From Streptomyces spinoverrucosus (GTDB lineage: Bacteria; Actinomycetota; Actinomycetes; Streptomycetales; Streptomycetaceae), in the NCBI RefSeq assembly GCF_015712165.1, contig NZ_JADPZX010000001.1:6894001-6958000 (forward strand): a stretch of DNA of 64,000 nucleotides, read 5' to 3'. The notes below the pieces were generated by a model. It was given only the letters and a program-made list of their open reading frames with translations, searched no databases and had not been told where the DNA came from. Position numbers and translations under genes: made by a program. Numbering within the stretch: the first letter of the stretch is position 1; the number at the start of each line of letters is the position of its first letter. Positions 1-64,000 of the stretch are shown piece by piece.

Positions 1-311
1 AGCTCCTGGAGTACCTGGCCACCCCCGAGGCCGCGGCCGTGTGGGCCGGGGCGGGCGGCTTCCTGTCCCCGAACAAGAAGCTCGACCTCGCCTCCTACGG
101 CGACGACGTCACCCGCGCGACCGCCAAGTCCCTCGTCGGCGCGGGCGACTCGGTCCGCTTCGACATGTCCGACCAGGCACCGGCGGCCTTCGGCGGCACC
201 AAGGGCGCGGGCGAGTGGAAGATCCTTCAGGACTTCCTGCGCGACCCGTCCGACCCGAAGGGCACGGCGGCCGAGCTGGAGGCCGCCGCGGCGAAGGCGT
301 ACGGGAACTGA
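1..311 (+). CDS. Sugar ABC transporter substrate-binding protein, C-terminal end (partial)
   Basis: This is the last ~102 residues of an extracellular solute-binding protein; the reading frame is open to the left edge (first full codon at base 3) and stops at 309-311. The segment has the look of the C-terminal lobe of family-1 sugar-binding lipoproteins: a helix ending LATPEAAAVWA, then a GGFLSPNK stretch, and a closing helix with a WKILQDFL-like run. The signal peptide and lipobox lie outside the window. The stop is 2 bp before the ATG of a permease and a second permease follows, so it supplies the substrate to that importer. The sugar cannot be told from this piece. The family assignment rests on both fold-like features and neighbours. 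Confidence 0.82.
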   Translation, partial: LLEYLATPEAAAVWAGAGGFLSPNKKLDLASYGDDVTRATAKSLVGAGDSVRFDMSDQAPAAFGGTKGAGEWKILQDFLRDPSDPKGTAAELEAAAAKAYGN

Positions 312-313
312 CC

Positions 314-1672
314 ATGACCGCGACGCTCGTGAAAGAGGCGAGCCCCCCGGCCGCCGCCGGCGCCGGTGGTGGCCGGCGCCCGCGGCGGCGGGGCCTGGTC
401 GTCGCCCTGCTCTTCGTCCTCCCCGCGCTGCTCCTGCTCGGCGCGCTCGTCGTCTACCCCGTGCTGTTCTCCGTCGGCCGCAGCTTCTTCGACGCGTCCG
501 GCACCCGGTTCGTGGGCGGCGACAACTACACCGAGATGTTCCGCGACCCGGCGACGCTGAAGGCCGTACGCAACACGGCGATCTGGGTCGTCGTGGCCCC
601 GACGCTGCTCACCGGGCTGGGGCTGATCCTGGCCGTGCTGGTGGAGAAGGTCCGCTGGGCGACGGCGTTCAAGCTGCTGCTGTTCATGCCGATGGCGGTG
701 TCCTTCCTCGCCGCCGGCATCATCTTCCGGCTCGCCTACGACGAGGACCCGGACAAGGGCGTGCTGAACGCCGCCGCGGTCTCCGTCCACGACGCCTTCG
801 AGGGCACGTCCTCCTATCCGACCGCGCGGGCGCGCGACGGGCAGGGGATGACCAAGGAGGCGGACGGGGCGTACCGGACGACGGCGAGTGTGTCGCCGGG
901 GGAGACGGTGGCGCTCGGACTGGTCGGGGTGCTGCCGGGTGACCTGCCCGGCGGTGCGGAGCCCGCGTACGGGGCGGCCGAGCGGAAGGCCGGTGCCGGT
1001 GAACTGCGCGGAGTGGTGTACCTCGACTTCACGCCCGGTGGGGGAGGGAAGCAGGGTCGGGTCGACCGGGAGGAGAGCGGGCTGCCCGAGATGACGGTCG
1101 AGGCGGTGCGCGACGGGAAGTCGGCCGGTACGACGACCACCGCGTCCGACGGCTCCTTCCGCTTCGAGGGGCTGGACCCGGGCTCGTACACGCTGCGGCT
1201 GCCCGCCTCGAACTTCGCCCCGCCCTACGAGGGCATCTCCTGGCTGGGGCCCACGCTCGTCACGCCCGCGATCATCGGGGCGTACCTGTGGATCTGGACC
1301 GGCTTCGCGATGGTGCTGATCGGCGCGGGGCTGTCGACGCTGCCCCGGGACGCGCTGGAGGCGGCGCGGATGGACGGCGCCAACGAGTGGCAGATCTTCC
1401 GGAGGATCACGGTGCCGCTGCTCGCGCCGGTGCTCACCGTCGTCTTCGTCACGCTGGTGATCAACGTGATGAAGGTCTTCGACCTCGTCTACATCATCGC
1501 GCCCGGCCCCGTACAGGAGGACGCGACCGTGCTCGCGACGCAAATGTGGCTGGTGTCCTTCGGCGGCGGCAACGACCAGGGCCTCGGCAGCGCGCTGGGC
1601 GTCCTGCTCCTGCTCCTCGTCATCCCCGCGATGGTCTTCAACGTCCGCCGTTTCCGAAGGAGTCAGCGATGA
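314..1672 (+). CDS. Sugar ABC transporter permease (MalF type) with a large extracytoplasmic insert
   Basis: This is a 452-residue inner-membrane subunit of a carbohydrate ABC importer. The ATG at 314 is taken because it follows the binding-protein stop by 2 bp and gives a normal basic N-terminus before the first membrane helix (about residues 27-50). Three helices are followed by an insert of roughly 155 residues (about 150-305), then three more helices. The ATPase-contacting EAA loop is at about residue 349 (EAARMDGANEW). Family members without the insert are near 290-310 residues. The second half of the insert (about 256-302) reads like a carboxypeptidase-regulatory/CNA-B beta-sandwich, with a DGSFRFEGLDPGSYTL motif. 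No ATPase gene is adjacent, so a shared ATPase such as MsiK probably drives the system (inference). Confidence 0.9.
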   Translation: MTATLVKEASPPAAAGAGGGRRPRRRGLVVALLFVLPALLLLGALVVYPVLFSVGRSFFDASGTRFVGGDNYTEMFRDPATLKAVRNTAIWVVVAPTLLTGLGLILAVLVEKVRWATAFKLLLFMPMAVSFLAAGIIFRLAYDEDPDKGVLNAAAVSVHDAFEGTSSYPTARARDGQGMTKEADGAYRTTASVSPGETVALGLVGVLPGDLPGGAEPAYGAAERKAGAGELRGVVYLDFTPGGGGKQGRVDREESGLPEMTVEAVRDGKSAGTTTTASDGSFRFEGLDPGSYTLRLPASNFAPPYEGISWLGPTLVTPAIIGAYLWIWTGFAMVLIGAGLSTLPRDALEAARMDGANEWQIFRRITVPLLAPVLTVVFVTLVINVMKVFDLVYIIAPGPVQEDATVLATQMWLVSFGGGNDQGLGSALGVLLLLLVIPAMVFNVRRFRRSQR

Positions 1673-1707
1673 AGAGGTGTCAGCGATGAAGGGGTGTCAG
1701 CGATGAA
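1664..1707 (+). repeat. 17-bp tandem repeat carrying two mini-ORFs ahead of the second permease
   Basis: Two complete 17-bp units (1664-1680 and 1681-1697, one base different) and the first 10 bp of a third copy the end of the upstream permease gene. Each unit holds an ATGA. The result is two 6-codon mini-ORFs, 1669-1689 (MKRCQR) and 1686-1706 (MKGCQR), each overlapping the next start by 4 bp and handing over to the true ATG at 1703. The AAGGGG just before 1703 serves as ribosome-binding site. The structure probably arose by slippage and keeps translational coupling intact. Confidence 0.75.
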
Positions 1708-2542
1708 CGCCGTCCGACGAGGCCTGGGCAACAGCCTGGTCCAGGCCTTCCTCGTGGTGGTGGGCCTGGTCTGGCTCACCCCGCTGGCCGGGCTGTTCCT
1801 GTCGTCGCTGCGGTCCGCCGAGGACACGGCGAAGGGCGGCTGGTGGACGGTGTTCACCAGCCCCGGCCAGCTGTCCTTCGACAACTACTCCGCGCTGCTT
1901 CAGAACGCGGGCATCACGCAGGCCTTCTGGAACACGGTCCTGATCTCGGTGCCGACGACGGTCCTGGTCGTCGCCGTGGCGGCTCTCGCCGGTTACGCCT
2001 TCGCGTGGCTGGACTTCCCGTTCCGTGAGCCGCTGTTCCTGCTGGTGGTCGCGCTGCTGGTGGTGCCGGTCCAGATCGGCCTGCTGCCGGTGGCCAAACT
2101 CTTCGGCCAGCTGGGCCTGTTCGGCACGATCCCGGGCGTGGTGCTCTTCCACGTCGCCTACGGACTTCCGTTCGCCGTCTTCCTGCTGCGCAACTACTTC
2201 GCCGAGATGCCGAAGGAGATGCTGGAGGCGGCCCGGATGGACGGCGGCAGCGAGTGGCGCATCTTCACCCGCCTGGTCCTGCCGGTGGGCCGCCCGGCCA
2301 TCGCCAGCCTCGCCATCTTCCAGTTCCTGTGGGTCTGGAACGACATGCTGGTGGCCCTGCTCTTCGCGGACAGCGCCTCGCAGCCGCTCACGGTTGAACT
2401 CCAGTCGCAGATACGCCAGTTCGGCAGCAACATCGACGTCCTGGCCCCCGGCGCCTTCGTGTCACTGATCGTGCCGGTGGTGGTGTTCTTCGCGTTCCAG
2501 CGGCATTTTGTGCAGGGCGTGATGGCGGGGTCGGTGAAGTAG
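1703..2542 (+). CDS. Sugar ABC transporter permease (MalG type)
   Basis: This 279-residue membrane protein is the second permease of the importer. It shows six predicted membrane helices and a typical EAA loop, LEAARMDGGSEW, in its second half. The protein ends in VMAGSVK, the usual MalG-type C-terminus. The ATG at 1703 is preferred over the in-frame GTG at 1694 because AAGGGG lies 8-9 bp before it and the tandem ATGA repeat leads to it. The gene is the last of the operon, and a perfect GC hairpin starts one base after its stop. The substrate is unknown. Confidence 0.92.
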   Translation: MNAVRRGLGNSLVQAFLVVVGLVWLTPLAGLFLSSLRSAEDTAKGGWWTVFTSPGQLSFDNYSALLQNAGITQAFWNTVLISVPTTVLVVAVAALAGYAFAWLDFPFREPLFLLVVALLVVPVQIGLLPVAKLFGQLGLFGTIPGVVLFHVAYGLPFAVFLLRNYFAEMPKEMLEAARMDGGSEWRIFTRLVLPVGRPAIASLAIFQFLWVWNDMLVALLFADSASQPLTVELQSQIRQFGSNIDVLAPGAFVSLIVPVVVFFAFQRHFVQGVMAGSVK

Positions 2543-2569
2543 GGGGCGGCGCGGCTGCCGCGCCGCCCC
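2543..2569. terminator. Bidirectional hairpin terminator between permease and pgl
   Basis: A perfect 12-bp stem (GGGGCGGCGCGG, loop CTG, then its complement) sits between the convergent ends of the permease gene and pgl. There is no T-run, as is usual for Streptomyces terminators, so it may serve both directions. Confidence 0.75.
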
Positions 2570-2574
2570 GTTCC

Positions 2575-3357
2575 TCACGGCGAAGCCGGTGGGTACAGGG
2601 ACCTGGGGAGTTGGGACGCCGCTGCCGCGTCCAGGAGCCACAGGGTGCGGGCGCGGCCTTGGGCGCCCGCCGCGGGGGCCTGGATCTCGCCGGCGCCCGA
2701 GAGGGCCATGGCCGCGGCGTTCGCCTTGTCCTCGCCCGCCGCCAGCAGCCACACCTCACGGGCCGCCCGGATCGCCGGGAGGGTGAGGGTGATGCGGGTC
2801 GGCGGTGGCTTGGGGGCGCCGTGGACGCCGACCACCGTGCGCTCCGTCTCCCGTACCGCGGGGAGCTCCGGGAACAGGGACGCCACGTGGGTGTCCGGTC
2901 CGACGCCCAGCATCAGGACGTCGAACGTGGGCACCGGGGCGTGGTTCTCCGGGACCGCCGCCCCGGCCAGTTCCTCGGCGTAGGCGGCCGCCGCCGCCTC
3001 CACGTCCGAGCCGTACGGGCCGTCCGACGCGGGCATGGCGTGCACGCGCTTCGGGTCCAGCGGGACGGAGTCGAGGAGCGCCTCGCGGGCCTGGGTGACA
3101 TTGCGGTCCGGGTCGCCCTCGGGCAGGAAGCGCTCGTCGCCCCACCACAGGTCGAGGTGCGCCCAGTCGATGGCGTCCCGGGCGGGCGCGGCGGCCAGCG
3201 CGGCCAGCAGGCCGTTGCCGTTGCGGCCGCCGGTGAGGACGACGGACGCGGTGCCGCGCGAGGCCTGGGCGTCCACGATCTTGGTGATCAGCCGGGCCGC
3301 GGCGGCCTGCGCCATCAGTTCCTTGTCGCGGTGGACGACCAGTTGGGGAGTGCTCAC
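2575..3357 (-). CDS. pgl: 6-phosphogluconolactonase
   Basis: This enzyme hydrolyses 6-phosphogluconolactone to 6-phosphogluconate, the second oxidative step of the pentose phosphate pathway. The 260-residue protein has the family signatures: LTGG near residue 42, WWGDERF near 70, the VxxDPKRVHAM region, and GVGPDTHVASLFP near 150 (the usual form is GPDGHxASLFP, so one Gly is Thr here). It begins at a GTG that overlaps the opcA stop (GTGA), so it is translationally coupled and is the last gene of the tkt-tal-zwf-opcA-pgl unit. Confidence 0.93.
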   Translation of the reverse strand: MSTPQLVVHRDKELMAQAAAARLITKIVDAQASRGTASVVLTGGRNGNGLLAALAAAPARDAIDWAHLDLWWGDERFLPEGDPDRNVTQAREALLDSVPLDPKRVHAMPASDGPYGSDVEAAAAAYAEELAGAAVPENHAPVPTFDVLMLGVGPDTHVASLFPELPAVRETERTVVGVHGAPKPPPTRITLTLPAIRAAREVWLLAAGEDKANAAAMALSGAGEIQAPAAGAQGRARTLWLLDAAAASQLPRSLYPPASP

Positions 3358-4460
3358 TTCGCCGCCGCCTTCTTCACCGGTGCCGGCGCCGCCGCGTCCT
3401 TCGCGGGTGCTTTCGCAGCGGTTTCGACGGGAGCCGGGATCGCTGCCGCTCGGTCGCCGACGACGTCTCCGTCGCCGTGTCCTTCGGCTTCTCCTTTGGC
3501 CGGCGGCTCCTCAAGGGCGACCGCTGCCGACATCGAGGCGTTCAGCCGGTCCACCCCGTACCGCAGCGCCGACGCGTACGTGTCGTCCGGATCGAGCCGC
3601 CGCAGCTCCTCCGCGATCAGCTCGGCCGTCTCCCGCCGCTTCAGCGCCACCGCCCGGTCCGGCTGGCCCTGGATGGACAGCGTGGCCAGCGAGCCGTCGG
3701 CGCGGTCGAGGGTGATCGGGCCGCAGTCGGTGTCCATGCGGACCGCCGTGAGACCCGGCCCCGCGGACAGCGAGCGCCGGACGGGGACGTCCAGCCGGTC
3801 CGCGAGCCACATCGCCAGCAGCTCGCAGCTCGGGTTGAACTCCTCGCCCTCCACCTCGACGCCCCTGACCTCGCAGACGACCTGGTCGAGGGCCGCCGCC
3901 AGCATCGAGCGCCAGGGCGTGATGCGGGTCCACGACAGGTCGGTGTCGCCGGGCGTGTAGGTGTCGGCGCGGGCGGACAGCTCCCGGACCGGCTGCTCGG
4001 CGGCATAGGTGTCGGTGACCCGGCGCTGGGCCAGCGCGCCGAGCGGGTCGTTCGCCGGGTCGAGAGGCGCGTTGACCGGCCACCAGACGACCACGGGGGC
4101 GTCCGGCAGCAGCAGCGGCAGCACCACCGACTGGGCGTGGTCGGCCACATCGCCGTACAGCCGCAGGATGACGGTCTCGCCGGTGCCCGCGTCCGCGCCC
4201 ACCCGCACCTCGGCGTCGAGGCGGGACTGCGTGCGGTCCCGGGGGGTGCGCGAGACGCGCCTGATGACGACGAGGGTGCGCGAGGGGTGCTCGCGCGAGG
4301 CGTCGTTGGCGGCCTTCAGGGCGTCGTAGGCGTTCTCCTCGTCGGTGACGATGACCAGGGTGAGGACCATGCCGACGGCGGGCGTGCCGATGGCGCGCCG
4401 GCCCTGCACGAGCGCCTTGTTGATCTTGCTGGCCGTGGTGTCGGTGAGGTCTATCTTCAT
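3354..4460 (-). CDS. opcA: Glucose-6-phosphate dehydrogenase assembly protein OpcA
   Basis: OpcA is an actinobacterial and cyanobacterial partner needed for full glucose-6-phosphate dehydrogenase activity. The 368-residue protein starts MKIDLTDTTASKINKAL, overlaps the end of zwf by 4 bp (ATGA) and the start of pgl by 4 bp (GTGA). The conserved core includes the VVVWWPVNAP segment near residue 120. The last ~55 residues are Ala/Pro/Lys-rich (ending APVKKAAAK) and probably disordered. Position between zwf and pgl is the standard actinobacterial order. Confidence 0.95.
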   Translation of the reverse strand: MKIDLTDTTASKINKALVQGRRAIGTPAVGMVLTLVIVTDEENAYDALKAANDASREHPSRTLVVIRRVSRTPRDRTQSRLDAEVRVGADAGTGETVILRLYGDVADHAQSVVLPLLLPDAPVVVWWPVNAPLDPANDPLGALAQRRVTDTYAAEQPVRELSARADTYTPGDTDLSWTRITPWRSMLAAALDQVVCEVRGVEVEGEEFNPSCELLAMWLADRLDVPVRRSLSAGPGLTAVRMDTDCGPITLDRADGSLATLSIQGQPDRAVALKRRETAELIAEELRRLDPDDTYASALRYGVDRLNASMSAAVALEEPPAKGEAEGHGDGDVVGDRAAAIPAPVETAAKAPAKDAAAPAPVKKAAAK

Positions 4461-5980
4461 GGCCGGCGCCAGCTCCGTCCGTCTCGTTCGAGCATCTGGT
4501 CCGCCTCGACGGGCCCCCACGTTCCGGCCGGGTACTGCGCGGGCCTGCCGTTGCCGTCCCAGTAGTCCTCGATCGGGTCGAGGATCTTCCAGGACAGCTC
4601 GACCTCCTCGGTGCGCGGGAAGAGGTTCGAGTCGCCGAGCAGGACGTCCAGGATCAGCCGCTCGTACGCCTCCGGGCTGGACTCCGTGAAGGACTCGCCG
4701 TACGCGAAGTCCATGGAGACGTCCCGGATCTCCATCGAGGTGCCCGGCACCTTGGAGCCGAAGCGGACGGTGACGCCCTCGTCGGGCTGGACGCGGATGA
4801 CGATCGCGTTCTGGCCCAGCTCCTCGGTGGCCGTCACGCCGAAGGGGGAGTGCGGGGCGCGCTGGAAGACCACCGCGATCTCGGTGACGCGGCGGCCGAG
4901 GCGCTTGCCGGTGCGCAGGTAGAACGGCACCCCGGCCCATCGCCGGTTGTCGATCTCCAGCTTGATCGCGGCGTACGTGTCGGTCTTCGACTTGGCGTCG
5001 ATGCCGTCCTCTTCGAGGTAGCCGATGACCTTCGCGCCGCCCTGCCAGCCCGCCGCGTACTGTCCGCGCACGGTGTCGCGGCCCAGGTCCTTGGGCAGCT
5101 TCACGGCGCCCAGCACCTTGGTCTTCTCCGCGGCCAGGGCGTCCGCGTCGAAGGAGGCGGGCTCCTCCATCGCAGTCAGCGCGAGCAGCTGCAGCAGGTG
5201 GTTCTGGATGACGTCACGGGCGGCGCCGATCCCGTCGTAGTAACCCGCCCGGCCGCCGATGCCGATGTCCTCGGCCATGGTGATCTGTACGTGGTCCACG
5301 AAGGACCGGTTCCAGATCGGCTCGAACATCTGGTTGGCGAAGCGGAGCGCCAGGATGTTCTGGACGGTCTCCTTGCCCAGGTAGTGGTCGATGCGGAAGA
5401 CCTGGTCCGGGGCGAAGACCTCGTGCACGACCTTGTTCAGCTGTTCGGCCGACTTCAGGTCGTGACCGAACGGCTTCTCGATCACCGCACGGCGCCACGA
5501 GCCGCTCGTCTGGTCGGCCAGCCCGTGCTTCTTCAGCTGCTGGATGACCACCGGGAACGAGCGCGGCGGCACGGAGAGGTAGAAGGCGAAGTTGCCGCCC
5601 GTGCCCTGCGCCTTGTCCAGCTCGTCGATCGTGGCGCGCAGCCGCTCGAAGGCGTCGTCGTCGTCGAAGGTGCCCTGGACGAAGCGCATCCCCTGGATGA
5701 GCTGCTGCCAGACCTCCTCCCGGAACGGCGTACGGGCGTGCTCCTTGACGGCCTCGTGGACCTGCTCAGCGAAGTCCTCGTTGGCCCACTCGCGGCGGGC
5801 GAACCCGACCAGCGAGAAGCCCGGCGGAAGCAGACCCCGGTTGGCGAGGTCGTACACCGCGGGCATCAGCTTCTTTCGTGACAAATCGCCCGTGACGCCG
5901 AAAATGACCAGGCCCGACGGCCCCGCGATACGCGGGAGCCGTCGGTCTGCGGGGTCACGCAGCGGATTGCTGCTCGACAA
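4457..5980 (-). CDS. zwf: Glucose-6-phosphate 1-dehydrogenase
   Basis: This enzyme oxidises glucose 6-phosphate to 6-phosphogluconolactone with NADP+, the entry to the pentose phosphate pathway. The 507-residue protein has the nucleotide-binding GVTGDLSRKKLMPA near residue 29 and the active-site RIDHYLGKE near 200. The start is a TTG at 5980: GGAGGG lies 8 bp before it and no better start exists between it and the tal stop 4 bp upstream. Coupling on both sides (tal before, opcA after) shows one transcription unit. Confidence 0.96.
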   Translation of the reverse strand: MSSSNPLRDPADRRLPRIAGPSGLVIFGVTGDLSRKKLMPAVYDLANRGLLPPGFSLVGFARREWANEDFAEQVHEAVKEHARTPFREEVWQQLIQGMRFVQGTFDDDDAFERLRATIDELDKAQGTGGNFAFYLSVPPRSFPVVIQQLKKHGLADQTSGSWRRAVIEKPFGHDLKSAEQLNKVVHEVFAPDQVFRIDHYLGKETVQNILALRFANQMFEPIWNRSFVDHVQITMAEDIGIGGRAGYYDGIGAARDVIQNHLLQLLALTAMEEPASFDADALAAEKTKVLGAVKLPKDLGRDTVRGQYAAGWQGGAKVIGYLEEDGIDAKSKTDTYAAIKLEIDNRRWAGVPFYLRTGKRLGRRVTEIAVVFQRAPHSPFGVTATEELGQNAIVIRVQPDEGVTVRFGSKVPGTSMEIRDVSMDFAYGESFTESSPEAYERLILDVLLGDSNLFPRTEEVELSWKILDPIEDYWDGNGRPAQYPAGTWGPVEADQMLERDGRSWRRP

Positions 5981-5984
5981 GGTG

Positions 5985-7103
5985 TCAGCCCTCCGAAGGG
6001 GCGAGTCGCTTCAGCTCGGCCTCGGTCGAGGCCAGCAGGTCGTTCCAGGACGCCTCGAACTTCTCGACGCCCTCGTCTTCGAGAAGCAGGACCACGTCGT
6101 CGTACTTGATCCCGAGCTGCTCGACCGCGTCGAGGTCGGCCCGGGCCTGCTCGTACGTCCCGGCGACGGTGTCGCCGGTGATCTGCCCGTGGTCCTCGGT
6201 GGCCAGCAGGGTGGCCTCGGGCATGGTGTTGACGGTGTTCGGGGCGACCAGGTCGTCGACGTACATGGTGTCCTTGTACGCCTTGTCCTTCACACCGGTC
6301 GACGCCCACAGCGGACGCTGCTTGTTGGCGCCCGCGTTCTCCAGCGTGCTCCAGCGGTCGGAGCCGAAGACCTCCTCGTACGCCTGGTAGGCGAGCCGCG
6401 CGTTGGCGACGGCGGACTTGCCGCGCAGCGCCTTGGCCTCGTCGGTGCCGAGCGCGTCGATCCGCTTGTCGATCTCGGTGTCCACGCGGGACACGAAGAA
6501 GGACGCCACCGAGTGGATGAGGGAGAGGTCCAGGCCCTTCTCCTTCGCCTTCTCCAGGCCGGAGAGGTAGGCGTCCATGACCTCGCGGTAGCGCTCCAGC
6601 GAGAAGATCAGCGTGACGTTGACGCTGATGCCGTTGCCGATCGTCTCGGTGATCGCCGGCAGGCCCGCCTTGGTGGCCGGGATCTTGATCAGGGTGTTGG
6701 GCCGGTCCACCAGCCAGGCCAGCTGGCGGGCCTCGGCGACGGTCGCGCGGGTGTTGTGCGCCAGGCGCGGGTCGACCTCGATCGACACCCGGCCGTCCTT
6801 GCCGCCCGTCGCGTCGAAGACCGGGCGCAGGATGTCGGCGGCGTCCCGGACGTCCGCCGTGGTGATCATGCGCACGGCCTCCTCGACGGTGACCTTGCGG
6901 GCGGCGAGGTCGGTGAGCTGCTGCTCGTACCCGTCGCCGCTGCTGATCGCCTTCTGGAAGATCGTCGGGTTGGTGGTGACGCCCACGACGTGCTGCTGGT
7001 CGATCAGCTCGGCGAGGTTGCCGGACGTGATCCGCTTGCGGGACAGGTCGTCCAGCCAGATCGCGACGCCTTCATCGGAGAGGCGCTTCAGTGCGTCTGT
7101 CAT
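5985..7103 (-). CDS. tal: Transaldolase
   Basis: Transaldolase moves a dihydroxyacetone unit between sedoheptulose 7-phosphate and glyceraldehyde 3-phosphate in the non-oxidative pentose phosphate pathway. The 372-residue length fits the actinobacterial class. The Schiff-base lysine lies in [10 protein letters not shown] near residue 138. The start chosen gives [16 protein letters not shown], with AGGAG about 11 bp upstream; the frame stays open further upstream but that part resembles nothing in the family. It lies 34 bp after tkt and 4 bp before zwf. Confidence 0.95.
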
Positions 7104-7137
7104 GGAAAATGCATCTCCTACGTGTCGTATATGAGCG

Positions 7138-9225
7138 TCAGCGCTGGGTGGCGGCGAGTGATTCCCGGGCCGCCGCGGCCACGTTCTCGGCAGTGAAGCC
7201 GAACTCGCGGAAAAGGACCTTGCCGTCGGCCGAAGCACCGAAGTGCTCCAGGGAAACGATGCGACCGGCGTCCCCGACGTACTTGTGCCAGGTCAGGCCG
7301 ATCCCCGCCTCGACCGCGACACGAGCCTTCACCGACGGCGGCAGCACGCTGTCCCGGTACCCCTGGTCCTGCTCCTCGAACCACTCCACGGACGGCATCG
7401 ACACCACGCGCGTGGGCACGCCGTCGGCCTGGAGCCGCTCACGCGCCTCGACGGCCACGTGCACCTCGGAACCGGTGGCGATCAGCACGACCTGCGCCTC
7501 GCCGCCCTCGGCCTCGAACATCACGTAACCGCCGCGCGCGGCATCCTCGTTGGGCTCGTACGTCGGCACGCCCTGGCGGGTCAGCGCGAGGCCGTGCGGG
7601 GCGCCCTTGCCGAACTCCTTGGTGTACCGCTTGAGGATCTCGCGCCAGGCGATCGCGGTCTCGTTGGCGTCCGCCGGGCGGACCACGTTCAGACCCGGGA
7701 TCGCGCGCAGCGACGCCAGGTGCTCGACCGGCTGGTGCGTCGGGCCGTCCTCACCGAGACCGATGGAGTCGTGCGTCCACACGTACGTCACCGGCAGGTG
7801 CATCAGCGCCGACAGCCGCACCGCGTTGCGCATGTAGTCGGAGAAGACGAGGAACGTGCCGCCGTAGATACGGGTGTTGCCGTGCAGCGCGATGCCGTTC
7901 ATCTCCGCGGCCATGGCGTGCTCGCGGATGCCGAAGTGGATCGTGCGGCCGTACGGGTTCGCCTCCGGCAGCGGGTTGTCCGCCGGGAGGAACGACGACG
8001 TCTTGTCGATCGTCGTGTTGTTCGAGCCGGCCAGGTCGGCGGAGCCGCCCCACAGCTCGGGGATCACCGCGCCGAGCGCCTGGAGCACCTTGCCGGACGC
8101 GGCACGCGTCGCGAGGCCCTTGCCCGCCTCGAAGACCGGGATCTTCTCCTCCCAGCCGGTGGGCAGCTCACCCTTGGCGACGCGGTCGAACTCGGCGGCG
8201 CGCTCCGGGTTGTTGTCGCGCCACTCCTGGAACGACTTCTCCCACTCGGCCTTCGCCTGCCGGCCCCGGTCCAGGGCCTGCCGGGTGTGGCCGATGACCT
8301 CGTCGGAGACCTCGAAGGTCTGCTCCGGGTCGAAGCCGAGGACGCGCTTGGTGGCAGCGACCTCGTCGTCGCCGAGCGCCGAGCCGTGCGCGGCCTCGGT
8401 GTTCTGGGCGTTCGGGGCGGGCCAGGCGATGATCGAGCGCATCGCGATGAAGGACGGCTTGTCCGTCACCTTCTTCGCGGCCTCGATCGCGTTGTAGATG
8501 GCGTGCGGGTCCAGGTCGCCGTCCGGCTTCGGGGCGATCCGCTGCACGTGCCAGCCGTAGGCCTCGTACCGCTTGACGGTGTCCTCGGAGACGGCCGTCT
8601 CGGTGTCGCCCTCGATCGAGATGTGGTTGTCGTCCCACAGCAGGACCAGGTTGCCGAGCTTCTGGTGGCCGGCGAGGGAGGAGGCCTCGGAGGAGATGCC
8701 CTCCTGGAGGCAGCCGTCACCGGCGATGCAGTAGACGAAGTGGTCGAACGGGGACTCGCCCTGGGCCGCGTCCGGGTCGAACAGACCGCGCTCGTAGCGG
8801 GCCGCCATCGCCATGCCGACCGCGTTGGCGACACCCTGGCCGAGCGGGCCGGTGGTGGTCTCGACGCCCACGGTGTGGCCGTACTCGGGGTGACCCGGGG
8901 TCTTCGACCCCCACGTCCGGAAGGCCTTCAGATCGTCCAGCTCCAGACCGAAGCCGGCCAGGTACAGCTGGGTGTAGAGGGTCAGGGACGAGTGGCCGGC
9001 GGACAGGACGAAACGATCCCGCCCGACCCAGTCGGCGTCCGCCGGGTCGTGCCGCATCACCTTCTGGAAGAGGGTGTAGGCGGCCGGCGCCAGGCTCATC
9101 GCCGTACCGGGATGGCCGTTGCCGACCTTCTGTACGGCATCGGCGGCCAGGACGCGGGCGGTGTCGACGGCCCGCTGGTCCAGCTCGGTCCACTCGAGGT
9201 CTGTGGTGGTCGGCTTGGTGCTCAC
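7138..9225 (-). CDS. tkt: Transketolase
   Basis: This thiamine-diphosphate enzyme transfers two-carbon units in the pentose phosphate pathway. The 695-residue protein shows the full set of motifs: GHSSLTLY near the N-terminus, ThDP/metal site [14 protein letters not shown], the second-domain [13 protein letters not shown], and the substrate loop [19 protein letters not shown]. It begins at GTG 9225, with a GGAGAGGAG run about 12 bp upstream. It is the first gene of the pentose-phosphate unit, which then runs tal-zwf-opcA-pgl. Confidence 0.96.
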
Positions 9226-9606
9226 CCTGGGTCAGGGCTCCTCTCCACATGTCGAAGGCCGGTGTCCTGCGCGTACACCGGCTGCCGGTGCACATGACGC
9301 CCACCGGCCGTTGTCGAGCCTACCCCCGTAAGAACGTGCGTTTTTTCGACTCATTCCAGACTGCCGGGAGTGTCGTCGATCCGCCTCCCGACCGGGTCGT
9401 TCTCCCATTCGGCAAGTGAATACGCAGCCGCTCATCTGACTGCTCAATCGACGCTCCCGGCGCACCTCGGAGCGGGCTGTCCAACACGACCCCACCCCCG
9501 CGAAGGTCGCGGTATGGGCAACGTCTACAGTGGCGTGGTACGCGCGAGCCTTTACCGGGACTTCACACGGTTTGGGCTTGCTGGGATGTCTCTGTCAGGG
9601 GTGTGC
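9226..9606. other. Divergent intergenic region between tkt and ctaB
   Basis: These 381 bp must hold the promoters for the tkt operon (minus) and ctaB (plus). A TANNNT hexamer, TACAGT at 9526-9531, could be a -10 element for ctaB, but I see no matching -35, so no promoter is called. There is an A/T-rich patch (TTTTTTCGACTC, about 9341-9352) unusual for this genome. I see no hairpin, repeat or small gene. Confidence 0.5.
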
Positions 9607-10554
9607 GTGACGGCCGTTGAATCCCGTCCAGCGGGGATTATCGGGACGAGCCAGAGCCCGAGCCGGCGGCCGATCGGGGCCCGGGTCAAGGGGTTCGTGG
9701 CGCTGACCAAGCCGCGAATCATCGAGCTGCTGCTGATCACCACCGTGCCGGTGATGTTCCTCGCCGAGCAGGGCGTGCCCGACCTCGGCCTCGTGCTCGT
9801 CACCTGCCTCGCCGGGTACCTCTCGGCGGGCGGCGCCAACGCGCTCAACATGTACATCGACCGTGACATCGACGCGCTGATGGACCGCACCTCGCAGCGT
9901 CCCCTGGTCACGGGCATGGTCAGCCCGCGCGAGTGCCTCGCCTTCGGCATCACCCTGGCGATCGCCTCCACCCTGTTGTTCGGCCTCGCCGTCAACTGGC
10001 TGTCGGCCTGGCTCGCCCTCGGAGCGCTCCTCTTCTACGTCGTCGTCTACACGATGATCCTCAAGCGCCGCACCTCGCAGAACATCGTCTGGGGCGGCAT
10101 CGCGGGCTGTATGCCGGTGCTGATCGGCTGGACGGCCGTGACGAACTCGCTGTCCTGGGCGCCGCTCATCCTCTTCATGGTCATCTTCTTCTGGACGCCG
10201 CCGCACTACTGGCCGCTGTCCATGAAGGTGAAGGACGACTACGCGCGCGTCGGCGTGCCGATGCTGCCGGTCGTCGCGTCCAACAAGGTCGTCGCCAAGC
10301 AGATCGTGATCTACAGCTGGGTGATGGTCGCCGTCTCGCTGCTGCTGACCCCGCTCGGCTACACCGGCTGGTTCTACACCCTGGTCGCGCTGGTGGCCGG
10401 CGGCTGGTGGCTGTGGGAGGCGCACGCGCTGCAGAACCGGGCGAGGGCCGAGGTGACGGGCGTGAAGCTGAAGGAGATGCGGCTGTTCCACTGGTCGATC
10501 ACCTATGTGTCGCTGCTGTTCGTCGCCGTGGCCGTGGACCCCTTCCTGCGCTAG
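9607..10554 (+). CDS. ctaB: Protoheme IX farnesyltransferase (heme O synthase)
   Basis: This integral membrane prenyltransferase converts heme B to heme O, the first step to the heme A of cytochrome aa3 oxidase. The protein has the UbiA-type Asp-rich motif [15 protein letters not shown] and a second conserved stretch with [19 protein letters not shown], and about eight hydrophobic helices. GTG 9607 is chosen (315 residues) because AGGGG sits 5 bp before it; GTG 9601 or ATG 9586 would add 2 or 7 residues. The heme A synthase gene is 3 kb away on the other strand, which supports the role. Confidence 0.94.
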
Positions 10555-10587
10555 CCGTTTTGGCTACTCGTGGGTAGCATCCTGGCC

Positions 10588-10899
10588 ATGGGAGACACTC
10601 AGCAGGTGGACGAGCGCCGGGTGGCCCGGCTCGCCAAGCAGATCAACGCCTTCGCCAAGGCGCACGGAGGGGCCGAGGCCCAGGTCGCGTATCTCGGGCA
10701 GCGCGGCGCCCGGATCGTGCTGGTCGGTGAGGACGGCGGCTGGGGCGACCTGGTGGCTCCGACGTACGAGACCGCCCAGAAGGCCGTGGAGAAGTCCGGC
10801 CTCACGGCCCACGAGGCGTTCGACGGCGAGTTCGCGGCCAAGGTGAGGACCGGCCCGTACGAGTGGAAGCGGATGGCGGGCATCCAGATCGGCGGCTGA
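10588..10899 (+). CDS. Conserved hypothetical protein, 103 residues, probably leaderless
   Basis: A small soluble protein of unknown function. It starts MGDTQQVDERRVARLAKQI and carries a conserved-looking centre (RIVLVGEDGGWGDLVAPTYETA) and a GPYEWKRMAG end. I see no known domain. A TAGCAT hexamer ends 7 bp before the ATG and there is no Shine-Dalgarno sequence, which is the geometry of a leaderless Streptomyces transcript. It lies 33 bp after ctaB but its own -10 suggests separate transcription. Confidence 0.72.
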   Translation: MGDTQQVDERRVARLAKQINAFAKAHGGAEAQVAYLGQRGARIVLVGEDGGWGDLVAPTYETAQKAVEKSGLTAHEAFDGEFAAKVRTGPYEWKRMAGIQIGG

Positions 10900-10983
10900 G
10901 CAACGCCCTGCTGACGCATCACCTCAATCCAGGTTCACCCGTTAGGACTCGTAGGAGTACGACGTCCACAACGGGAGCCCCGG

Positions 10984-12090
10984 ATGATCGAAACGCCGTC
11001 CCTCGTGGACCAGTACTGCCACGGCGTTCTGAGAACGGAGCTGGGCCTCGGCACCTTCGAGGCCCAGCTGGCCCGCACCGAGGGCCCGCCCGCACCCGGC
11101 ACCACCCTCTTCGACACCCAGACCGGCTTCGCGGTACGCCGCTGGTGCCCGCCACTGCTCGGCCTGGAACCGCACTGCCCGCCCGCCCGCTATCTCGCCC
11201 GGCGCCGCGAACTCGGCGTACTGGAGGCGGCCCGCCGGCTGCTGCGCGGCAGTGGCATCACGACGTATCTCATCGACACCGGGCTCCCCGGCGACCTCAC
11301 CGGACCCGCCGAGATGGCCTCGACCGCGACCGCCGAGGCCCGTGAGATCGTCCGCCTGGAGCTGCTGGCCGAACAGGTCGCCGACACCTCGGGCACGGTC
11401 GAGTCGTTCCTGGCGAACCTCGCCGAGTCGGTGCACGGGGCCGCCGCGAACGCCGTCGCCTTCACCTCGGTCGCGGGCGTCCGGCACGGCCTCGCGCTCG
11501 CGCCCGAGCCGCCGGGTCCGGGTGAGGTGCGGGGCGCGGCGGGCCGCTGGCTGGCCGATCGCCGGGTCGGCGGCGAGCTGAGCGACCCGGTGCTGCTGCG
11601 GCACCTGCTGTGGATCGCGGTCGCCTCCGGCCTGCCCCTGCAACTGCACGCCGGGCTCGGCGAACCGGGCCTGCGCATCGACCGCACGGACCCGGTGCTG
11701 CTCACGGACTTCGTCCGCGCGACGGCCGGCATGGGCACCGACCTGGTCCTCCTGCACGGCTACCCGTACCACCGCCACGCCGCCCACCTCGCCGGCGTCT
11801 TCCCGCACGTCTACGCGGACTCCGGCGCCGCCCTGGTCCGCACCGGCGCCCGCGCCGCCACCGTCCTCGCCGAGATCCTGGAACTGGCCCCCTTCGGCAA
11901 GATCCTCTTCTCCAGCGGCGCCCAGGGCCTGCCCGAACTGCACGTCGTGGGCGCCCGCCTGTTCCGCGAGGCGCTGGCCCGCGTCCTGGGCACCTGGGTG
12001 GCGGAGGGCGCCTGGTCCCTGGCGGACGCCCAGCGGGTCGCGGGCCTGATCGCGGCGGGGAACGCACGCCGGGTGTACGGGCTGGCGTGA
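10984..12090 (+). CDS. Amidohydrolase-family protein (FluG/GlnA3 N-terminal type)
   Basis: A 368-residue predicted metal-dependent hydrolase with a TIM-barrel type layout. The start MIETPSLVDQYCHGV places the usual D-x-H-x-H-like N-terminal segment in a weak form (VDQYCHG); later metal-ligand candidates are LQLHAGLGEP and LLHGYPYHR. The C-terminal third (VYADSGAALV, KILFSSGAQGLPELH) matches the amidohydrolase-2 pattern of an Asp/Ser-rich last strand. The substrate is unknown. GGGAG lies about 7 bp before the ATG. It stands between genes of unrelated function and is probably transcribed with the nucleotidyltransferase gene 18 bp downstream. Confidence 0.75.
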   Translation: MIETPSLVDQYCHGVLRTELGLGTFEAQLARTEGPPAPGTTLFDTQTGFAVRRWCPPLLGLEPHCPPARYLARRRELGVLEAARRLLRGSGITTYLIDTGLPGDLTGPAEMASTATAEAREIVRLELLAEQVADTSGTVESFLANLAESVHGAAANAVAFTSVAGVRHGLALAPEPPGPGEVRGAAGRWLADRRVGGELSDPVLLRHLLWIAVASGLPLQLHAGLGEPGLRIDRTDPVLLTDFVRATAGMGTDLVLLHGYPYHRHAAHLAGVFPHVYADSGAALVRTGARAATVLAEILELAPFGKILFSSGAQGLPELHVVGARLFREALARVLGTWVAEGAWSLADAQRVAGLIAAGNARRVYGLA

Positions 12091-12108
12091 GGCGCACACA
12101 CTGAGCGC

Positions 12109-12846
12109 ATGCCGACCGACGCGTTACTCGACCGCTTCCTCACGGAACTCACGGCCGCCGCTCCCGTCGCCGTCTGGGCGCACGGTTCGCTGGCCGGCGG
12201 CGACTACCAGGAGGGCCGCAGCGACCTCGACCTGATCGCGGTGCTGGACGGCCCGATCACCGCGCGGACGGTCTGGGGACTGGCCCGCCTGCATGCCCGC
12301 CTGCGGGCCGAGCCGCTCGCCGCCCGGCTGCACTGCAGCTATCTGACGCCCGACACGATCGACGGCGCGCGGCGGCGGCACCTCACCTGGGCGCACCAGC
12401 GACTGTTCAAACGGCCCGTCACCCCGGTCACCCGCCGAGAGCTGCACACCTTCGGCCGCGTCCTCCACGGCGAGCCGCCCGCCGGCCTGCTGCCGCCGGT
12501 CCCGGACGGCGAACTGACCGGGTTCGTGGTGGCCGACCAGCGGGACTTCTGGCGGCGGGAGGTGGACCGCGTCGGCAACTGGACGCAGAACGAATGGATC
12601 GACGTGGGACTGACGACCTTCGCCCGCGCGGTGGTCACCCTGCGGGACGGCCGTCTGATCTCCAAGCGGGAGGCCTTGGACGTACTGCCCGCCCTCGGCG
12701 CGCCCGGCGAGGTCGTCGAGGACATCAGGCGACGGCGCTACGGCGAACCCGTGCCGCCCACCCCGCAGTGGACGGCACGCAGAAGCGAGCTCACGCGGAA
12801 CTACCTGGGGCCGGCCATCGACGGGCTGGTGGCGTCGTACGCCTGA
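12109..12846 (+). CDS. Nucleotidyltransferase-domain protein (aminoglycoside adenylyltransferase-like)
   Basis: This 245-residue protein has the nucleotidyltransferase signature near residue 25: a GSLAGGDYQEGRSDLDL run, i.e. GS-x11-D-x-D. A C-terminal helical part with DFWRREVDRVGNWTQNEW resembles the substrate-binding domain of ANT(9)/ANT(3'')-like enzymes. A real antibiotic substrate cannot be claimed; many actinomycete homologues have no resistance phenotype. Its last 46 bp overlap the end of convergent ctaA. Confidence 0.78.
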   Translation: MPTDALLDRFLTELTAAAPVAVWAHGSLAGGDYQEGRSDLDLIAVLDGPITARTVWGLARLHARLRAEPLAARLHCSYLTPDTIDGARRRHLTWAHQRLFKRPVTPVTRRELHTFGRVLHGEPPAGLLPPVPDGELTGFVVADQRDFWRREVDRVGNWTQNEWIDVGLTTFARAVVTLRDGRLISKREALDVLPALGAPGEVVEDIRRRRYGEPVPPTPQWTARRSELTRNYLGPAIDGLVASYA

Positions 12847-13832
12847 GCCGGCGTGGCCGGGGCCTCGACCTGCGGGGTCTCGGGGCGTTCGCGCAGGGAC
12901 AGCGCGACGCGGAGCACCGCGATCCACACCAGGCACGAGCCCAGCATGTGCAGGCCGACCAGGATCTCGGGGAGATCGGTCCAGTACTGGGCGTAACCGA
13001 TGACACCCTGGGCGAGCAGGATCAGGAACAGGTCGCGGGTGCGGTTCAGGGGGCCGCGCGGGGCGTCGACGGCCTTGAGGACGAACCACAGGGCGAAGGT
13101 CAGCGTCACCACGATCCACGCCAGCACGGCGTGCAGCTTGGTGACGTTCTCCCAGTCCACCGGCATGCGCGGTACGTCGCTGGAGTCACCCGCGTGCGGG
13201 CCCGCGCCGGTGACCACCGTGCCGACCATGATCAGCAGGGCGCTCGCGGCGATCAGGCTCCACACCAGCTGCCGCACGGCCTTGCCGACCAGCGGCCGCG
13301 CCGGCGTGCTGCCCTCCCGGGTGCGCTGCCACATCAGCACGGCCACCGTGATCAGCGCCGTGGTCGCCAGGAAGTGGGCCGCGACCGTGTACGGGTTGAG
13401 ACCGACCAGCACCACGATGCCGCCGAGCACGGCGTTGCTCATGACGACCCAGAACTGCGCCCAGCCCAGCCGGGTGAGGTCGCGCCGCCACGGCTTCTGC
13501 GCGCGGGCCGCGATGATCGCCCAGCCGACCGCCGCGCTCAGCACGTAGGCGAGCATGCGGTTGCCGAACTCGATGGCGCCGTGCAGGCCCATCTCGCGGG
13601 TCGCGGTCAGCGAGTCGTCCGTGCACTTGGGCCACGTCGGGCAGCCGAGGCCGGAACCGGTGAGCCGTACCGCGCCGCCGGTGACCACGATGATCACCGC
13701 CATGACGAGTGCGGCGAGGGCGGCCCGTTGAACCGTCCTGGTGGTGGGGGTCCAGCGTTCGGCGATGAAGGCGAGCGGGTTGTGCAACGCGGCTGAGGCG
13801 TCGGCGCGGGTCAACTTTGGCACGCGCACCAT
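12801..13832 (-). CDS. ctaA: Heme A synthase (COX15/CtaA family)
   Basis: This membrane protein oxidises heme O to heme A. It has eight hydrophobic helices in two four-helix halves, four conserved heme-ligand histidines (GLHGAIEFGNR, VAAHFLATT, KLHAVLAW, GLHMLGSC) and the extracytoplasmic Cys pair GCPTWPKC found in Gram-positive CtaA. ATG 13832 gives 343 residues; GTG 13853 would add seven. The end overlaps the convergent nucleotidyltransferase gene by 46 bp. Together with ctaB it completes heme A synthesis. Confidence 0.92.
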   Translation of the reverse strand: MVRVPKLTRADASAALHNPLAFIAERWTPTTRTVQRAALAALVMAVIIVVTGGAVRLTGSGLGCPTWPKCTDDSLTATREMGLHGAIEFGNRMLAYVLSAAVGWAIIAARAQKPWRRDLTRLGWAQFWVVMSNAVLGGIVVLVGLNPYTVAAHFLATTALITVAVLMWQRTREGSTPARPLVGKAVRQLVWSLIAASALLIMVGTVVTGAGPHAGDSSDVPRMPVDWENVTKLHAVLAWIVVTLTFALWFVLKAVDAPRGPLNRTRDLFLILLAQGVIGYAQYWTDLPEILVGLHMLGSCLVWIAVLRVALSLRERPETPQVEAPATPAQAYDATSPSMAGPR

Positions 13833-13879
13833 CGTAGGCCTGGGCTTGTGCACGCTTTCACTAGGCCCCCCGCTCCGCG

Positions 13880-14659
13880 CTACTCCCAGCGGAAGAAGCG
13901 GCCCGCCGCCGCCAGGCCCACGACCGACCAGCCGGCCAGGATGCCCAGGTCACCCCACGGCATCCCGCCGCCGTGCTGGAGCACGTCCCGCAGCCCGTCC
14001 GACAGCGCCGAGATGGGCAGCAGGCCCAGCACGGTCTGTGCCGCGTCCGGGAACTTGTCCAGCGGGACGACGACCCCGCCGCCGACGAGCAGCAGCAGGA
14101 AGACGAGGTTCGCGGCGGCCAGCGTCGCCTCCGCCTTGAGCGTGCCCGCCATCAGCAGGCCGAGGCCGGAGAAGGCGGCCGTACCGAGGATCAGCAGGAG
14201 GAGTACGGCGAGCGGGTTGCCCTGCGGCGACCAGCCCAGCGCGAGGGCGATCACCGTCACCAGGATCACCTGGAGCACCTCGACGACCAGCACGGACGCG
14301 GTCTTCGCGGCCATCAGACCCCAGCGGGGGAGCGGGGAGGACGCCAGCCGCTTCAGCACGCCGTAGCGGCGTTCGAAGCCCGTCGCGATGGCCTGGCCCG
14401 TGAAGGCCGTCGACATCACGGCGAGCGCGAGGATGCCGGGGGCGAGGAAGTCGACGGCCTTTCCCTCGCCGGTGTCGACGATGTCGACGGTGCTGAAGAG
14501 CACGAGCAGCAGCGTCGGGATGATCACCGTCAGCAGCAGCTGCTCGCCGTTGCGCAGCAGCATCTTGGTCTCCAGCGCCGCCTGCGCCGCGATCATGCGG
14601 GGGAGCGGGGCCGCGCCGGGCCTGGGTGCGTAGGTGCCTTTTTCGGCCGTGGTGGTCAC
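13880..14659 (-). CDS. ABC-2 type exporter permease (DrrB-like)
   Basis: A 259-residue membrane protein with six hydrophobic helices, starting VTTTAEKGTYAPRPG. It overlaps the stop of the ATPase gene by 4 bp (GTGA), so the two are made together. The ABC-2 hallmarks are the amphipathic N-terminal segment, the FERRYGVLKRLASSPLPR cytoplasmic loop and a short final helix ending FFRWE. The family exports drugs, lipids or polyketides; no substrate is evident here. Confidence 0.88.
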   Translation of the reverse strand: MTTTAEKGTYAPRPGAAPLPRMIAAQAALETKMLLRNGEQLLLTVIIPTLLLVLFSTVDIVDTGEGKAVDFLAPGILALAVMSTAFTGQAIATGFERRYGVLKRLASSPLPRWGLMAAKTASVLVVEVLQVILVTVIALALGWSPQGNPLAVLLLLILGTAAFSGLGLLMAGTLKAEATLAAANLVFLLLLVGGGVVVPLDKFPDAAQTVLGLLPISALSDGLRDVLQHGGGMPWGDLGILAGWSVVGLAAAGRFFRWE

Positions 14660-15579
14660 GAGCGCAGCTCCTTGCCGGTGAGCTCCAAGAAGACGTCCTC
14701 CAGGGTGTGCCGTTCCACCGAGATCCGGTCCGGCATCACCCCGTGCTGGGCGCACCAGGACGTCACCGTCGCCAGCAGCTGTGGGTCGACCTTGCCGACG
14801 ACCCGGTACGAGCCCGGGGTCAGCTCGGCGGCCGCGCAGTCGGCGGGGAGCGCCTTGAGCAGGGAGGCGACGTCGAGGCCGGGGCGGCCGGTGAAGCGCA
14901 GCGTGTTCTCGGCGCCGCCGCGGCACAGCTCCTCGGGGGAGCCCTGAGCGATCACCCGGCCGGCGTCGATGACCGCGACGTCGTCGGCGAGCTGCTCGGC
15001 CTCGTCCATGTAGTGGGTCGTGAGGATCACGGAGACGCCGTCCGCGCGCAGGTCCCGTACGAGGTCCCAGGTGGCCCGGCGCGCCTGCGGGTCCAGGCCG
15101 GCGGTCGGCTCGTCCAGGAAGACCAGCTCCGGTCGGCCGACGACGGCCATGGCCAGCGCCAGCCGCTGCTGCTGGCCGCCGGAGAGGCGACGGTAGGTGG
15201 TGCGGCCGCACGAGCCGAGGCCGAGGCGTTCGATCAGGGCGTCCACGTCCAGCGGGTGCGCGTGCAGCTGGGCCACATGGCGGAGCATCTCGTCCGCGCG
15301 GGCGCCGGAGTAGACGCCGCCGGACTGGAGCATCACGCCGATCCGTGGCCGAAGCTCGCGGGACTGCCGCACCGGGTCGAGGCCCAGGACGCGCACCCTG
15401 CCGGAGTCCGGCTTCCGGTACCCCTCGCAGGTCTCGACGGTGGTCGTCTTGCCGGCGCCGTTGGGTCCGAGAACGGCGGTGATGCCCGCCCCGGCCACCA
15501 GGTCGAGGCCGTTCACCGCGGTCTTGTCGCCGTACCGCTTCACCAAGGCCTGGACCTGGAGCACGGGCTCACTTCGCAT
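14656..15579 (-). CDS. ABC exporter ATP-binding protein (DrrA-like)
   Basis: A 307-residue ATPase with Walker A GPNGAGKTTT near residue 38, signature RLSGGQQQRLALA, Walker B ELVFLDEPTAGLD and the H-loop TTHYMDEAEQLAD. The C-terminal ~85 residues form the usual DUF4162-like extension of drug-exporter ATPases, ending TLEDVFLELTGKEL. It energises the permease encoded immediately downstream. It is divergent from sufR across a 181-bp gap. Confidence 0.92.
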   Translation of the reverse strand: MRSEPVLQVQALVKRYGDKTAVNGLDLVAGAGITAVLGPNGAGKTTTVETCEGYRKPDSGRVRVLGLDPVRQSRELRPRIGVMLQSGGVYSGARADEMLRHVAQLHAHPLDVDALIERLGLGSCGRTTYRRLSGGQQQRLALAMAVVGRPELVFLDEPTAGLDPQARRATWDLVRDLRADGVSVILTTHYMDEAEQLADDVAVIDAGRVIAQGSPEELCRGGAENTLRFTGRPGLDVASLLKALPADCAAAELTPGSYRVVGKVDPQLLATVTSWCAQHGVMPDRISVERHTLEDVFLELTGKELRS

Positions 15580-15724
15580 GGGTCCAGAGTCTAGGTAAGG
15601 GGCCTGGTCCCTCGGGCGGGCGGGTGCGAGAACTGCTCGATCTGATCGATCAATGATCGTTTTCGCAGGTCAGCTTAGGTATGCCTAAGTGACGCAGCGC
15701 ACCAGCAGCCGGTTCGGACGCCGC

Positions 15725-15761
15725 TTGTCACGCTCTCGGGAATTACGCAACAATGGCGTTG
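15725..15761 (+). promoter_or_regulatory. sufR promoter with CAAC-N6-GTTG operator
   Basis: TTGTCA (15725-15730), an 18-bp spacer and AACAAT (15749-15754) form a plausible promoter. The expected transcription start falls at about 15761, the G of the sufR GTG, so the mRNA is probably leaderless. The palindrome CAAC-AATGGC-GTTG (15748-15761) covers the -10 and the first base of the gene. This exact pattern is what I recall being reported as the SufR site in S. avermitilis, so the gene should repress itself and the suf operon. Confidence 0.75.
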
Positions 15762-16498
15762 TGAAAAACGTCGGCCAGGCTCGGGAGACCCCCACGGGGG
15801 CCCCTCAGGAGGAGTTCGCGACCGGAGAGCGCTCGACGCGCAACCGGGTCGCGCGGTCCATCCTGGACCACGGCCCGTCGACCGTGGCCGAACTCGCCGG
15901 ACGGCTCGGCCTCACCCAGGCGGCCGTACGCCGGCACCTGGACGCGCTGGTCGCCGACGACGTCGTCGCGGCACGCGAGCAGCGGGTCTACGGAGCGCGG
16001 ACGCGCGGCCGGCCCGCCAAGGTGTTCGCCCTGACCGACTGCGGCCGGGACGCCTTCGACCAGTCGTACGACAAGCTCGCCGTGGACGCGCTGCGCTGGA
16101 TCGCCGAGCGGGAGGGCGGAAGCGAGGCGGTCGCCGCCTTCGCCCGCGCCCGGATGGCCGCCCAGGCGGGCGCGTACCGCAAGGCGATCGAGTCGGCCGC
16201 ACCCGAGGAGCGGGCAGAAGCACTGGCCAAGGCCCTGAGCGTGGACGGGTACGCTGCTACGGCGCGCAGCGCGCCCACCGGCGAGCAGCTGTGCCAGCAC
16301 CACTGCCCGGTCGCCCACGTCGCCGAGCAGTTCCCGCAGCTGTGCGAGGCCGAGACGGAGATCTTCGCCGAGCTGCTCGGAACCCATGTCCAGCGGCTGG
16401 CCACCATCGCGCACGGCGACGGTGTCTGCACGACGTTCATCCCCAAGACTTCCAAGACCCACAACACCGCAAGCACGGCCGGGAGGAACCCCGCATGA
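15761..16498 (+). CDS. sufR: Iron-sulfur-sensing transcriptional repressor SufR
   Basis: A 245-residue winged-helix regulator of the suf operon. The N-terminal HTH is at about 25-80 ([25 protein letters not shown]). The C-terminal cluster-ligand region has C178-x3-C182-x12-C195 (CQHHCPVAH...LCEAE), the three-cysteine arrangement of SufR that binds an Fe-S cluster. GTG 15761 is chosen since it lies 6 bp after a -10 element and inside the operator palindrome. The stop overlaps sufB (ATGA), which couples regulator and operon. Confidence 0.92.
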
Positions 16499-17916
16499 CT
16501 CTCCCCACGGAGACTGCCCACCCCGAACTCGAGGGCCTGGGCAACTACGAATACGGCTGGGCCGACTCCGACGAGGCCGGTGCGTCGGCACGCCGCGGCC
16601 TGGACGAGGACGTCGTCCGGGACATCTCCGGGAAGAAGAGCGAGCCGGAGTGGATGACCAAGCTCCGTCTCAAGGGCCTGAAGCTCTTCGAGAAGAAGCC
16701 CATGCCGAACTGGGGCTCGGACCTGTCGGGCATCGACTTCGACAACATCAAGTACTTCGTGCGTTCCACGGAGAAGCAGGCGGAGTCCTGGGAGGACCTG
16801 CCCGAGGACATCAAGAACACGTACGACAAGCTCGGCATCCCGGAGGCGGAGAAGCAGCGCCTCGTGGCCGGTGTCGCCGCCCAGTACGAGTCCGAGGTCG
16901 TCTACCACCAGATCCGCGAGGACCTGGAGGAGCAGGGCGTCATCTTCCTCGACACCGACACCGCGCTGAAGGAGCACCCGGAGCTCTTCAAGGAGTACTT
17001 CGGCACCGTCATCCCGCCCGGTGACAACAAGTTCGCGTCGCTGAACACCGCCGTGTGGTCGGGTGGCTCCTTCATCTACGTCCCGCCGGGCGTCCACGTG
17101 GAGATCCCGCTCCAGGCCTACTTCCGGATCAACACCGAGAACATGGGCCAGTTCGAGCGGACCCTGATCATCGTCGACGAGGGTGCCTACGTGCACTACG
17201 TCGAGGGCTGCACCGCCCCGATCTACAAGTCGGACTCGCTGCACTCCGCGGTCGTCGAGATCATCGTCAAGAAGAACGCCCGCTGCCGCTACACGACCAT
17301 CCAGAACTGGTCGAACAACGTCTACAACCTGGTCACCAAGCGCGCCGTCGCCTACGAGGGCGCGACCATGGAGTGGATCGACGGCAACATCGGCTCCAAG
17401 GTGACGATGAAGTACCCGGCCGTCTACCTGATGGGCGAGCACGCCAAGGGCGAGACCCTGTCCATCGCCTTCGCGGGCGAGGGCCAGCACCAGGACGCCG
17501 GCGCCAAGATGGTCCACATGGCGCCGAACACCTCGTCCAACATCGTCTCCAAGTCGGTGGCGCGCGGTGGCGGTCGTACGTCCTACCGCGGCCTGATCGA
17601 GATCGGCGAGGGCGCCCCGGGCGCCAAGTCGAACGTCCTGTGTGACGCTCTGCTCGTCGACACCATCTCCCGGTCGGACACCTACCCGTACGTGGACGTC
17701 CGTGAGGACGACGTGTCCATGGGCCACGAGGCGACCGTCTCCAAGGTCTCCGAGGACCAGCTCTTCTACCTGATGAGCCGTGGTCTGAGCGAGGACGAGG
17801 CGATGGCGATGATCGTGCGCGGCTTCGTCGAGCCGATCGCCAAGGAGCTGCCCATGGAGTACGCCCTTGAGCTCAACCGGCTGATCGAGCTGCAGATGGA
17901 AGGCGCGGTCGGCTAA
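16495..17916 (+). CDS. sufB: Fe-S cluster assembly protein SufB
   Basis: SufB is the scaffold subunit of the SufBC2D complex, on which clusters are built with sulfur from SufS/SufU. The 473-residue sequence is of full length, with the conserved beta-helix core ([20 protein letters not shown]) and the C-terminal [23 protein letters not shown] region that carries metal and cluster residues. It starts within the sufR stop. Confidence 0.97.
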
Positions 17917-18003
17917 GGCCCGCCATCCGGTACGGCAGCAGGCGGCCCGCCCCCGGGGCGGGCCGAAGATCGCAAACGTAGGAAAGAGAGCAGACCGACA
18001 GCC

Positions 18004-19188
18004 ATGGCTGAGGCTCAGAACATCCCGGTGGGCTCTACCACCGCCGGCTCGATCGCGGTCGCCGCGGAGTCGACCGTCGTCTCGCGCATGAGCGCGCCCC
18101 CGTCCTTCGACGTGGCGGACTTCCCGGTCCCGCACGGCCGTGAGGAGGAGTGGCGGTTCACCCCGCTGGAGCGCCTGCGCGGGCTCCACGACGGCACCGC
18201 CGTCGCCACCGGCGAGGGCGTCAAGGTCGAGGTCGAGGCCCCCGCGGGCGTCGTCGTCGAGACCGTGGGCCGCGACGACGCGCGGCTCGGCAGGGCCGGC
18301 ACCCCGGTGGACCGCATCGCCGCCCAGGCGTACTCGGCGTTCGAGAAGGCCGGAGTCGTCACCGTCCCCAAGGAGACGGTCCTCACCGAGCCGATCCGCA
18401 TCGCCGTGCACGGCCAGGGCGGGGTCGCCTATGGCCACCAGGTCATCGAGCTCGGAGCCTTCGCCGAGGCCGTCGTGGTCATCGACCACGCCGGTGACGC
18501 GGTGCTCGCCGCCAACGTCGACTACGTCCTGGGTGACGGCGCCAAGCTGACCGTCGTCTCCGTCCAGGACTGGGACGACAAGGCCGTGCACGTGGCCCAG
18601 CACAACGCCCTCGTCGGCCGCGACGCGTCCTTCAAGTCGGTCGTCGTGACCTTCGGCGGCGACCTCGTACGCCTGCACCCGCGCGTCACCTACGCGGGCA
18701 CCGGCGGTGAGGCCGAGCTGTACGGCCTGTACTTCACCGACGCCGGGCAGCACCAGGAGCACCGCCTGCTGGTCACCCACAACACCCCGCACTGCAAGTC
18801 GAACGTCGCCTACAAGGGCGCGCTCCAGGGCGACGCCGCGCACGCCGTGTGGATCGGCGACGTGCTGATCGAGGCCAAGGCCGAGGGCACGGACACGTAC
18901 GAGATGAACCGCAACCTCGTCCTCACGGACGGCGCGCGGGTCGACTCGGTGCCGAACCTGGAGATCGAGACCGGCGAGATCGTCGGCGCCGGTCACGCCT
19001 CCGCCACCGGCCGCTTCGACGACGAGCAGCTGTTCTACCTGATGGCCCGCGGTATTCCGGAGCACGAGGCCCGCCGACTGGTGGTCCGCGGCTTCTTCGC
19101 CGAGCTGGTCCAGCAGATCGGCATCCCGGACATCGAGGAGCGGCTCATCGCCCGGATCGAAGAGGAGCTGGAGGCGTCGGTCGGATGA
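18004..19188 (+). CDS. sufD: Fe-S cluster assembly protein SufD
   Basis: SufD is the partner of SufB in the SufBC2D scaffold. The 394-residue protein shares the SufBD C-terminal domain (HNTPHCKSNVAYKGAL, then ATGRFDDEQLFYLMARG). AGGAAAGAGAG precedes the ATG. The 87-bp gap after sufB contains GCCCGCC/GGCGGG-type complementary runs that may form a weak hairpin. Its stop overlaps the ferredoxin gene by 4 bp. Confidence 0.96.
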   Translation: MAEAQNIPVGSTTAGSIAVAAESTVVSRMSAPPSFDVADFPVPHGREEEWRFTPLERLRGLHDGTAVATGEGVKVEVEAPAGVVVETVGRDDARLGRAGTPVDRIAAQAYSAFEKAGVVTVPKETVLTEPIRIAVHGQGGVAYGHQVIELGAFAEAVVVIDHAGDAVLAANVDYVLGDGAKLTVVSVQDWDDKAVHVAQHNALVGRDASFKSVVVTFGGDLVRLHPRVTYAGTGGEAELYGLYFTDAGQHQEHRLLVTHNTPHCKSNVAYKGALQGDAAHAVWIGDVLIEAKAEGTDTYEMNRNLVLTDGARVDSVPNLEIETGEIVGAGHASATGRFDDEQLFYLMARGIPEHEARRLVVRGFFAELVQQIGIPDIEERLIARIEEELEASVG

Positions 19189-19505
19189 CCACCTTCGTAC
19201 GCGCGTGCGCGCTGAGCGAGCTGGAGGAGGACACCCCCAAGCGGGTGGAACTCGACGGCACGCCGGTGTCCATCGTGCACACCGAGGGCGAGGTGTTCGC
19301 CATCCACGACATCTGCTCCCACGCGAACGTCTCGCTCTCCGAGGGCGAGGTGGAGGACTGCCAGATCGAGTGCTGGCTGCACGGCTCCTCGTTCGACCTG
19401 CGCACCGGCAAGCCGTCCGGCCTCCCCGCGACGCGCCCCGTCCCCGTATACCCCGTAAAGATCGAAGGGGACGACGTACTCGTCTCCCTCACCCAGGAGT
19501 CCTGA
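19185..19505 (+). CDS. Rieske-type non-heme ferredoxin of the suf operon
   Basis: A 106-residue [2Fe-2S] protein with the Rieske ligands C44-x-H46 and C63-x2-H66 (CSHANVSLSEG, CWLHGSSFD). Such ferredoxins of the BphA3/NirD type stand between sufD and sufC in most actinobacterial operons; the role, perhaps electron supply to cluster assembly, is not settled. ATGA overlap with sufD shows co-translation. Confidence 0.92.
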   Translation: MTTFVRACALSELEEDTPKRVELDGTPVSIVHTEGEVFAIHDICSHANVSLSEGEVEDCQIECWLHGSSFDLRTGKPSGLPATRPVPVYPVKIEGDDVLVSLTQES

Positions 19506-19512
19506 GGCACCC

Positions 19513-20273
<761 letters not shown>

Positions 20274-20277
<4 letters not shown>

Positions 20278-21530
20278 CACAGCTGCCGGGCCTCCTCGAC
20301 ACCGAGGCGATCCGCAAGGACTTCCCCGTCCTGGACCGACAGATCCACGACGGCAAGAAGCTCGTGTACCTGGACAACGCGGCGACCTCGCAGAAGCCGC
20401 GTCAGGTGCTGGACGCCCTGACTGAGTACTACGAGCGCTACAACGCCAACGTCCACCGCGGTGTGCATGTGCTCGCCGAGGAGGCCACGGCGCTGTACGA
20501 GGGCGCGCGCGACAAGGTCGCCGAGTTCATCAACGCGCCCAGCCGCGACGAGGTGATCTTCACCAAGAACGCCTCCGAGTCGCTGAACCTCGTGGCGAAC
20601 ATGCTCGGCTGGGCCGACGAGCCCTACCGGGTGGACTCCGACACCGAGATCGTCATCACGGAGATGGAGCACCACTCCAACATCGTGCCGTGGCAGCTGC
20701 TGTCGCAGCGCACGGGCGCGAAGCTGAAGTGGTTCGGCCTGACCGACGACGGTCGCCTCGACCTGTCCAACATCGAGGAGATTATTACGGAGAAGACGAA
20801 GATCGTCTCCTTCGTGCTGGTGTCGAACATCCTGGGCACGGTCAACCCGGTCGAGGCGATAGTGCGGCGCGCGCAGGAGGTCGGCGCGCTGGTCTGCGTC
20901 GACGCATCGCAGGCCGCGCCGCACATGCCGCTGGACGTCCAGGCCCTGCAGGCCGACTTCGTGGCCTTCACCGGCCACAAGATGTGCGGCCCGACGGGCA
21001 TCGGCGTGCTGTGGGGCCGCCAGGAGCTGCTTGAGGACCTCCCCCCGTTCCTCGGCGGCGGCGAGATGATCGAGACCGTGTCGATGCACTCGTCGACGTA
21101 CGCTCCCGCCCCGCACAAGTTCGAGGCGGGTACGCCGCCGATCGCGCAGGCGGTGGGCCTCGGCGCGGCGATCGACTACCTGTCGGCGATCGGCATGGAC
21201 AAGATCCTCGCCCATGAGCACGCGCTGACCGAGTACGCGGTGAAGCGCCTGGTAGAGGTCCCCGACCTGCGCATCATCGGCCCCACCACGGCGGAGGAGC
21301 GCGGCGCCGCGATCTCCTTCACCCTCGGTGACATCCACCCGCACGACGTGGGCCAGGTCCTCGACGAGCAGGGCATCGCCGTCCGGGTCGGCCACCACTG
21401 CGCCCGCCCCGTGTGCCTGCGGTACGGAATTCCTGCGACCACGCGAGCGTCGTTCTATCTGTACTCCACGCCGGCCGAGATCGACGCACTGGTCGACGGC
21501 CTGGAGCACGTACGGAACTTCTTCGGCTGA
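20274..21530 (+). CDS. sufS: Cysteine desulfurase SufS
   Basis: SufS is a PLP enzyme that takes sulfur from cysteine and passes it to SufU. The 418-residue protein has the PLP lysine in AFTGHKMCGPTGIGVLWG and the catalytic cysteine in VRVGHHCARPVCLR near the C-terminus. It begins at a GTG overlapping the sufC stop. Confidence 0.96.
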
Positions 21531-21546
21531 GGGGCGTGCTGACACC

Positions 21547-22011
21547 GTGAAACTGGATTCCATGTACCAGGACGTCATCCTGGACCACTACAAGAACCCG
21601 CACGGGCGGGGCTTGCGGGATGGCGACGCCGAGGTACACCACGTGAACCCGACCTGCGGCGACGAGATCACCCTTCGTGTGAAGTACGACGGCACGACGA
21701 TCAGCGACGTCTCGTACGAGGGCCAGGGCTGCTCGATCAGCCAGGCCTCGGCCTCCGTACTGAACGAACTCCTCGTCGGCCGGGAGCTGGCCGACGCGCA
21801 GCGGATCCAGGAGACCTTCCTGGAGCTGATGCAGTCCAAGGGGAAGATCGAACCGGACGACGCGATGGAGGACATCCTGGAGGACGCGGTCGCGTTCGCG
21901 GGTGTCTCCAAGTACCCGGCCCGGGTCAAGTGCGCCCTCCTGAGCTGGATGGCGTGGAAGGACGCGACGGCCCAGGCGCTGGGCGCCGACGCCGAAAGGA
22001 AGACCGCATGA
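21547..22011 (+). CDS. sufU: Zinc-dependent sulfur transfer protein SufU
   Basis: SufU accepts the persulfide sulfur from SufS by zinc-ligand exchange. The 154-residue protein has its three cysteines in NPTCGDEI, GQGCSISQASAS and RVKCALLSW, and the SufU-type 18-residue insertion between the second and third is present (LLVGRELADAQRIQETF). GTG 21547 gives MKLDSMYQDVILDHYKNP, the normal family start. Confidence 0.95.
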   Translation: MKLDSMYQDVILDHYKNPHGRGLRDGDAEVHHVNPTCGDEITLRVKYDGTTISDVSYEGQGCSISQASASVLNELLVGRELADAQRIQETFLELMQSKGKIEPDDAMEDILEDAVAFAGVSKYPARVKCALLSWMAWKDATAQALGADAERKTA

Positions 22012-22340
22012 GCGAGACCGTGGAGATGAAACCGGCCTCGGAGGAGGAGCTCCGCGAGGCCCTGATGGACGTCGTCGACCCCGAGCTGGGCATCGACGTC
22101 GTCAACCTCGGCCTGATCTACGGCATCCACATCGACGATGCCAACATCGCGACCGTCGACATGACCCTGACGTCCGCGGCCTGCCCGCTCACCGACGTCA
22201 TCGAGGACCAGGCCAAGTCCGCCACGGACGGCCTGGTCAGCGAACTGCGCATCAACTGGGTCTGGATGCCGCCGTGGGGCCCGGACAAGATCACGGACGA
22301 CGGGCGGGAGCAGCTGCGGGCGCTCGGCTTCAACGTCTGA
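22008..22340 (+). CDS. sufT: Metal-sulfur cluster assembly factor (MIP18/DUF59, SufT-like)
   Basis: A 110-residue MIP18-domain protein, the last gene of the suf operon, overlapping sufU by 4 bp. It carries the DPELGIDVVNLGLIY motif and the conserved reactive-cysteine region LTSAACPLTD. Relatives help mature Fe-S proteins. A hairpin follows 20 bp after the stop. Confidence 0.92.
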   Translation: MSETVEMKPASEEELREALMDVVDPELGIDVVNLGLIYGIHIDDANIATVDMTLTSAACPLTDVIEDQAKSATDGLVSELRINWVWMPPWGPDKITDDGREQLRALGFNV

Positions 22341-22358
22341 GCCCGCTCGTACGTTCTT

Positions 22359-23270
22359 TCAGTGGCCTCCGGTATTCCGCCGGGGGCCACTGTCGTACCC
22401 GTACCCGTACCCGTACCCGTCCCCGTACCCGTGCTGTGTCTCGGTCACGTCGGTCACCAGGCGGAACGCCATGTCGGCGTAGTACTGGCCGTTGTGCTGG
22501 TACGAGTCCAGGCGCAGCCGGAAGTCCTGGTGGCGCAGGAAGTGGCCGGGGTAGTTGACGGACTCCAGGGCGATCGCGTCCGAGTAGCCGAGGGACCGGG
22601 GGCAGAAGGTGGCGTCCTGCCGGAACAGGCCCGAGCCGTCGTGGCCCTCGGCGCGCAGGACGAATTCGTGGTGGCGGAGGTAGTCGCCGTCGGCCGTGAC
22701 GAAGGAGTAGCAGGAGGAGTCGGCCAGGCCCTTCACGAGCCGGAGGCGGGCGTCCTCGCGGTCCGAGGACGAGGTGACCGTGTCGAGGACCACCCGACCG
22801 TCGCTCACGCGCCAGTAGCGGTCGGGGTAGTTGACCGAGTTGACGAACCGCCAGGTCGCCGAAGTCGAGGGCGGCTTGGGCGAGTTGGAAGACGTGGCGC
22901 CGGGTGCGGGGGACTTCGGCGGTGTGCTCGCGGGGGCGGGGCTCGGCTTGCCGGACGAGGTCCGCGAGGGGTGGGCGGACGACAGGGCGCTCTTGCCGGG
23001 GGGTGTGGTCGTGCCCGCCGAGGAGGGGCTGGCGAAGGAGATCAGGCCGGGTACGGTCGCGCCGTCCGTGGGGGCGGGCGGTGCGCTCTTGGGTGACATG
23101 TCGTCAGACTGCGTTTCCATGACGGCCACCGCGGTCACGCCGGCCACGATCGTGGCCATGGCGAGGGCGCCCGCCAGCCACAGGCGCCGGGTCCCGGGGA
23201 CCCGGGAGGTGTCCGGGGACCAGTTGTTCTCCCACGGCTGCTGCGGGGGTGGGGTCGAGCTTTCTGGCAT
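22359..23270 (-). CDS. Membrane-anchored AbfB-domain (arabinose-binding) protein
   Basis: A 303-residue protein with a cytoplasmic Pro-rich N-terminus (1-28), one membrane helix (about 30-51), a Ser/Pro/Thr-rich linker (about 60-140) and a C-terminal beta-trefoil of the AbfB type (about 140-285), recognised by repeated NSVNYPDRYWR, GDYLRHHEFVLR and NYPGHFLRHQDFRLRLD elements. AbfB domains bind arabinofuranose side chains; here the domain would be displayed outside the cell on a stalk, with no catalytic domain. The C-terminus has a GYGYGYGY run encoded by a hexanucleotide repeat. ATG 23270 is chosen; the frame is open further upstream but that part looks non-coding. Confidence 0.82.
   Translation of the reverse strand: MPESSTPPPQQPWENNWSPDTSRVPGTRRLWLAGALAMATIVAGVTAVAVMETQSDDMSPKSAPPAPTDGATVPGLISFASPSSAGTTTPPGKSALSSAHPSRTSSGKPSPAPASTPPKSPAPGATSSNSPKPPSTSATWRFVNSVNYPDRYWRVSDGRVVLDTVTSSSDREDARLRLVKGLADSSCYSFVTADGDYLRHHEFVLRAEGHDGSGLFRQDATFCPRSLGYSDAIALESVNYPGHFLRHQDFRLRLDSYQHNGQYYADMAFRLVTDVTETQHGYGDGYGYGYGYDSGPRRNTGGH
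22361..22391. terminator. Hairpin terminator of the suf operon
   Basis: AGTGGCC and GGCCACT end a 12-bp stem with one G-T wobble and a 7-nt loop. It begins 20 bp after sufT. It also encodes the last residues of the convergent AbfB-domain gene, which stops at 22359, so it lies inside that coding region. Confidence 0.65.
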
Positions 23271-23356
23271 GCGCGAATCTCCAGGGGGCGCGCGGGGGAC
23301 CGGGGGCGGCCGTGACCGGCCGGTAATTGAGCGGTGAAACACTAGTGGACGTTGTG

Positions 23357-23385
23357 ACGCTTGAGCAGCCTGATTCAACAAGCGT
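23357..23385. promoter_or_regulatory. Inverted repeat upstream of the AbfB-domain gene
   Basis: ACGCTTG (23357-23363) and CAAGCGT (23379-23385) form a perfect 7-bp inverted repeat with a 15-bp spacer, 87 bp upstream of the gene start. It could be a regulator site; no regulator is identified. Confidence 0.3.
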
Positions 23386-23424
23386 TTCCGTATCGGTTTC
23401 CGCGTCGGTAACCCGGCCTGTGAG

Positions 23425-23472
23425 CGGTCGTCATGGCGGTCATCATGGCGGTTGTCATGGCGGTTGTCATGC
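23425..23472. repeat. Four 12-bp tandem repeats
   Basis: Four head-to-tail units of the form CGGTYRTCATGG lie just upstream of the SMR/TetR operators. Units 3 and 4 differ only in the last base. It may be a simple slippage product. Confidence 0.7.
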
Positions 23473-23478
23473 CCGGCG

Positions 23479-23519
23479 TTATGTACGCTTGTACATAACG
23501 TTGTGTACCCTTGTACACA
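23479..23519 (+). promoter_or_regulatory. Twin palindromic operators over the SMR-tetR promoter
   Basis: Operator 1 (23479-23498) is TTATGTAC-GCTT-GTACATAA, perfect over 8 bp per arm. Operator 2 (23502-23519) is TGTGTAC-CCTT-GTACACA, perfect over 7. The centres are 22 bp apart, two helical turns. TACCCT (23506-23511) can act as a -10 element with the ATG 7 bp later (leaderless), so operator 1 would cover the -35 region and operator 2 the -10 and start. The obvious ligand is the TetR protein encoded by the second gene. Confidence 0.75.
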
Positions 23520-23839
23520 TGGGATTCCTACTGCTCGCCGGCGCCATAGCCGCCGAGGTGGCAGCCACCACCGCCATGAAGTACAGCCACGGCTTCACCC
23601 GGCTGTGGCCCTCGCTGATGACCGCCCTCGGGTACGTGGTCGCGTTCGCGCTCCTCGCCCAGACCTTGAAGACGGTCTCCGTCGGCACGGCGTACGCGAT
23701 CTGGTCCGGCGTCGGCACCGCGGCGATCGCGGTGATCGGGATGCTGTTCCTCGGTGAAGGGATGACCGTGGCCAAGGCCGCCGGGATCGCGCTGATCGTC
23801 GTGGGGGTCGTGGTGCTCAATCTGGGCGGTGCCCACTGA
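23519..23839 (+). CDS. Small multidrug resistance (SMR) family exporter
   Basis: A 106-residue four-helix membrane protein that exports cationic compounds or guanidinium-type solutes by proton antiport. The essential glutamate is in AIAAEVAATTAMKYSHG (helix 1), followed by the SMR patterns YAIWSGVGTAAIAVIGMLFLGE and a final hydrophobic helix. It starts inside operator 2, has no Shine-Dalgarno sequence and shares one base with the start of the regulator gene (TGATG). Confidence 0.93.
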   Translation: MGFLLLAGAIAAEVAATTAMKYSHGFTRLWPSLMTALGYVVAFALLAQTLKTVSVGTAYAIWSGVGTAAIAVIGMLFLGEGMTVAKAAGIALIVVGVVVLNLGGAH

Positions 23840-24807
23840 TGGTCCGGCGGTACGACCCCGAGCGGCGGCAGCGGATCATCGACGCGGCGATCCGCGTGGT
23901 CGGGGCCAAGGGGATCGCCGGGCTGAGCCACCGGTCCGTCGCCGCGGAGGCGGATGTACCGCTCGGTTCGACGACGTACCACTTCAAGACGCTCGACGAC
24001 CTGCTGGTCGCGGCGCTGCGGCAGACGAACGAGGGCTTCGCCAGGCTGGTCGCCGAGCGCGAGTCCCTGCGGGATCGGCGGACCGACCTGGCCGCCGAGC
24101 TCGCCGCCCTGCTGGGGGAGTGGCTCGCGGGTGACCGCACGGGGGTGGAGCTGGAGTACGAGCTGTACCTCGCCGCGCTGCGCCGCCCGGCGCTGCGGCC
24201 GGTGGCAGCGGAGTGGACCGAGGAGGTCGGCGAACACCTCGCCGACCGCACCGATCCGGCGACGGCGCGGGCGTTGCTCGCGCTGATGGACGGGATCTGT
24301 CTGCAGGTGCTGCTGACGGGGGTGGCGTATGAGGAGGGGTGGGCGCGGGAGGTTCTGGGGCGGGTGATCCGAACTGCCGACGGTACCGTCGCTGCGACGG
24401 GAGGCGGCGCGGGGTCTGTGCCTGCGGGTGGCGCCGGTTCGCGTTCTGCGGGTGGCGCTGGTTCTCTTCCCGGGGGTGGCGGCGGTGGCCTTTCTGCGGG
24501 TGGCGCTGGTTCGCGTTCTGCGGGTGGCGCTGGTTCGCGTTCTGCGGGTGGCGGCGGTGCCCTTTCTGCGGGTGGCGCTGCTCCGCGTTCTGCGGGTGGC
24601 GCCGGTCCCCTTCTCTCGGGCAGCCCCGGCTCCCTTCCCTCGGGCAGCGCCGGTCCCCTTCCCGCAGGCAGCACCGGTCTCCTCCCGGCAGGCGACCCCA
24701 GCCCCCTGCTCGCCGACAGCCGCCCCCTGCCTGCCGACAGCCGCCCCCTGCTCGCCGACAGCGGCCCCCTGCCCGGCGTCGGCCCCCTCGCCCCGCCCGC
24801 CACCTGA
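23839..24807 (+). CDS. TetR-family regulator with a long low-complexity C-terminal tail
   Basis: A 322-residue repressor. Residues 1-50 form the TetR HTH (RIIDAAIRVVGAKGIAGLSHRSVAAEADVP, split here only for description), and the ligand domain runs to about 180. From about 183 to 322 the protein is a Gly/Ser/Ala/Pro/Leu repeat (AGGAGSRS, LPAGS, LLADSRPLP units), encoded by imperfect 24-bp DNA repeats, so the protein is some 130 residues longer than the family. The tail is probably disordered. It should repress the SMR gene through the twin operators. Confidence 0.85.
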   Translation: MVRRYDPERRQRIIDAAIRVVGAKGIAGLSHRSVAAEADVPLGSTTYHFKTLDDLLVAALRQTNEGFARLVAERESLRDRRTDLAAELAALLGEWLAGDRTGVELEYELYLAALRRPALRPVAAEWTEEVGEHLADRTDPATARALLALMDGICLQVLLTGVAYEEGWAREVLGRVIRTADGTVAATGGGAGSVPAGGAGSRSAGGAGSLPGGGGGGLSAGGAGSRSAGGAGSRSAGGGGALSAGGAAPRSAGGAGPLLSGSPGSLPSGSAGPLPAGSTGLLPAGDPSPLLADSRPLPADSRPLLADSGPLPGVGPLAPPAT

Positions 24808-24823
24808 GACATCCGTCCGCTGG

Positions 24824-24860
24824 TTCGCCTCCGTGGCCCCCCGCCGGTTAGGTTGCCCTC
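24824..24860 (+). promoter_or_regulatory. dapD promoter, leaderless type
   Basis: TAGGTT (24849-24854) ends 6 bp before the dapD ATG and there is no Shine-Dalgarno sequence. TTCGCC (24824-24829) is a weak -35 with a 19-bp spacer. The start of transcription should fall at or near the A of the ATG. Confidence 0.5.
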
Positions 24861-25850
24861 ATGACCGACACGACTGCTCCTCGCACCACCGGCGCCGTGG
24901 CCGCCGGCCTTGCCACGATCGCCGCCGACGGCACTGTTCTCGACACCTGGTTCCCCGCGCCCGAGCTGGCCGCCGAGCCCGGACCTGCCGGTACCGAGCG
25001 CCTCGACGAGGCCCGCACCGCCGAGCTGCTCGGTGAGCACGGCGTCGCGGCGCTCGGCAAGGACGAGGTGCGCGGCGTGGAGGTCGTGGCGGTCCGGACG
25101 GTCATCTCCTCCGTCGAGGACAAGCCGCTCGACACCCACGACGCCTACCTGCGCCTGCACCTGCTCTCGCACCGCTTGGTCAAGCCGAACGAGCCGAACC
25201 TCGACGGCATCTTCGGCCTGCTCGCCAACGTCGCCTGGACCTCCCTCGGCCCGGTCGCCGTCGACACCCTGGAGACCGTACGACTCGCCGCCCGCGCCCG
25301 CGGCCTGCACCTGAGCGTCTTCGGCGTCGACAAGTTCCCGCGCATGACCGACTACGTGGCACCGGCCGGGGTCCGTATCGCCGACGCCGACCGAGTCCGC
25401 CTCGGCGCCCACCTCGCCGCCGGCACCACGGTCATGCACGAGGGCTTCGTCAACTTCAACGCGGGCACCCTCGGCACCTCGATGGTCGAGGGCCGTATCT
25501 CCCAGGGCGTCGTCGTCGGCGACGGTTCCGACATCGGCGGCGGTGCCTCCACCATGGGCACCCTGTCCGGCGGCGGCAAGCAGCGGGTCGCCATCGGCGA
25601 GCGCTCCCTCGTCGGCGCCGAGGCCGGTATCGGCATCGCGCTCGGTGACGACTGCGTGGTCGAGGCGGGCCTCTACCTCACCGCCGGCACCCGCGTCACC
25701 ATGCCCGACGGCCAGATCGTCAAGGCCCGCGAGCTGTCCGGCGCCTCCAACATCCTCTTCCGCCGCAACTCCGTCACCGGCACGGTTGAGGCCCGCCCGA
25801 ACAACGCGGAGTGGGGCGGGTTGAACGACGTACTGCACAGCCACAACTGA
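24861..25850 (+). CDS. dapD: 2,3,4,5-tetrahydropyridine-2,6-dicarboxylate N-succinyltransferase
   Basis: DapD adds succinyl-CoA to tetrahydrodipicolinate in the succinylase branch of diaminopimelate/lysine synthesis. The 329-residue protein has the actinobacterial DapD layout: an alpha/beta N-terminal half, then a left-handed beta-helix of hexapeptide repeats (about residues 170-300; [40 protein letters not shown]). The last four codons and the stop form the core of an attachment site: an integrated element begins here and the same 14 bp recur at 38043-38056. The insertion therefore restores rather than breaks the gene. Confidence 0.96.
25837..25850 (+). other. attL: attachment core in the 3' end of dapD
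   Basis: ACAGCCACAACTGA encodes the last residues and stop of dapD and is repeated exactly at 38043-38056, next to the integrase gene. The flanking bases on either side differ between the copies, which sets the core at 14 bp. TGACCTGC copies at 25864-25871 and 25895-25902 lie just inside and look like arm-type integrase sites; a third is at 38023-38030 on the other side. Confidence 0.82.
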
Positions 25851-26097
25851 TCATCGGCGGCCGTGACCTGCGGCCGTCTTATGGATCAACGTCCTGACCT
25901 GCTGTCGAGCTGTCGGCAGCTGTCGACGTTGGTCATCGTTGAGCGCCCTTCCACGGCCCGAGGACGGCCCGGGAGGGCGCTTTCGGCATGTCTCCGAAGC
26001 AGGCTTCCTCGGGTGCTCGGTAGGCGGGCAGCGCCCTTTTGTAAGAGGTTCATCCAAACCGCTGTCCCGGGTGGCGCTGGAAAACTACAGTGGGCGG

Positions 26098-27846
26098 GTG
26101 CTTAAGAAGCTTCGCCTGTCCCACTTCAAGGGCTTCGCTGAGTTCGAAATCAACTTCGGTCAGCAAGCAGTTCTCGTCGGCCCCAATAACGCCGGTAAGA
26201 GTACTATTATCTCTGCGCTTCGCCTTGCGGCTGAAGAAGTTTCGTTTGCGCGGCGCAGGAATAGCCGAGACCGGTTCAATCTAGATGGAAATAGATGGGC
26301 TTTCGGGCATCACCTGTCTAGCGGAATCGGAAACCCGTCTGGTTTCGTGGGCGAGAATATTCGACATGAATTCCGAGAATCGGAAACGCGACTTGAGTTG
26401 ACGTTCAGTTCTGGCGCTACTCTGAAATCTGTATGGCCGGTGGAGGAGTCTCCTTTTTTCTGTCTGGTTAATGATGACGGATCCATCGTGAGCGCAAGTG
26501 CCATTGCTCGATCTGTGACGCCGTCGATCGGGGTAGTTCCTACGCTGACCCCCGTTCAGCATCGGGAACTCGTCCTGACGGAGAGATACGTCAAAGAGAG
26601 CCAGACCACGCGCCTGTCGAGTAGCCACTTCAGGAATCAGCTATATTACCTCAAAAGGGAAGATGCTGATGCGTACTTCGATCTGACATCTTTCATCCTG
26701 GAAAATACACCAGAGATTCAGGACATTAGCATCGAGGCTAGCTCGGCCGGTGATGCGGCCGAACTCGACCTCTATTTCACCGAGACCGCCACAAGGTCAG
26801 TAAAGGAGCTCTTCTGGGCTGGCGATGGCCTTCAAATTTGGCTTCAGTTTCTACTTCACCTATTCCGTCATAGGGCCGCTAAGGCACTGGTTCTGGACGA
26901 GCCGGATGTATTCCTTCATCCAGATCTTCAGCGCAGACTAGTCAATGTCTTGGAAGAAAGAAGTCAGCAGTGGATCCTTGCCACTCATGCCCCTGAGATC
27001 CTGGCTGAAGCCCGTCGGGACTCGGTGATCCTTGTAGACAGGACCCGTAAGCGTGCTAGGCATCTCCGCGACTCAAAATCGCTGGAATACGCTAGTCAGT
27101 CCCTCGGGACGGGCTTCAATTTGGGCCTCGCACGTGCCCTGCGTTCCAAGGTCGCCCTCTTTGTTGAGGGGCAGGATATGAAAGTTCTGCGGAACGTGGC
27201 ACGCAAAGTGGGGGCAAGGAATCTCGCCGGAGAAAAGGGTGTTGCGGTTATTCCCCTCGGCGGCTTCGATAAGTGGGCACAAGCTGGCTCTTTCTCTACG
27301 CTTAGTGAGAGTTTGCTCGGCGACTCGGTGAAGGTGTACGTCATCCTGGATCGAGACAATCGAACGGAAGGCCAGGCGTTTGACGTAACTAGTGCATTGT
27401 CGCGGTCGGGGGTGCACTGTCACGTCTGGCAGAAGAAAGAGCTTGAGAGCTACTTTCTGATCCCAAGTGCTATTTCTCGGCTGTCAGGGGCCGACCAACC
27501 GATGGTTCAAGAGCTTCTGGATGAGGCTATTGAGGAGCAGAAAGTTGACGCTCAAGCGCAGTTTCTTTATCGTCGGCAAACGGATCTGGTGAGTGCAAGT
27601 TCGCACGCTATGGACGTTACGCGTGCCGCCATCCCTGAATTTGAGGTGTGGTGGAGCGACGAGGAAAGAAGAGCGGGGATGGTGCCTCCGAAGAAGGTTC
27701 TTTCTTCCCTAAATGGCAAATTGACCGCGAAGAAGTGCAAGCCTGTAAATGTGCGGGCGATCTCGAACAATATGAGGGCTGAGGAGATCGTTCCCGAATT
27801 GAGGGACATCCTTCTGGAGATTGAATCGGCTATCGCCGGATACTGA
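26098..27846 (+). CDS. OLD-family ATP-dependent endonuclease (AAA ATPase plus TOPRIM)
   Basis: A 582-residue protein (from GTG 26098; GTG 26071 would add nine). An SMC/RecF-like ATPase half has Walker A GPNNAGKST (residues 28-36), Walker B KALVLDEPD (262-270) and the H-loop ATHAPEIL (295-302). The C-terminal half is a TOPRIM nuclease with its glutamate in LFVEGQDMK (E357) and the DxD in VILDRDN (D418, D420). This is the domain order of OLD proteins, which cut DNA in phage interference. No UvrD-like helicase follows, so it is a stand-alone (class 1-like) member, not Gabija. Codon use is clearly less GC-biased than in neighbours, indicating transfer. It is the left-most cargo of the element. 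Confidence 0.87.
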   Translation: MLKKLRLSHFKGFAEFEINFGQQAVLVGPNNAGKSTIISALRLAAEEVSFARRRNSRDRFNLDGNRWAFGHHLSSGIGNPSGFVGENIRHEFRESETRLELTFSSGATLKSVWPVEESPFFCLVNDDGSIVSASAIARSVTPSIGVVPTLTPVQHRELVLTERYVKESQTTRLSSSHFRNQLYYLKREDADAYFDLTSFILENTPEIQDISIEASSAGDAAELDLYFTETATRSVKELFWAGDGLQIWLQFLLHLFRHRAAKALVLDEPDVFLHPDLQRRLVNVLEERSQQWILATHAPEILAEARRDSVILVDRTRKRARHLRDSKSLEYASQSLGTGFNLGLARALRSKVALFVEGQDMKVLRNVARKVGARNLAGEKGVAVIPLGGFDKWAQAGSFSTLSESLLGDSVKVYVILDRDNRTEGQAFDVTSALSRSGVHCHVWQKKELESYFLIPSAISRLSGADQPMVQELLDEAIEEQKVDAQAQFLYRRQTDLVSASSHAMDVTRAAIPEFEVWWSDEERRAGMVPPKKVLSSLNGKLTAKKCKPVNVRAISNNMRAEEIVPELRDILLEIESAIAGY

Positions 27847-27890
27847 ATCTTGAGAGCGTGCGTTACTGGAGACACTCGCCGACCTGATCT

Positions 27891-28835
27891 TCAAGCAGGA
27901 TCACCCACGCCGCTCTCCGCAACAGTCGTTTCAGTAGGCGTTCCGTTTGATTGACCTTCCTCGGCGTCCAGCGATGATGCCACGATTTGAGGCAATGAAG
28001 ACGACAGGATAGTTGATTCCAACTCTCCAGAGACCACAGCCTGGATCAGTACGTCATTCGCCTCGCGCGCCTTTTGCTGACCGCGCATAATAAGAAGCCA
28101 CGCGCAGGGAATGAGCAAGAATACGCTGGGGCTGCTATTAGCTGCGACGGCACTCACGAGGATGGACGAACTGAGGCCGACGTTCACTCTCAAGTCCGCC
28201 TCTGCTGTTGCGCGATCATATGTGCCGTAGAGATCTATATTTCTCGCCTGGAGTCGGATGGCCAATTGGTCGAGTTCGCCGCCGAACCTGCCCATTACTG
28301 AATGAAGATCCACCTTCCTTCCGCCGATATGTCGAATGTATACGGCTAGATCGATAAGGGCCGAGCGAGAGGCGCGACTGCCCCATTCGGGCCGCCGAAC
28401 GCCGGTCCAGGACTCCGCGAAGGCAAGTGGTGCACGTGGGTCTGCGGGGCCCCGAATGGTGGCCGGGGTCTCGGTCCATTGCAGAATTCGGGGATCGCTA
28501 AGTTGGCTCCCCGCTGACCTCTTCAGGATTTTTTGACGGAGGATCCACCACCACTCAGTAAATCTAAACCAGTGAACTATAGAGCGGGCGCGAATCTCAA
28601 GCAGGCTACCAATTAGATATGCCGCAAAGGAGACGGCGGCAAGTGTTGCCGCCGTGCCGGCTGTAGCGCTTAGCTGATATACGCTCTTCCATACTCCCTG
28701 TGCCTCGCCTCTCTTGGGGATGTGATCGGAAAATGTAATCCAGAGAGCAATCACCCAAATATAACCGGCCGCCAATGGGGCCCGGATTTCTCGAATTCCT
28801 GGGAGTAGATTTGCGAGCATGGCTTTATTCTGCAT
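27891..28835 (-). CDS. Membrane protein of unknown function, cargo next to the OLD nuclease
   Basis: I do not recognise this family. From ATG 28835 the protein has 314 residues; ATG 28820 or upstream ATG 28922 are also possible since no start has a clear ribosome-binding site. Two hydrophobic segments lie near the N-terminus (PLAAGYIWVIALWITF and ATLAAVSFAAYLIGSLLEI), a ~150-residue soluble middle with many Arg and Trp, then another hydrophobic pair around SSSILVSAVAANSSPSVFLLIPCAWLLIM and an acidic Ser-rich tail. It faces the OLD gene tail-to-tail with 44 bp between, and shares its low-GC codon use. The arrangement suggests co-inherited cargo, not a single operon. Confidence 0.72.
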   Translation of the reverse strand: MQNKAMLANLLPGIREIRAPLAAGYIWVIALWITFSDHIPKRGEAQGVWKSVYQLSATAGTAATLAAVSFAAYLIGSLLEIRARSIVHWFRFTEWWWILRQKILKRSAGSQLSDPRILQWTETPATIRGPADPRAPLAFAESWTGVRRPEWGSRASRSALIDLAVYIRHIGGRKVDLHSVMGRFGGELDQLAIRLQARNIDLYGTYDRATAEADLRVNVGLSSSILVSAVAANSSPSVFLLIPCAWLLIMRGQQKAREANDVLIQAVVSGELESTILSSSLPQIVASSLDAEEGQSNGTPTETTVAESGVGDPA

Positions 28836-29270
28836 CGGGGGCGCAGGGCACGTGGGTGGTTTCGAGTAATCGAGGTCGGTGGAGCGGCTTTGGGCTGGAG
28901 CTGCTTTGGGGCGAGTGATCATGGCCCCGTAAGCTTCCGGCGAGTCGGGCAGTCTGTGGACCTGCCCGGTAAAGCACGACGTTGGGGCCATGATCTTAGA
29001 GGCTCGCCCCAAAGTGGCTGCCTAAAGCCGTGGAGCCGACCGCCCCAGCCACACAGGGTGTCTCCCACTTCATGCCCGCAGCCGACGAGCGCGCCGCCGG
29101 GCGCGGCCAGCCGGGGCGCAGACAGGAGGCAGGCCGCGCCGCAGAGGCGGCGCGCGCCCGCGCCGTGCGCGGGCTCTTGATGGACGTAGGGAAATTCTCA
29201 CCGCGCCATGATCAGGAGCGGTCGGCGCCGGGGTGTTGGTGGCCTGGTCGTGTCGGCTACCGTGCGGTTC
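28836..29270. other. 435-bp intergenic region of the element, with a large inverted repeat
   Basis: The stretch between the membrane protein gene and the HD gene holds a nested inverted repeat at 28904-29014, described separately, followed by about 120 bp of very GC-rich sequence (29080-29180, ending GCGCGGGCTC). Short open frames are present but lack a ribosome-binding site and resemble nothing. The divergent genes on each side imply promoters here; none is clear. Confidence 0.5.
28904..29014. repeat. Nested inverted repeat (possible cruciform or structured RNA)
   Basis: Left arm CTTTGGGGCGAG + GATCATGGCCCC (28904-28928) pairs with GGGGCCATGATC (28984-28995) and CTCGCCCCAAAG (29003-29014): two perfect 12-bp stems separated by a 1-nt versus 7-nt internal loop. 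Inside the 55-nt loop, CGGGCAG...CTGCCCG forms a further 7-bp hairpin around 28954-28975. The whole folds into one long rod. Confidence 0.78.
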
Positions 29271-29831
29271 ATGCCCTCTGGACTGGACACGCCCCAAGGC
29301 GCGGCTGAACTGGCCGAGTCGCTTCTGCCTCCGCTCGGGAACCGCTGGCTGCACACTCAGGCCGTGGCGGCTCGTGCGCGCGAAGCATCGGCGGCTGTGT
29401 CCAAGGGAGACCGGGATCTTCTCGTCGCTGCCGCGTGGTTGCACGACATCGGGTATGCGCCGGAGCTGCGCGATACGGGGTTTCATCCACTCGACGGCGC
29501 GCGCTACCTGGAGACACTGAGGGCGCCTAATCGGCTCGTGCGGCTCGTCGCTCATCACTCTGGCGCCGTGTACGAAGCCGAACAGCGTGGGCTCACCGAT
29601 GAGTTGGCCGTGTACGAGCGGGAGGACTCTCCCGTTCTGGACGCCTTGATCTATGCCGACATGACGACCGGTCCGGCCGGGCAGTCCTTCGACTTCGATC
29701 AGCGCATTGACGAGATCCTGGAGCGGTACGAGCCGGGTAGCGAAGTGCACAACGCGATCAGCAAGGCGCGTCCGTACCTCGGGGCCGCCGTGGAACGGAC
29801 GCGCGCTCGCCTCGGTGATCAGCCGACGTAG
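29271..29831 (+). CDS. HD-domain hydrolase
   Basis: A 186-residue metal-dependent phosphohydrolase candidate. It has H28 (RWLHTQAVAARA), the HD pair at 58-59 (AAAWLHDIGYAPE), a second histidine pair in LVAHHSGAVYEA and an Asp in DALIYADMTTGP, the normal HD order. The substrate, probably a nucleotide, is not known. The gene overlaps the convergent Nudix gene by 13 bp. HD and Nudix genes often sit beside each other in AICEs. ATG 29271 is preferred because it gives a compact domain. Confidence 0.84.
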   Translation: MPSGLDTPQGAAELAESLLPPLGNRWLHTQAVAARAREASAAVSKGDRDLLVAAAWLHDIGYAPELRDTGFHPLDGARYLETLRAPNRLVRLVAHHSGAVYEAEQRGLTDELAVYEREDSPVLDALIYADMTTGPAGQSFDFDQRIDEILERYEPGSEVHNAISKARPYLGAAVERTRARLGDQPT

Positions 29832-30289
29832 GGCTCCTGCCGGTTCGCCAATCCGTGGTCGATCCGCATCCGCATCGACGGATGGATGTTCAGGCTGTCC
29901 AGCCGACTGGGGTGCACGAAGGCCACTTCCTTGCTCTCGCTGCTCGTGCGCAGCTCGCCGCCGACGATGCGTGCTCGGAAGCAGATCGAGAACTGCTGGC
30001 GTACCTCGCCGTCGTCGTACGCCATGACGTGAGCCGGGTTGGTGTAGAGGCCGACCAGTCCCGTCACCTCGACGTCGAAGCCGGTCTCTTCCTTCGTCTC
30101 ACGTACGGCGGCATCGGGTGCTGACTCGCCGACGTCGACCCCGCCGCCCGGCAGAGCCCAGAGGTTGTTGTCAGTCTTGTGGATCAGCAGGACTTCCCCG
30201 GCATCGTTCAGCGCGACCGCGGTCACGGAGGGGACGATGCTGTTCGCCTTCGGGGCGTTCGGATCGTTGAAGTAGTCGACTCGGGCCAT
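29819..30289 (-). CDS. Nudix hydrolase (possible Pif-type element immunity factor)
   Basis: A 156-residue protein with a perfect Nudix box at residues 49-71 (GGVDVGESAPDAAVRETKEE and following TGF), i.e. G-x5-E-x7-REUxEExGU. In pSAM2 the immunity factor Pif, which prevents redundant transfer into a cell that already carries the element, is a Nudix protein; the same role here is inference. It is transcribed toward the HD gene, with a 13-bp tail overlap. Confidence 0.86.
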   Translation of the reverse strand: MARVDYFNDPNAPKANSIVPSVTAVALNDAGEVLLIHKTDNNLWALPGGGVDVGESAPDAAVRETKEETGFDVEVTGLVGLYTNPAHVMAYDDGEVRQQFSICFRARIVGGELRTSSESKEVAFVHPSRLDSLNIHPSMRMRIDHGLANRQEPYVG

Positions 30290-30325
30290 GCCTCCAGCCT
30301 CGCATGCTCGGCTGTCGTACCGAGT

Positions 30326-30362
30326 CGGCCGGGGACCGGGTGCCGGTTCCGCCGGCGCCCGC
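30326..30362. repeat. 37-bp exact copy of a segment of the DUF2637/Spd gene
   Basis: These 37 bp, between the Nudix and XRE genes, are identical to 33871-33907 inside the membrane protein gene at 33501. The similarity extends in weaker form on the right. In the copy the frame is open but part of no gene, so it is a fragment left by recombination or a deleted gene. Confidence 0.8.
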
Positions 30363-30391
30363 AGCCCCGGCCCCCGAGGGCATCGGCTTGC

Positions 30392-31123
30392 CTACGCGAG
30401 GCGACCACGCTCCCAGGCGTAGTCGAAACTCCGCATGTAGTGCCGGAAGGTGCGGGCACCGGGGATGTACCGGAAGTGCAGCACTGGGTTCTGTCCGGCC
30501 GGTGCTCCGAGCACGTGCGGGTTCACTAACACGTCATCGTCGAAGCGATAAATCGAGTTGTAGAGGATCGTGTTGTGAAGCCGGACCTCGACGCCCGGCG
30601 TCGTCATCGCCGGTTCGAGGTAGCGCCGTGTTATCCGGGCGCGTGCGGCCAGGTCGTCGCCGATGCCTTCCTCCTCGCCGCGCTGGCGGACCATCTCCGA
30701 GTCCGGGTCGCCGAGGAGCACGCGTATCTGTGCTCCGGCCTTGGCCTTGTCGGCCAACTCGTACGGCAGATCCGGGTGGTTGTCGAAGAGGAACAGTCCC
30801 GCGTACACGAGGATGTCCACCTGGTCCTTCGCCTTCTCGATCAGCGATGACCACAGCGCGGCCGGTACCGCACCCCGGTGCGGGTAGTACGTGATCAGCT
30901 CGGACGTGCTGGCGGACTCGGCCTGCTTCTCGACGGTGGGCCACAGGTAGACCTCGTCAACTCCGAGGAAGTTCGCGGCCTTCCAGCGGTGCCCTCGGTG
31001 CGGCGTCCGGCCGGTGGTGATCCAGCGCTCCACGCTCTTCGGGTCGACGCCGACATGCTGGGCCACGGACTGGATGGTCTCGCCCTTCGCTGAAATCGCC
31101 GCGCGCAGACGCTCGTTCGCCAT
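30392..31123 (-). CDS. XRE-family transcriptional regulator with DUF5919-type C-terminal domain
   Basis: A 243-residue protein: an HTH of the XRE type at about residues 5-60 (ETIQSVAQHVGVDPKSVERW), then a ~170-residue domain that looks like the one paired with XRE HTHs in actinomycete mobile elements (ILVYAGLFLFDNHPDLPYEL, RVLLGDPDSEMV, RLHNTILYNSIYRFDDD). The protein is divergent from the transfer operon, and a symmetrical operator array stands in between, so it probably represses the element's transfer genes. The element has no GntR-type KorSA gene, so this may be its replacement. Confidence 0.83.
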   Translation of the reverse strand: MANERLRAAISAKGETIQSVAQHVGVDPKSVERWITTGRTPHRGHRWKAANFLGVDEVYLWPTVEKQAESASTSELITYYPHRGAVPAALWSSLIEKAKDQVDILVYAGLFLFDNHPDLPYELADKAKAGAQIRVLLGDPDSEMVRQRGEEEGIGDDLAARARITRRYLEPAMTTPGVEVRLHNTILYNSIYRFDDDVLVNPHVLGAPAGQNPVLHFRYIPGARTFRHYMRSFDYAWERGRLA

Positions 31124-31137
31124 GACTGCCCTCTCGT

Positions 31138-31187
31138 GGGACGTATCAGGGACGTTTTGACGATAACTCAGACGTCCCCAAACGTCC
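31138..31187. promoter_or_regulatory. Symmetrical operator array in the divergent XRE/transfer promoter region
   Basis: GGGACGT (31138-31144) and GGGACGT (31149-31155) are followed by their inverse, ACGTCCC (31172-31178) and ACGTCC (31182-31187). The array is a near-perfect palindrome centred on about 31163, with a TTGACG (31157-31162) in the middle that could be a -35 element for the plus strand. It is the likely site of the XRE regulator. Confidence 0.7.
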
Positions 31188-31284
31188 ATACGGGCCGTGA
31201 TGTGTCCACCACTCCTCGCGGTCTCCTGATCTCACCGGCGATTCCGGTCGGTTCCAAATCCACTCCAGATCAGGAGAACAGACG

Positions 31285-31644
31285 ATGCGTCAGATTCCTG
31301 TCGACACCTCCACCGCCACCGTGATGGTTGCTCAGACCCCGGAGCCCAAGGTCCGCGACCGCCGTACCGGCGAGATCGCCACCGACACCGAGACCGGCGC
31401 GAAGCTGATGACGGTGAACGTGATGTTCGCCCTCAACGGCGACGTCGAGATCCTGAACGTCACCGTGCCGGAGACCGGCGTCTCCGAGGACCTGGCGATG
31501 GGGACGCCGGTCGCCCTGACGGGCCTGATCGCCCGGCCGTGGGAGAACGAGTTCAACGGCCAGAAGCGGCACGGGATCGCGTTCCGTGCCGTGGCCGTCA
31601 CCTCGCTCGCTGAGGCTGGCGCGGCGAAGTCGAAGGCGGCCTGA
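31285..31644 (+). CDS. AICE conserved protein, 119 residues, possible OB-fold
   Basis: First gene of the transfer operon, behind AGGAGA. The protein is mostly beta-strand by its pattern (EILNVTVPETG, TPVALTGLIARPW, HGIAFRAVAVTSL), like a small OB-fold, and close relatives stand at this place in many Streptomyces elements. Function is not known; single-strand DNA binding would fit but is inference. It is 3 bp before the traB-like gene. Confidence 0.75.
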   Translation: MRQIPVDTSTATVMVAQTPEPKVRDRRTGEIATDTETGAKLMTVNVMFALNGDVEILNVTVPETGVSEDLAMGTPVALTGLIARPWENEFNGQKRHGIAFRAVAVTSLAEAGAAKSKAA

Positions 31645-31647
31645 GCC

Positions 31648-33003
31648 ATGACGTGGCTGATCGTCGCCCTGGTGCTGGTTGTCGCCGCTGCGGGTCTCCT
31701 GCGGTGGCGGCGCCCCGCCTGGTACTGGCTGGCCTTCGGTGTCACCTGGGCTTCGCTGCGGGTCCTGGTCCGCTACCCCTCCGTGATGGACGCCTGCGGG
31801 CTGACTGTTCCGGCCTCCCGCTGGCGGCTGACGCTGGCCCGGATGGCCAACCGGCCCGTTCCCGGTCCTCATGCTCCGCGCATCCTGCGCGTGCGGCCGA
31901 CCCGTACCGGCCTGGTCCTCCGGCTGAAGCTTCGGCCCGGTCAGGACGCCTTCGACGTGGCGGCCTCGTGTGACCGGCTGCGGCACTCGTTCGCCATGTA
32001 CGGCGTCACCTCCCGTGAACTCCGCTCCGGTGTCGTCGAGGTGCGGATGACCGGCTACGACGTGCTCAAGCGCGTGCAGATGCCCGCCCAGCTCGACACC
32101 CGCCCGATGCGGGTCCCGGTCGCCCTGCGCGAGGACGGCAGCGTGCACTACCGCGACTACCGGGCCGTGCCTCATGCGCTCACGCTCGGCGCCACGGAGT
32201 CGGGCAAGTCCGTCTACCAGCGCAACCTCGTGGCAGGGCTCGCTTCGCAGCACGTGGCCCTGGTCGGGATCGACTGCAAGCAGGGGGTGGAGCTGTTCCC
32301 GCTGGCTCGCCGGTTCTCCGCGCTCGCCGACAACCCCGACACCGCCGCCGAACTCCTCGACGCACTGGTGGCGCACATGGAGGACGTCTACCAGCTCATC
32401 CGCGCCGAGCAGCGGATCACCACCGACGTGCCGGATGCGGAGATCGCCGCCGACATCTGGGACCTGCCCGAAGACCTGCGGCCGATACCGGTCGTGGTCC
32501 TGGTCGATGAGGTCGCCGAACTCGCCCTGTTCGCCAGCAAGGAGGAGGAGAAGCGGCGGGACCGGATCATCACCGCGCTGGCCCGGCTGGCTCAGCTCGG
32601 CCGTGCCGCCGGGATCTACCTGGAGATCTGCGGGCAGCGCTTCGGCTCCGAACTCGGCAAGGGCATCACCATGCTCCGCGCCCAGCTCACCGGCCGGACC
32701 GCGCACCGCGTCAACGACGAATCCAGCGCGAACATGGCCTTCGGCGACATCGCCCCGGACGCCGTGCTGGCTGCGATCCAGATCCCCACCGACATGCCCG
32801 GCGTCGCCATCACGGGTGACTCCACCGGCGGTTGGGCCCGCATCCGCGCCCCGCACACCTCGCTGCGGCAGGCCGTGAACATCTGCAACCTGCACGCCGA
32901 CCTGACCCCGGACCTGCCCGCCCTGGCGCCCTTCCGGCCCGCCCTCGACGGCCCTGCGCCGACTCCTGACTCGGCCGTCGAGTCCATCCCTGCCACCACG
33001 TGA
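31648..33003 (+). CDS. Conjugative DNA translocase of the FtsK/SpoIIIE type (TraB/TraSA)
   Basis: A 451-residue hexameric motor that moves double-stranded element DNA from mycelium to mycelium, the single essential transfer protein of Streptomyces plasmids. It has two N-terminal hydrophobic segments (about 3-45), Walker A GATESGKS (181-188) and Walker B VVVLVDEVAEL (about 281-291), followed by the FtsK-type LAQLGRAAGIYL and arginine-rich sensor part. The C-terminal ~40 residues are Pro/Ala-rich. It is coupled closely with the flanking genes. Confidence 0.92.
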   Translation: MTWLIVALVLVVAAAGLLRWRRPAWYWLAFGVTWASLRVLVRYPSVMDACGLTVPASRWRLTLARMANRPVPGPHAPRILRVRPTRTGLVLRLKLRPGQDAFDVAASCDRLRHSFAMYGVTSRELRSGVVEVRMTGYDVLKRVQMPAQLDTRPMRVPVALREDGSVHYRDYRAVPHALTLGATESGKSVYQRNLVAGLASQHVALVGIDCKQGVELFPLARRFSALADNPDTAAELLDALVAHMEDVYQLIRAEQRITTDVPDAEIAADIWDLPEDLRPIPVVVLVDEVAELALFASKEEEKRRDRIITALARLAQLGRAAGIYLEICGQRFGSELGKGITMLRAQLTGRTAHRVNDESSANMAFGDIAPDAVLAAIQIPTDMPGVAITGDSTGGWARIRAPHTSLRQAVNICNLHADLTPDLPALAPFRPALDGPAPTPDSAVESIPATT

Positions 33004-33021
33004 TCCCAGGAAGGACCCCCG

Positions 33022-33504
33022 ATGTTCTGCGAGTACTGCGGCGATGTCGACGGCGAGGAAACCGGCGTCGACCACGACGAACGGGACTGCCCCTGGTACG
33101 GCACCGAGGACGGCGCCGTGACGATCGACGCCGACCAGCTGGCCGACACCCTGAGGGCCACGGCGGACGGCGTCCCCGCCCTGCGGGCCGCGATCGGCCT
33201 CCTGATCGGCCACGGCCCGTGGGTCAAGCGCCTGGCCGAGCGGCCCGGACTGTTGCTTATCGACTACTCCGGCCCCACCCCCGAGCCGTACGGCGTCGAC
33301 TGGGTCAAGGTCGTTGAGGCCCTGGACGCCAAGGAGTTGCCCGCCTCCGGTGGGGAGCTGCGCATCCTCGGCCTCGCCGCCTCCCTGGCCCACCCCGCCG
33401 CCCGGGTTCCGCTCGGGGACGCGGTCAGCGGCTTGGACGCGGCCAACCTCGACCTGGTCCTGACGGCCATCGCCGAAGCCAACGGCCGCCCGAGGGTGCG
33501 GTGA
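33022..33504 (+). CDS. AICE hypothetical protein with N-terminal zinc-knuckle-like motif
   Basis: A 160-residue protein starting MFCEYCGDVDGEE, with Cys3, Cys6 and a later DHDERDCPWYG that could hold one metal ion. The rest is acidic and helical, with no known domain. It stands between traB and the Spd-like gene and overlaps the latter by 4 bp (GTGA). AGGA precedes the ATG. Confidence 0.7.
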   Translation: MFCEYCGDVDGEETGVDHDERDCPWYGTEDGAVTIDADQLADTLRATADGVPALRAAIGLLIGHGPWVKRLAERPGLLLIDYSGPTPEPYGVDWVKVVEALDAKELPASGGELRILGLAASLAHPAARVPLGDAVSGLDAANLDLVLTAIAEANGRPRVR

Positions 33505-34181
33505 TGGCCATGCCGTCCCGACTGCGCCTTGACGCCGTCCTCGTCCAAGCGGTCATCGCCGGGGCCCTGTCCTTCGCCCACCTGCACGACCTGGCAGCTG
33601 CTGCCGGACAGTCCGGCTGGAAGGCCTGGGCTTACCCCGTCTCCGTCGACCTCCTCTTGGTCGCCGTCTGGCGCAGGCTGCGCACCGATGGCCCGTCCCG
33701 GCTGGCCTGGTGCTGGTTCCTCATCGCACTCGTGGCTTCGCTCGGCGCCAACGTCGCGACCGCCGGACTCCTCGACCTCGACCACGTCCCGGCCTGGCTG
33801 CGCATCCTCGTCGCCGGATGGCCCGCGCTGGCCTTCCTCGGCGGCACCCTCCTGGCCCACTCGCCGACTCCGGCCGGGGACCGGGTGCCGGTTCCGCCGG
33901 CGCCCGCTGCCGCGGCCCCCGAACCCGACCACGACACCGACCCTGCGCCTGTCGTGGAGCCGGAGACCGCCCCGGCCTTGCCCGCCGCCGACCCGACCCC
34001 GACTCCGACTCCGGCGCCCGCTCCGGCCGTGCCCGTCCCGGCCGCCCTCGTCGACCACGCCCGCAAGGTCGCCGCCGACCACGAAGCCCGCACCGGCACC
34101 CGGATCGACACCGACACCCTGCGCGCCCGCCTCAACGTTCCCGCCCCCATGGCGGACGCCATCGCCGCCCAACTCGCCTGA
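33501..34181 (+). CDS. DUF2637-type spread (Spd-like) membrane protein
   Basis: A 226-residue protein with four hydrophobic helices in its first ~120 residues (IAGALSFAHLHDLAAAAGQSG, YPVSVDLLLVAVW, WCWFLIALVASLGANVATAGL in pieces, LVAGWPALAFLGGTLL), a Pro/Ala/Thr linker of about 60 residues and a C-terminal helix pair resembling the DNA-contacting HTH of Spd/Rep-associated proteins (DHARKVAADHEARTG). Such proteins help element spread within the recipient mycelium. GTG 33501 or ATG 33504 may be the start. A 37-bp piece of this gene recurs at 30326. Confidence 0.8.
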   Translation: MMAMPSRLRLDAVLVQAVIAGALSFAHLHDLAAAAGQSGWKAWAYPVSVDLLLVAVWRRLRTDGPSRLAWCWFLIALVASLGANVATAGLLDLDHVPAWLRILVAGWPALAFLGGTLLAHSPTPAGDRVPVPPAPAAAAPEPDHDTDPAPVVEPETAPALPAADPTPTPTPAPAPAVPVPAALVDHARKVAADHEARTGTRIDTDTLRARLNVPAPMADAIAAQLA

Positions 34182-34200
34182 CAGACAAGGAGACCAGCTC

Positions 34201-34392
34201 ATGCCCGCCCGTGACTTCTTCCACTCCGTGATGCGGATCGGCCCGGTGCAGATCGGCACCCGCCGCGACCGGCGCGGCCAGACCAAGCACGCCGCCGTGT
34301 GCACCTCCGACGGCTGCGGCTGGTCCGCCGACTACACCAGTCAGTCCGCCGCCCAGCTCGCCGCCCGCACCCACCGCTGCAAGGTCCGCTGA
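34201..34392 (+). CDS. Small mobile-element transfer protein
   Basis: A 63-residue basic protein, MPARDFFHSVMRIGPVQIGT and so on, with a C-terminal metal-site pattern C-x4-C-x16-H-x-C (CTSDGCGW...THRC). The sequence type is common in AICEs as a so-called mobile element transfer protein. AAGGAGA lies upstream of the ATG. Confidence 0.82.
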   Translation: MPARDFFHSVMRIGPVQIGTRRDRRGQTKHAAVCTSDGCGWSADYTSQSAAQLAARTHRCKVR

Positions 34393-34406
34393 GGGAGGCC
34401 ACCGCC

Positions 34407-34562
34407 ATGGAAGTACCGCTCTGGCTCGCCCTGATCGTCGTCGGCTGGCTCGGCGTCAAGCTCATCCGCCCGCCCGCCTGGCTCATCGCCGTCCTGCTGC
34501 TCGGCGGCTTCCTCCTTGCCGACAGCGTCCTTGCTCCCGCCATCAACGCCTTCGTCAAGTAA
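34407..34562 (+). CDS. 51-residue membrane protein of the spread operon
   Basis: Two hydrophobic helices (LWLALIVVGWLGVKLI and WLIAVLLLGGFLLADSVL) with almost no loop. It lies 14 bp after the previous gene, behind GAGGGAGG. Small membrane proteins of this kind occur in spd operons; the exact role is unknown. Confidence 0.78.
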   Translation: MEVPLWLALIVVGWLGVKLIRPPAWLIAVLLLGGFLLADSVLAPAINAFVK

Positions 34563-34586
34563 CCAGCCACAGAAGGGAGTTATCCC

Positions 34587-34904
34587 ATGCTGCGTCCGAA
34601 GATTCCCACCATGCCGACTCCGACCGGCCACGTGACCCCGCCCGCGGTCGTCGAGCCGACCACCGTTGTACCGGCGGCCCACATTCCGCCGCCTGTCCCG
34701 GCGGCTCCGGCGCCGTCCCGGCCCGTCGTCCAGCTCACGCCCGGCACCGTGCTCGCCCTCGTCGGCGGCGGCACCGCCGTGGTGCTGGTCGTCGGCGCCG
34801 TCCTGGTCTCCATGCTCCTGGCGGTTGCCATAACCGGCGTCTCGGTCGCCGTGTGCGCCGTCGTCCTTCGCTCCCTGCTCGCATCCGAGACGAAGCGACG
34901 CTGA
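34587..34904 (+). CDS. SpdD-like spread protein
   Basis: A 105-residue protein with a Pro-rich N-terminal half ([20 protein letters not shown]) and a strongly hydrophobic C-terminal half (LALVGGGTAVVLVVGAVLVS and the next helix), ending in a basic SETKRR. This two-part layout is typical of SpdD proteins of pSAM2-type elements. GAAGGGAG is the ribosome-binding site. Confidence 0.82.
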   Translation: MLRPKIPTMPTPTGHVTPPAVVEPTTVVPAAHIPPPVPAAPAPSRPVVQLTPGTVLALVGGGTAVVLVVGAVLVSMLLAVAITGVSVAVCAVVLRSLLASETKRR

Positions 34905-34993
34905 CCGGCCCCCGGGCGGCTTCGATACCGCCAAGCATCCGCCGCCCGGGCGCCGTCCCTGTCCGATTCAAGAAACCGGAAGGAATCTCCATC

Positions 34994-35191
34994 ATGACCG
35001 GCCCCACCCCGGCTACCACCACACCCGCGCGGATCTGCCAGAACTGCGACGGCTTCGCCACCGCCGCCGTATCCTCCGGTCCGCGCGACCCTCACGGTCA
35101 CCTGCACACGCTGACCGTCGACTGCCCGGCCTGCCACGGCACCGGCACCGTTCCCGCCCCCGTCGCCCAGCTCGCCGGGGGCCGCGCATGA
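34994..35191 (+). CDS. Small zinc-ribbon protein before RepSA
   Basis: A 65-residue protein with two CxxC pairs, CQNCDG and CPACHGTG, the second like a DnaJ zinc-finger half. It overlaps repSA by 4 bp (ATGA) and is preceded by GGAAGGA. The function is unknown; its coupling to the initiator suggests a role in replication. Confidence 0.8.
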   Translation: MTGPTPATTTPARICQNCDGFATAAVSSGPRDPHGHLHTLTVDCPACHGTGTVPAPVAQLAGGRA

Positions 35192-36573
35192 CCAACCCCG
35201 CGACCTTCGCGGGCCTGGACCCGACCACCCTGGGGGACCTCCTCCGGGTGGCCGGGTCTCCGGGCTTCGACCGCTGGCAAGACCAGATCCGCCGCACCGG
35301 CGGCTGCGCCGACCCCATCCACCTGCGCGGTTGGGTCGTCCACAAGGACAAGACCACCGGCGAGACCCTGCACCACTACTCCACCGAGCACGAGCCGGGC
35401 GGCCGACTCCGCGTCGCCTGCGGTAACCGCCGCGCCTCCCGCTGCCCGGCCTGCGCCTGGATGTACGCGGGCGACACGTACCGACTCATTCGCGCAGGGC
35501 TCGCCGGGGACGAGGACAAGGACGTCCCCGTTACCATCCGCGACCACCCCCGAGTCTTCGCGACCCTCACGGCACCCTCATTCGGCCCGGTCCACAACCG
35601 GCCCGACCATGGCGTCTGCCGCTGCGGCACCCGCCACACGCCGGAAGATCCCACCCTCGGTACTGCCCTCGACCCGGCGACGTACGACTACGCGGGCGCC
35701 GTGCTCTTCAACAACTACGCAGGGGAGATGTGGGCTCGCTTCGTCAACCGGCTCCGCCGGGAGATCGCCAAACGCGCCGGACTGACACAGCGCGAACTCG
35801 CCGACACCTGCCGTGTCTCCTACGGCAAGGTCGCCGAGTTCCAGAAGCGGGGCGCCGTCCACTTCCACGCCGTGATCCGGCTCGACGGCACCGACGGGCC
35901 TGACTCGACGCCCCCATCCTGGGCCAGCACGAGCCTGCTCACGGATGCGATCCGGGCTGCCGCGCGACACGGCTACACGACCGTCAACGTCCCCGCCGCT
36001 GGCGAGCAACCCGCCCGCGCCCTGAAGTGGGGCCGACAGCTCGACGTCCGCCCCGTGCGGGCCTTCGGCGACGGCTCCGAGCTGACCGAACAGGCCGTCG
36101 CCTCGTACGTGGCCAAGTACGCCACCAAGGCGGCTGAGAACACCGGCACCCTAGACCGGCGCATCGGCGAACTCGCCGAACTCGACCGCCACGGCGTCCC
36201 CGACCACGCCCGTCGCCTGATCACCGCATGCCGCGACCTGGACGCGCTGTACCCGGACCGCCGTCTGTGGGCCTGGGCTCACATGCTCGGTTTCCGGGGC
36301 CACTTCTCCTCGAAGTCTCGCCGGTACTCCACCACCCTCGGCGCTCTCCGCCAAGCGCGCGCCGACTACCGCGCCGCCCAGGAACGCGAAGCCCTCGGCC
36401 TGGACGACACCGAGCCGGACACCGTACTGGTCCTGGCCGACTGGCAGTACGCCGGACACGGCCACACCCCCGGCGAATCCGCGCTGGCCGCCACGATCGC
36501 CCGTGACCTACAGCTCAACCGCCAAGCCGCCCGCGAAGCGCTTGCCGCGCTGCCAGACGAGAGGGAGTGGTGA
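35188..36573 (+). CDS. repSA: Rolling-circle replication initiator RepSA
   Basis: A 461-residue initiator of the pSAM2 RepSA type, needed to replicate the excised element. It has an N-terminal Cys-rich part (CGNRRASRCPAC, CRCGTRH), the HUH nuclease motif HFHAVIRL (H225 and H227), and the later KYATKAAENTG region that in this family holds the catalytic tyrosine (Y at about 310-312). A RNA-binding-like HFSSKSRRYS segment follows. The stop overlaps or abuts the xis start. Confidence 0.92.
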   Translation: MTNPATFAGLDPTTLGDLLRVAGSPGFDRWQDQIRRTGGCADPIHLRGWVVHKDKTTGETLHHYSTEHEPGGRLRVACGNRRASRCPACAWMYAGDTYRLIRAGLAGDEDKDVPVTIRDHPRVFATLTAPSFGPVHNRPDHGVCRCGTRHTPEDPTLGTALDPATYDYAGAVLFNNYAGEMWARFVNRLRREIAKRAGLTQRELADTCRVSYGKVAEFQKRGAVHFHAVIRLDGTDGPDSTPPSWASTSLLTDAIRAAARHGYTTVNVPAAGEQPARALKWGRQLDVRPVRAFGDGSELTEQAVASYVAKYATKAAENTGTLDRRIGELAELDRHGVPDHARRLITACRDLDALYPDRRLWAWAHMLGFRGHFSSKSRRYSTTLGALRQARADYRAAQEREALGLDDTEPDTVLVLADWQYAGHGHTPGESALAATIARDLQLNRQAAREALAALPDEREW

Positions 36574-36575
36574 CC

Positions 36576-36776
36576 ATGCCGATCAGACTGCCTGACCGCT
36601 ACCTCACGCCCGAAGACCTCGTCGAAATCTTCGAACTGCCCAGCGTCCAAACGCTCTACCAATGGCGGCGGAAGCGCATCGGCCCTCAAGGATTCCGGGT
36701 GGGCCGGTACATCCGATACGACCCCGAGCACGTGCGGGCATGGGTCAAGTCCCAGATGGAAGGGGCTGCCGCCTGA
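36576..36776 (+). CDS. xis: Excisionase (Xis), MerR-like HTH
   Basis: A 66-residue DNA-binding protein with a winged HTH of the HTH_17 type (YLTPEDLVEIF...LYQWRRKRIGPQGFRVGRYIR). Xis directs the integrase to excision. ATG 36576 is chosen because GGAG lies 8 bp before it; GTG 36570, which overlaps the repSA stop, is possible. Its stop overlaps the int start by one base (TGATG). Confidence 0.9.
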   Translation: MPIRLPDRYLTPEDLVEIFELPSVQTLYQWRRKRIGPQGFRVGRYIRYDPEHVRAWVKSQMEGAAA

Positions 36777-38017
36777 TGGCCGGACACATTCAAGATCGGT
36801 GGTACAAGACCGTTCCCGGCCAGGACGGCAAGACCGGCAGGGTCAAGACCGACCGTTACGGTGTCGGCCAGCGCTACCGCGCCCGGTACATCGCGCCGGA
36901 CGGCTCCGAGAAGTCCAAGAGCTTCCCGGACAAGCAGAAGCGCAGGGCCGAAGCCTGGCTGTCCAACATCGAGGCGGACATGTCGCGGGGGCGGTACATC
37001 GATCCGGCCGCGGGCTCGGTGACTTTCGGGGAGTACGCCAAGGAATGGATGGCGGCACTCACGATCGACCCGGTGACCCGTGAGAGTGTCGAGATCCGCC
37101 TACGGGTCCATGCCCTTCCGTACCTCGGTGATCGGCCCATGGCATCCTTCCGGCCCTCACACCTGCGCACGTGGATGCGACAGCTGGAGGCAACGGGGCG
37201 TGCCGCGTCCTACCGGCGGTCGATCTTCGCCAACGTGTCCGCCGTGTTCACGGCCGCCGTGGAGGACCGGATTATCGCCGAGAACCCGTGCCGGGCACGT
37301 TCCGTGCGCGCACCGTCCCCCGACGCCCGCAGGGTCAAGCCGTGGTCCGTGGAACGCGTCATGGCCGTGCACGAAGCGCTGCCGGACGCCTACCAGGAGA
37401 TGGTCAGCGTGGGGGCGGGCTGCGGCCTTCGGCAAGGCGAGATCTTCGGCCTTGCCGTTGACGATGTCGACTTCCTCGGCGGCACGGTTCATGTGGTGCG
37501 CCAGGTCAAGCTCATCCAGGGCAAGCACGCGGTATTCGGACCGCCCAAGGGCGGCAAGGAACGTGATGTGCCGCTGCCGGAGACGGTGTCGTTCGCGCTG
37601 GCGGCTCACATCACGCGGCACGAGCCCGTAGAAATCACCCTGCCCTGGAAGACCTTGGAGGGCCCGCCCGTCACGGCCGCACTGCTCTTCGTCAACCCGA
37701 GGAACCGTGCACTGCACCGGGCGCGCTTCAACGAGCGGTTCTGGCAACCGGCGCTCACCTCCGCCGGCATACCCCTCGGACGCGAGAACGGCATGCACGC
37801 GCTGCGCCACTTCTACGCGTCGGTCCTCTTGGACGCGGGGGAGAGCATCAAGGCCCTGAGCGAGTACCTCGGCCACCACGACCCCAGCTTCACTCTCCGC
37901 ACATACACGCACCTGATGCCCAACAGCGAGGCGCGCACCCGTGCCGCCGTCGATCAGGTCTTCCGGGACCCGGAGAACGCCCAGGACGGCCCCGAGACGG
38001 CCCCTGGCACGAACTGA
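36776..38017 (+). CDS. int: Tyrosine-recombinase integrase
   Basis: A 413-residue site-specific recombinase. An N-terminal arm-binding region (about 30-70) is followed by a SAM-like core-binding domain (about 80-170) and the catalytic domain, with R219 (GLRQGEIFGL), H341-x2-R344 (HALRHFY), H367 or H368 (YLGHHDPS) and nucleophile Y377 (TYTHLMP). The full R-H-R-H-Y set is present, so it should be active. The gene ends 26 bp before the attachment core. Confidence 0.95.
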   Translation: MAGHIQDRWYKTVPGQDGKTGRVKTDRYGVGQRYRARYIAPDGSEKSKSFPDKQKRRAEAWLSNIEADMSRGRYIDPAAGSVTFGEYAKEWMAALTIDPVTRESVEIRLRVHALPYLGDRPMASFRPSHLRTWMRQLEATGRAASYRRSIFANVSAVFTAAVEDRIIAENPCRARSVRAPSPDARRVKPWSVERVMAVHEALPDAYQEMVSVGAGCGLRQGEIFGLAVDDVDFLGGTVHVVRQVKLIQGKHAVFGPPKGGKERDVPLPETVSFALAAHITRHEPVEITLPWKTLEGPPVTAALLFVNPRNRALHRARFNERFWQPALTSAGIPLGRENGMHALRHFYASVLLDAGESIKALSEYLGHHDPSFTLRTYTHLMPNSEARTRAAVDQVFRDPENAQDGPETAPGTN

Positions 38018-38042
38018 GTCCCTGACCTGCGTCCCATACAGA

Positions 38043-38056
38043 ACAGCCACAACTGA
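38043..38056 (+). other. attR: second copy of the attachment core
   Basis: ACAGCCACAACTGA, identical to the end of dapD at 25837-25850. The bases to its right (CGTCGCTGCTGC) should be the original sequence downstream of dapD. A TGACCTGC arm-like motif stands at 38023-38030 on the element side. Confidence 0.82.
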
Positions 38057-38183
38057 CGTCGCTGCTGCTCAAGACGATCACTTAAAAGGATTACCCTCCG
38101 TTACCTCGGGCAGCCCTTGGCAGATGAATCCGGTGGACCCAGTGTCCGGTCAGATGCCGAACCGGTGAGACGAGGACTGAGCA

Positions 38184-38420
38184 ATGACGAACGAGCGGGC
38201 GAGGATCATGGTGCGGCGGCTGACCGGCGTGGTCACCGTGGCGACGGTGTGCTGGCTCCCGACGGGCGTCGCGCACGCCGACGAGACCAACACGGCCTCG
38301 CACAACGGTCCACGGATCGGCCTGGTGAACCTCGGCCAGGTCGACGACCCGATGGAGGACGTGCTGGAGCACTTCCGGCTGGTCGGCGACGAGCACACCG
38401 TGGAGAACGGTCAGAGCTGA
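38184..38420 (+). CDS. Small secreted protein of unknown function
   Basis: A 78-residue precursor with a signal peptide (basic start MTNERARIMVRRL, hydrophobic core TGVVTVATVCWLP, predicted cleavage after AHA). The mature part is ~48 residues with the segment GLVNLGQVDDPMEDVLEHF, a pattern I have seen in short Streptomyces secreted or membrane proteins without known function. A weak ribosome-binding site (GAGACGAGGA) is 10 bp upstream. The original neighbour of dapD before the element inserted. Confidence 0.75.
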   Translation: MTNERARIMVRRLTGVVTVATVCWLPTGVAHADETNTASHNGPRIGLVNLGQVDDPMEDVLEHFRLVGDEHTVENGQS

Positions 38421-38436
38421 TCCGCCCCGCAACGGG

Positions 38437-38510
38437 CACGAAGGCCCGGGGCCCCCATCGCGCGGACACCATGGAGACATGGTGAGCGGTGGGGGCCCCG
38501 GGCCTTCGTG
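38437..38510. terminator. Large double hairpin between convergent genes
   Basis: Two perfect 21-bp arms (38437-38457, containing GGCCCGGGGCCCCC, and 38490-38510) enclose a 32-nt loop that has its own 7-bp hairpin, CACCATG-GAGA-CATGGTG (38467-38484). It stands between the small secreted protein gene and the end of the dapA-like gene, so it probably terminates both. Confidence 0.8.
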
Positions 38511-38547
38511 GTCATCACGGCCTTCGTGGCCTTCGCGGGCATCGCTG

Positions 38548-39525
38548 TCACGCGGGCAGTCGCTCTTCCGCCGTCCGCTCCTCGTCCGCCGCCCGCTCCT
38601 CGTACGTAGTCGGCTCCTCGTACGTAGCCAGCTCCTCGTACGTCGCCAGCAGACCGCCCGTCGTCTCGCGGCTCGCAGGGCGTAGAGGTGGGCGGACCGG
38701 GCCCGACGGGAGGCCCAGCGCGGCCAGCAGTGCCTTGGCGGTGACCGTGCCGGGGAGGTCGGCCGACATCATCGCCTCGATGAGCGGCACCGCCTGCTGC
38801 TGGCGACGGGCCGCGCCGGCCGTGTCGCCCGCGTCGAAGTCGTCGAACACGGAACGGACGTGATGGGGGATCACGTTCGCGACCGTGCTGACGCAGCCCG
38901 CCGCGCCCACCGCGTACAGGGCGAGATTGTGCTCGTCGCAGCCCGCGTAGTACGCCAGGTCCGTGCGGGACAGGACCTTCTGGGTGCCGAGGAAGTCGTA
39001 CGAGCAGTCCTTGACGGCCACGATGCGGGGGTGCTCGGCGAGCCGGATCAGTGTTTCCGGCTCGATGCGGGTGCCGGTGCGGGCCGGGATGTCGTACAGC
39101 ATCAGGGGCAGGGCGGACGCGTCCGCCACCTCGCGGAAATGTGCTTCCACGGCGTCCTGAGGGGGCCGGCTGTAGTACGGGGTGACGACCAGGGCGCCGT
39201 CCGCGCCCGCCTGCCCGGCCTGCACGGTGAGCTCGATCGTGTGGCGGGTGTCGGAGGTGCCGACGCCCGTGACGACGGACGCGCGGTCCCCGACCGCCTC
39301 CCGGACCGCCCGGACGAGCGCCGCCTTCTCGGTGTCGGACGTGGTCGGCGACTCGCCCGTGGTGCCGTTGAGCACCAGCCCGTCGCAGCCCCGCGACACC
39401 AGCCGGTCCGCGAGCAGCTGCGCGCCGTCGAGGTCGAGCGAGCCCGCGTCGGTGAGGGGCGTGATCATCGCGCAGAGGGTGCGGCCGAAGGGCGGGGCGG
39501 GCGAGGAGGCGTTGGTCAGGGTCAT
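38548..39525 (-). CDS. dapA: 4-hydroxy-tetrahydrodipicolinate synthase (DapA family)
   Basis: DapA condenses pyruvate with aspartate semialdehyde, the first step of the diaminopimelate branch. The 325-residue protein has GTTGES (54-59), Y144 (LMLYDIPARTG) and the Schiff-base lysine K172 (VAVKDCS), all expected for DapA. The last ~40 residues (from about 286) are an acidic repeat with TYEEL, TYEEP and TYEER units, outside the enzyme fold. The other DapA-like gene at 61634 belongs to another subfamily. ATG 39525 follows from alignment with the usual family start. Confidence 0.88.
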   Translation of the reverse strand: MTLTNASSPAPPFGRTLCAMITPLTDAGSLDLDGAQLLADRLVSRGCDGLVLNGTTGESPTTSDTEKAALVRAVREAVGDRASVVTGVGTSDTRHTIELTVQAGQAGADGALVVTPYYSRPPQDAVEAHFREVADASALPLMLYDIPARTGTRIEPETLIRLAEHPRIVAVKDCSYDFLGTQKVLSRTDLAYYAGCDEHNLALYAVGAAGCVSTVANVIPHHVRSVFDDFDAGDTAGAARRQQQAVPLIEAMMSADLPGTVTAKALLAALGLPSGPVRPPLRPASRETTGGLLATYEELATYEEPTTYEERAADEERTAEERLPA

Positions 39526-39698
39526 GGGAGTAGTGTCGGCACGGCGATCGTGTAGTTCCACTTAAATCTTCTAAGGGGTATGTGTAAGCGTTGCTGTGTC
39601 GGGGCGGGCGTCGTGGCGGGTGGCCCTATGTCCAACGCCGCCTTTCATGGGTCACCATGGCCGGGACGGTCCACCACCACCCGGTCCTGGGAGGCGTC

Positions 39699-39833
39699 AT
39701 GAAGCTCGGCAAGGCACTCGCCACCGGCGTCGCGGAAGAGCAGCCGGTCGCCCACGAGGAGGAGCTCGAACTCCCCGCAGAGATCAAGGACTTGGCGGAG
39801 TCCGTGCCCGATGAGGTGCCGGCCGCCCGATGA
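39699..39833 (+). CDS. 44-residue conserved peptide
   Basis: A small acidic protein, MKLGKALATGVAEEQPVAHE and so on, ending in DEVPAAR. GGGAGG lies 6 bp before the ATG and its stop overlaps the next gene by 4 bp (ATGA), so it is translated. No known domain. Confidence 0.7.
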   Translation: MKLGKALATGVAEEQPVAHEEELELPAEIKDLAESVPDEVPAAR

Positions 39834-40543
39834 GGCTGCGGCTTCCGGAGGAACGCCCGACGGAGCCGCCGACCGGATACAAGATCGCCCACCCGATGCT
39901 GTCGCAGGACGGCACCCGGGCCGGGTTCACCGGTGTGTCGCTCGGCGGCGCGCTGCCGTACGGAGTCCTGGCCGACGCGTCCTGCGTCTACGGCCTGCGG
40001 CACGCGGCGCCGCACCGCCGTTGCGACTGCGGTTTCCACTGCGTGCACGACCGCTCGGTGGCCGAGGGGCTGCTGTGCACCGCCGAGCACCGGACGGCGG
40101 TGCTCCTGGAGGTGCTGGTCCTCGGCCGTTACCTCCGTTTCGAACGCGGGTTCCGCTACGCCCGCCAAAGGGTACGCACGGCGACCGTCGGCCCCTGCGC
40201 CTGCGGTACGACTGCCGTGGGACTCGCCGACGCCGGCTGGGGCAGGCCCGGCTGGCTCGCCCTGACCCCCTCCTGCGCGGGCTGCCTGCGCGGCCGTACG
40301 TCCGTCACCCTCGCTGCCTTCGCCCGGCTGGCCGGGGACGGGCTGCGGGTCGTGGCGCGGGCGGGCGCGGGGGCGGCAGCCGGCACGGATGGGCCCGGCC
40401 TGCCGCCCGCCCCGTCGGCCGCGGATCTCGGCGTACCCGAACTCGTCGCCGAAGCCGCCCTCTTGCAGGCCCGCCTCGACTGGTTCCAGACCCAGCTCGC
40501 GCGGCTCGGCCGGCGCGGCGGCGGTGGCGTGGCGAAGGGGTAG
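39830..40543 (+). CDS. Cysteine-rich hypothetical protein
   Basis: A 237-residue soluble protein of unknown function. Its first 180 residues contain eight cysteines in short clusters (RRCDCGFHCVHD, GPCACGTTAVG, TPSCAGCLRG), suggesting one or two structural metal sites. The last ~45 residues are helical. It is coupled to the 44-residue peptide gene. Confidence 0.72.
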   Translation: MRLRLPEERPTEPPTGYKIAHPMLSQDGTRAGFTGVSLGGALPYGVLADASCVYGLRHAAPHRRCDCGFHCVHDRSVAEGLLCTAEHRTAVLLEVLVLGRYLRFERGFRYARQRVRTATVGPCACGTTAVGLADAGWGRPGWLALTPSCAGCLRGRTSVTLAAFARLAGDGLRVVARAGAGAAAGTDGPGLPPAPSAADLGVPELVAEAALLQARLDWFQTQLARLGRRGGGGVAKG

Positions 40544-40596
40544 CAGGGGGCCGGACGGGTACCCGGGTGTTCCGAACCGAGAGGAGGCGGAACGCC

Positions 40597-41016
40597 GTGA
40601 CCGGGACCCCGTACGCCAAACCCCGGCCCGAGGAGCACCACTCGGTGGGCGAACTCGTCGGCCAGGCATCCGAACAACTCTCCCAGCTCGTGCGGCAGGA
40701 AGTGCACCTCGCCAAGGAGGAGCTGGCCGAGAAGGGCCGGCGCGCGGGTCGCGGCGGTGGGCTCCTCGGTGCCGCGGGCGCCGTCGCCTACGCCGGGCTG
40801 CTGGCCCTCGCCGCCACGGGCGCCGCCGCGCTCTCGCTGACGCTGCCCGTCTGGGCCGCGGCGCTGATCGTCACAGGCGTGCTCTTCGCGCTCGCCGGAC
40901 TACTGGCCGCCACTGGCCGCGCCCAGCTGCGCCACGCGGCACCCCCCACGCCCGAGGAGGCCCTCGGCAGCGTCAGGGCCGATGTCGAGGAGATCAGGGA
41001 AAGGGCACACCGATGA
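40597..41016 (+). CDS. Actinobacterial holin-X (phage holin III superfamily) membrane protein
   Basis: A 139-residue protein starting VTGTPYAKPRPEEHHSVGEL, behind GAGGAGG. An amphipathic helix rich in Gln/Glu (GQASEQLSQLVRQEVHLAKE) precedes two membrane helices (LLGAAGAVAYAGLLALAATG and the ALIVTGVLFALAGLLAA segment) and an acidic end. These proteins usually accompany DUF3618 genes in actinobacteria; lysis is not implied. Stop overlaps the next gene (ATGA). Confidence 0.85.
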   Translation: MTGTPYAKPRPEEHHSVGELVGQASEQLSQLVRQEVHLAKEELAEKGRRAGRGGGLLGAAGAVAYAGLLALAATGAAALSLTLPVWAAALIVTGVLFALAGLLAATGRAQLRHAAPPTPEEALGSVRADVEEIRERAHR

Positions 41017-41543
41017 CAGACAGGACGACGCACGGGACGGGCGCCAAGGGGCCCGACGAGCTGCGCCGGCAGATAGCGCAGACCCGCAGCCAACTCGGCG
41101 ACACAGTGGAGGAGTTGGCCGCCAAGGCGGACATCAGGGGTCGGGCCAGGGCGCGCGCCGCCGACCTGAAGGACAAGGCCGGCGCGATGACCGTCCAACT
41201 GCGCAGCACCGCCGCCCAGGCCGGCCACGCCGTGCAGGGCAAGGCGGCCCATGCCGGCCACGCCGTGCAGGGCAAGGCCGCCGAGGCGACGCACGCTGTG
41301 CAGGGCAAGGCCGCCGAGGCGACGCATGCTGTGCAGGGGAGGGCCGCGAAGGCGGGTCATGCCGTGCAGGGCAGGGCCGCCCGGGCGAGCGAGGCCGTCG
41401 AGCACGGTGGCATGCCGCAGCCGGTGCGTACGGTCGTCCAGGCCGGGCTGAGGCATCCCCGGCCCGTGCTGGTCGCCGGAGCGGCGGTCGGTGCGGTGGT
41501 CGTCGCGGCGGCGGTGATGCGGCGGCGGCACGGCGGGCGGTAG
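41013..41543 (+). CDS. DUF3618 membrane protein with five 11-residue repeats
   Basis: A 176-residue protein. The DUF3618 motif is at the start (ELRRQIAQTRSQLGDTVEEL). Then, at residues 70-124, come five tandem 11-residue repeats of the form A-G/T-HAVQG-K/R-AA-x, likely forming a long amphipathic helix. One membrane helix (LVAGAAVGAVVVAAAVMRRR) ends the protein. It is co-translated with the holin-X gene and followed by a terminator. Confidence 0.86.
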   Translation: MTDRTTHGTGAKGPDELRRQIAQTRSQLGDTVEELAAKADIRGRARARAADLKDKAGAMTVQLRSTAAQAGHAVQGKAAHAGHAVQGKAAEATHAVQGKAAEATHAVQGRAAKAGHAVQGRAARASEAVEHGGMPQPVRTVVQAGLRHPRPVLVAGAAVGAVVVAAAVMRRRHGGR

Positions 41544-41585
41544 ATGACCGGAGCGCCGGCCGGCGCCTGAGTGCCGGTGAAGACC

Positions 41586-41619
41586 GAAGGCTGGTCGGTG
41601 GGCGAACCGACCAGCCTTC
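41586..41619. terminator. Hairpin terminator after the DUF3618 gene
   Basis: GAAGGCTGGTCGGT pairs perfectly with ACCGACCAGCCTTC over 14 bp, loop GGGCGA, 43 bp after the stop. Followed by TTC rather than a T-run. Confidence 0.82.
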
Positions 41620-41735
41620 TTCATGCCCTCCTACCGATTCATGTCTCCTACCGATTCATGCCTCCTACCGGTGCATGACCCCTAACCGATTCATGACCCC
41701 TACCGATTCATGCCCCCGATTCATGCCCCCGCACC
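41620..41735. repeat. Seven copies of a 13-18-bp tandem repeat
   Basis: Units of the form TTCATGNCYCCTACCGA follow each other between a terminator and the operator of the arsR-like gene. Units 1-5 are 17-18 bp and the last two are shortened. No gene lies within. Confidence 0.78.
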
Positions 41736-41772
41736 GAAAACTCTTCCAGTCTGGACAAAAAAAGTTTTCGGT
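41733..41772. promoter_or_regulatory. Inverted repeat operator before the ArsR-like gene
   Basis: ACCGAAAACT (41733-41742) and AGTTTTCGGT (41763-41772) are perfect 10-bp arms 20 bp apart, 14 bp before the ATG at 41787. The regulator probably binds its own promoter here. Confidence 0.65.
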
Positions 41773-41786
41773 GAGACGGTGGACCC

Positions 41787-42416
41787 ATGCTGGACGTGAC
41801 CGTGATCGAGGACCCCGAGGCCGCAGCCGTCTCCCTGGACCCCACAAGGGCCCGGCTGCTCGCCGAGCTGGCCGCCGGCCCCGCGTCGGCCGCGATGCTG
41901 GCCGGCCAGGTCGGGCTGCCCCGGCAGAAGGTGAACTACCACCTCAAGGCGCTGGAGCGGCACGGCTTGGTCGAGCTCGCGGGGGAACGCCGCAAGGGCA
42001 ACGTCACCGAGCGGCTGATGCGGGCGACCGCCGCGTCGTACGTGATCTCGCCGCTCGCCCTGGCCGCCGTACAGCCCGACCCGGACCGCTTCCGGGACCA
42101 GCTGTCCGCCCGCTGGCTGCTCGCACTCGGCGCGCGGCTCGTGCGGGACGTCGGCACGCTCATCTCGGGCGCGGCGAAGGCCCGCAAACGGCTGGCGACC
42201 TACGCGCTCGACGGCGAGGTGCGGTTCGCCTCGGCCGCCGACCGGGCGGCGTTCGTCGAGGAGCTGACTGCGGGCGTGACCGCGCTGATCCAGAAGTACG
42301 ACGCCCCGGACGCCGAGGGCGGCCGGGACCACCGGATCGTCGTGGCCGTCCATCCCACGGTCAAAGCCCAGACCCATGAGAATCCCATGGTCAAACCCCA
42401 GGCCCACGAGAGTTGA
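41787..42416 (+). CDS. ArsR-like winged-helix regulator
   Basis: A 209-residue regulator with an HTH at about 20-85 (ARLLAELAAGPASAAMLAGQ and QKVNYHLKALERHGLVEL) and a ~110-residue helical C-terminal part without the metal-site cysteines of true ArsR. Pairing with an SRPBCC gene 16 bp downstream is frequent in actinobacteria, where the regulator controls the partner. GGTGGA precedes the ATG. Confidence 0.85.
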   Translation: MLDVTVIEDPEAAAVSLDPTRARLLAELAAGPASAAMLAGQVGLPRQKVNYHLKALERHGLVELAGERRKGNVTERLMRATAASYVISPLALAAVQPDPDRFRDQLSARWLLALGARLVRDVGTLISGAAKARKRLATYALDGEVRFASAADRAAFVEELTAGVTALIQKYDAPDAEGGRDHRIVVAVHPTVKAQTHENPMVKPQAHES

Positions 42417-42432
42417 GAACCAGGAGCCCACC

Positions 42433-43176
42433 ATGTCCAAGGAATTCGAGATCGCTCGCGAGTTCGAAGTCGACGCCACCCCGGAGCAGGTGTGGGAGGC
42501 CGTCACCGCCGGCACCGGCGGCTGGCTGTGGCCGATGGAGGCTCCCGAACCCCGCGAGGGCGGCAAGGGGCCGTTCGGCTCCACGATCACCGCCTGGGAC
42601 CCGCCGCACCGCTACACGAACCGTGTCGAGGACGTCGAGGGAATCGCCGAGCAGACCGTCAACCAGCTCGACTACACCGTCGAACCGCGCGACGAGGGCC
42701 GGCGCGCCTGGGTGCGGTACGTGCACAGCGGGATCTTCGTCGACGACTGGGACAACCAGTACGACGGCGCCGCCAAGCACACCGACTTCTATCTGCACAC
42801 CCTGCGCGAGTACCTGACGCGCTTCGGCGGCCGCCCGGTCGTGGCCTTCGCCGCCTTCGACGCGCCCGAGGCCTCCAAGGCGCCCGACGCCCTCGCCGCG
42901 GTCGGGCGCGCGCTCGGCCTGGCGGAGGACACCGCCGAGGGTGCGCGCGTCCAGGCACGCGGCCCGGAGGGGCAACTCCTCGACGCCGTGGTCGACTTCC
43001 GCAATCCGTACTTCATCGGGCTGCGCACCGAGGACGCGATGATCCGTTTCTTCGGGCGCAACCACTGGGGCTACCCGGTCGGCATGGCGGTGCACGACTT
43101 CGCCCCGGCGGCCGACGCCGACGCGGCCGAGAGCGCCTGGCAGGGCTGGCTGAAGGGCGTTTTCAGCCAGCCCTGA
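42433..43176 (+). CDS. SRPBCC (AHSA1-like) domain protein
   Basis: A 247-residue protein. Residues 5-140 have the START/SRPBCC pattern (IAREFEVDATPEQVWEAVTA, then WVRYVHSGIF and the long helix DFYLHTLREYLTRFGG), and residues ~150-247 form a second part that may be a reduced repeat of the fold. The ligand is unknown. It is co-transcribed with the ArsR-like gene and ends 10 bp from the convergent nuclease gene. Confidence 0.83.
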   Translation: MSKEFEIAREFEVDATPEQVWEAVTAGTGGWLWPMEAPEPREGGKGPFGSTITAWDPPHRYTNRVEDVEGIAEQTVNQLDYTVEPRDEGRRAWVRYVHSGIFVDDWDNQYDGAAKHTDFYLHTLREYLTRFGGRPVVAFAAFDAPEASKAPDALAAVGRALGLAEDTAEGARVQARGPEGQLLDAVVDFRNPYFIGLRTEDAMIRFFGRNHWGYPVGMAVHDFAPAADADAAESAWQGWLKGVFSQP

Positions 43177-43186
43177 CCAGAGACGG

Positions 43187-45013
43187 TTACGGACGGAACC
43201 GCAGCACCTGCGGGTCGTGGTCGCTGATCTGGTCGTGGAACTCGGCGTTGATGTGCACGCTGTCGTACTCGAAGCCGCAGTCGCGCCGGATCGACGGGCT
43301 GATCAGGATCTGGTCCAGGGTCTGGCTGTTGCCCTGGTAGACGTACGAGTAACGCTCGCTCCTGGGCAGCGACTTGATCGCCGACCACAGCTCGCCCTTG
43401 CCTTCGAGGATCTCCACGGTGTCGGAGAACTCGAAGTCGTTGATGTCGCCGAGCGTGACGACGTCCGCGTTCTTCTGGATGTCCAGGAGCTGCTTCACGA
43501 ACGCGTTCACCGCGGTCGCCTGGAGGTGGCGCTGGGTCTCCGAGCTGCGGGTCGGCGGCTGGTACTGCGCGGTCAGCGCCTGGTCGCCACCCTTGGAGTT
43601 GAAGTGGTTGGCGATCACGAAGACCGTCTTGCCGCGGAAGGTGAACTCGCCGACCAGCGGCTTGCGACTGTTCGCCCACGCCGTGTTCGCCGGGTCGATC
43701 CGGCCCGGGGACACCGTCAGCGCCGCCTTGCCGCGCTCCTTCGTCACACCCGCCGCGGTCGTCGCGTCGCCGCCCGCGCGGTCGGTGAAGGACACCCGCT
43801 CCGGGTTGAACAGGAACGCCTGACGGATGTTGCCGCCCGGCTCGCCGCCGTCAGCGTTGTTCACCGGGTCGATCGCACGCCACTCGTACCTCGGGCCGCC
43901 CGCCGCGACGATCGCGTCGATCAGCTTGGTCATCGTCTGGTCGGCGGCGACCGTGCCGTCGTTCTTCGCGCCGTTGTTGTCCTGGATCTCCTCCAGGGAC
44001 ACGATGTCCGGCGACTGGAGGTTGTTCACGATCGCGGCGGCGTGCTCGTCGAACGTGGCGTCGGTCGGGTCGAGGTTCTCGACGTTGTACGTCGCCACCG
44101 CCAGCTCGCCGCGCCGCTGCTCGCGGGTCGTCTCGCGCTCCAGGCCGCCCTGCTTCAGGGTGCCGAGCTCGTTCGCGACCAGGGTGTAACCGCCGAACTG
44201 GTTGTAGTCCAGCGGGCCGGTCGTGGTGCCGGTGAGCATGTCGCCGACGTTCGCGTCCGGGAAGTCGGCGACCTTGCCGAGGGACTGGATCTGCAGCCGG
44301 CCGGTGTTCTGCGCGGTGTAGGAGCCGTAGACCGTGCCGCCGTGGCGGCTGGCGTTCTCCCACGGCTTCACCGTGACCCACAGCTCGGTGTACGGGTCGG
44401 TGGCACCGACCACGCGCGTGTTGGCGACCTGGACGTTCATGCCCTCCAGGGACTCGTAGTAGTCCAGGGCGTACTTCTTCGGCCGCAGCGTCAGGCCGTT
44501 GACGGAACCGTTCGCCGCCGCCTCGCCCGCCGGGGTGTAGGCGTGCGGCACGGACCTCGCGTCGATCACCGTGGCGGCCGGGACGGGGTTGCCGCTGGAC
44601 ACGACCGTGATCGTCGGCCGGGTGATCTCGGTGAGCGCCTGGTTGCCGGAGGAGGTGCCGCCCGGGACGTACTCGGACACCGTGCCCGAGACGGTCACCG
44701 AGTCGCCGACGGCGACCTTCGGGGCGGAGCTGGTGAAGACGAAGATGCCCTCACTGGTGGCCGGGTCGGCGTCCGCGCTCGGGTCCTGGATCCAGAAACC
44801 GCGCGACGAACCGTAGGTGCGTACGCCGGTGACGATTCCGGCCACGTCCGTGACCTGCTGACCGGCGTACGGCGATATCCGTGTACTGCCCTGGATGTCA
44901 TGGATGCGCACCGCGTCCGCCTGCGCGGGCGAGGCGATGACGACGGTGGACGCCGCGGAACAGACGGCGGCGACGGTGAGCGCGGCAAGGCGCGCGGAAG
45001 ACTTGCTCGGCAA
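43187..45013 (-). CDS. Secreted endonuclease/exonuclease/phosphatase-family nuclease (ExeM/NucH-like)
   Basis: A 608-residue exported nuclease. A TTG start at 45013 is chosen since GGAGGG lies 6 bp before it and a signal peptide follows directly (LPSKSSARLAALTVAAVCSA, cleavage near AQA-DA). Residues ~35-300 form OB-fold-like and lamin-tail-like modules (DVAGIVTGVRTYGSSRGFWI, QDPSADADPATSEG); residues ~305-608 are the EEP catalytic domain, with NVENLDPTD, EEIQDNNG, IANHFNSKGGD, GDINDFEFSD and the final SDHDPQVLRF. Extracellular DNA use is the likely role. Confidence 0.9.
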   Translation of the reverse strand: MPSKSSARLAALTVAAVCSAASTVVIASPAQADAVRIHDIQGSTRISPYAGQQVTDVAGIVTGVRTYGSSRGFWIQDPSADADPATSEGIFVFTSSAPKVAVGDSVTVSGTVSEYVPGGTSSGNQALTEITRPTITVVSSGNPVPAATVIDARSVPHAYTPAGEAAANGSVNGLTLRPKKYALDYYESLEGMNVQVANTRVVGATDPYTELWVTVKPWENASRHGGTVYGSYTAQNTGRLQIQSLGKVADFPDANVGDMLTGTTTGPLDYNQFGGYTLVANELGTLKQGGLERETTREQRRGELAVATYNVENLDPTDATFDEHAAAIVNNLQSPDIVSLEEIQDNNGAKNDGTVAADQTMTKLIDAIVAAGGPRYEWRAIDPVNNADGGEPGGNIRQAFLFNPERVSFTDRAGGDATTAAGVTKERGKAALTVSPGRIDPANTAWANSRKPLVGEFTFRGKTVFVIANHFNSKGGDQALTAQYQPPTRSSETQRHLQATAVNAFVKQLLDIQKNADVVTLGDINDFEFSDTVEILEGKGELWSAIKSLPRSERYSYVYQGNSQTLDQILISPSIRRDCGFEYDSVHINAEFHDQISDHDPQVLRFRP

Positions 45014-45318
45014 CGGGATCCCTCCGGGGACGTACGTGAGCGCCGGGACGAGGGTGGAACGTGGAACAGTGACGACGCGCGTAGAAACCGTGAACGGAGT
45101 GAACACCTGTCCCCCCAATTTCTACGCGCGTCAATTTCCTGTGTGCTCAGGGCACTTGTCAAGGTTTCGGCCATGTACAGCGCCCGACGATGAGATGAAC
45201 CGGGCGGCATGGGTCGAAATCCGTCTAGGCTGAATGCCTGAGTCGTACGACGGCTTTCGGGGTCGTACGACGTCCAGACGGTCGTACGGCCTTCCAGGCG
45301 CCCTAGGAGATCCCCCCG
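45014..45318. other. Intergenic region between nuclease and the 45319 gene
   Basis: 305 bp with the promoters of two divergent genes. TAGGCT (45226-45231) may be a -10 element for the plus strand. Three CGTACG-centred palindromes follow at 45242-45290. Nothing that looks like a gene is present. Confidence 0.5.
45242..45290. promoter_or_regulatory. Three spaced GTCGTACGAC palindromes
   Basis: GTCGTACGAC at 45242-45251 and 45262-45271 and GTCGTACGGC at 45281-45290 are 20 and 19 bp apart, two helical turns. They lie between a possible -10 element and the ribosome-binding site of the next gene, so a repressor may bind cooperatively. Confidence 0.55.
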
Positions 45319-46752
45319 ATGTCAGACAGCTCCCCCCTGCCGCCGGTCCGGCTGACCTCCGAAGCGGAGCTGGCGCGCGACGCGCTGTCCACGCCGTTGC
45401 TGTCCCGGGCCGCCCGGCTCGCCCGCTGGGCCGGGCCCGGCACCCGCGTGGACGCCGGGGGCTCACTGGTCGACGAGCAGCTGCCGGCCGCGGCCGAGGC
45501 GCTCGGGCTGAGCGGCGACGACGCGGCGGCGCTGGCCGGCGAGGCGTGGCGAGTGGCCGTGGACACCGGACTGGTCGACGTCGTCGACGAGGCGGCCGGC
45601 ACCGTCACGACCGGCCCGGAGCTGGCGCAGCTCACCGGCGGCTCCCCGCACGAGGTGCTCGGCGTGTGGCTGGACGCCCTGGAGACGGTGCTCGCCGACG
45701 CGAGCGTGCCCGACCTCGACGAGCCGGCCGACGCGATGGACGAGGGCGGCCGCGTCGACACGTCCGCGCTGGACTGGGACCCCGAGGCGGAGTCCGCGTT
45801 CCTCGACGGCGTGCTCGGCAACCTCTACCTGCTCACCGTCGGCGAGGACGGGCCCGTCGGGGCGCCCGTGCCGCTGCCCGCGCTCGCCGCGTCGGTGATC
45901 GTGCCGGGCGACATGACCGAGCCCACCAACGACGTCCTGGAGCAGGTGTCGGACGCCATGATGTGGCTGGACGACCAGTTCCGGCTGCTGGAGCCGGTGG
46001 GGCTGGTGGAGTACCAGCCGGTCGACGAGGCGCTGATGGCGGAGGCCGAGGACGGCACTGAGGAGCCTCCCGCTGTCGACGACACCGACGTCTCCCGCTA
46101 CGGCATGGTCCGGCTCACCCCGCTCGGCCTGTACGGGCTGCGGGCGCGGCTGCTGGAGGCCGGTTTCGACGCGCCCGCCGTGGGCGAACTGGCCGACAAG
46201 GGCGCCGACGCGTTGCTGGACGGCACGGCCGTCTTCGGGCCGCGGGCCGCGCAGGCCGAGACCGAGCAGTGGCTGACCCGCCGCGAACCCCTCGCCGCGG
46301 CCCGGGAGTTGCTCGACGCCGCCCGGGGCGCGGACTCCGGTGCCCCGCTGCGCCGGCTGCGCTGCCAGCAGGCCCTCTCGCTCGTCGGCCCCGACGCCGA
46401 ACCCGCCCTGCGGGACGTCCTCGACGACCCCGAACTCGGCGGCCTCGCCCGGGTCTGGCTGACCGAGCACGGCTGCACGGACGTACCCGCCCCGTCCGAG
46501 GCGATGGTCTTCTGGCTCACCGTGGACACCCTGGCCGCGCAACTCGCCGCCGAAGGCAACTCCGAGGAACTGCGCGCCCTGGTGGAGGGCCTCGCGGAAC
46601 AGCACAGCGGGTTCTTCGCGGCGGCCTGGCGGGTCGACCATCCGGCCACCGCGGACGTCCTGGAGGCGATGGGGCGGATCCACCCGGACAAGAGGATCGC
46701 CAAGGAGGCCAGGAAGGCGGCCTTCAAGGCGCGGTCCCAGCAGGGCGGTTGA
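45319..46752 (+). CDS. Conserved hypothetical protein, 477 residues
   Basis: I do not recognise a domain. The protein is acidic and mainly helical, starts MSDSSPLPPVRLTSEAELAR, and has winged-helix-like segments (DVSRYGMVRLTPLGLYGLRARLLEAGFD is an example, given in pieces: YGMVRLTPLGLYGLRARL). The C-terminal part has HEAT-like helices (LRRLRCQQALSLVGPDAEPA, ALRDVLDDPELGGLARV). AGGAGAT stands 9 bp before the ATG. A regulatory or adaptor role would fit, but nothing confirms it. Confidence 0.75.
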   Translation: MSDSSPLPPVRLTSEAELARDALSTPLLSRAARLARWAGPGTRVDAGGSLVDEQLPAAAEALGLSGDDAAALAGEAWRVAVDTGLVDVVDEAAGTVTTGPELAQLTGGSPHEVLGVWLDALETVLADASVPDLDEPADAMDEGGRVDTSALDWDPEAESAFLDGVLGNLYLLTVGEDGPVGAPVPLPALAASVIVPGDMTEPTNDVLEQVSDAMMWLDDQFRLLEPVGLVEYQPVDEALMAEAEDGTEEPPAVDDTDVSRYGMVRLTPLGLYGLRARLLEAGFDAPAVGELADKGADALLDGTAVFGPRAAQAETEQWLTRREPLAAARELLDAARGADSGAPLRRLRCQQALSLVGPDAEPALRDVLDDPELGGLARVWLTEHGCTDVPAPSEAMVFWLTVDTLAAQLAAEGNSEELRALVEGLAEQHSGFFAAAWRVDHPATADVLEAMGRIHPDKRIAKEARKAAFKARSQQGG

Positions 46753-46827
46753 GGGGATTCCTGACATTTCCGGCCGCTGACGGGGTCGTACGGATTCACG
46801 GAAGCGAGCCCTGCGGGGTCGCCCGGA

Positions 46828-46849
46828 GTTCAAGTGGCGTTCACGGCCG
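46828..46849 (+). promoter_or_regulatory. PHO box before the PhoX-like gene
   Basis: GTTCAAGTGGC and GTTCACGGCCG are two adjacent 11-bp direct repeats beginning GTTCA, the form of the Streptomyces PhoP-binding PHO box (GTTCACC-type 11-bp units). The box lies 69 bp before the start of a phosphatase gene, which fits PhoR-PhoP control under phosphate limitation. Confidence 0.65.
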
Positions 46850-46917
46850 GGCGACACCGTGGCGCCGACCCGAGGTCCGCCGCCCTCCACGGAACTCCCC
46901 CCGTCACAGGAGACAGC

Positions 46918-48366
46918 ATGTCGCTCACTCGCAGGGACTTCGCCAGGACCACCGCCATCGCCGGAACCGGAGCGGTCGCACTGGCGGGCACCGTCGCCGC
47001 GCTCGGCAGTGCTCCCGGCGCCCTCGCGTCCGCCGAGACGGAGACCACGGGCGAGGAGGCCGCGGCCAAGCATGGTGGGGTCGGATACGGCCCGCTCCTC
47101 CCCGACCCGGAGGGCATCCTCGCGCTGCCCGCCGGCTTCTCGTACAAGATCCTCACCTACGCCGGCAAAACCAAGCTGGAGTCGGGCGAGTTCACCCCCG
47201 CCGACCACGACGGCACCGCGACCTTCGCCGGCCCGCGCGGCACCACCCTCCTGGTCAACAACCACGAGATGGACGGCCCCCGCTCCGACCACGACCACCC
47301 GGTCCCGCTCACCGAGGGCCTGGTCTACGACCCCGCCGCGCCCGGCGGCTGCACGGTCGTCGAGGTGCGCCGCGACGGACGGGTCGCCGAGTGGGTCGGC
47401 ATCGCCGGCACCGCCAACAACTGCGCCGGCGGCTCCACCCCCTGGGGCACCTGGCTGACCTGCGAGGAGAACTCCGACCGGGCCGGCGAGAACGGCATGA
47501 CCAAGGACCACGGTTACGTCTTCGAGGTCGACCCCAGCGACCGGCGCGCCAACCGCGACCCCAAGCCGCTGAAGTTCTTCGGCCGTTACGACCACGAGGC
47601 CGTCGTCATCGACCCCAAGCGGGGGCACGCCTACCTCACCGAGGACGCCGACGAGCCCAACGGCCTGTTCTACCGCTGGACCCCGCCCAAGGGCTTCGAG
47701 TACGGCCACGGCAAGTTCCGCACCCTCGCCGACGACGCCGGCGTGCTGCAGGCGCCCAAGTGCTTCAACTCCGGCGGCCACTTCGTCGACGACCTCTCGC
47801 GCGCCACCAAGGTCGGCACCGTCTACGGCGTCGACTGGGTCGACGTGCCGGACCGAGACGCCAGGACGGTGTCCGTGCGGGAGCAGTTCGGCGAGGGCGA
47901 GATCACCCGCGCCCGCAAGCTGGAGGGCATGTGGTGGGGCGACGGCGGCGCGTACATCGTCTCCTCGTACGCCCGTGAGGAGAGCCCCGTCCAGCACGAC
48001 GGCCAGGTCTGGTTCTACGACCCCAAGCGCCGCACCCTCACCCTGAAGGTGCTGCTGGGCGTCAACCCGGACCCCTTCAAGGACGGCGCCTTCGACGGCC
48101 CCGACAACATCACCGTCTCCCCCTACGGTGGCCTGATCATCGCCGAGGACGGCGAGGGCATCCAGCACCTGTTCGGCGCCACCGACAGCGGCCGCACCTA
48201 CCCGATCGCCCGCAACGAGCTGAACATCGGCACCGAGGAGGAGCCCGAGTACAGCGAGTTCACCGGCGTCACCTTCTCACCCGACGGAAAGACCCTGTAC
48301 GCCAACATCCAGGAACCCGGCATCATGCTCGCCATCACCGGCCCCTGGAAGCGGCAGCAGCGGTAA
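46918..48366 (+). CDS. phoX: PhoX-family (DUF839) alkaline phosphatase, Tat-exported
   Basis: A 482-residue secreted phosphatase. The Tat signal is clear: TRRDFARTTAIAG with the twin Arg at 5-6, a hydrophobic core and an AxA site near residue 38. PhoX features follow: LLVNNHEMDG, a GGSTPWGTWLTCEEN segment that provides an iron/calcium-site Glu pair, YDHEAVVIDP, and the later FDGPDNITVSPYGGLIIAED and FTGVTFSPDGKTLYANIQ propeller strands. PhoX enzymes use iron and calcium and act on phosphomonoesters. AGGAGA precedes the ATG and a PHO box lies upstream. Confidence 0.88.
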   Translation: MSLTRRDFARTTAIAGTGAVALAGTVAALGSAPGALASAETETTGEEAAAKHGGVGYGPLLPDPEGILALPAGFSYKILTYAGKTKLESGEFTPADHDGTATFAGPRGTTLLVNNHEMDGPRSDHDHPVPLTEGLVYDPAAPGGCTVVEVRRDGRVAEWVGIAGTANNCAGGSTPWGTWLTCEENSDRAGENGMTKDHGYVFEVDPSDRRANRDPKPLKFFGRYDHEAVVIDPKRGHAYLTEDADEPNGLFYRWTPPKGFEYGHGKFRTLADDAGVLQAPKCFNSGGHFVDDLSRATKVGTVYGVDWVDVPDRDARTVSVREQFGEGEITRARKLEGMWWGDGGAYIVSSYAREESPVQHDGQVWFYDPKRRTLTLKVLLGVNPDPFKDGAFDGPDNITVSPYGGLIIAEDGEGIQHLFGATDSGRTYPIARNELNIGTEEEPEYSEFTGVTFSPDGKTLYANIQEPGIMLAITGPWKRQQR

Positions 48367-48399
48367 TTAATTCACTCGCCGGTCCCGCGCTGCGCCTCC

Positions 48400-48405
48400 T
48401 ACAGT
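48400..48405 (+). promoter_or_regulatory. Possible -10 element of the Y RNA locus
   Basis: TACAGT (TANNNT form) lies 18-20 bp before the first Y-RNA stem, which would start transcription near 48412. The -35 region is not clear. Confidence 0.35.
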
Positions 48406-48422
48406 GAGATCACAACGTCACG

Positions 48423-48501
48423 CACCTCCCGGTGCGAAGGCGGCGGCTACTTCTTCTCTCCAAAGAAAACCATGCCGCCGCCGGTTTGATCTCGGGAGGC
48501 G
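48423..48501 (+). ncRNA. Y-RNA-like structure 1 (no tRNA module)
   Basis: Outer stem CCTCCCG (48425-48431) pairs with CGGGAGG (48493-48499); after an internal loop, GGCGGCGGC (48439-48447) pairs with GCCGCCGCC (48474-48482), 9 bp, with a pyrimidine-rich loop. The asymmetric loop has CGAAGG on the 5' side and TTTGATCT on the 3' side, as in the conserved Ro-binding helix of Y RNAs (CGAAGG and CUUGACUAGUC in animal Y RNAs). It stands 200 bp before a Ro-protein gene. No T-run follows, so it may be part of one transcript with structure 2. Confidence 0.72.
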
Positions 48502-48509
48502 CAGCTGCT

Positions 48510-48663
48510 GGTGGGTGCCCGGTGCGCAGGCAACGGTTACTTCTTTCGGATCGGACGGTTGCGGGTTCGAGTCCCGTCATCGACTCAGGGTCGATGTAGC
48601 TCAAACGGCAGAGCATCCGGCTAAGTCCGTCGCCGCCTCCTGATCTCGGGCACCCACCTTTTT
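48510..48663 (+). ncRNA. Y-RNA-like structure 2 with a tRNA-like insert (YrlA-like)
   Basis: A perfect 12-bp end stem, GGTGGGTGCCCG (48510-48521) with CGGGCACCCACC (48647-48658), is followed by TTTTT, a good factor-independent terminator. The next helix (GGCAACGG with CCGTCGCC, one mismatch) and the flanks GTGCGCAGG and TGATCTCGGG repeat the pattern of structure 1. Between them is a tRNA-like unit in permuted order: T-arm (GCGGGTTCGAGTCCCGT, 48561-48577), an acceptor-like 7-bp hairpin CATCGAC-TCAGG-GTCGATG (48578-48596), and a D-arm (TAGCTCAAACGGCAGAGCA, 48597-48615). Bacterial YrlA RNAs are known to carry such tRNA mimics. Confidence 0.82.
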
Positions 48664-48710
48664 GCTGCGCACTCCCTCCGAAATGCACAAGGAATTCGGG
48701 GGAATTCACC

Positions 48711-50300
48711 ATGGCGCGATTCAACACCAAGGCCGCCAAGGCGCAGCCGACCTCGCGCGTCACGTCGACGGGGCGCGTCCTGCGTACCTTCCAGGGCGGC
48801 CGGGGCCGAGAGCGCGACGCACGCTCCGAGCTCTTCCTGCTCGCCGTCTCCAACTTCGTCTCGCAGCAGACCTTCTACGAGACCGGCGCCGACCGCGACG
48901 ACCGGTTCACGCGGCTCGTGCGCGAGCTCGCCGTCACCGACCCGGCGTGGACCGCGGGGCTCCTCGGCTGGCTGCGCGGCGCGGGCAACCTGCGCACCGC
49001 CTCGGTCGTGGGCGCCGCCGAGTACGTCAAGGCGCGCCTGGAGGCCGGCGCGACCGACGGTCCGTCGAACCGCCAGGTCGTCGACTCCGTGCTCCAGCGG
49101 CCCGACGAGCCCGGTGAGCTGCTCGCGTACTGGACCGCGCTGTACGGCCGTAACATCCCCAAGCCCGTCAAGCGCGGTGTCGCCGACGCCGTGCGGCGGC
49201 TGTACAGCGGGAAGTCGCTGCTGAAGTACGACACCGCTTCCAACGGGTACCGCTTCGGCGACATCCTCAACCTGGTGCACGCGGCTCCGGACCCGGACAA
49301 GCCGTGGCAGGGCGAGCTGTTCAAGTACGCCCTGGACCGCCGGCACAACCCGGACAACGCCGTGCCGCCCGCGTCGGACCGCGTCCTCAGCGCGCACCGC
49401 GAGCTGATGGCGCTGCCGGTCGAGGAGCGGCGGGCCGTCGTCACCGCGCCGGACGGCGCCGAGCGGCTCGCGGCGGCCGGGATGACCTGGGAGGCGCTGG
49501 CGGGCTGGCTGCAGGGACCGATGGACAGGGCGGCCTGGGAGGCCGTGATCCCGTCCATGGGCACCATGGCGCTGGTCCGCAACCTGCGGAACTTCGACGA
49601 GGCCGGGGTGTCCGACGAGGTGGCGGCGCGGGTCGCGGCCCGGATCAGCGACCCGGCGGAGGTCGCACGGTCGCGGCAGTTCCCGTTCCGGTACCTCGCG
49701 GCGTACCAGCACGCGCCGTCGCTGCGCTGGTCGTACCCGCTGGAGCAGGCGCTCGGCCACTCGCTGGCCAACGTTCCCGCGCTGTCCGGCCGGACGCTGG
49801 TGCTCGTCGACCGCTCGGGTTCGATGTTCTACTCGCGGCTGTCCGACCGCTCGGAGCTCAACCGGGCCGACGCGGCGGCGATCTTCGGCACGGCGCTTGC
49901 GCTGCGGGCGGCGGACGCGGATCTCGTCGAGTTCGGGACGAGCAGCAACCCGGTGCGGTTCCGCAAGGGGGAGTCGGTGCTCAAGGTGCTGGAGCGATTC
50001 GGCGACCTGGGCGGCACCGACACCACGGAGGCGGTGCGCCGGCACTACCGGAAGCACGACCGGGTACTCATCGTCACCGACGAGCAGTACGCCTACAGCC
50101 GCCACGGCGACCCGACCGAGCAGGTCCCGGCTCACGTGCCGGTCTACACCTGGAACCTCGCCGGGTACCGGGTGGGTCACGGGCCCTCCGGGAAGGGGAA
50201 CCGGCACACCTTCGGTGGGCTGTCGGACGCGGCGTTCCGGATGGTGCCGCTGCTGGAGGCGGCGCGGGACGCGGACTGGCCGTGGGTGACGGCCGGTTGA
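48711..50300 (+). CDS. Ro/TROVE-domain RNA-binding protein (Rsr-like)
   Basis: A 529-residue orthologue of the Ro 60-kDa autoantigen. The TROVE ring of helical repeats covers about residues 15-360 (RDARSELFLLAVSNFVSQQT, FYETGADRDDRFTRLVREL, KPVKRGVADAVRRLYSGKSL). The vWA domain follows, with an intact metal-site DRSGSM at D367 and the TDEQYAYSRHGDP loop. Ro proteins bind Y RNA on the outside of the ring and misfolded RNA in the hole, and in bacteria direct RNA decay by PNPase. Two Y-RNA-like structures lie immediately upstream, as is usual for bacterial Ro. Confidence 0.93.
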   Translation: MARFNTKAAKAQPTSRVTSTGRVLRTFQGGRGRERDARSELFLLAVSNFVSQQTFYETGADRDDRFTRLVRELAVTDPAWTAGLLGWLRGAGNLRTASVVGAAEYVKARLEAGATDGPSNRQVVDSVLQRPDEPGELLAYWTALYGRNIPKPVKRGVADAVRRLYSGKSLLKYDTASNGYRFGDILNLVHAAPDPDKPWQGELFKYALDRRHNPDNAVPPASDRVLSAHRELMALPVEERRAVVTAPDGAERLAAAGMTWEALAGWLQGPMDRAAWEAVIPSMGTMALVRNLRNFDEAGVSDEVAARVAARISDPAEVARSRQFPFRYLAAYQHAPSLRWSYPLEQALGHSLANVPALSGRTLVLVDRSGSMFYSRLSDRSELNRADAAAIFGTALALRAADADLVEFGTSSNPVRFRKGESVLKVLERFGDLGGTDTTEAVRRHYRKHDRVLIVTDEQYAYSRHGDPTEQVPAHVPVYTWNLAGYRVGHGPSGKGNRHTFGGLSDAAFRMVPLLEAARDADWPWVTAG

Positions 50301-50406
50301 TCTCCCAGGGCACCTCGATGTCATGGCCCACGGGCGGCGGGTACACCGTCCGTGGGCGGCATCAGTAGCATGCGGGGAGAGTCTCCGGTGTGCGAGGAGT
50401 TGCTGG

Positions 50407-50979
50407 ATGACGCAGGTCAAGCCCATGCGCGCGGACGCTCGGCGCAACTACGAGCGGTTGCTGAAGGCGGCCGTGGAGGCCTTCGCCGAGCACGGAGAGG
50501 GCGCCTCCCTCGACGACATCGCCAAGCGGGCCGGGGTCGGATCCGGCACGCTCTACCGTCACTTCCCCACGCGCCAGGCGCTGTTGGAGGCCGCCTACCT
50601 CGACCGGATCGAGGCGCTCGCGCGGCGCGCCGACGAGATCGCGGGGGAGCTGCCGCCCGGTGAGGCGCTGGTGGAGTGGCTCAACGAACTGGGCCTGGGG
50701 ATGATCCAGGTCCGTGGCCTGAGGTCGCTGCTGGGTTCGGCCGTCACGGACGACGACTCGACCGTGGCCACCGCCTGCGGGGCCTGCCTCAAGGTGGCGG
50801 CGGAGCGAATGGTGCGGGCGGCGCAGGCGGAGGGGACCCTGCGGGAGGACGTCGAGCCGATCGAGGTCCTGCGGCTGACACACGGGGTGGCGACGGCGTC
50901 GGAGCTGGCGGACCGGGAGGGGCGGGACATCCGGCGGTATCTGTCCCTGGTGGTGGAGGGGTTGCGGAGGGCGCGGTGA
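50407..50979 (+). CDS. TetR-family transcriptional regulator
   Basis: A 190-residue regulator. The HTH is at about 12-58 (NYERLLKAAVEAFAEHGEGA, SLDDIAKRAGVGSGTLYRHF) and the ligand domain fills the rest, with a C-terminal RRYLSLVVEGL typical of the SbtR-like subgroup. No adjacent divergent target gene is evident; the next gene downstream (arsM) is convergent. Target unknown. Confidence 0.9.
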   Translation: MTQVKPMRADARRNYERLLKAAVEAFAEHGEGASLDDIAKRAGVGSGTLYRHFPTRQALLEAAYLDRIEALARRADEIAGELPPGEALVEWLNELGLGMIQVRGLRSLLGSAVTDDDSTVATACGACLKVAAERMVRAAQAEGTLREDVEPIEVLRLTHGVATASELADREGRDIRRYLSLVVEGLRRAR

Positions 50980-51045
50980 CCGGAGGGCCTCGGCTGGACG
51001 GTGACGTACGAGCCTGCCCCCCCAGGTCTCCTCGCGTGAGCGTCG

Positions 51046-51816
51046 TCAGTCGCGTTCCGGTGCGCTCCGGGCCGGCTTGGTGGCGCGGACGATGGCGGAG
51101 TGCATGCCGTCGGCGACCGCGTGGGTCGGGGTGATCGAGACGTCGGTGAACCCGGCCGCTTCCAGGCCCGCGCGGTACTCGGCGAAGGACAGCGCGCCGG
51201 CGATACAGCCGACGTAGTCACCGCGCTCGGCCCGCCGGCTGGGCGTGAGGGCGTCGTCGGCGACGACGTCGGAGACGCCGATGCGGCCACCGGGCCTCAG
51301 CACCCGGAAGGTCTCGGAGAATACGGCGGGCTTGTCGACGGACAGGTTGATCACGCAGTTGGAGATCACCACGTCGACGGTGTCGGCGGGCAGCGGGATC
51401 GCCTCGATGGTGCCCTTGAGGAACTCGACGTTCGTCGCGCCCGCCCTCTCCGCGTTGGCCAGGGCCAGAGCGAGCATCTCGTCGGTCATGTCCAGCCCGT
51501 ACGCCTTGCCGGTGGGACCGACCCGGCGGGCGGAGAGCAGGACGTCGATGCCGCCGCCGGAGCCGAGGTCGAGGACGCGTTCGCCTTCGCGGAGTTCGGC
51601 GACGGCGGTGGGGTTGCCGCACCCCAGGGAGGCGGCGACGGCCTCGGCGGGCAGGGCGTCGCGCTCGTCGGCGGCGTAGAGCGTGGAACCGAAGTTCTCG
51701 TCGATCTCGACCGGCTGCGGCCCGCAACAGGCGGTGCCGCCCTCGGTGACCCTCACGGCCTCAGCGGCGTAGCGCCGGCGGACGGTTTCGCGCAGCTCGG
51801 TGGACGGCTCGTGCAT
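51046..51816 (-). CDS. arsM: Arsenite methyltransferase ArsM
   Basis: A 256-residue SAM-dependent enzyme that methylates As(III) to volatile or less toxic forms. It has motif I VLDLGSGGGIDVLLSA and the ArsM cysteine sites: a CC pair in GGTACCGPQ near residue 30, GCGNPTAVAEL (C about 66) and the NCVINLSVDK cysteine. It is divergent from arsR across a 103-bp gap with an inverted repeat, so it is likely under ArsR control. Confidence 0.93.
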   Translation of the reverse strand: MHEPSTELRETVRRRYAAEAVRVTEGGTACCGPQPVEIDENFGSTLYAADERDALPAEAVAASLGCGNPTAVAELREGERVLDLGSGGGIDVLLSARRVGPTGKAYGLDMTDEMLALALANAERAGATNVEFLKGTIEAIPLPADTVDVVISNCVINLSVDKPAVFSETFRVLRPGGRIGVSDVVADDALTPSRRAERGDYVGCIAGALSFAEYRAGLEAAGFTDVSITPTHAVADGMHSAIVRATKPARSAPERD

Positions 51817-51863
51817 GACTCACTCCTGGTGACGGGGCACGGCGATGCCCGGAACGGCTTGTA

Positions 51864-51910
51864 TTGACGTTCGTTGATGCAACCTTGCGCCTTGAATCGA
51901 AAAACGTCAA
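51864..51910. promoter_or_regulatory. Likely ArsR operator between arsM and arsR
   Basis: TTGACGTT (51864-51871) and AACGTCAA (51903-51910) are perfect 8-bp inverted arms 31 bp apart. The left arm is also part of a direct TTGA-N6-TTGA repeat (51864-51877). Its position between the divergent arsM and arsR-aqp-arsC genes fits ArsR control of both. Confidence 0.5.
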
Positions 51911-51919
51911 CATAGAGCC

Positions 51920-52291
51920 ATGTCGAAACAAGAGCTCGAGGTGATCGGCCAGGACGCCGACTGCTGCCCGGGCCTGGCTTCCGCCCCGCTGGGCGACGAG
52001 CGGGCGGCGGAGCTGGCGAAGGTGTTCAAGGCGCTCGGGGACCCGGTCCGGCTCCGGCTGCTGTCGATGATCGCCTCACGTGAGGGCGGCGAGGTGTGCG
52101 TCTGCGAGATGACCCCGGCGTTCGACCTGTCCCAGCCGACGATCTCCCACCACCTCAAGCTCCTGCGCCAGGCCGGGCTCATCGATTGCGAGCGGCGCGG
52201 CACGTGGGTGTACTACTGGGTGCTGCCCGGCGTCCTGGACCAGCTCGCCGGATTCCTCGCCGCGCCCCGGCCCGCCGGAGTCACCGCGTGA
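51920..52291 (+). CDS. arsR: Arsenic-responsive repressor ArsR
   Basis: A 123-residue ArsR/SmtB repressor with the winged HTH at 35-100 (LSQPTISHHLKLLRQAGLID). The metalloid-sensing cysteines are C60 and C62 in GEVCVCEMTP (ELCVCDL type), plus an unusual CC at 15-16. GTGA overlap with the aquaporin gene. Confidence 0.94.
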   Translation: MSKQELEVIGQDADCCPGLASAPLGDERAAELAKVFKALGDPVRLRLLSMIASREGGEVCVCEMTPAFDLSQPTISHHLKLLRQAGLIDCERRGTWVYYWVLPGVLDQLAGFLAAPRPAGVTA

Positions 52292-53022
52292 GCGTGGCCC
52301 TCGGCCGCCGTGTGGCCGCCGAGACTCTGGGAACCGCGCTGCTGGTGGCGGTCGTCGTGGGCTCCGGCATCCAGGCCGCCGAGCTCTCGCGGGACGTGGG
52401 CGTGCAACTGCTCGCCAACTCGCTGGCCACGGTCTTCGGCCTGGGTGTGCTGATCGCCCTGTTCGGGCCGGTCTCCGGGGCGCATTTCAACCCCGCGGTC
52501 ACTCTCGCGGCCTGGTTCACCGGCCGCCGCGCCCCGGGCGGTCTCTCCCCGCGGGACGTCGCCGCGTATGTGCCCGCACAGATCGTGGGGGCGATCGGCG
52601 GGGCGGTCCTCGCCGACGCCATGTTCGCCGAGCCCCTCGTGAAGTTCTCCACCCACGACCGGTCCGCCGCTCACCTGTGGCTGGGCGAGGTCGTGGCCAC
52701 GGCAGGGCTGATCCTGCTGATCTTCGGCCTCGACCGGATCGGCCGCGCCCGGCTCGCTCCGGTGGCGGTGGCCTCCTACATCGGGGCCGCCTACTGGTTC
52801 ACCTCCTCCACGTCGTTCGCGAACCCGGCGGTGACCATCGGTCGCGCCTTCACCGACACCTTCGCCGGAATCGCCCCGGCTTCCGTCGCCCCGTTCATCG
52901 CCGCCCAGTTGCTAGGCGCCGCCCTCGGGCTGGGCGCCGTGGCGGTGGTGTACGGCCGCCCCGCCCCGGCGGCGGACGAGGTCGTCGTCCCGCACGGCGA
53001 ACCCGAACTCGCCTCCTCCTGA
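52288..53022 (+). CDS. MIP-family channel (aquaporin-like, arsenic cluster)
   Basis: A 244-residue six-helix channel with the two NPA boxes, HFNPAVTL and SFANPAVTI. Between arsR and arsC it takes the position normally held by an ArsB or Acr3 arsenite pump, as AqpS does in Sinorhizobium meliloti. Arsenite made by ArsC would leave by downhill flow. GTG start overlaps the arsR stop. Confidence 0.9.
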   Translation: MSVALGRRVAAETLGTALLVAVVVGSGIQAAELSRDVGVQLLANSLATVFGLGVLIALFGPVSGAHFNPAVTLAAWFTGRRAPGGLSPRDVAAYVPAQIVGAIGGAVLADAMFAEPLVKFSTHDRSAAHLWLGEVVATAGLILLIFGLDRIGRARLAPVAVASYIGAAYWFTSSTSFANPAVTIGRAFTDTFAGIAPASVAPFIAAQLLGAALGLGAVAVVYGRPAPAADEVVVPHGEPELASS

Positions 53023-53052
53023 CCTGCCCCGCCTTCCAGAAAGACTCCTGCC

Positions 53053-53475
53053 ATGACCACCCCCGCCACCCGCCCCTCGGTGCTGTTCGTCTGCGTCCAC
53101 AACGCCGGCCGCTCCCAGATGGGCGCCGCCTTCCTCACTCACCTCGGCGGCGAGCGGGTCGAGGTTCGCTCAGCCGGCTCGGCGCCCGCCGACTCGGTCA
53201 ACCCGGCCGTGGTCGAGGCCATGGCGGAGGTGGGGATCGACATCTCCGCCGAGACGCCGAAGGTGCTGACCACCGAGGCCGTGCGGTCGTCCGACGTGGT
53301 GATCACGATGGGCTGCGGGGACGCCTGCCCGGTCTTCCCCGGCAAGCGGTACCTGGACTGGCAGCTGGACGACCCCGCCGGCCAGGGCGTCGACGCGGTC
53401 CGGCCGATCCGCGACGCCATCGAGGGACGTGTGCGCGGTCTGCTCGCGGAGCTCGGGATCACGGCGGTGGCGTAA
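53053..53475 (+). CDS. arsC: Arsenate reductase, low-molecular-weight phosphatase type
   Basis: A 140-residue enzyme that reduces arsenate to arsenite. The P-loop CVHNAGRS begins at C14, and C88 and C92 (ITMGCGDACP) complete the thiol relay, followed by DWQLDDPAG, the catalytic Asp loop. In actinobacteria such proteins work with thioredoxin or mycothiol; the three cysteines favour thioredoxin. AGAAAGA precedes the ATG by 10 bp. Confidence 0.94.
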   Translation: MTTPATRPSVLFVCVHNAGRSQMGAAFLTHLGGERVEVRSAGSAPADSVNPAVVEAMAEVGIDISAETPKVLTTEAVRSSDVVITMGCGDACPVFPGKRYLDWQLDDPAGQGVDAVRPIRDAIEGRVRGLLAELGITAVA

Positions 53476-53778
53476 CACCACGACGGCGGCCGCAGGACGT
53501 GCCCGCGTCCGGTGGCGGTCGGCGGGCCCGGCAAGCGGTCATGCGATGGACAGTGCCGGTCGCCGTGTCCATCGTGTGGCCGCCGTCCGCGTACGTCAGT
53601 TCCGGGGCGTCGACCGACGCGGACTCCGCGTCGGCCTCCGTGGCATGGGCCGACTGCGCTGACGTCGCACGGCGGTCGTCCCGGAGTGTATGGCGGCCCG
53701 CCCGTCGCCGTGCCGACCCGGAGGGTGCGGATCCTCGGATCGGCACGGCGCTCGGATGCGGCGGTGAGCGGCGTATCT
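53476..53778. other. Intergenic region after arsC
   Basis: 303 bp between convergent arsC and the TerD gene. I see no convincing gene, hairpin or repeat. Confidence 0.5.
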
Positions 53779-55014
53779 CTACAGCGCCTGTGCCGCCGGC
53801 TTGACCATGTTGCGGACCGTGCGGGCCTTGACGAAGTCGCCCATGGCCGTCATTTCCCACTCTCCGGAGTACTGGCGGATCAGCTTGGCCATCAGCACGC
53901 CGGTCTGCGGCTCGGCGTTGGTGAGGTCGAAGCGGACGAGTTCCTCACCGCTGGCCGCGTCGATCAGGCGGCAGTAGGCCTTGGCGACCTCGGTGAACTT
54001 CTGGCCGGAGAAGGAGTTGACCGTGAAGACCAGGCCGCTGACCTCCTGCGGGAGGTGGCCGAGGTCGACGGTGATCACCTCGTCGTCGCCGCCGCCCTCG
54101 CCGGTGAGGTTGTCGCCGGAGTGGCGGATCGCGCCGCCCACGATCTGGAGCTTGCCGAAGTAGCAGCTGTCGATGTGGTTGCGCTGCGGGCCGTACGCGA
54201 TGACCGAGGCATCCAGGTCGATGTCCCGGCCGCGGTACGCCGGCTCCCAGCCGAGACCCATCTTGACCTGGGAGAGCAGCGGGCGGCCGCCCTTGACCAG
54301 GGAGACCGTCTGGTTCTTCTGGAGGCTGACCCGGCCCTTGTCGAGGTTGATCTTCCCGGCGCCGGGCGCGGCGGCCGGGGCCGGCGGGGCCGCGGGGGGT
54401 GCGGCGGGCGCCGGGGGCGTGGTGAGACGCGGGTCCATGGCCGGGGCCGGCGGGGCCACCGGGGGCTGCATGGGGGCCGGGGGCGGGGTGACCGGCTGAG
54501 CCGGGGCGGCGGGCTCCTCCACCGTCACGCCGAAGTCCGTGGCGATGCCGGCCAGGCCGTTGGCGTATCCCTGGCCGACCGCGCGGGCCTTCCAGGCGCC
54601 GTTGCGCAGGTAGATCTCGACGACCACCAGTGCCGTCTCGGTGCCGAGCTGCGGGGGCGTGAACGTGGCCAGGGCGCTGTTGTCGTCCGCGTTGCGGATC
54701 GTGGCCGTCGGTTCGACGCCCTGGAAGGTCTGGCCCGCGGCGTCCGGGCTCGCGGTGACGACGATCTTCTCGATGCCCGGGGGGAGGGCGGTGGTGTCGA
54801 CCGTGATGGCGTCCGGGGCGGTGCCGCCGCCGGAGCGGTACGTCACGCCCGGGCCATTGGGCTGGTTGTAGAAGATGAAGTCGTCGTCGGAGCGCACCTT
54901 GCCGTCGGCGGTGAGCAGCAGGCCCGATACGTCGAGCCGCACGGGCGCGGCGACGTCCACCGTCACGCGGGCGGCGGACAGGGGGATGTTCGAGCCGGGG
55001 GTCATAGCTGTCAT
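53779..55014 (-). CDS. Double TerD-domain (tellurium resistance / stress) protein
   Basis: A 411-residue cytoplasmic protein with two TerD-like domains, an N-terminal one (about 8-165; DDDFIFYNQPNGPGVTYRSG, IRNADDNSALATF, EIYLRNGAWKARAVGQGY) and a C-terminal one (about 230-405; VSLVKGGRPLLSQVKMGLGW, DLDASVIAYG, GEGGGDDEVITVDLGHLP). A Pro/Ala-rich linker of about 55 residues joins them. TerD domains bind calcium through Asp-rich loops. The cellular role in Streptomyces is unclear. Two ATGs are present, 55014 and 55005. Confidence 0.9.
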   Translation of the reverse strand: MTAMTPGSNIPLSAARVTVDVAAPVRLDVSGLLLTADGKVRSDDDFIFYNQPNGPGVTYRSGGGTAPDAITVDTTALPPGIEKIVVTASPDAAGQTFQGVEPTATIRNADDNSALATFTPPQLGTETALVVVEIYLRNGAWKARAVGQGYANGLAGIATDFGVTVEEPAAPAQPVTPPPAPMQPPVAPPAPAMDPRLTTPPAPAAPPAAPPAPAAAPGAGKINLDKGRVSLQKNQTVSLVKGGRPLLSQVKMGLGWEPAYRGRDIDLDASVIAYGPQRNHIDSCYFGKLQIVGGAIRHSGDNLTGEGGGDDEVITVDLGHLPQEVSGLVFTVNSFSGQKFTEVAKAYCRLIDAASGEELVRFDLTNAEPQTGVLMAKLIRQYSGEWEMTAMGDFVKARTVRNMVKPAAQAL

Positions 55015-55099
55015 GCCCCGAGAACGAGCGAGGGCGTTTTACCGTTCCCTTACCGGGCGGCCGATCGGGTCACCGACCGGTTCGGGGGGGCGGGCAGAG

Positions 55100-55303
55100 G
55101 GTTTTCGCCCCCGCCGCCCCTACCCGTCCCACCTCCAGGGGCTCCGCCCCTTCGACCCCGCCGGGGGCTCTGCCCCCGGACCCCCGCTCCTCAAACGCCG
55201 GAGGGGCTGAGACACTGCAGCCCCCAGCAGGGGCCGAAGGGGACGGAGTCCCCTGGGACGGGACGGGATGGGACGGGTAGGGGCGGCGGGGGCGAGGAAA
55301 ACC
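55100..55303. repeat. Palindromic intergenic repeat unit
   Basis: A left arm at about 55100-55130 (GTTTTCGCCCCCGCCGCCCC at its start) recurs as its complement at about 55270-55303 with a 2-3-nt indel. Within lie two GC hairpins (GGGGCTCCGCCCC and GGGGGCTCTGCCCCC) and CTCCTCAAACGCCGGAGGGG, all of a kind I know as dispersed intergenic repeats in Streptomyces genomes. It is in the gap between the TerD and dehydrogenase genes. Confidence 0.75.
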
Positions 55304-56292
55304 TACGGCACCACCACGATCTTCCTGCCCTTCCCCGACGCGAACTGCTCCAGCGCCTCGGGGTAGCTGCTCAGCGGCAGGCGGTCGCTGATGAAGATGT
55401 CGGGGTCCAGGACACCGTTCGCGAACAGCTCGGCCGCGCGCTCGAAGCTGTGGAGTACGGCCATGGAGCCCGTGATGGTGATTTCCTGGTTGTAGATGCG
55501 GTACGGGTCGATGGTCACGCGCGTCGCGTAGTCCGCCACCCCGAACTGCAGGAACGTACCGGCCTTGGCCACGCGGTCCAGGCCGTCCTGGATCGCCGCC
55601 GCGTTCCCGGTCGCGTCCACCACCACGTCCCAGCCCTGCGGGCGGTCCAGTTCGTCCGCGTTCGCCGCCGACCCGGAGACACCCAGCTTGCGTGCCGTCT
55701 CCAGGCGGGCCGGGTTGACGTCCACCACCTCCACGCTCGCCGCGCCCGTGCGCTTGGCCAGCTCCAGCATCATCAGGCCCATCGTGCCCGAGCCGTAGAT
55801 CAGGACGTGGGCGCCCAGGCGGGACTGCAGGACGTCGTAACCGCGTACCGCGCAGGACAGGGGCTCGATCAGGGCCGCGTCCTGCGTGCGGATGTGCTCG
55901 GGGAGCTTCACGCAGTTCGCCACCGGCGCCACCGCGTACTGGGCGGCGCCGCCCGCCGTCGTCACGCCGATCGCGGCCCAGCGTTCACAGAGGTTGTTGT
56001 GTCCGTTGCGGCAGTAGCGGCACTCGTAGCAGTACAGCGACGGGTCGACCGCGACCTGGTCGCCCGGCGCCACCTCGGTGACCCGGGTGCCGACGGCCAC
56101 CACCTCGCCCGCGAACTCGTGCCCGGGCACGATCGGCAGGCTGGGAGCGAACTCGCCTTGGAGGATGTGCAGGTCCGTGCCGCACAGGCCGCACGCGGCG
56201 ACCTCCACGACGACCTCGCGGGGGCCCGGCGTCGGGTCCGGGACCTCGGCGACGACGGCCTTGCCGACGGACTCGATGACGGCGGCCTTCAT
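55303..56292 (-). CDS. Zinc-dependent polyol/alcohol dehydrogenase
   Basis: A 329-residue medium-chain dehydrogenase. Zinc ligands are in CGLCGTDLHILQGE (C34 and the later GHE), the structural zinc site has four cysteines in SLYCYECRYCRNGHNNLCERW, and the NAD fold in HVLIYGSGTMGLMMLELAKR. It overlaps the end of the permease gene (ATGA), so its substrate is probably the sugar alcohol imported by this operon. Confidence 0.9.
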   Translation of the reverse strand: MKAAVIESVGKAVVAEVPDPTPGPREVVVEVAACGLCGTDLHILQGEFAPSLPIVPGHEFAGEVVAVGTRVTEVAPGDQVAVDPSLYCYECRYCRNGHNNLCERWAAIGVTTAGGAAQYAVAPVANCVKLPEHIRTQDAALIEPLSCAVRGYDVLQSRLGAHVLIYGSGTMGLMMLELAKRTGAASVEVVDVNPARLETARKLGVSGSAANADELDRPQGWDVVVDATGNAAAIQDGLDRVAKAGTFLQFGVADYATRVTIDPYRIYNQEITITGSMAVLHSFERAAELFANGVLDPDIFISDRLPLSSYPEALEQFASGKGRKIVVVP

Positions 56293-57140
56293 TTCACGGC
56301 TCCCAACGACAGGCCCTGGACCAGCTTGTCCTGGGCGGCGAACCCCGCGGCGAGCACCGGCAGGGAGATGACGAGCGACGCGGCGCACACCTTCGCCAGG
56401 AACAGGCCCTGGCTGGTGATGAAGCCGGTCAGGAAGACGGGGGCGGTCTCGGCGACCACGCCCGTGAGGACTCGGGCGAACAGCAGCTCGTTCCAGCTGA
56501 AGATGAAGCAGATCAGGGCGGTGGCGGCGATGCCGGGCAGGGCCATCGGCGCGATCACGCGGCCCAGGATCGTGGGGAGGCGGGCGCCGTCCACGCGGGC
56601 CGCCTCGATCACCGCCACCGGGACCTCGGCCAGGAACGACTGCATCATCCACACCGCGATCGGCAGGTTCATGGAGGTGTAGAGGACGACCAGCAGCCAG
56701 ATGTTGTCCAGCAGCCCGGTGTTCTTGGCGAAGAGGTAGATCGGCAGCAGGCCCGCCACCACCGGCAGCATCTTCGTGGAGAGGAAGAAGAACAGGACGT
56801 CCGTCCACTTGCGCACCCGGCGGATCGACAGCGCGTACGCGGCGGGCAGCGCCAGGAGCAGCACCAGCAGCGTCGAGGTCACCGACGCCACCGTCGAGTT
56901 GATCAGGGACGGCCAGGGGCTGGCCCCGCCGCCGGCGCCGAAGAACTCGCGGTAGCCGTCGAGGGTGAGCGCGGCGCCGAAGGACGGCGGGTTGGTCGCC
57001 GCGTCCTGTTCGGAGTGGAAGGACGTCAGCGCCATCCACGCGATGGGCAGGAAGAAGACGATGCCGGCCAGCCAGGCCACCAGGCCCAGACCGGCGCCCT
57101 TACGGGGGATACGACGGACGCGTACGGCGATGCCGCTCAT
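56289..57140 (-). CDS. Polyol/sugar ABC transporter permease (MalG type)
   Basis: A 283-residue permease with six membrane helices and an EAA loop at VIEAARVDGARLPTILGRVI. It overlaps genes on both sides by 4 bp. The C-terminus, LVQGLSLGAVK, is typical. Confidence 0.93.
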   Translation of the reverse strand: MSGIAVRVRRIPRKGAGLGLVAWLAGIVFFLPIAWMALTSFHSEQDAATNPPSFGAALTLDGYREFFGAGGGASPWPSLINSTVASVTSTLLVLLLALPAAYALSIRRVRKWTDVLFFFLSTKMLPVVAGLLPIYLFAKNTGLLDNIWLLVVLYTSMNLPIAVWMMQSFLAEVPVAVIEAARVDGARLPTILGRVIAPMALPGIAATALICFIFSWNELLFARVLTGVVAETAPVFLTGFITSQGLFLAKVCAASLVISLPVLAAGFAAQDKLVQGLSLGAVK

Positions 57141-58078
57141 CCGCGGTTCACCTCCTCGCGGAACAGGGACGACACCACGCGCAGGGCGAAGGTCGCGATG
57201 ATGATCGAGCCGATGACGACCAGGACGCCGGCGGCCGAGGCGAGGCCGTTCTCGTGGGCCTGGTAGAAGCTCTGGTAGACGGTGTAGGGCAGGTTGGCGG
57301 TGCCCAGGCCGCCGGACGTGATCGTGAAGACCGCGTCGAAGTTCTGGACGATGTAGATCGAGCCGAGCAGCGCGCCGAGTTCGAGGTAGCGGCGCAGGTG
57401 CGGGAGCGTGAGGTGGCGGAAGATCTGCCAGTCGCTCGCGCCGTCCACCCGTGCGGCCTCGATCTGCTCCGGGTCCCGGCTCTGCAGCCCGGCCAGGACG
57501 ATCAGCATCATGAACGGGGTCCACTGCCAGACCAGGGACGCCTCGACCGCGAGCAGCGGGGTGTTGGAGATCCAGTCCGGTTGTGGGCCACCCACATAGT
57601 GCAACAACCCATTGAGCAGGCCGTATTCAGGGTTGTAGAGCACATGCTTCCAGAGCAGTGCCGCCGCGACGGGGACGACCAGGAACGGCGCGATCAGCAG
57701 GGTGCGGACCAGGCCCCGGCCCTTGAACCTCCGGTCCAGCAGCAGCGCCAGCACCAGGCCGAGGAGCAGGCTGACCAGGACGACGGTCACGGTCAGCAGG
57801 ATCGTCGTCCACACCGAGTTGCGCAGGTCGGCGTCGGTGAGGACATGGCGGTAGTTGTCGACGCCGGCGAAGCGGCGGGCGTCGGGATAGAGGGCGTTCC
57901 AGTCGAAGAAGGAGATCACCAGCGTGGCCACGAACGGCAGCTGGGTCACGACGATCATGAAGATCAGCGCGGGCAGCAGGGGCGCCCGGGTGGCCCAGGC
58001 GCGCAGCCGGGCCGACGGCTCGTGCTTGTGTGGGTGCACCGAGGGGGTGGCCACGGGGGCGGTGGTGGTGGCGGTCAT
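57137..58078 (-). CDS. Polyol/sugar ABC transporter permease (MalF type)
   Basis: A 313-residue permease with a ~30-residue Pro/His-rich cytoplasmic start, six helices and the EAA loop QIEAARVDGASDWQIFRHLT. Length is normal, unlike the insert-bearing permease at 314. It is co-translated with the binding-protein gene before it. Confidence 0.93.
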   Translation of the reverse strand: MTATTTAPVATPSVHPHKHEPSARLRAWATRAPLLPALIFMIVVTQLPFVATLVISFFDWNALYPDARRFAGVDNYRHVLTDADLRNSVWTTILLTVTVVLVSLLLGLVLALLLDRRFKGRGLVRTLLIAPFLVVPVAAALLWKHVLYNPEYGLLNGLLHYVGGPQPDWISNTPLLAVEASLVWQWTPFMMLIVLAGLQSRDPEQIEAARVDGASDWQIFRHLTLPHLRRYLELGALLGSIYIVQNFDAVFTITSGGLGTANLPYTVYQSFYQAHENGLASAAGVLVVIGSIIIATFALRVVSSLFREEVNRG

Positions 58079-59445
58079 CGTCCCTCGTACTCCTCGGAGA
58101 TGCGCTCGGCGAGCTGCTGGGACTTCTTCAGGGCCTCGTCGACGGACTGGCGTCCGGCGATGGCCGCGCTGATCTCCTGGGAGACCTTGGTGCCGAGGTC
58201 GGTGAACTCGGGGATGCCGACGAACTGGATGCCGGGCGCGGGACGCGGCTGCACTCCGGGGTCGTTCGGCCGGGCGCCCTCGATGGCCTCCTTCGTCATC
58301 TCCTGGAAGGCGGCGGCCTCGGCGCGGTAGTCGGGGTTCGTGTACGTCGACGCCCGCTTGCCCGCCGGTACGTTCGACCAGCCGATCTGGTCGCCGACCA
58401 GCTGCTCGTACTCCTTGCTGGACGCCCAGGAGACGAACTGCCAGGCCTTGTCGGCGTTGCGGGAGGCGTTCTGGATGCCCCAGGCCCAGGTGTAGAGCCA
58501 GCCGGAGGACTCGGTCTTCTCCACGGGTGCGGGGGCGTAGCCGACGTTGCCCTTGACGGGGGAGTCGGCCGCTTCCAGGGAGCCGGCCGCGGAGGTGGCG
58601 TCGTACCACATGGCGACCTTGCCCTGGGTCATGTTGTTGAGGCACTCGGCGAAGCCGGACTGGGCGGCGCCGGACTCGCCGTGCTCACGGACCAGGTCGA
58701 CATAGAACTTTGTCGCCTTCTTCCATTCGGGGGAGTCGAGGCGCGCGTTCCAGTTGTCGTCGAACCAGGTGCCGCCGAAGGTGTTCACGACCGTCGTCAG
58801 CGGTGCCATGACCTCGCCCCAGCCGGGCAGGCCGCGCAGGCAGATGCCCTTCATGCCGGACTCGGCGCCGTCCACCTTCGCGGCGAGGTCCGCCACCTGG
58901 GTCCAGGTGGGGTGCGCGGGCATCGTCAGGCCTTCCTTGTCGAACACGTCCTTGCGGTACATCAGGAAGGACGACTCGCCGTAGAAGGGCTGGCCGTAGA
59001 GCTTGCCGTCGTCGCCGGTGAGGGACTGGCGCATCGGCTTGAGGACGTCCTGCTCGTCGTACGCCGGGTCGTCGGCGACGTAGGAGTCCATCTCCTTCAG
59101 CCAGCCGTTGCGGGCGTAGATCGGTATCTCGTAGTTGGAGAGGGTGGCGACGTCGTACTGGCCGGCCTGGTTGGCGAAGTCCTGGCTGATCTTGTCGCGG
59201 ACGTCGTTCTCGGGCAGGACGGTGAAGTTGACCTTGATGCCGGTCTCTTTGGTGAAGTGAGCGGCGGTCAGCTTCTGCAGCTCGACCATCTGCGGGTTGT
59301 TGACCATCAGGACGTTGATCGAGTTGCCGCCCGATCCCGCCCCGCCCGCCCCGACCCAGCAGCCGGAGAGCAGCGGGGCGAGCAGCGTCCCTGCGGCGGC
59401 CATGGCGAGCGTGGCTCGCGGCCTCCGTCGGCTCTGGGTTCGCAT
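58075..59445 (-). CDS. Polyol/sugar ABC transporter substrate-binding lipoprotein
   Basis: A 456-residue lipoprotein with the lipobox LLSGC near residue 28 and the family-1 binding-protein core (INVLMVNNPQMVELQKLTA, YDVATLSNYEIPIYARNGWL). The pattern resembles sorbitol/mannitol-binding SmoE proteins; together with the dehydrogenase a sugar alcohol is likely. AGGAG lies 6 bp before the ATG. In the 77 bp before the gene a GGGCAC-N14-GTGCCC inverted repeat (59476-59501) could be the DeoR-regulator site. No ATPase gene is in the operon. Confidence 0.92.
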   Translation of the reverse strand: MRTQSRRRPRATLAMAAAGTLLAPLLSGCWVGAGGAGSGGNSINVLMVNNPQMVELQKLTAAHFTKETGIKVNFTVLPENDVRDKISQDFANQAGQYDVATLSNYEIPIYARNGWLKEMDSYVADDPAYDEQDVLKPMRQSLTGDDGKLYGQPFYGESSFLMYRKDVFDKEGLTMPAHPTWTQVADLAAKVDGAESGMKGICLRGLPGWGEVMAPLTTVVNTFGGTWFDDNWNARLDSPEWKKATKFYVDLVREHGESGAAQSGFAECLNNMTQGKVAMWYDATSAAGSLEAADSPVKGNVGYAPAPVEKTESSGWLYTWAWGIQNASRNADKAWQFVSWASSKEYEQLVGDQIGWSNVPAGKRASTYTNPDYRAEAAAFQEMTKEAIEGARPNDPGVQPRPAPGIQFVGIPEFTDLGTKVSQEISAAIAGRQSVDEALKKSQQLAERISEEYEGR

Positions 59446-59522
59446 GGATCGCTCCTGAACATTTGGGGAGATAAGGGGCACTGCTGGGTGTGAGGGTGCC
59501 CTATAGGGGATGAGTTGGATTT

Positions 59523-60299
59523 TCAGACGCGGATGACCTGGGGGCCGAGCAGCGAGTAGCGGTGCGCCTCGGACGTCGGCAGGAGGGTGCTCGTGACGAT
59601 CGCCTCCAGCGCGCCGACCTCCGCGAACCGGCAGAAACTGACCGCCCCGAACTTGGTGTGCACGCCCGCGAAGACCGTGCGCCGCGCGGCCCGCACCGCC
59701 TGCGCCTTGACCTCGCTGACCGCGGGGTCGGGGGTGGTCAGGCCGTGCTCCCGGGAGATGCCGTTGGCGCCGATGTAGGCGAGGTCGACCACGAAGCCGG
59801 CGAGCATCTTCGTCGTCCAGTGGTCGACGGTGGCCAGCGTGCCCGAGCGGACCCGGCCGCCGAGCAGCAGCACCGAGAAGCCCTCGGTCTCGGCGAGCGC
59901 GCCCGCGACGGGCAGGGACGCGGTGACCACGGTCAGCGGCCGGTCCCTGGGCAGTGCCTCGGCGATGAGCTGCGGGGTGAAGCCCTCGTCGACGAAGACC
60001 GTCTCGGCGTCCCCGAGCAGCTCGGCCGCGGCGGCCGCGATCCGGCGCTTCTCGGGGACGTGACTGGTGGCGCGGAACGCGAGGGTGGTCTCGAAGCCCG
60101 CGCTCTCCACGGGGTAGGCGCCGCCGTGGGTGCGGCGGACCAGGCCGTGGTCCTCAAGGGCGCGCAGATCCCGCCGTACGGTCTCCTTGGCCACGCCCAG
60201 CTGGGTGGCGAGCGCGGTGACGTCGACGGAGCCGGTGGCGCGGGCCGCGCGCACGATTTCGCGCTGCCGTTCTTCCGCGGTTCGGTTCATCTCTGTCAC
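59523..60299 (-). CDS. DeoR/GlpR-family transcriptional regulator
   Basis: A 258-residue repressor with the DeoR HTH at 12-60 (DVTALATQLGVAKETVRRDL, then VRRTHGGAYP) and the phosphosugar-binding DeoRC domain. It lies 77 bp before the polyol ABC operon in the same direction and probably controls it. GTG 60299 is favoured, since AAGG is at the right distance; ATG 60290 is possible. Confidence 0.92.
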   Translation of the reverse strand: MTEMNRTAEERQREIVRAARATGSVDVTALATQLGVAKETVRRDLRALEDHGLVRRTHGGAYPVESAGFETTLAFRATSHVPEKRRIAAAAAELLGDAETVFVDEGFTPQLIAEALPRDRPLTVVTASLPVAGALAETEGFSVLLLGGRVRSGTLATVDHWTTKMLAGFVVDLAYIGANGISREHGLTTPDPAVSEVKAQAVRAARRTVFAGVHTKFGAVSFCRFAEVGALEAIVTSTLLPTSEAHRYSLLGPQVIRV

Positions 60300-60464
60300 C
60301 CGCCTTCTCGCCGCGCTGCCCGTTCGGGCCCATGGGGGAAGTTCTACAGCGGGGGCGGTGTGGTGACCAGGTCTGTTAAGGGAGTGTTAGTGCCCGGGTG
60401 TGCCCGTTCGGTCTTGGGCGCGGTTGGTTGTGGGGGGACGGGTTGTGTGTTGTCTGGGGGTGCG

Positions 60465-60500
60465 TTGTGGCTGGTCGCGCAGGTCCCCGCGCCCCTGGGG
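60465..60500. repeat. Dispersed Streptomyces intergenic repeat
   Basis: The segment with GGCTGGTCGCGCAGGTCCCC and GCGCCCCTGGG matches a repeat common in intergenic DNA of Streptomyces, as I recall it. It lies in the 293-bp gap between the DeoR gene and the uronate dehydrogenase gene; the rest of this gap is GT-rich and shows no gene. Confidence 0.6.
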
Positions 60501-60592
60501 GCGCTGCCGGACCGCATCTCGAGCTGTGCCCGAATGTGGGAGCGGGCGGGTCCGTTTCTTGCCCGGTCGGCTCTGTCTTGGTCGGGATTTCG

Positions 60593-61402
60593 TCAGTACG
60601 GCCAGATCGGGGGGTCGGTCACGAAGTGGCCGCCCAGGTAGGCGTGCGCCTCGTTGTCGGGCTGCAGCTCGCCCTGCTCGGCGATCAGCTTCTCGGCGTA
60701 CGGCTCGGAGTCGTCCTGCGGTTCGTAGCCGAGTGCCCGCGCGGTGGACAGGTCCCACCACAGGCGCGTGTTCGCGGAGGAGCCGTAGACGACCGTGTGG
60801 CCGACGTTCTCGGCGGTCAGGGCCGCGTGGAAGAGACGGGCGCCGTCGGCGGGGCTCATCCAGACCGAGAGCATGCGCACGCTGGTCGGCTCCGGGAAGC
60901 AGGAGCCGATGCGGACGGAGACGGTCTCCATGCCGTGCTTGTCCCAGTAGAACTGCGCGAGGTCCTCACCGAAGGACTTGGACAGGCCGTAGAAGGTGTC
61001 CGGGCGGTGCGGGGTGTCGATCGGGATCAGAGGGTCGTCGCCCCGGGGGCGGGGGGTGTAGCCCACCGCGTGGTTGGAGGAGGCGAAGACGATGCGCCGG
61101 ATGCCCTCCTCGCGGGCGGCCTCGTACAGGTTGTACGTGCCCTCGATGTTCGCCCTGAGGATCTGCTCGAAGGGGGCTTCCAGGGAGATGCCCGCGAGGT
61201 GGATGATCGCGTCGACGCCCCGCACGGCCTCGCGCAGGGCCGCCCGGTCGGCGAGGTCCGCGGCGATCGCGTCCGGCTCGCCCTCGATGGGGCGCAGGTC
61301 GAGCAGGCGCAGTGTGTACCCGTGCGCCGGGAGCAGGTCCCGCATCAGGGTGCCGAGCCCGCCGGCGGCGCCGGTGAGCAGAACGGTGCGGGGAGCGGGC
61401 AT
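60593..61402 (-). CDS. udh: Uronate dehydrogenase (NAD-dependent)
   Basis: A 269-residue short-chain/epimerase-type enzyme that oxidises glucuronate or galacturonate to the aldarolactone. The Rossmann motif LLTGAAGGLGTLMRDLL is at the start, the catalytic Tyr-Lys pair is in FYGLSKSFGED, and the uronate-dehydrogenase hallmark VSVRIGSCFPEPTSVRML and SSNHAVGY are present. AAGGAG lies 8 bp before the ATG. It is divergent from the dehydratase of the same pathway. Confidence 0.9.
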   Translation of the reverse strand: MPAPRTVLLTGAAGGLGTLMRDLLPAHGYTLRLLDLRPIEGEPDAIAADLADRAALREAVRGVDAIIHLAGISLEAPFEQILRANIEGTYNLYEAAREEGIRRIVFASSNHAVGYTPRPRGDDPLIPIDTPHRPDTFYGLSKSFGEDLAQFYWDKHGMETVSVRIGSCFPEPTSVRMLSVWMSPADGARLFHAALTAENVGHTVVYGSSANTRLWWDLSTARALGYEPQDDSEPYAEKLIAEQGELQPDNEAHAYLGGHFVTDPPIWPY

Positions 61403-61472
61403 CCTCGGGTCTCCTTGCGGGGTCTCCATGAGCAAACGGCCGTATTCATGCACGGCATTCACATGCGTGGAC

Positions 61473-61501
61473 ACGCTAAGGAGCGAGACCGTGCCCGTCA
61501 A
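61473..61501 (-). promoter_or_regulatory. udh promoter
   Basis: On the minus strand TTGACG (61501-61496), a 17-bp spacer and TAGCGT (61478-61473). The -10 and its flank, CCTTAGCGTG, are repeated in inverted orientation at 61572-61581 in the facing promoter. Confidence 0.65.
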
Positions 61502-61550
61502 GGGGCGCGCGGAGGCATCAAATCCGCTGGTGCATTGGGGGTTGACCGGC

Positions 61551-61580
61551 TTGACCCCTCCTATGGGGCCACCTTAGCGT
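61551..61580 (+). promoter_or_regulatory. kdgD operon promoter
   Basis: TTGACC (61551-61556), an 18-bp spacer and TAGCGT (61575-61580). The 10-bp CCTTAGCGTG around the -10 is identical to that of the udh promoter, with centres 100 bp apart, so both may be controlled by one regulator. Confidence 0.62.
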
Positions 61581-61633
61581 GAGCACGTTCAGGAATGTGG
61601 ACGCGAAACATGAATATGGACCTTGGAGAGCCC

Positions 61634-62575
61634 GTGACGCCAGCTCCGCTCGCCGCCCGCCTCAGCGTCCCCAGCGGGCCGCTGTTCTTCCCGGTCACCG
61701 CCTACGGACCCGACGGTTCCCTCAACCTCGACGCCTACCGGGTGCACGTCCGCCGGGGGATCGAGGCCGGGGCCGCCGCCGTCTTCGCGTGCTGCGGCAC
61801 CGGGGAGTTCCACGCGCTCACGCCCGAGGAGCTCGAGGCCTGCGTCCGGGCGGCCGTGGAGGAGGCGGCGGGGCGCGTGCCGGTGGTCGCGGGCGCCGGA
61901 TACGGCACCGCGCTCGCCGTACGCTACGCACGCCTCGCCGAACGGGCCGGGGCGGACGGGCTGCTCGCCATGCCGCCGTACCTCGTCCTCGCCGGGCAGG
62001 AGGGCCTGCTGCGGCACTACCGGGAGCTCGCGTCGGCCACCGCCCTGCCGGTGATCGTCTACCAGCGCGACAACGCCGTGTTCACGCCCGAGACCGTCGT
62101 CGACCTCGCCCGCACGGACGGGATCATCGGCCTCAAGGACGGCCTCGGCGACCTGGACCTGATGCAGCGGATCGTGAGCGCCGTGCGCACCGAAGTCCCG
62201 GGCGACTTCCTCTACTTCAACGGGCTGCCCACCGCCGAGCAGACCCAGCTCGCCTACCGCGCCATCGGCGTCCCGCTCTACTCCTCGGCGGTGTTCTGCT
62301 TCGCCCCCGAGATCGCCCTCGCCTTCCACACCGCCCTGAATTCCGGCGACGACCGCACCGTCCGGCGCCTGCTCGACGGCTTCTACCGGCCGTTCGTCGA
62401 ACTGCGCGCCCAGGGCCGCGGCTACGCCGTCGCCCTCGTCAAGGCGGGCGTACGGCTGCGCGGGCTCGATGTGGGCGAAGTACGGCCCCCGCTGCACGAA
62501 CCGAGCGAGGATCATGTCAAACAGCTCGCTCAGCTGATCGATCGTGGCTACGCGCTGCTGGAGGAGGACGCGTGA
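61634..62575 (+). CDS. kdgD: 5-dehydro-4-deoxyglucarate dehydratase
   Basis: A 313-residue enzyme of the DapA/NAL superfamily that dehydrates and decarboxylates 5-keto-4-deoxyglucarate to 2-oxoglutarate semialdehyde. It shows the subfamily pattern SGPLFFPVTAYGPDGSLN and GTGEFHALTPEE, and the Schiff-base lysine in IIGLKDGLGD. GTG 61634 is chosen because GGAG stands 5 bp before it; ATGs at 61595, 61610 and 61616 are in frame but without ribosome-binding sites. With udh it makes an oxidative uronate route; the glucarate dehydratase in between is not in the window. Confidence 0.88.
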   Translation: MTPAPLAARLSVPSGPLFFPVTAYGPDGSLNLDAYRVHVRRGIEAGAAAVFACCGTGEFHALTPEELEACVRAAVEEAAGRVPVVAGAGYGTALAVRYARLAERAGADGLLAMPPYLVLAGQEGLLRHYRELASATALPVIVYQRDNAVFTPETVVDLARTDGIIGLKDGLGDLDLMQRIVSAVRTEVPGDFLYFNGLPTAEQTQLAYRAIGVPLYSSAVFCFAPEIALAFHTALNSGDDRTVRRLLDGFYRPFVELRAQGRGYAVALVKAGVRLRGLDVGEVRPPLHEPSEDHVKQLAQLIDRGYALLEEDA

Positions 62576-63735
62576 AGGCGTCGGCGTTCGTCTACCCCTG
62601 GGACGTCATCGGGGACCCGGAGGCACCGGCACGGATCGCCGCGCTCGGCGTGGACCAGGTGACACTCGCCGCCGCCTACCACTCCACCCGCGCGCTCACC
62701 CCCCGCCACCCCCGCCACCGCGTCGTCACCGCCGAACACGCCGCCGTGCTCTACCCCACGGACGCCCGCTGGGAAGGCCGCCCGCTGCGCCCGTACCCGG
62801 CCGGTGACTGGGCGCCCGGCGACGCGTACGGCGAGGCGGCGGACGCCCTCACCGGGGCCGGGCTGGAGGTGCACACCTGGGTGGTCCTCGCGCACAACTC
62901 CCGCCTGGGCGCCGAGCACCCGGACACCTCCGTCGTCAACGCCTACGGCGACCGCTACCCCTGGGCACCCTGCATCGCACAGCCCGCCACGCGCGCGTAC
63001 TTGGTGGAACTGGCCGCCGAGGCCGCCGTACGGCCCGGCGCGCGCGGCACCGAGCTCGAGTCCCTCGGCTGGTACGGACTCGCCCATCTGCACGCCCACG
63101 ACAAGATCGCGGGCGTCGGCCTCGGGGACGCCGGGACGTACCTGATGTCGCTGTGCTTCTGCCCCGACTGCCGGGCGGGCTACGCCGCACAGGGCCTGGA
63201 CCCCGACGAACTGGCGGACGCCGTACGCAGGGCACTGGAACCGGTGTGGCAGGGGGCACCCTCCGACGGAGGCTGGGCGGGCGTCGAGAAGCTGCTCGGC
63301 GAGACCGCGGCGACCGTCACGCGCGCGTGGCGCGACGACACCGCACGCTCCCTCCAGGAGGCGGCGGTCGCGGCCGTCCGCGCCGCCGCGCCCGACCGCT
63401 TCCAGGTCCTGCTGCACGCGGACCCGGTGTCCTACCACTGCGGCGCCAACGCGGGCGTGGACCCGGCGCACATCCTGTCCGTCGCGGACGGTGTGGTCGT
63501 GCCGTGCACGGGAGGGGCGGGCCTGGTGACGCCGTTCGCCGAGCAGTCCCGCGACGGTGCCGTGCTCGCCGCCAACTTCACCGTGGTCTCCGGGATGGGC
63601 GGCCGCCCCGGCACCCTCGCCGCGGACGCCGCACGCGCGCGTGCGCTTGGCGCCACGGAACTGCGGCTGTATCACGCGGGGTTGGCGTCGGACGGCGACC
63701 TGGCGGCGGTACGGGCGGCACTGAACGGCAACTGA
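62572..63735 (+). CDS. Unknown protein of the uronate cluster (glycoside-hydrolase-like TIM barrel?)
   Basis: A 387-residue protein coupled to kdgD (GTGA overlap). It begins VKASAFVYPWDVIGDPEAPA and has segments like those of hypothetical glycoside-hydrolase-type barrels: LGVDQVTLAAAYHSTRALTP, LEVHTWVVLAHNSRLG, a CFCPDCRAGY cysteine cluster, and VLLHADPVSYHCGAN. I do not recognise a characterised family. The position suggests release or handling of uronate-containing sugars. Confidence 0.75.
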   Translation: MKASAFVYPWDVIGDPEAPARIAALGVDQVTLAAAYHSTRALTPRHPRHRVVTAEHAAVLYPTDARWEGRPLRPYPAGDWAPGDAYGEAADALTGAGLEVHTWVVLAHNSRLGAEHPDTSVVNAYGDRYPWAPCIAQPATRAYLVELAAEAAVRPGARGTELESLGWYGLAHLHAHDKIAGVGLGDAGTYLMSLCFCPDCRAGYAAQGLDPDELADAVRRALEPVWQGAPSDGGWAGVEKLLGETAATVTRAWRDDTARSLQEAAVAAVRAAAPDRFQVLLHADPVSYHCGANAGVDPAHILSVADGVVVPCTGGAGLVTPFAEQSRDGAVLAANFTVVSGMGGRPGTLAADAARARALGATELRLYHAGLASDGDLAAVRAALNGN

Positions 63736-64000
63736 AGCGGCGTCAGGAGCAGCGCCAGGCCCAGCAGCACGAGCAGCGGCTGGTGGGGGAGCAGCTCGAC
63801 CACAGCCGCCCCCACCGCCAGCCCCAGCACGTTCGGCGCGAACATCAGCGTGCTCGCCGTGGCGGCCGTACGGCCCAGGAGGGCGTCCGGTGTCTCCCGC
63901 TGTACGGCGGTCAGGGCGGCGATCAGCACACAGGGCAGCCCGGCGCCGATCGCCACGCTGCCCGCCCAGGCCGCCGGGTCGTACGGCACCGCCCGCAGCG
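63672..64000 (-). CDS. MFS transporter, C-terminal end (partial)
   Basis: At least 109 residues, open to the right edge. Three strongly hydrophobic segments (GSVAIGAGLPCVLIAALTAV, ASTLMFAPNVLGLAVGAAVV, LLVLLGLALLLTPL) with an RETPDALLGRTAATAST loop resemble the end of EntS/DrrP-like MFS exporters. The last 64 bp overlap the end of the convergent uronate-cluster gene, so the tail is less certain. Confidence 0.75.
   Translation of the reverse strand, partial: LRAVPYDPAAWAGSVAIGAGLPCVLIAALTAVQRETPDALLGRTAATASTLMFAPNVLGLAVGAAVVELLPHQPLLVLLGLALLLTPLQLPFSAARTAARSPSDANPA

Follow-up and report, generated by a model that had tools for sequence, protein, structure and literature searches.

The dapD locus and the genes between the cores

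The window analysed here is a stretch of 64,000 nucleotides from Streptomyces spinoverrucosus. It contains dapD, the gene for tetrahydrodipicolinate N-succinyltransferase, at 24861–25850 (+), and in a profile search the product of this host gene scored 500.6 bits against TIGR03535 (DapD_actino; cut-off 441.5). The final codons and stop of dapD, ACAGCCACAACTGA (25837–25850, +), are found again as an exact copy at 38043–38056 (+), as a preliminary description of this DNA had claimed, and these are the only matches to the 14-mer in the window at up to two mismatches. We designate the two copies the attL and attR cores, and the 3′ end of dapD attB. From core to core, the circular element would measure 12,206 bp. 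The second copy had been placed 26 bp after the integrase gene; it does follow that gene, but 25 bp separate the int stop (38017) from the core. Through the 14 identical bp, the dapD reading frame (..LHSHN*) stays intact, and the protein is unchanged because the element itself supplies these final codons with the stop, which agrees with the restoration of the gene supposed in the preliminary description. Just past attR, and convergent with dapD, is a gene with a family match to DHDPS (dapA-like; 38548–39561, −), the right chromosomal flank; the element thus sits between two genes of diaminopimelate-pathway families.

Two cargo genes lie on the attL side. The first, which adjoins attL, codes for an AAA ATPase of the OLD/GajA/PtuA/AriA kind (26098–27846, +; the start codon is uncertain, and the ORF opens at 25939), and the second for a protein without a family match (27891–28835, −; ORF up to 29012). 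When the ATPase was searched for among 261 loci, it was found in its own genome only; related elements have other genes in the same slot, and the equivalent slot of a remnant (L160) holds a NACHT protein. Family matches then identify an HD-domain protein (29208–29831, +), a Nudix hydrolase (29819–30289, −), a SCO3933-family regulatory protein (31285–31644, +) and a DUF2637 spread-like protein (33501–34181, +), downstream of which small ORFs extend to 35191; a helix-turn-helix regulator-like protein (30392–31123, −) gave weak family matches only.

The genes for transfer, replication and recombination that had been expected between the cores (traB-like, spd-like, repSA, xis and int) are all confirmed by family matches. 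The TraB-like transfer protein (31648–33003, +) is of the FtsK/SpoIIIE type (PF01580, E = 4e-47). The rolling-circle replication initiator RepSA (35188–36573, +) scored 871 bits against NF041486 (cut-off 700) and is one of the replication initiators that mark an AICE, the others being RepAM and Prim-pol. It is followed by a xis-like HTH_17 protein (36576–36776, +) and a tyrosine integrase (Phage_integrase; 36776–38017, +) containing HALRH, GHH and TYTH, which we take to be its catalytic motifs. The locus has the other marks of an AICE as well, namely, an integrase, att sites as direct repeats at both ends, and an FtsK/SpoIIIE-type transfer protein in place of a type IV secretion system. No secretion-system component was found among the scanned proteins, a set that takes in part of the small ORFs, and the FtsK protein itself gave weak type VII EccC matches below the cut-off.

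The left attachment arm (25851–25983, +) is a conserved module with TGACCTGC at 25864–25871 and 25895–25902, and it is 89–94% conserved in three other genomes (G009, G020 and G200). The right arm (38018–38042, +) has CTGACCTGC at 38022–38030, and TGACCTGC is found again in right arms. Within the left arm is a terminator-like hairpin (25941–25982, +; −32 kcal/mol, z = −3.3 as RNA) that a T-run scan did not call. Located just inside attL, it may terminate the dapD transcript. In G020 (L144, 16213–16280), a sequence resembling this hairpin is seen after the attR core, so the terminator native to dapD may look the same.

Judging from these features, the integrase would bind the arm sites through the TGACCTGC motif on both sides, with strand exchange within the core, probably in the CCACAA that the inverted CAG and CTG enclose. 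Integration would be reversed by Int together with Xis, and the excised circle would replicate by means of RepSA and move by means of TraB.

Empty and occupied dapD sites

Taken by itself, the 14-mer repeat would be modest evidence for the ends of an element. In shuffled sequence, the mean number of matches to ACAGCCACAACTGA at up to two mismatches was 0.25. The weight is carried by the empty sites and the independently occupied sites, beyond the repeat itself.

The dapD protein was searched for in 246 Streptomyces genomes and was present in 241; of these, the top 30 loci were examined (L114–L143, of which L114 is the window's own). The alignment to the right flank starts at core base 1 in L117, L128, L132 and L143, and at bases 23–77 in L119, L129, L130, L131 and L139; the remaining loci of the 30 have intervening sequence, an occupied site or no match. 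L117, whose dapD protein is 95.7% identical to that of the window, reads from dapD through a single core directly into the right-flank homologue (82% identity over 374 bp from core base 1), and L167, 19.9 kb from that side of the same genome, has one core. The preliminary description had predicted that empty sites would pass straight from the core into the sequence from 38057 onwards. This is what the relatives named above show; not every related site is clean, since in other genomes decayed relatives of the element, short or broken, lie between dapD and the flank (G161, G172, G221, G380, G022 and G350).

A search of the 246 genomes with the integrase gave matches of at least 84% identity in five, the window's own included; the other four (G017, G020, G009 and G200) are 84–88% identical. 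In all five, the 14-mer lies within about 40 bp downstream of int, and it was absent after int in all other loci examined, where the integrases are at most 74% identical. The 14-mer also follows int in L034 (Streptomyces glaucescens NRRL B-2706), with an integrase 87% identical, and the L034 and G017 matches begin at the same base. In G020, G009 and G200, dapD is 8–10 kb from int, at the far end of the element, with cores at both ends, 9.7–11.1 kb apart, and the gene order is that of the window: HD, Nudix, regulator, tra, spd, rep, xis and int. The attL-side cargo varies, with DUF6414 in G020, a weak PIN match only in G200 and a sub-threshold DUF3303 match in G009. G017 is split across contigs, with dapD and the left arm on one and int and a core on another.

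We conclude with high confidence that the locus is an AICE of the RepSA/TraB type, 12,206 bp long, which its own tyrosine integrase inserted at the 3′ end of dapD. Directly observed are the two cores of 14 bp and the set of genes, along with the empty sites and the matching arrangement in other species. Could the element be a decayed, immobile remnant that is still flanked by att sites but has lost its mobility? The short or broken versions at dapD in the six genomes named above are in line with such a fate. However, the frames of int, xis, repSA and traB are open over their full length here, the integrase motifs are present, and the cores and arms are intact, so we consider this improbable. 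That the 14-mers are a chance repeat, with the true ends elsewhere, can be set aside: two matches at up to two mismatches did arise in 3 of 100 shuffles (at least two being counted), and the genome has a third exact copy at C1:4662718 (−), distant from dapD, but the junctions of the empty sites fall exactly on the core, which rules it out, and the same core pair surrounds related elements in other species.

Beyond dapD in L159 (G139, 5062–10806) are two left modules in the same direction; the second is 72% similar, and the pair points to tandem elements. The window's own genome has a second related AICE (L154; G000:C1:5688736-5689989) with an integrase 64% identical, and its 16-bp repeat, ACACCCCATCTTGCCG, indicates a target other than dapD. 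When free circular forms were sought, the best match was 58% identical among plasmids and 30% among phages.

The gene kinds RepSA, TraB-like FtsK, spd, xis and int are those of pSAM2-type AICEs. Whereas pSAM2 uses a tRNA-gene site (PMC3218068, in the part available), the target here is dapD with a 14-bp core; ARAGORN found no tRNA gene in the window, and the insertion is not of the pSAM2 type at a tRNA 3′ end, as had been stated. The 13.6-kb AICE pACPL of Actinoplanes sp. SE50/110 has reg, nud and mdp genes in addition to tra and spd, similar to the genes for the regulator, Nudix and HD proteins of the present element, but its target is a tRNA-Pro gene with a 43-nt identity segment (PMC3364876, accessible portion).

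How unusual is a protein-gene target? The preliminary description had contrasted the dapD site with the tRNA 3′ ends used by most AICEs. The general preference holds, since tyrosine-integrase AICEs are described as vastly located at tRNA 3′ ends, with the whole pSLS subfamily as the exception (PMC3218068, same part); the contrast has to be softened because protein-gene targets are a known minority (PMC3218068; PMC9513070). The sites counted in the available text of PMC9513070 are 36 in tRNA genes, 14 in protein-coding genes and 1 intergenic (14/51 in protein genes), and 43.4% of genomic islands lie within protein-coding sequence according to the part of PMC12424338 at hand. Like the present element, AICE03 (rlmN) and AICE06 (a glycosyltransferase gene) use protein genes and carry direct repeats that are short (11 nt in the rlmN case), and the same Streptomyces population study describes decayed AICE copies, as seen here at dapD (PMC9513070, available text). 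Their targets differ from dapD, in a comparison limited to that text; the supplementary tables of PMC9513070 could include dapD. The integrase subfamily of pSLS also has a non-tRNA target, as does the present element, but the likeness is one of description, the target genes being unnamed in the accessible text of PMC3218068. AICEs at protein genes are, then, an already-known kind. The dapD site appears to be unreported in the literature searched, which excluded most subscription papers and supplements. Among the papers that match dapD with an integration term, PMC13304404 and PMC4349145 concern other subjects, as far as their available text goes.

With a defined and conserved site, a small native integrase and an intact gene product, the system may be of use for gene insertion in laboratory Streptomyces. 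The host of pSLS, named above, is Streptomyces laurentii.

The left module outside dapD

The first 147 bp at attL, comprising the core, the arm with two TGACCTGC and the hairpin, were matched in whole or in part in 122 of 392 genomes. Thirty of these loci were read, one per genome and best first of the 122; 12 are at dapD, and 18 are elsewhere, with a different sequence before the core. Nineteen regions were followed over longer stretches, and 18 of them contain the module. Flanking repeats were sought in six elements with an integrase match; they were found in L233, L237, L239, L241 and G254, and none was found in L235. In these five elements, the module lies 1.1–4.4 kb inward of the left repeat; their integrases are 23–61% identical to that of the window. 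The repeats are at tRNA-Arg in L237 and tRNA-Gly in L239, and consist of a 57-bp sequence resembling a tRNA end in G254 and of 14 bp in L241; that of L233 is at a ACACCCCATC site. The occurrence of the same module in AICEs with other integrases shows that it is not exclusive to dapD integration. The comparison of L241 with the window is of particular relevance: HD, Nudix, regulator, TraB and RepSA are 82–88% identical, whereas xis and int are only 59–61% identical.

A C[AT]G trinucleotide is found at −4 to −2 in 18 of 20 distinct left flanks of the module (background 0.046), and this form is present also in dapD (CTGCACAG) and attR (CAGAACAG). In a module tree of 37 rows (6 of 43 were dropped as decayed or repeated), dapD and non-dapD copies are intermixed, with 13 changes, and a single clade was rejected (p = 9e-6); the tree has one well-supported inner branch, and its bootstrap had not settled.

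Nested insertion behind the non-dapD modules was considered and rejected. A second core at up to two mismatches was sought in 23 non-dapD stretches (7–34 kb), and the scattered two-mismatch matches occur at about the shuffled rate; at up to one mismatch, 21 of the stretches have a single core and 2 have none. Several cassettes with folded attC-like sites, as in an integron, were also not found in the 23. Nor is the module likely to be a structured RNA, as no Rfam family scored above gathering and covariation is almost nil.

We favour the explanation that integrase exchange left the dapD attachment half behind inside AICEs. We tentatively go further and suggest that the dapD module may be an exchange point, at which AICEs swap integrase and site round one backbone while keeping an internal core and left arm, and that the integrase family may be a protein-gene-end specialist shifting from gene to gene, one clade each. 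What if the 147 bp serve AICEs in general, for example, as a single-strand origin, instead of forming an integrase arm, and match dapD over their first 14 bp by chance? AICEs with other integrases contain the module as a single internal copy, the tree mixes dapD copies with those from elsewhere, and as single-stranded DNA the module has a strong fold (z = −5.1). However, a compensatory change was seen in only 1 of 44 predicted base pairs, TGACCTGC recurs in the right arms, and elements of a sister clade with the CAP target have a 72–79% similar arm near their own attL. We regard a general locus as rather unlikely. The TGACCTGC sites are probably bound by the integrase. The recurrence of the dapD module in tRNA-site AICEs makes AICE site switching directly testable.

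The 14-mer of the dapD core also recurs in imperfect CACAGCCACAACTGAA-like repeat arrays (L001, L181, L184, L186, L199 and L202). In L001, one exact copy (1501–1514, −) is located among degenerate ones, near two genes that by eye resemble those for a GntR-type regulator and a small membrane protein.

The integrase family and its targets

We scanned 111 related integrase loci (57–100% identity, some loci being counted twice) with ARAGORN, covering 600 bp past int and all available sequence upstream of it, with flanks of about 1.5 kb per side for some loci and up to 10 kb for the rest. A tRNA was found at none of the 111 within these flanks, although far ends beyond them could hold one; in two loci used as positive controls, the tRNA-Arg and tRNA-Gly genes were recovered.

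A quick tree was made from 103 different integrases, after repeated loci and those of less than 380 residues were dropped. Its labels are short C-terminal motifs of the neighbour gene, or the core after int, rather than att repeats for each row; 26 of the 111 loci and 25 of the 103 rows are unlabelled. The 11 target labels require 10 changes, which is the minimum, compared with a mean of 52.8 for shuffled labels, and none of 200 shuffles reached as few. Eight of the 10 multi-row groups each form a single clade, the exceptions being NusG (2 changes) and the CdsA motif (3 changes). Thus, within this family, integrase sequence correlates with site, unlike in the set of PMC9513070, for which its available text reports no correlation.

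The neighbour genes, identified for one locus per group, are those for CAP/YkwD, glutamine synthetase (two kinds), HisN, NusG, MurA, CdsA and phosphoglyceromutase. Repeats of the gene end support the CAP target (13–15 bp; none found in L149 or L152), the glutamine-synthetase-like target (63–87 bp) and HisN (13–15 bp in L158, L065 and L260; none in L157 or L261). Support is weaker for NusG, with 12 bp in L254, which is about chance level, and 14 bp in L255, and it is weak for MurA, with just a 12-bp repeat 18.7 kb away. For GlnA (HEFELYFD), a gene-end repeat is absent in L252 and L253. CdsA is not supported as the target of the PVVWLL group, as the 27-bp repeat of L257 is off the cdsA end and the group requires three changes on the tree.

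As read from these neighbourhoods, most clades of the family are each located next to the 3′ end of a given protein gene, and the family seems to use protein-gene ends in place of tRNA genes. Clades beside different gene ends offer a natural series for studying target change by a tyrosine integrase, and we find this habit of the family, together with the travelling module, more interesting than the dapD site itself. The position of int differs among the elements: it adjoins the target gene in the CAP elements and is at the far end in the dapD elements.
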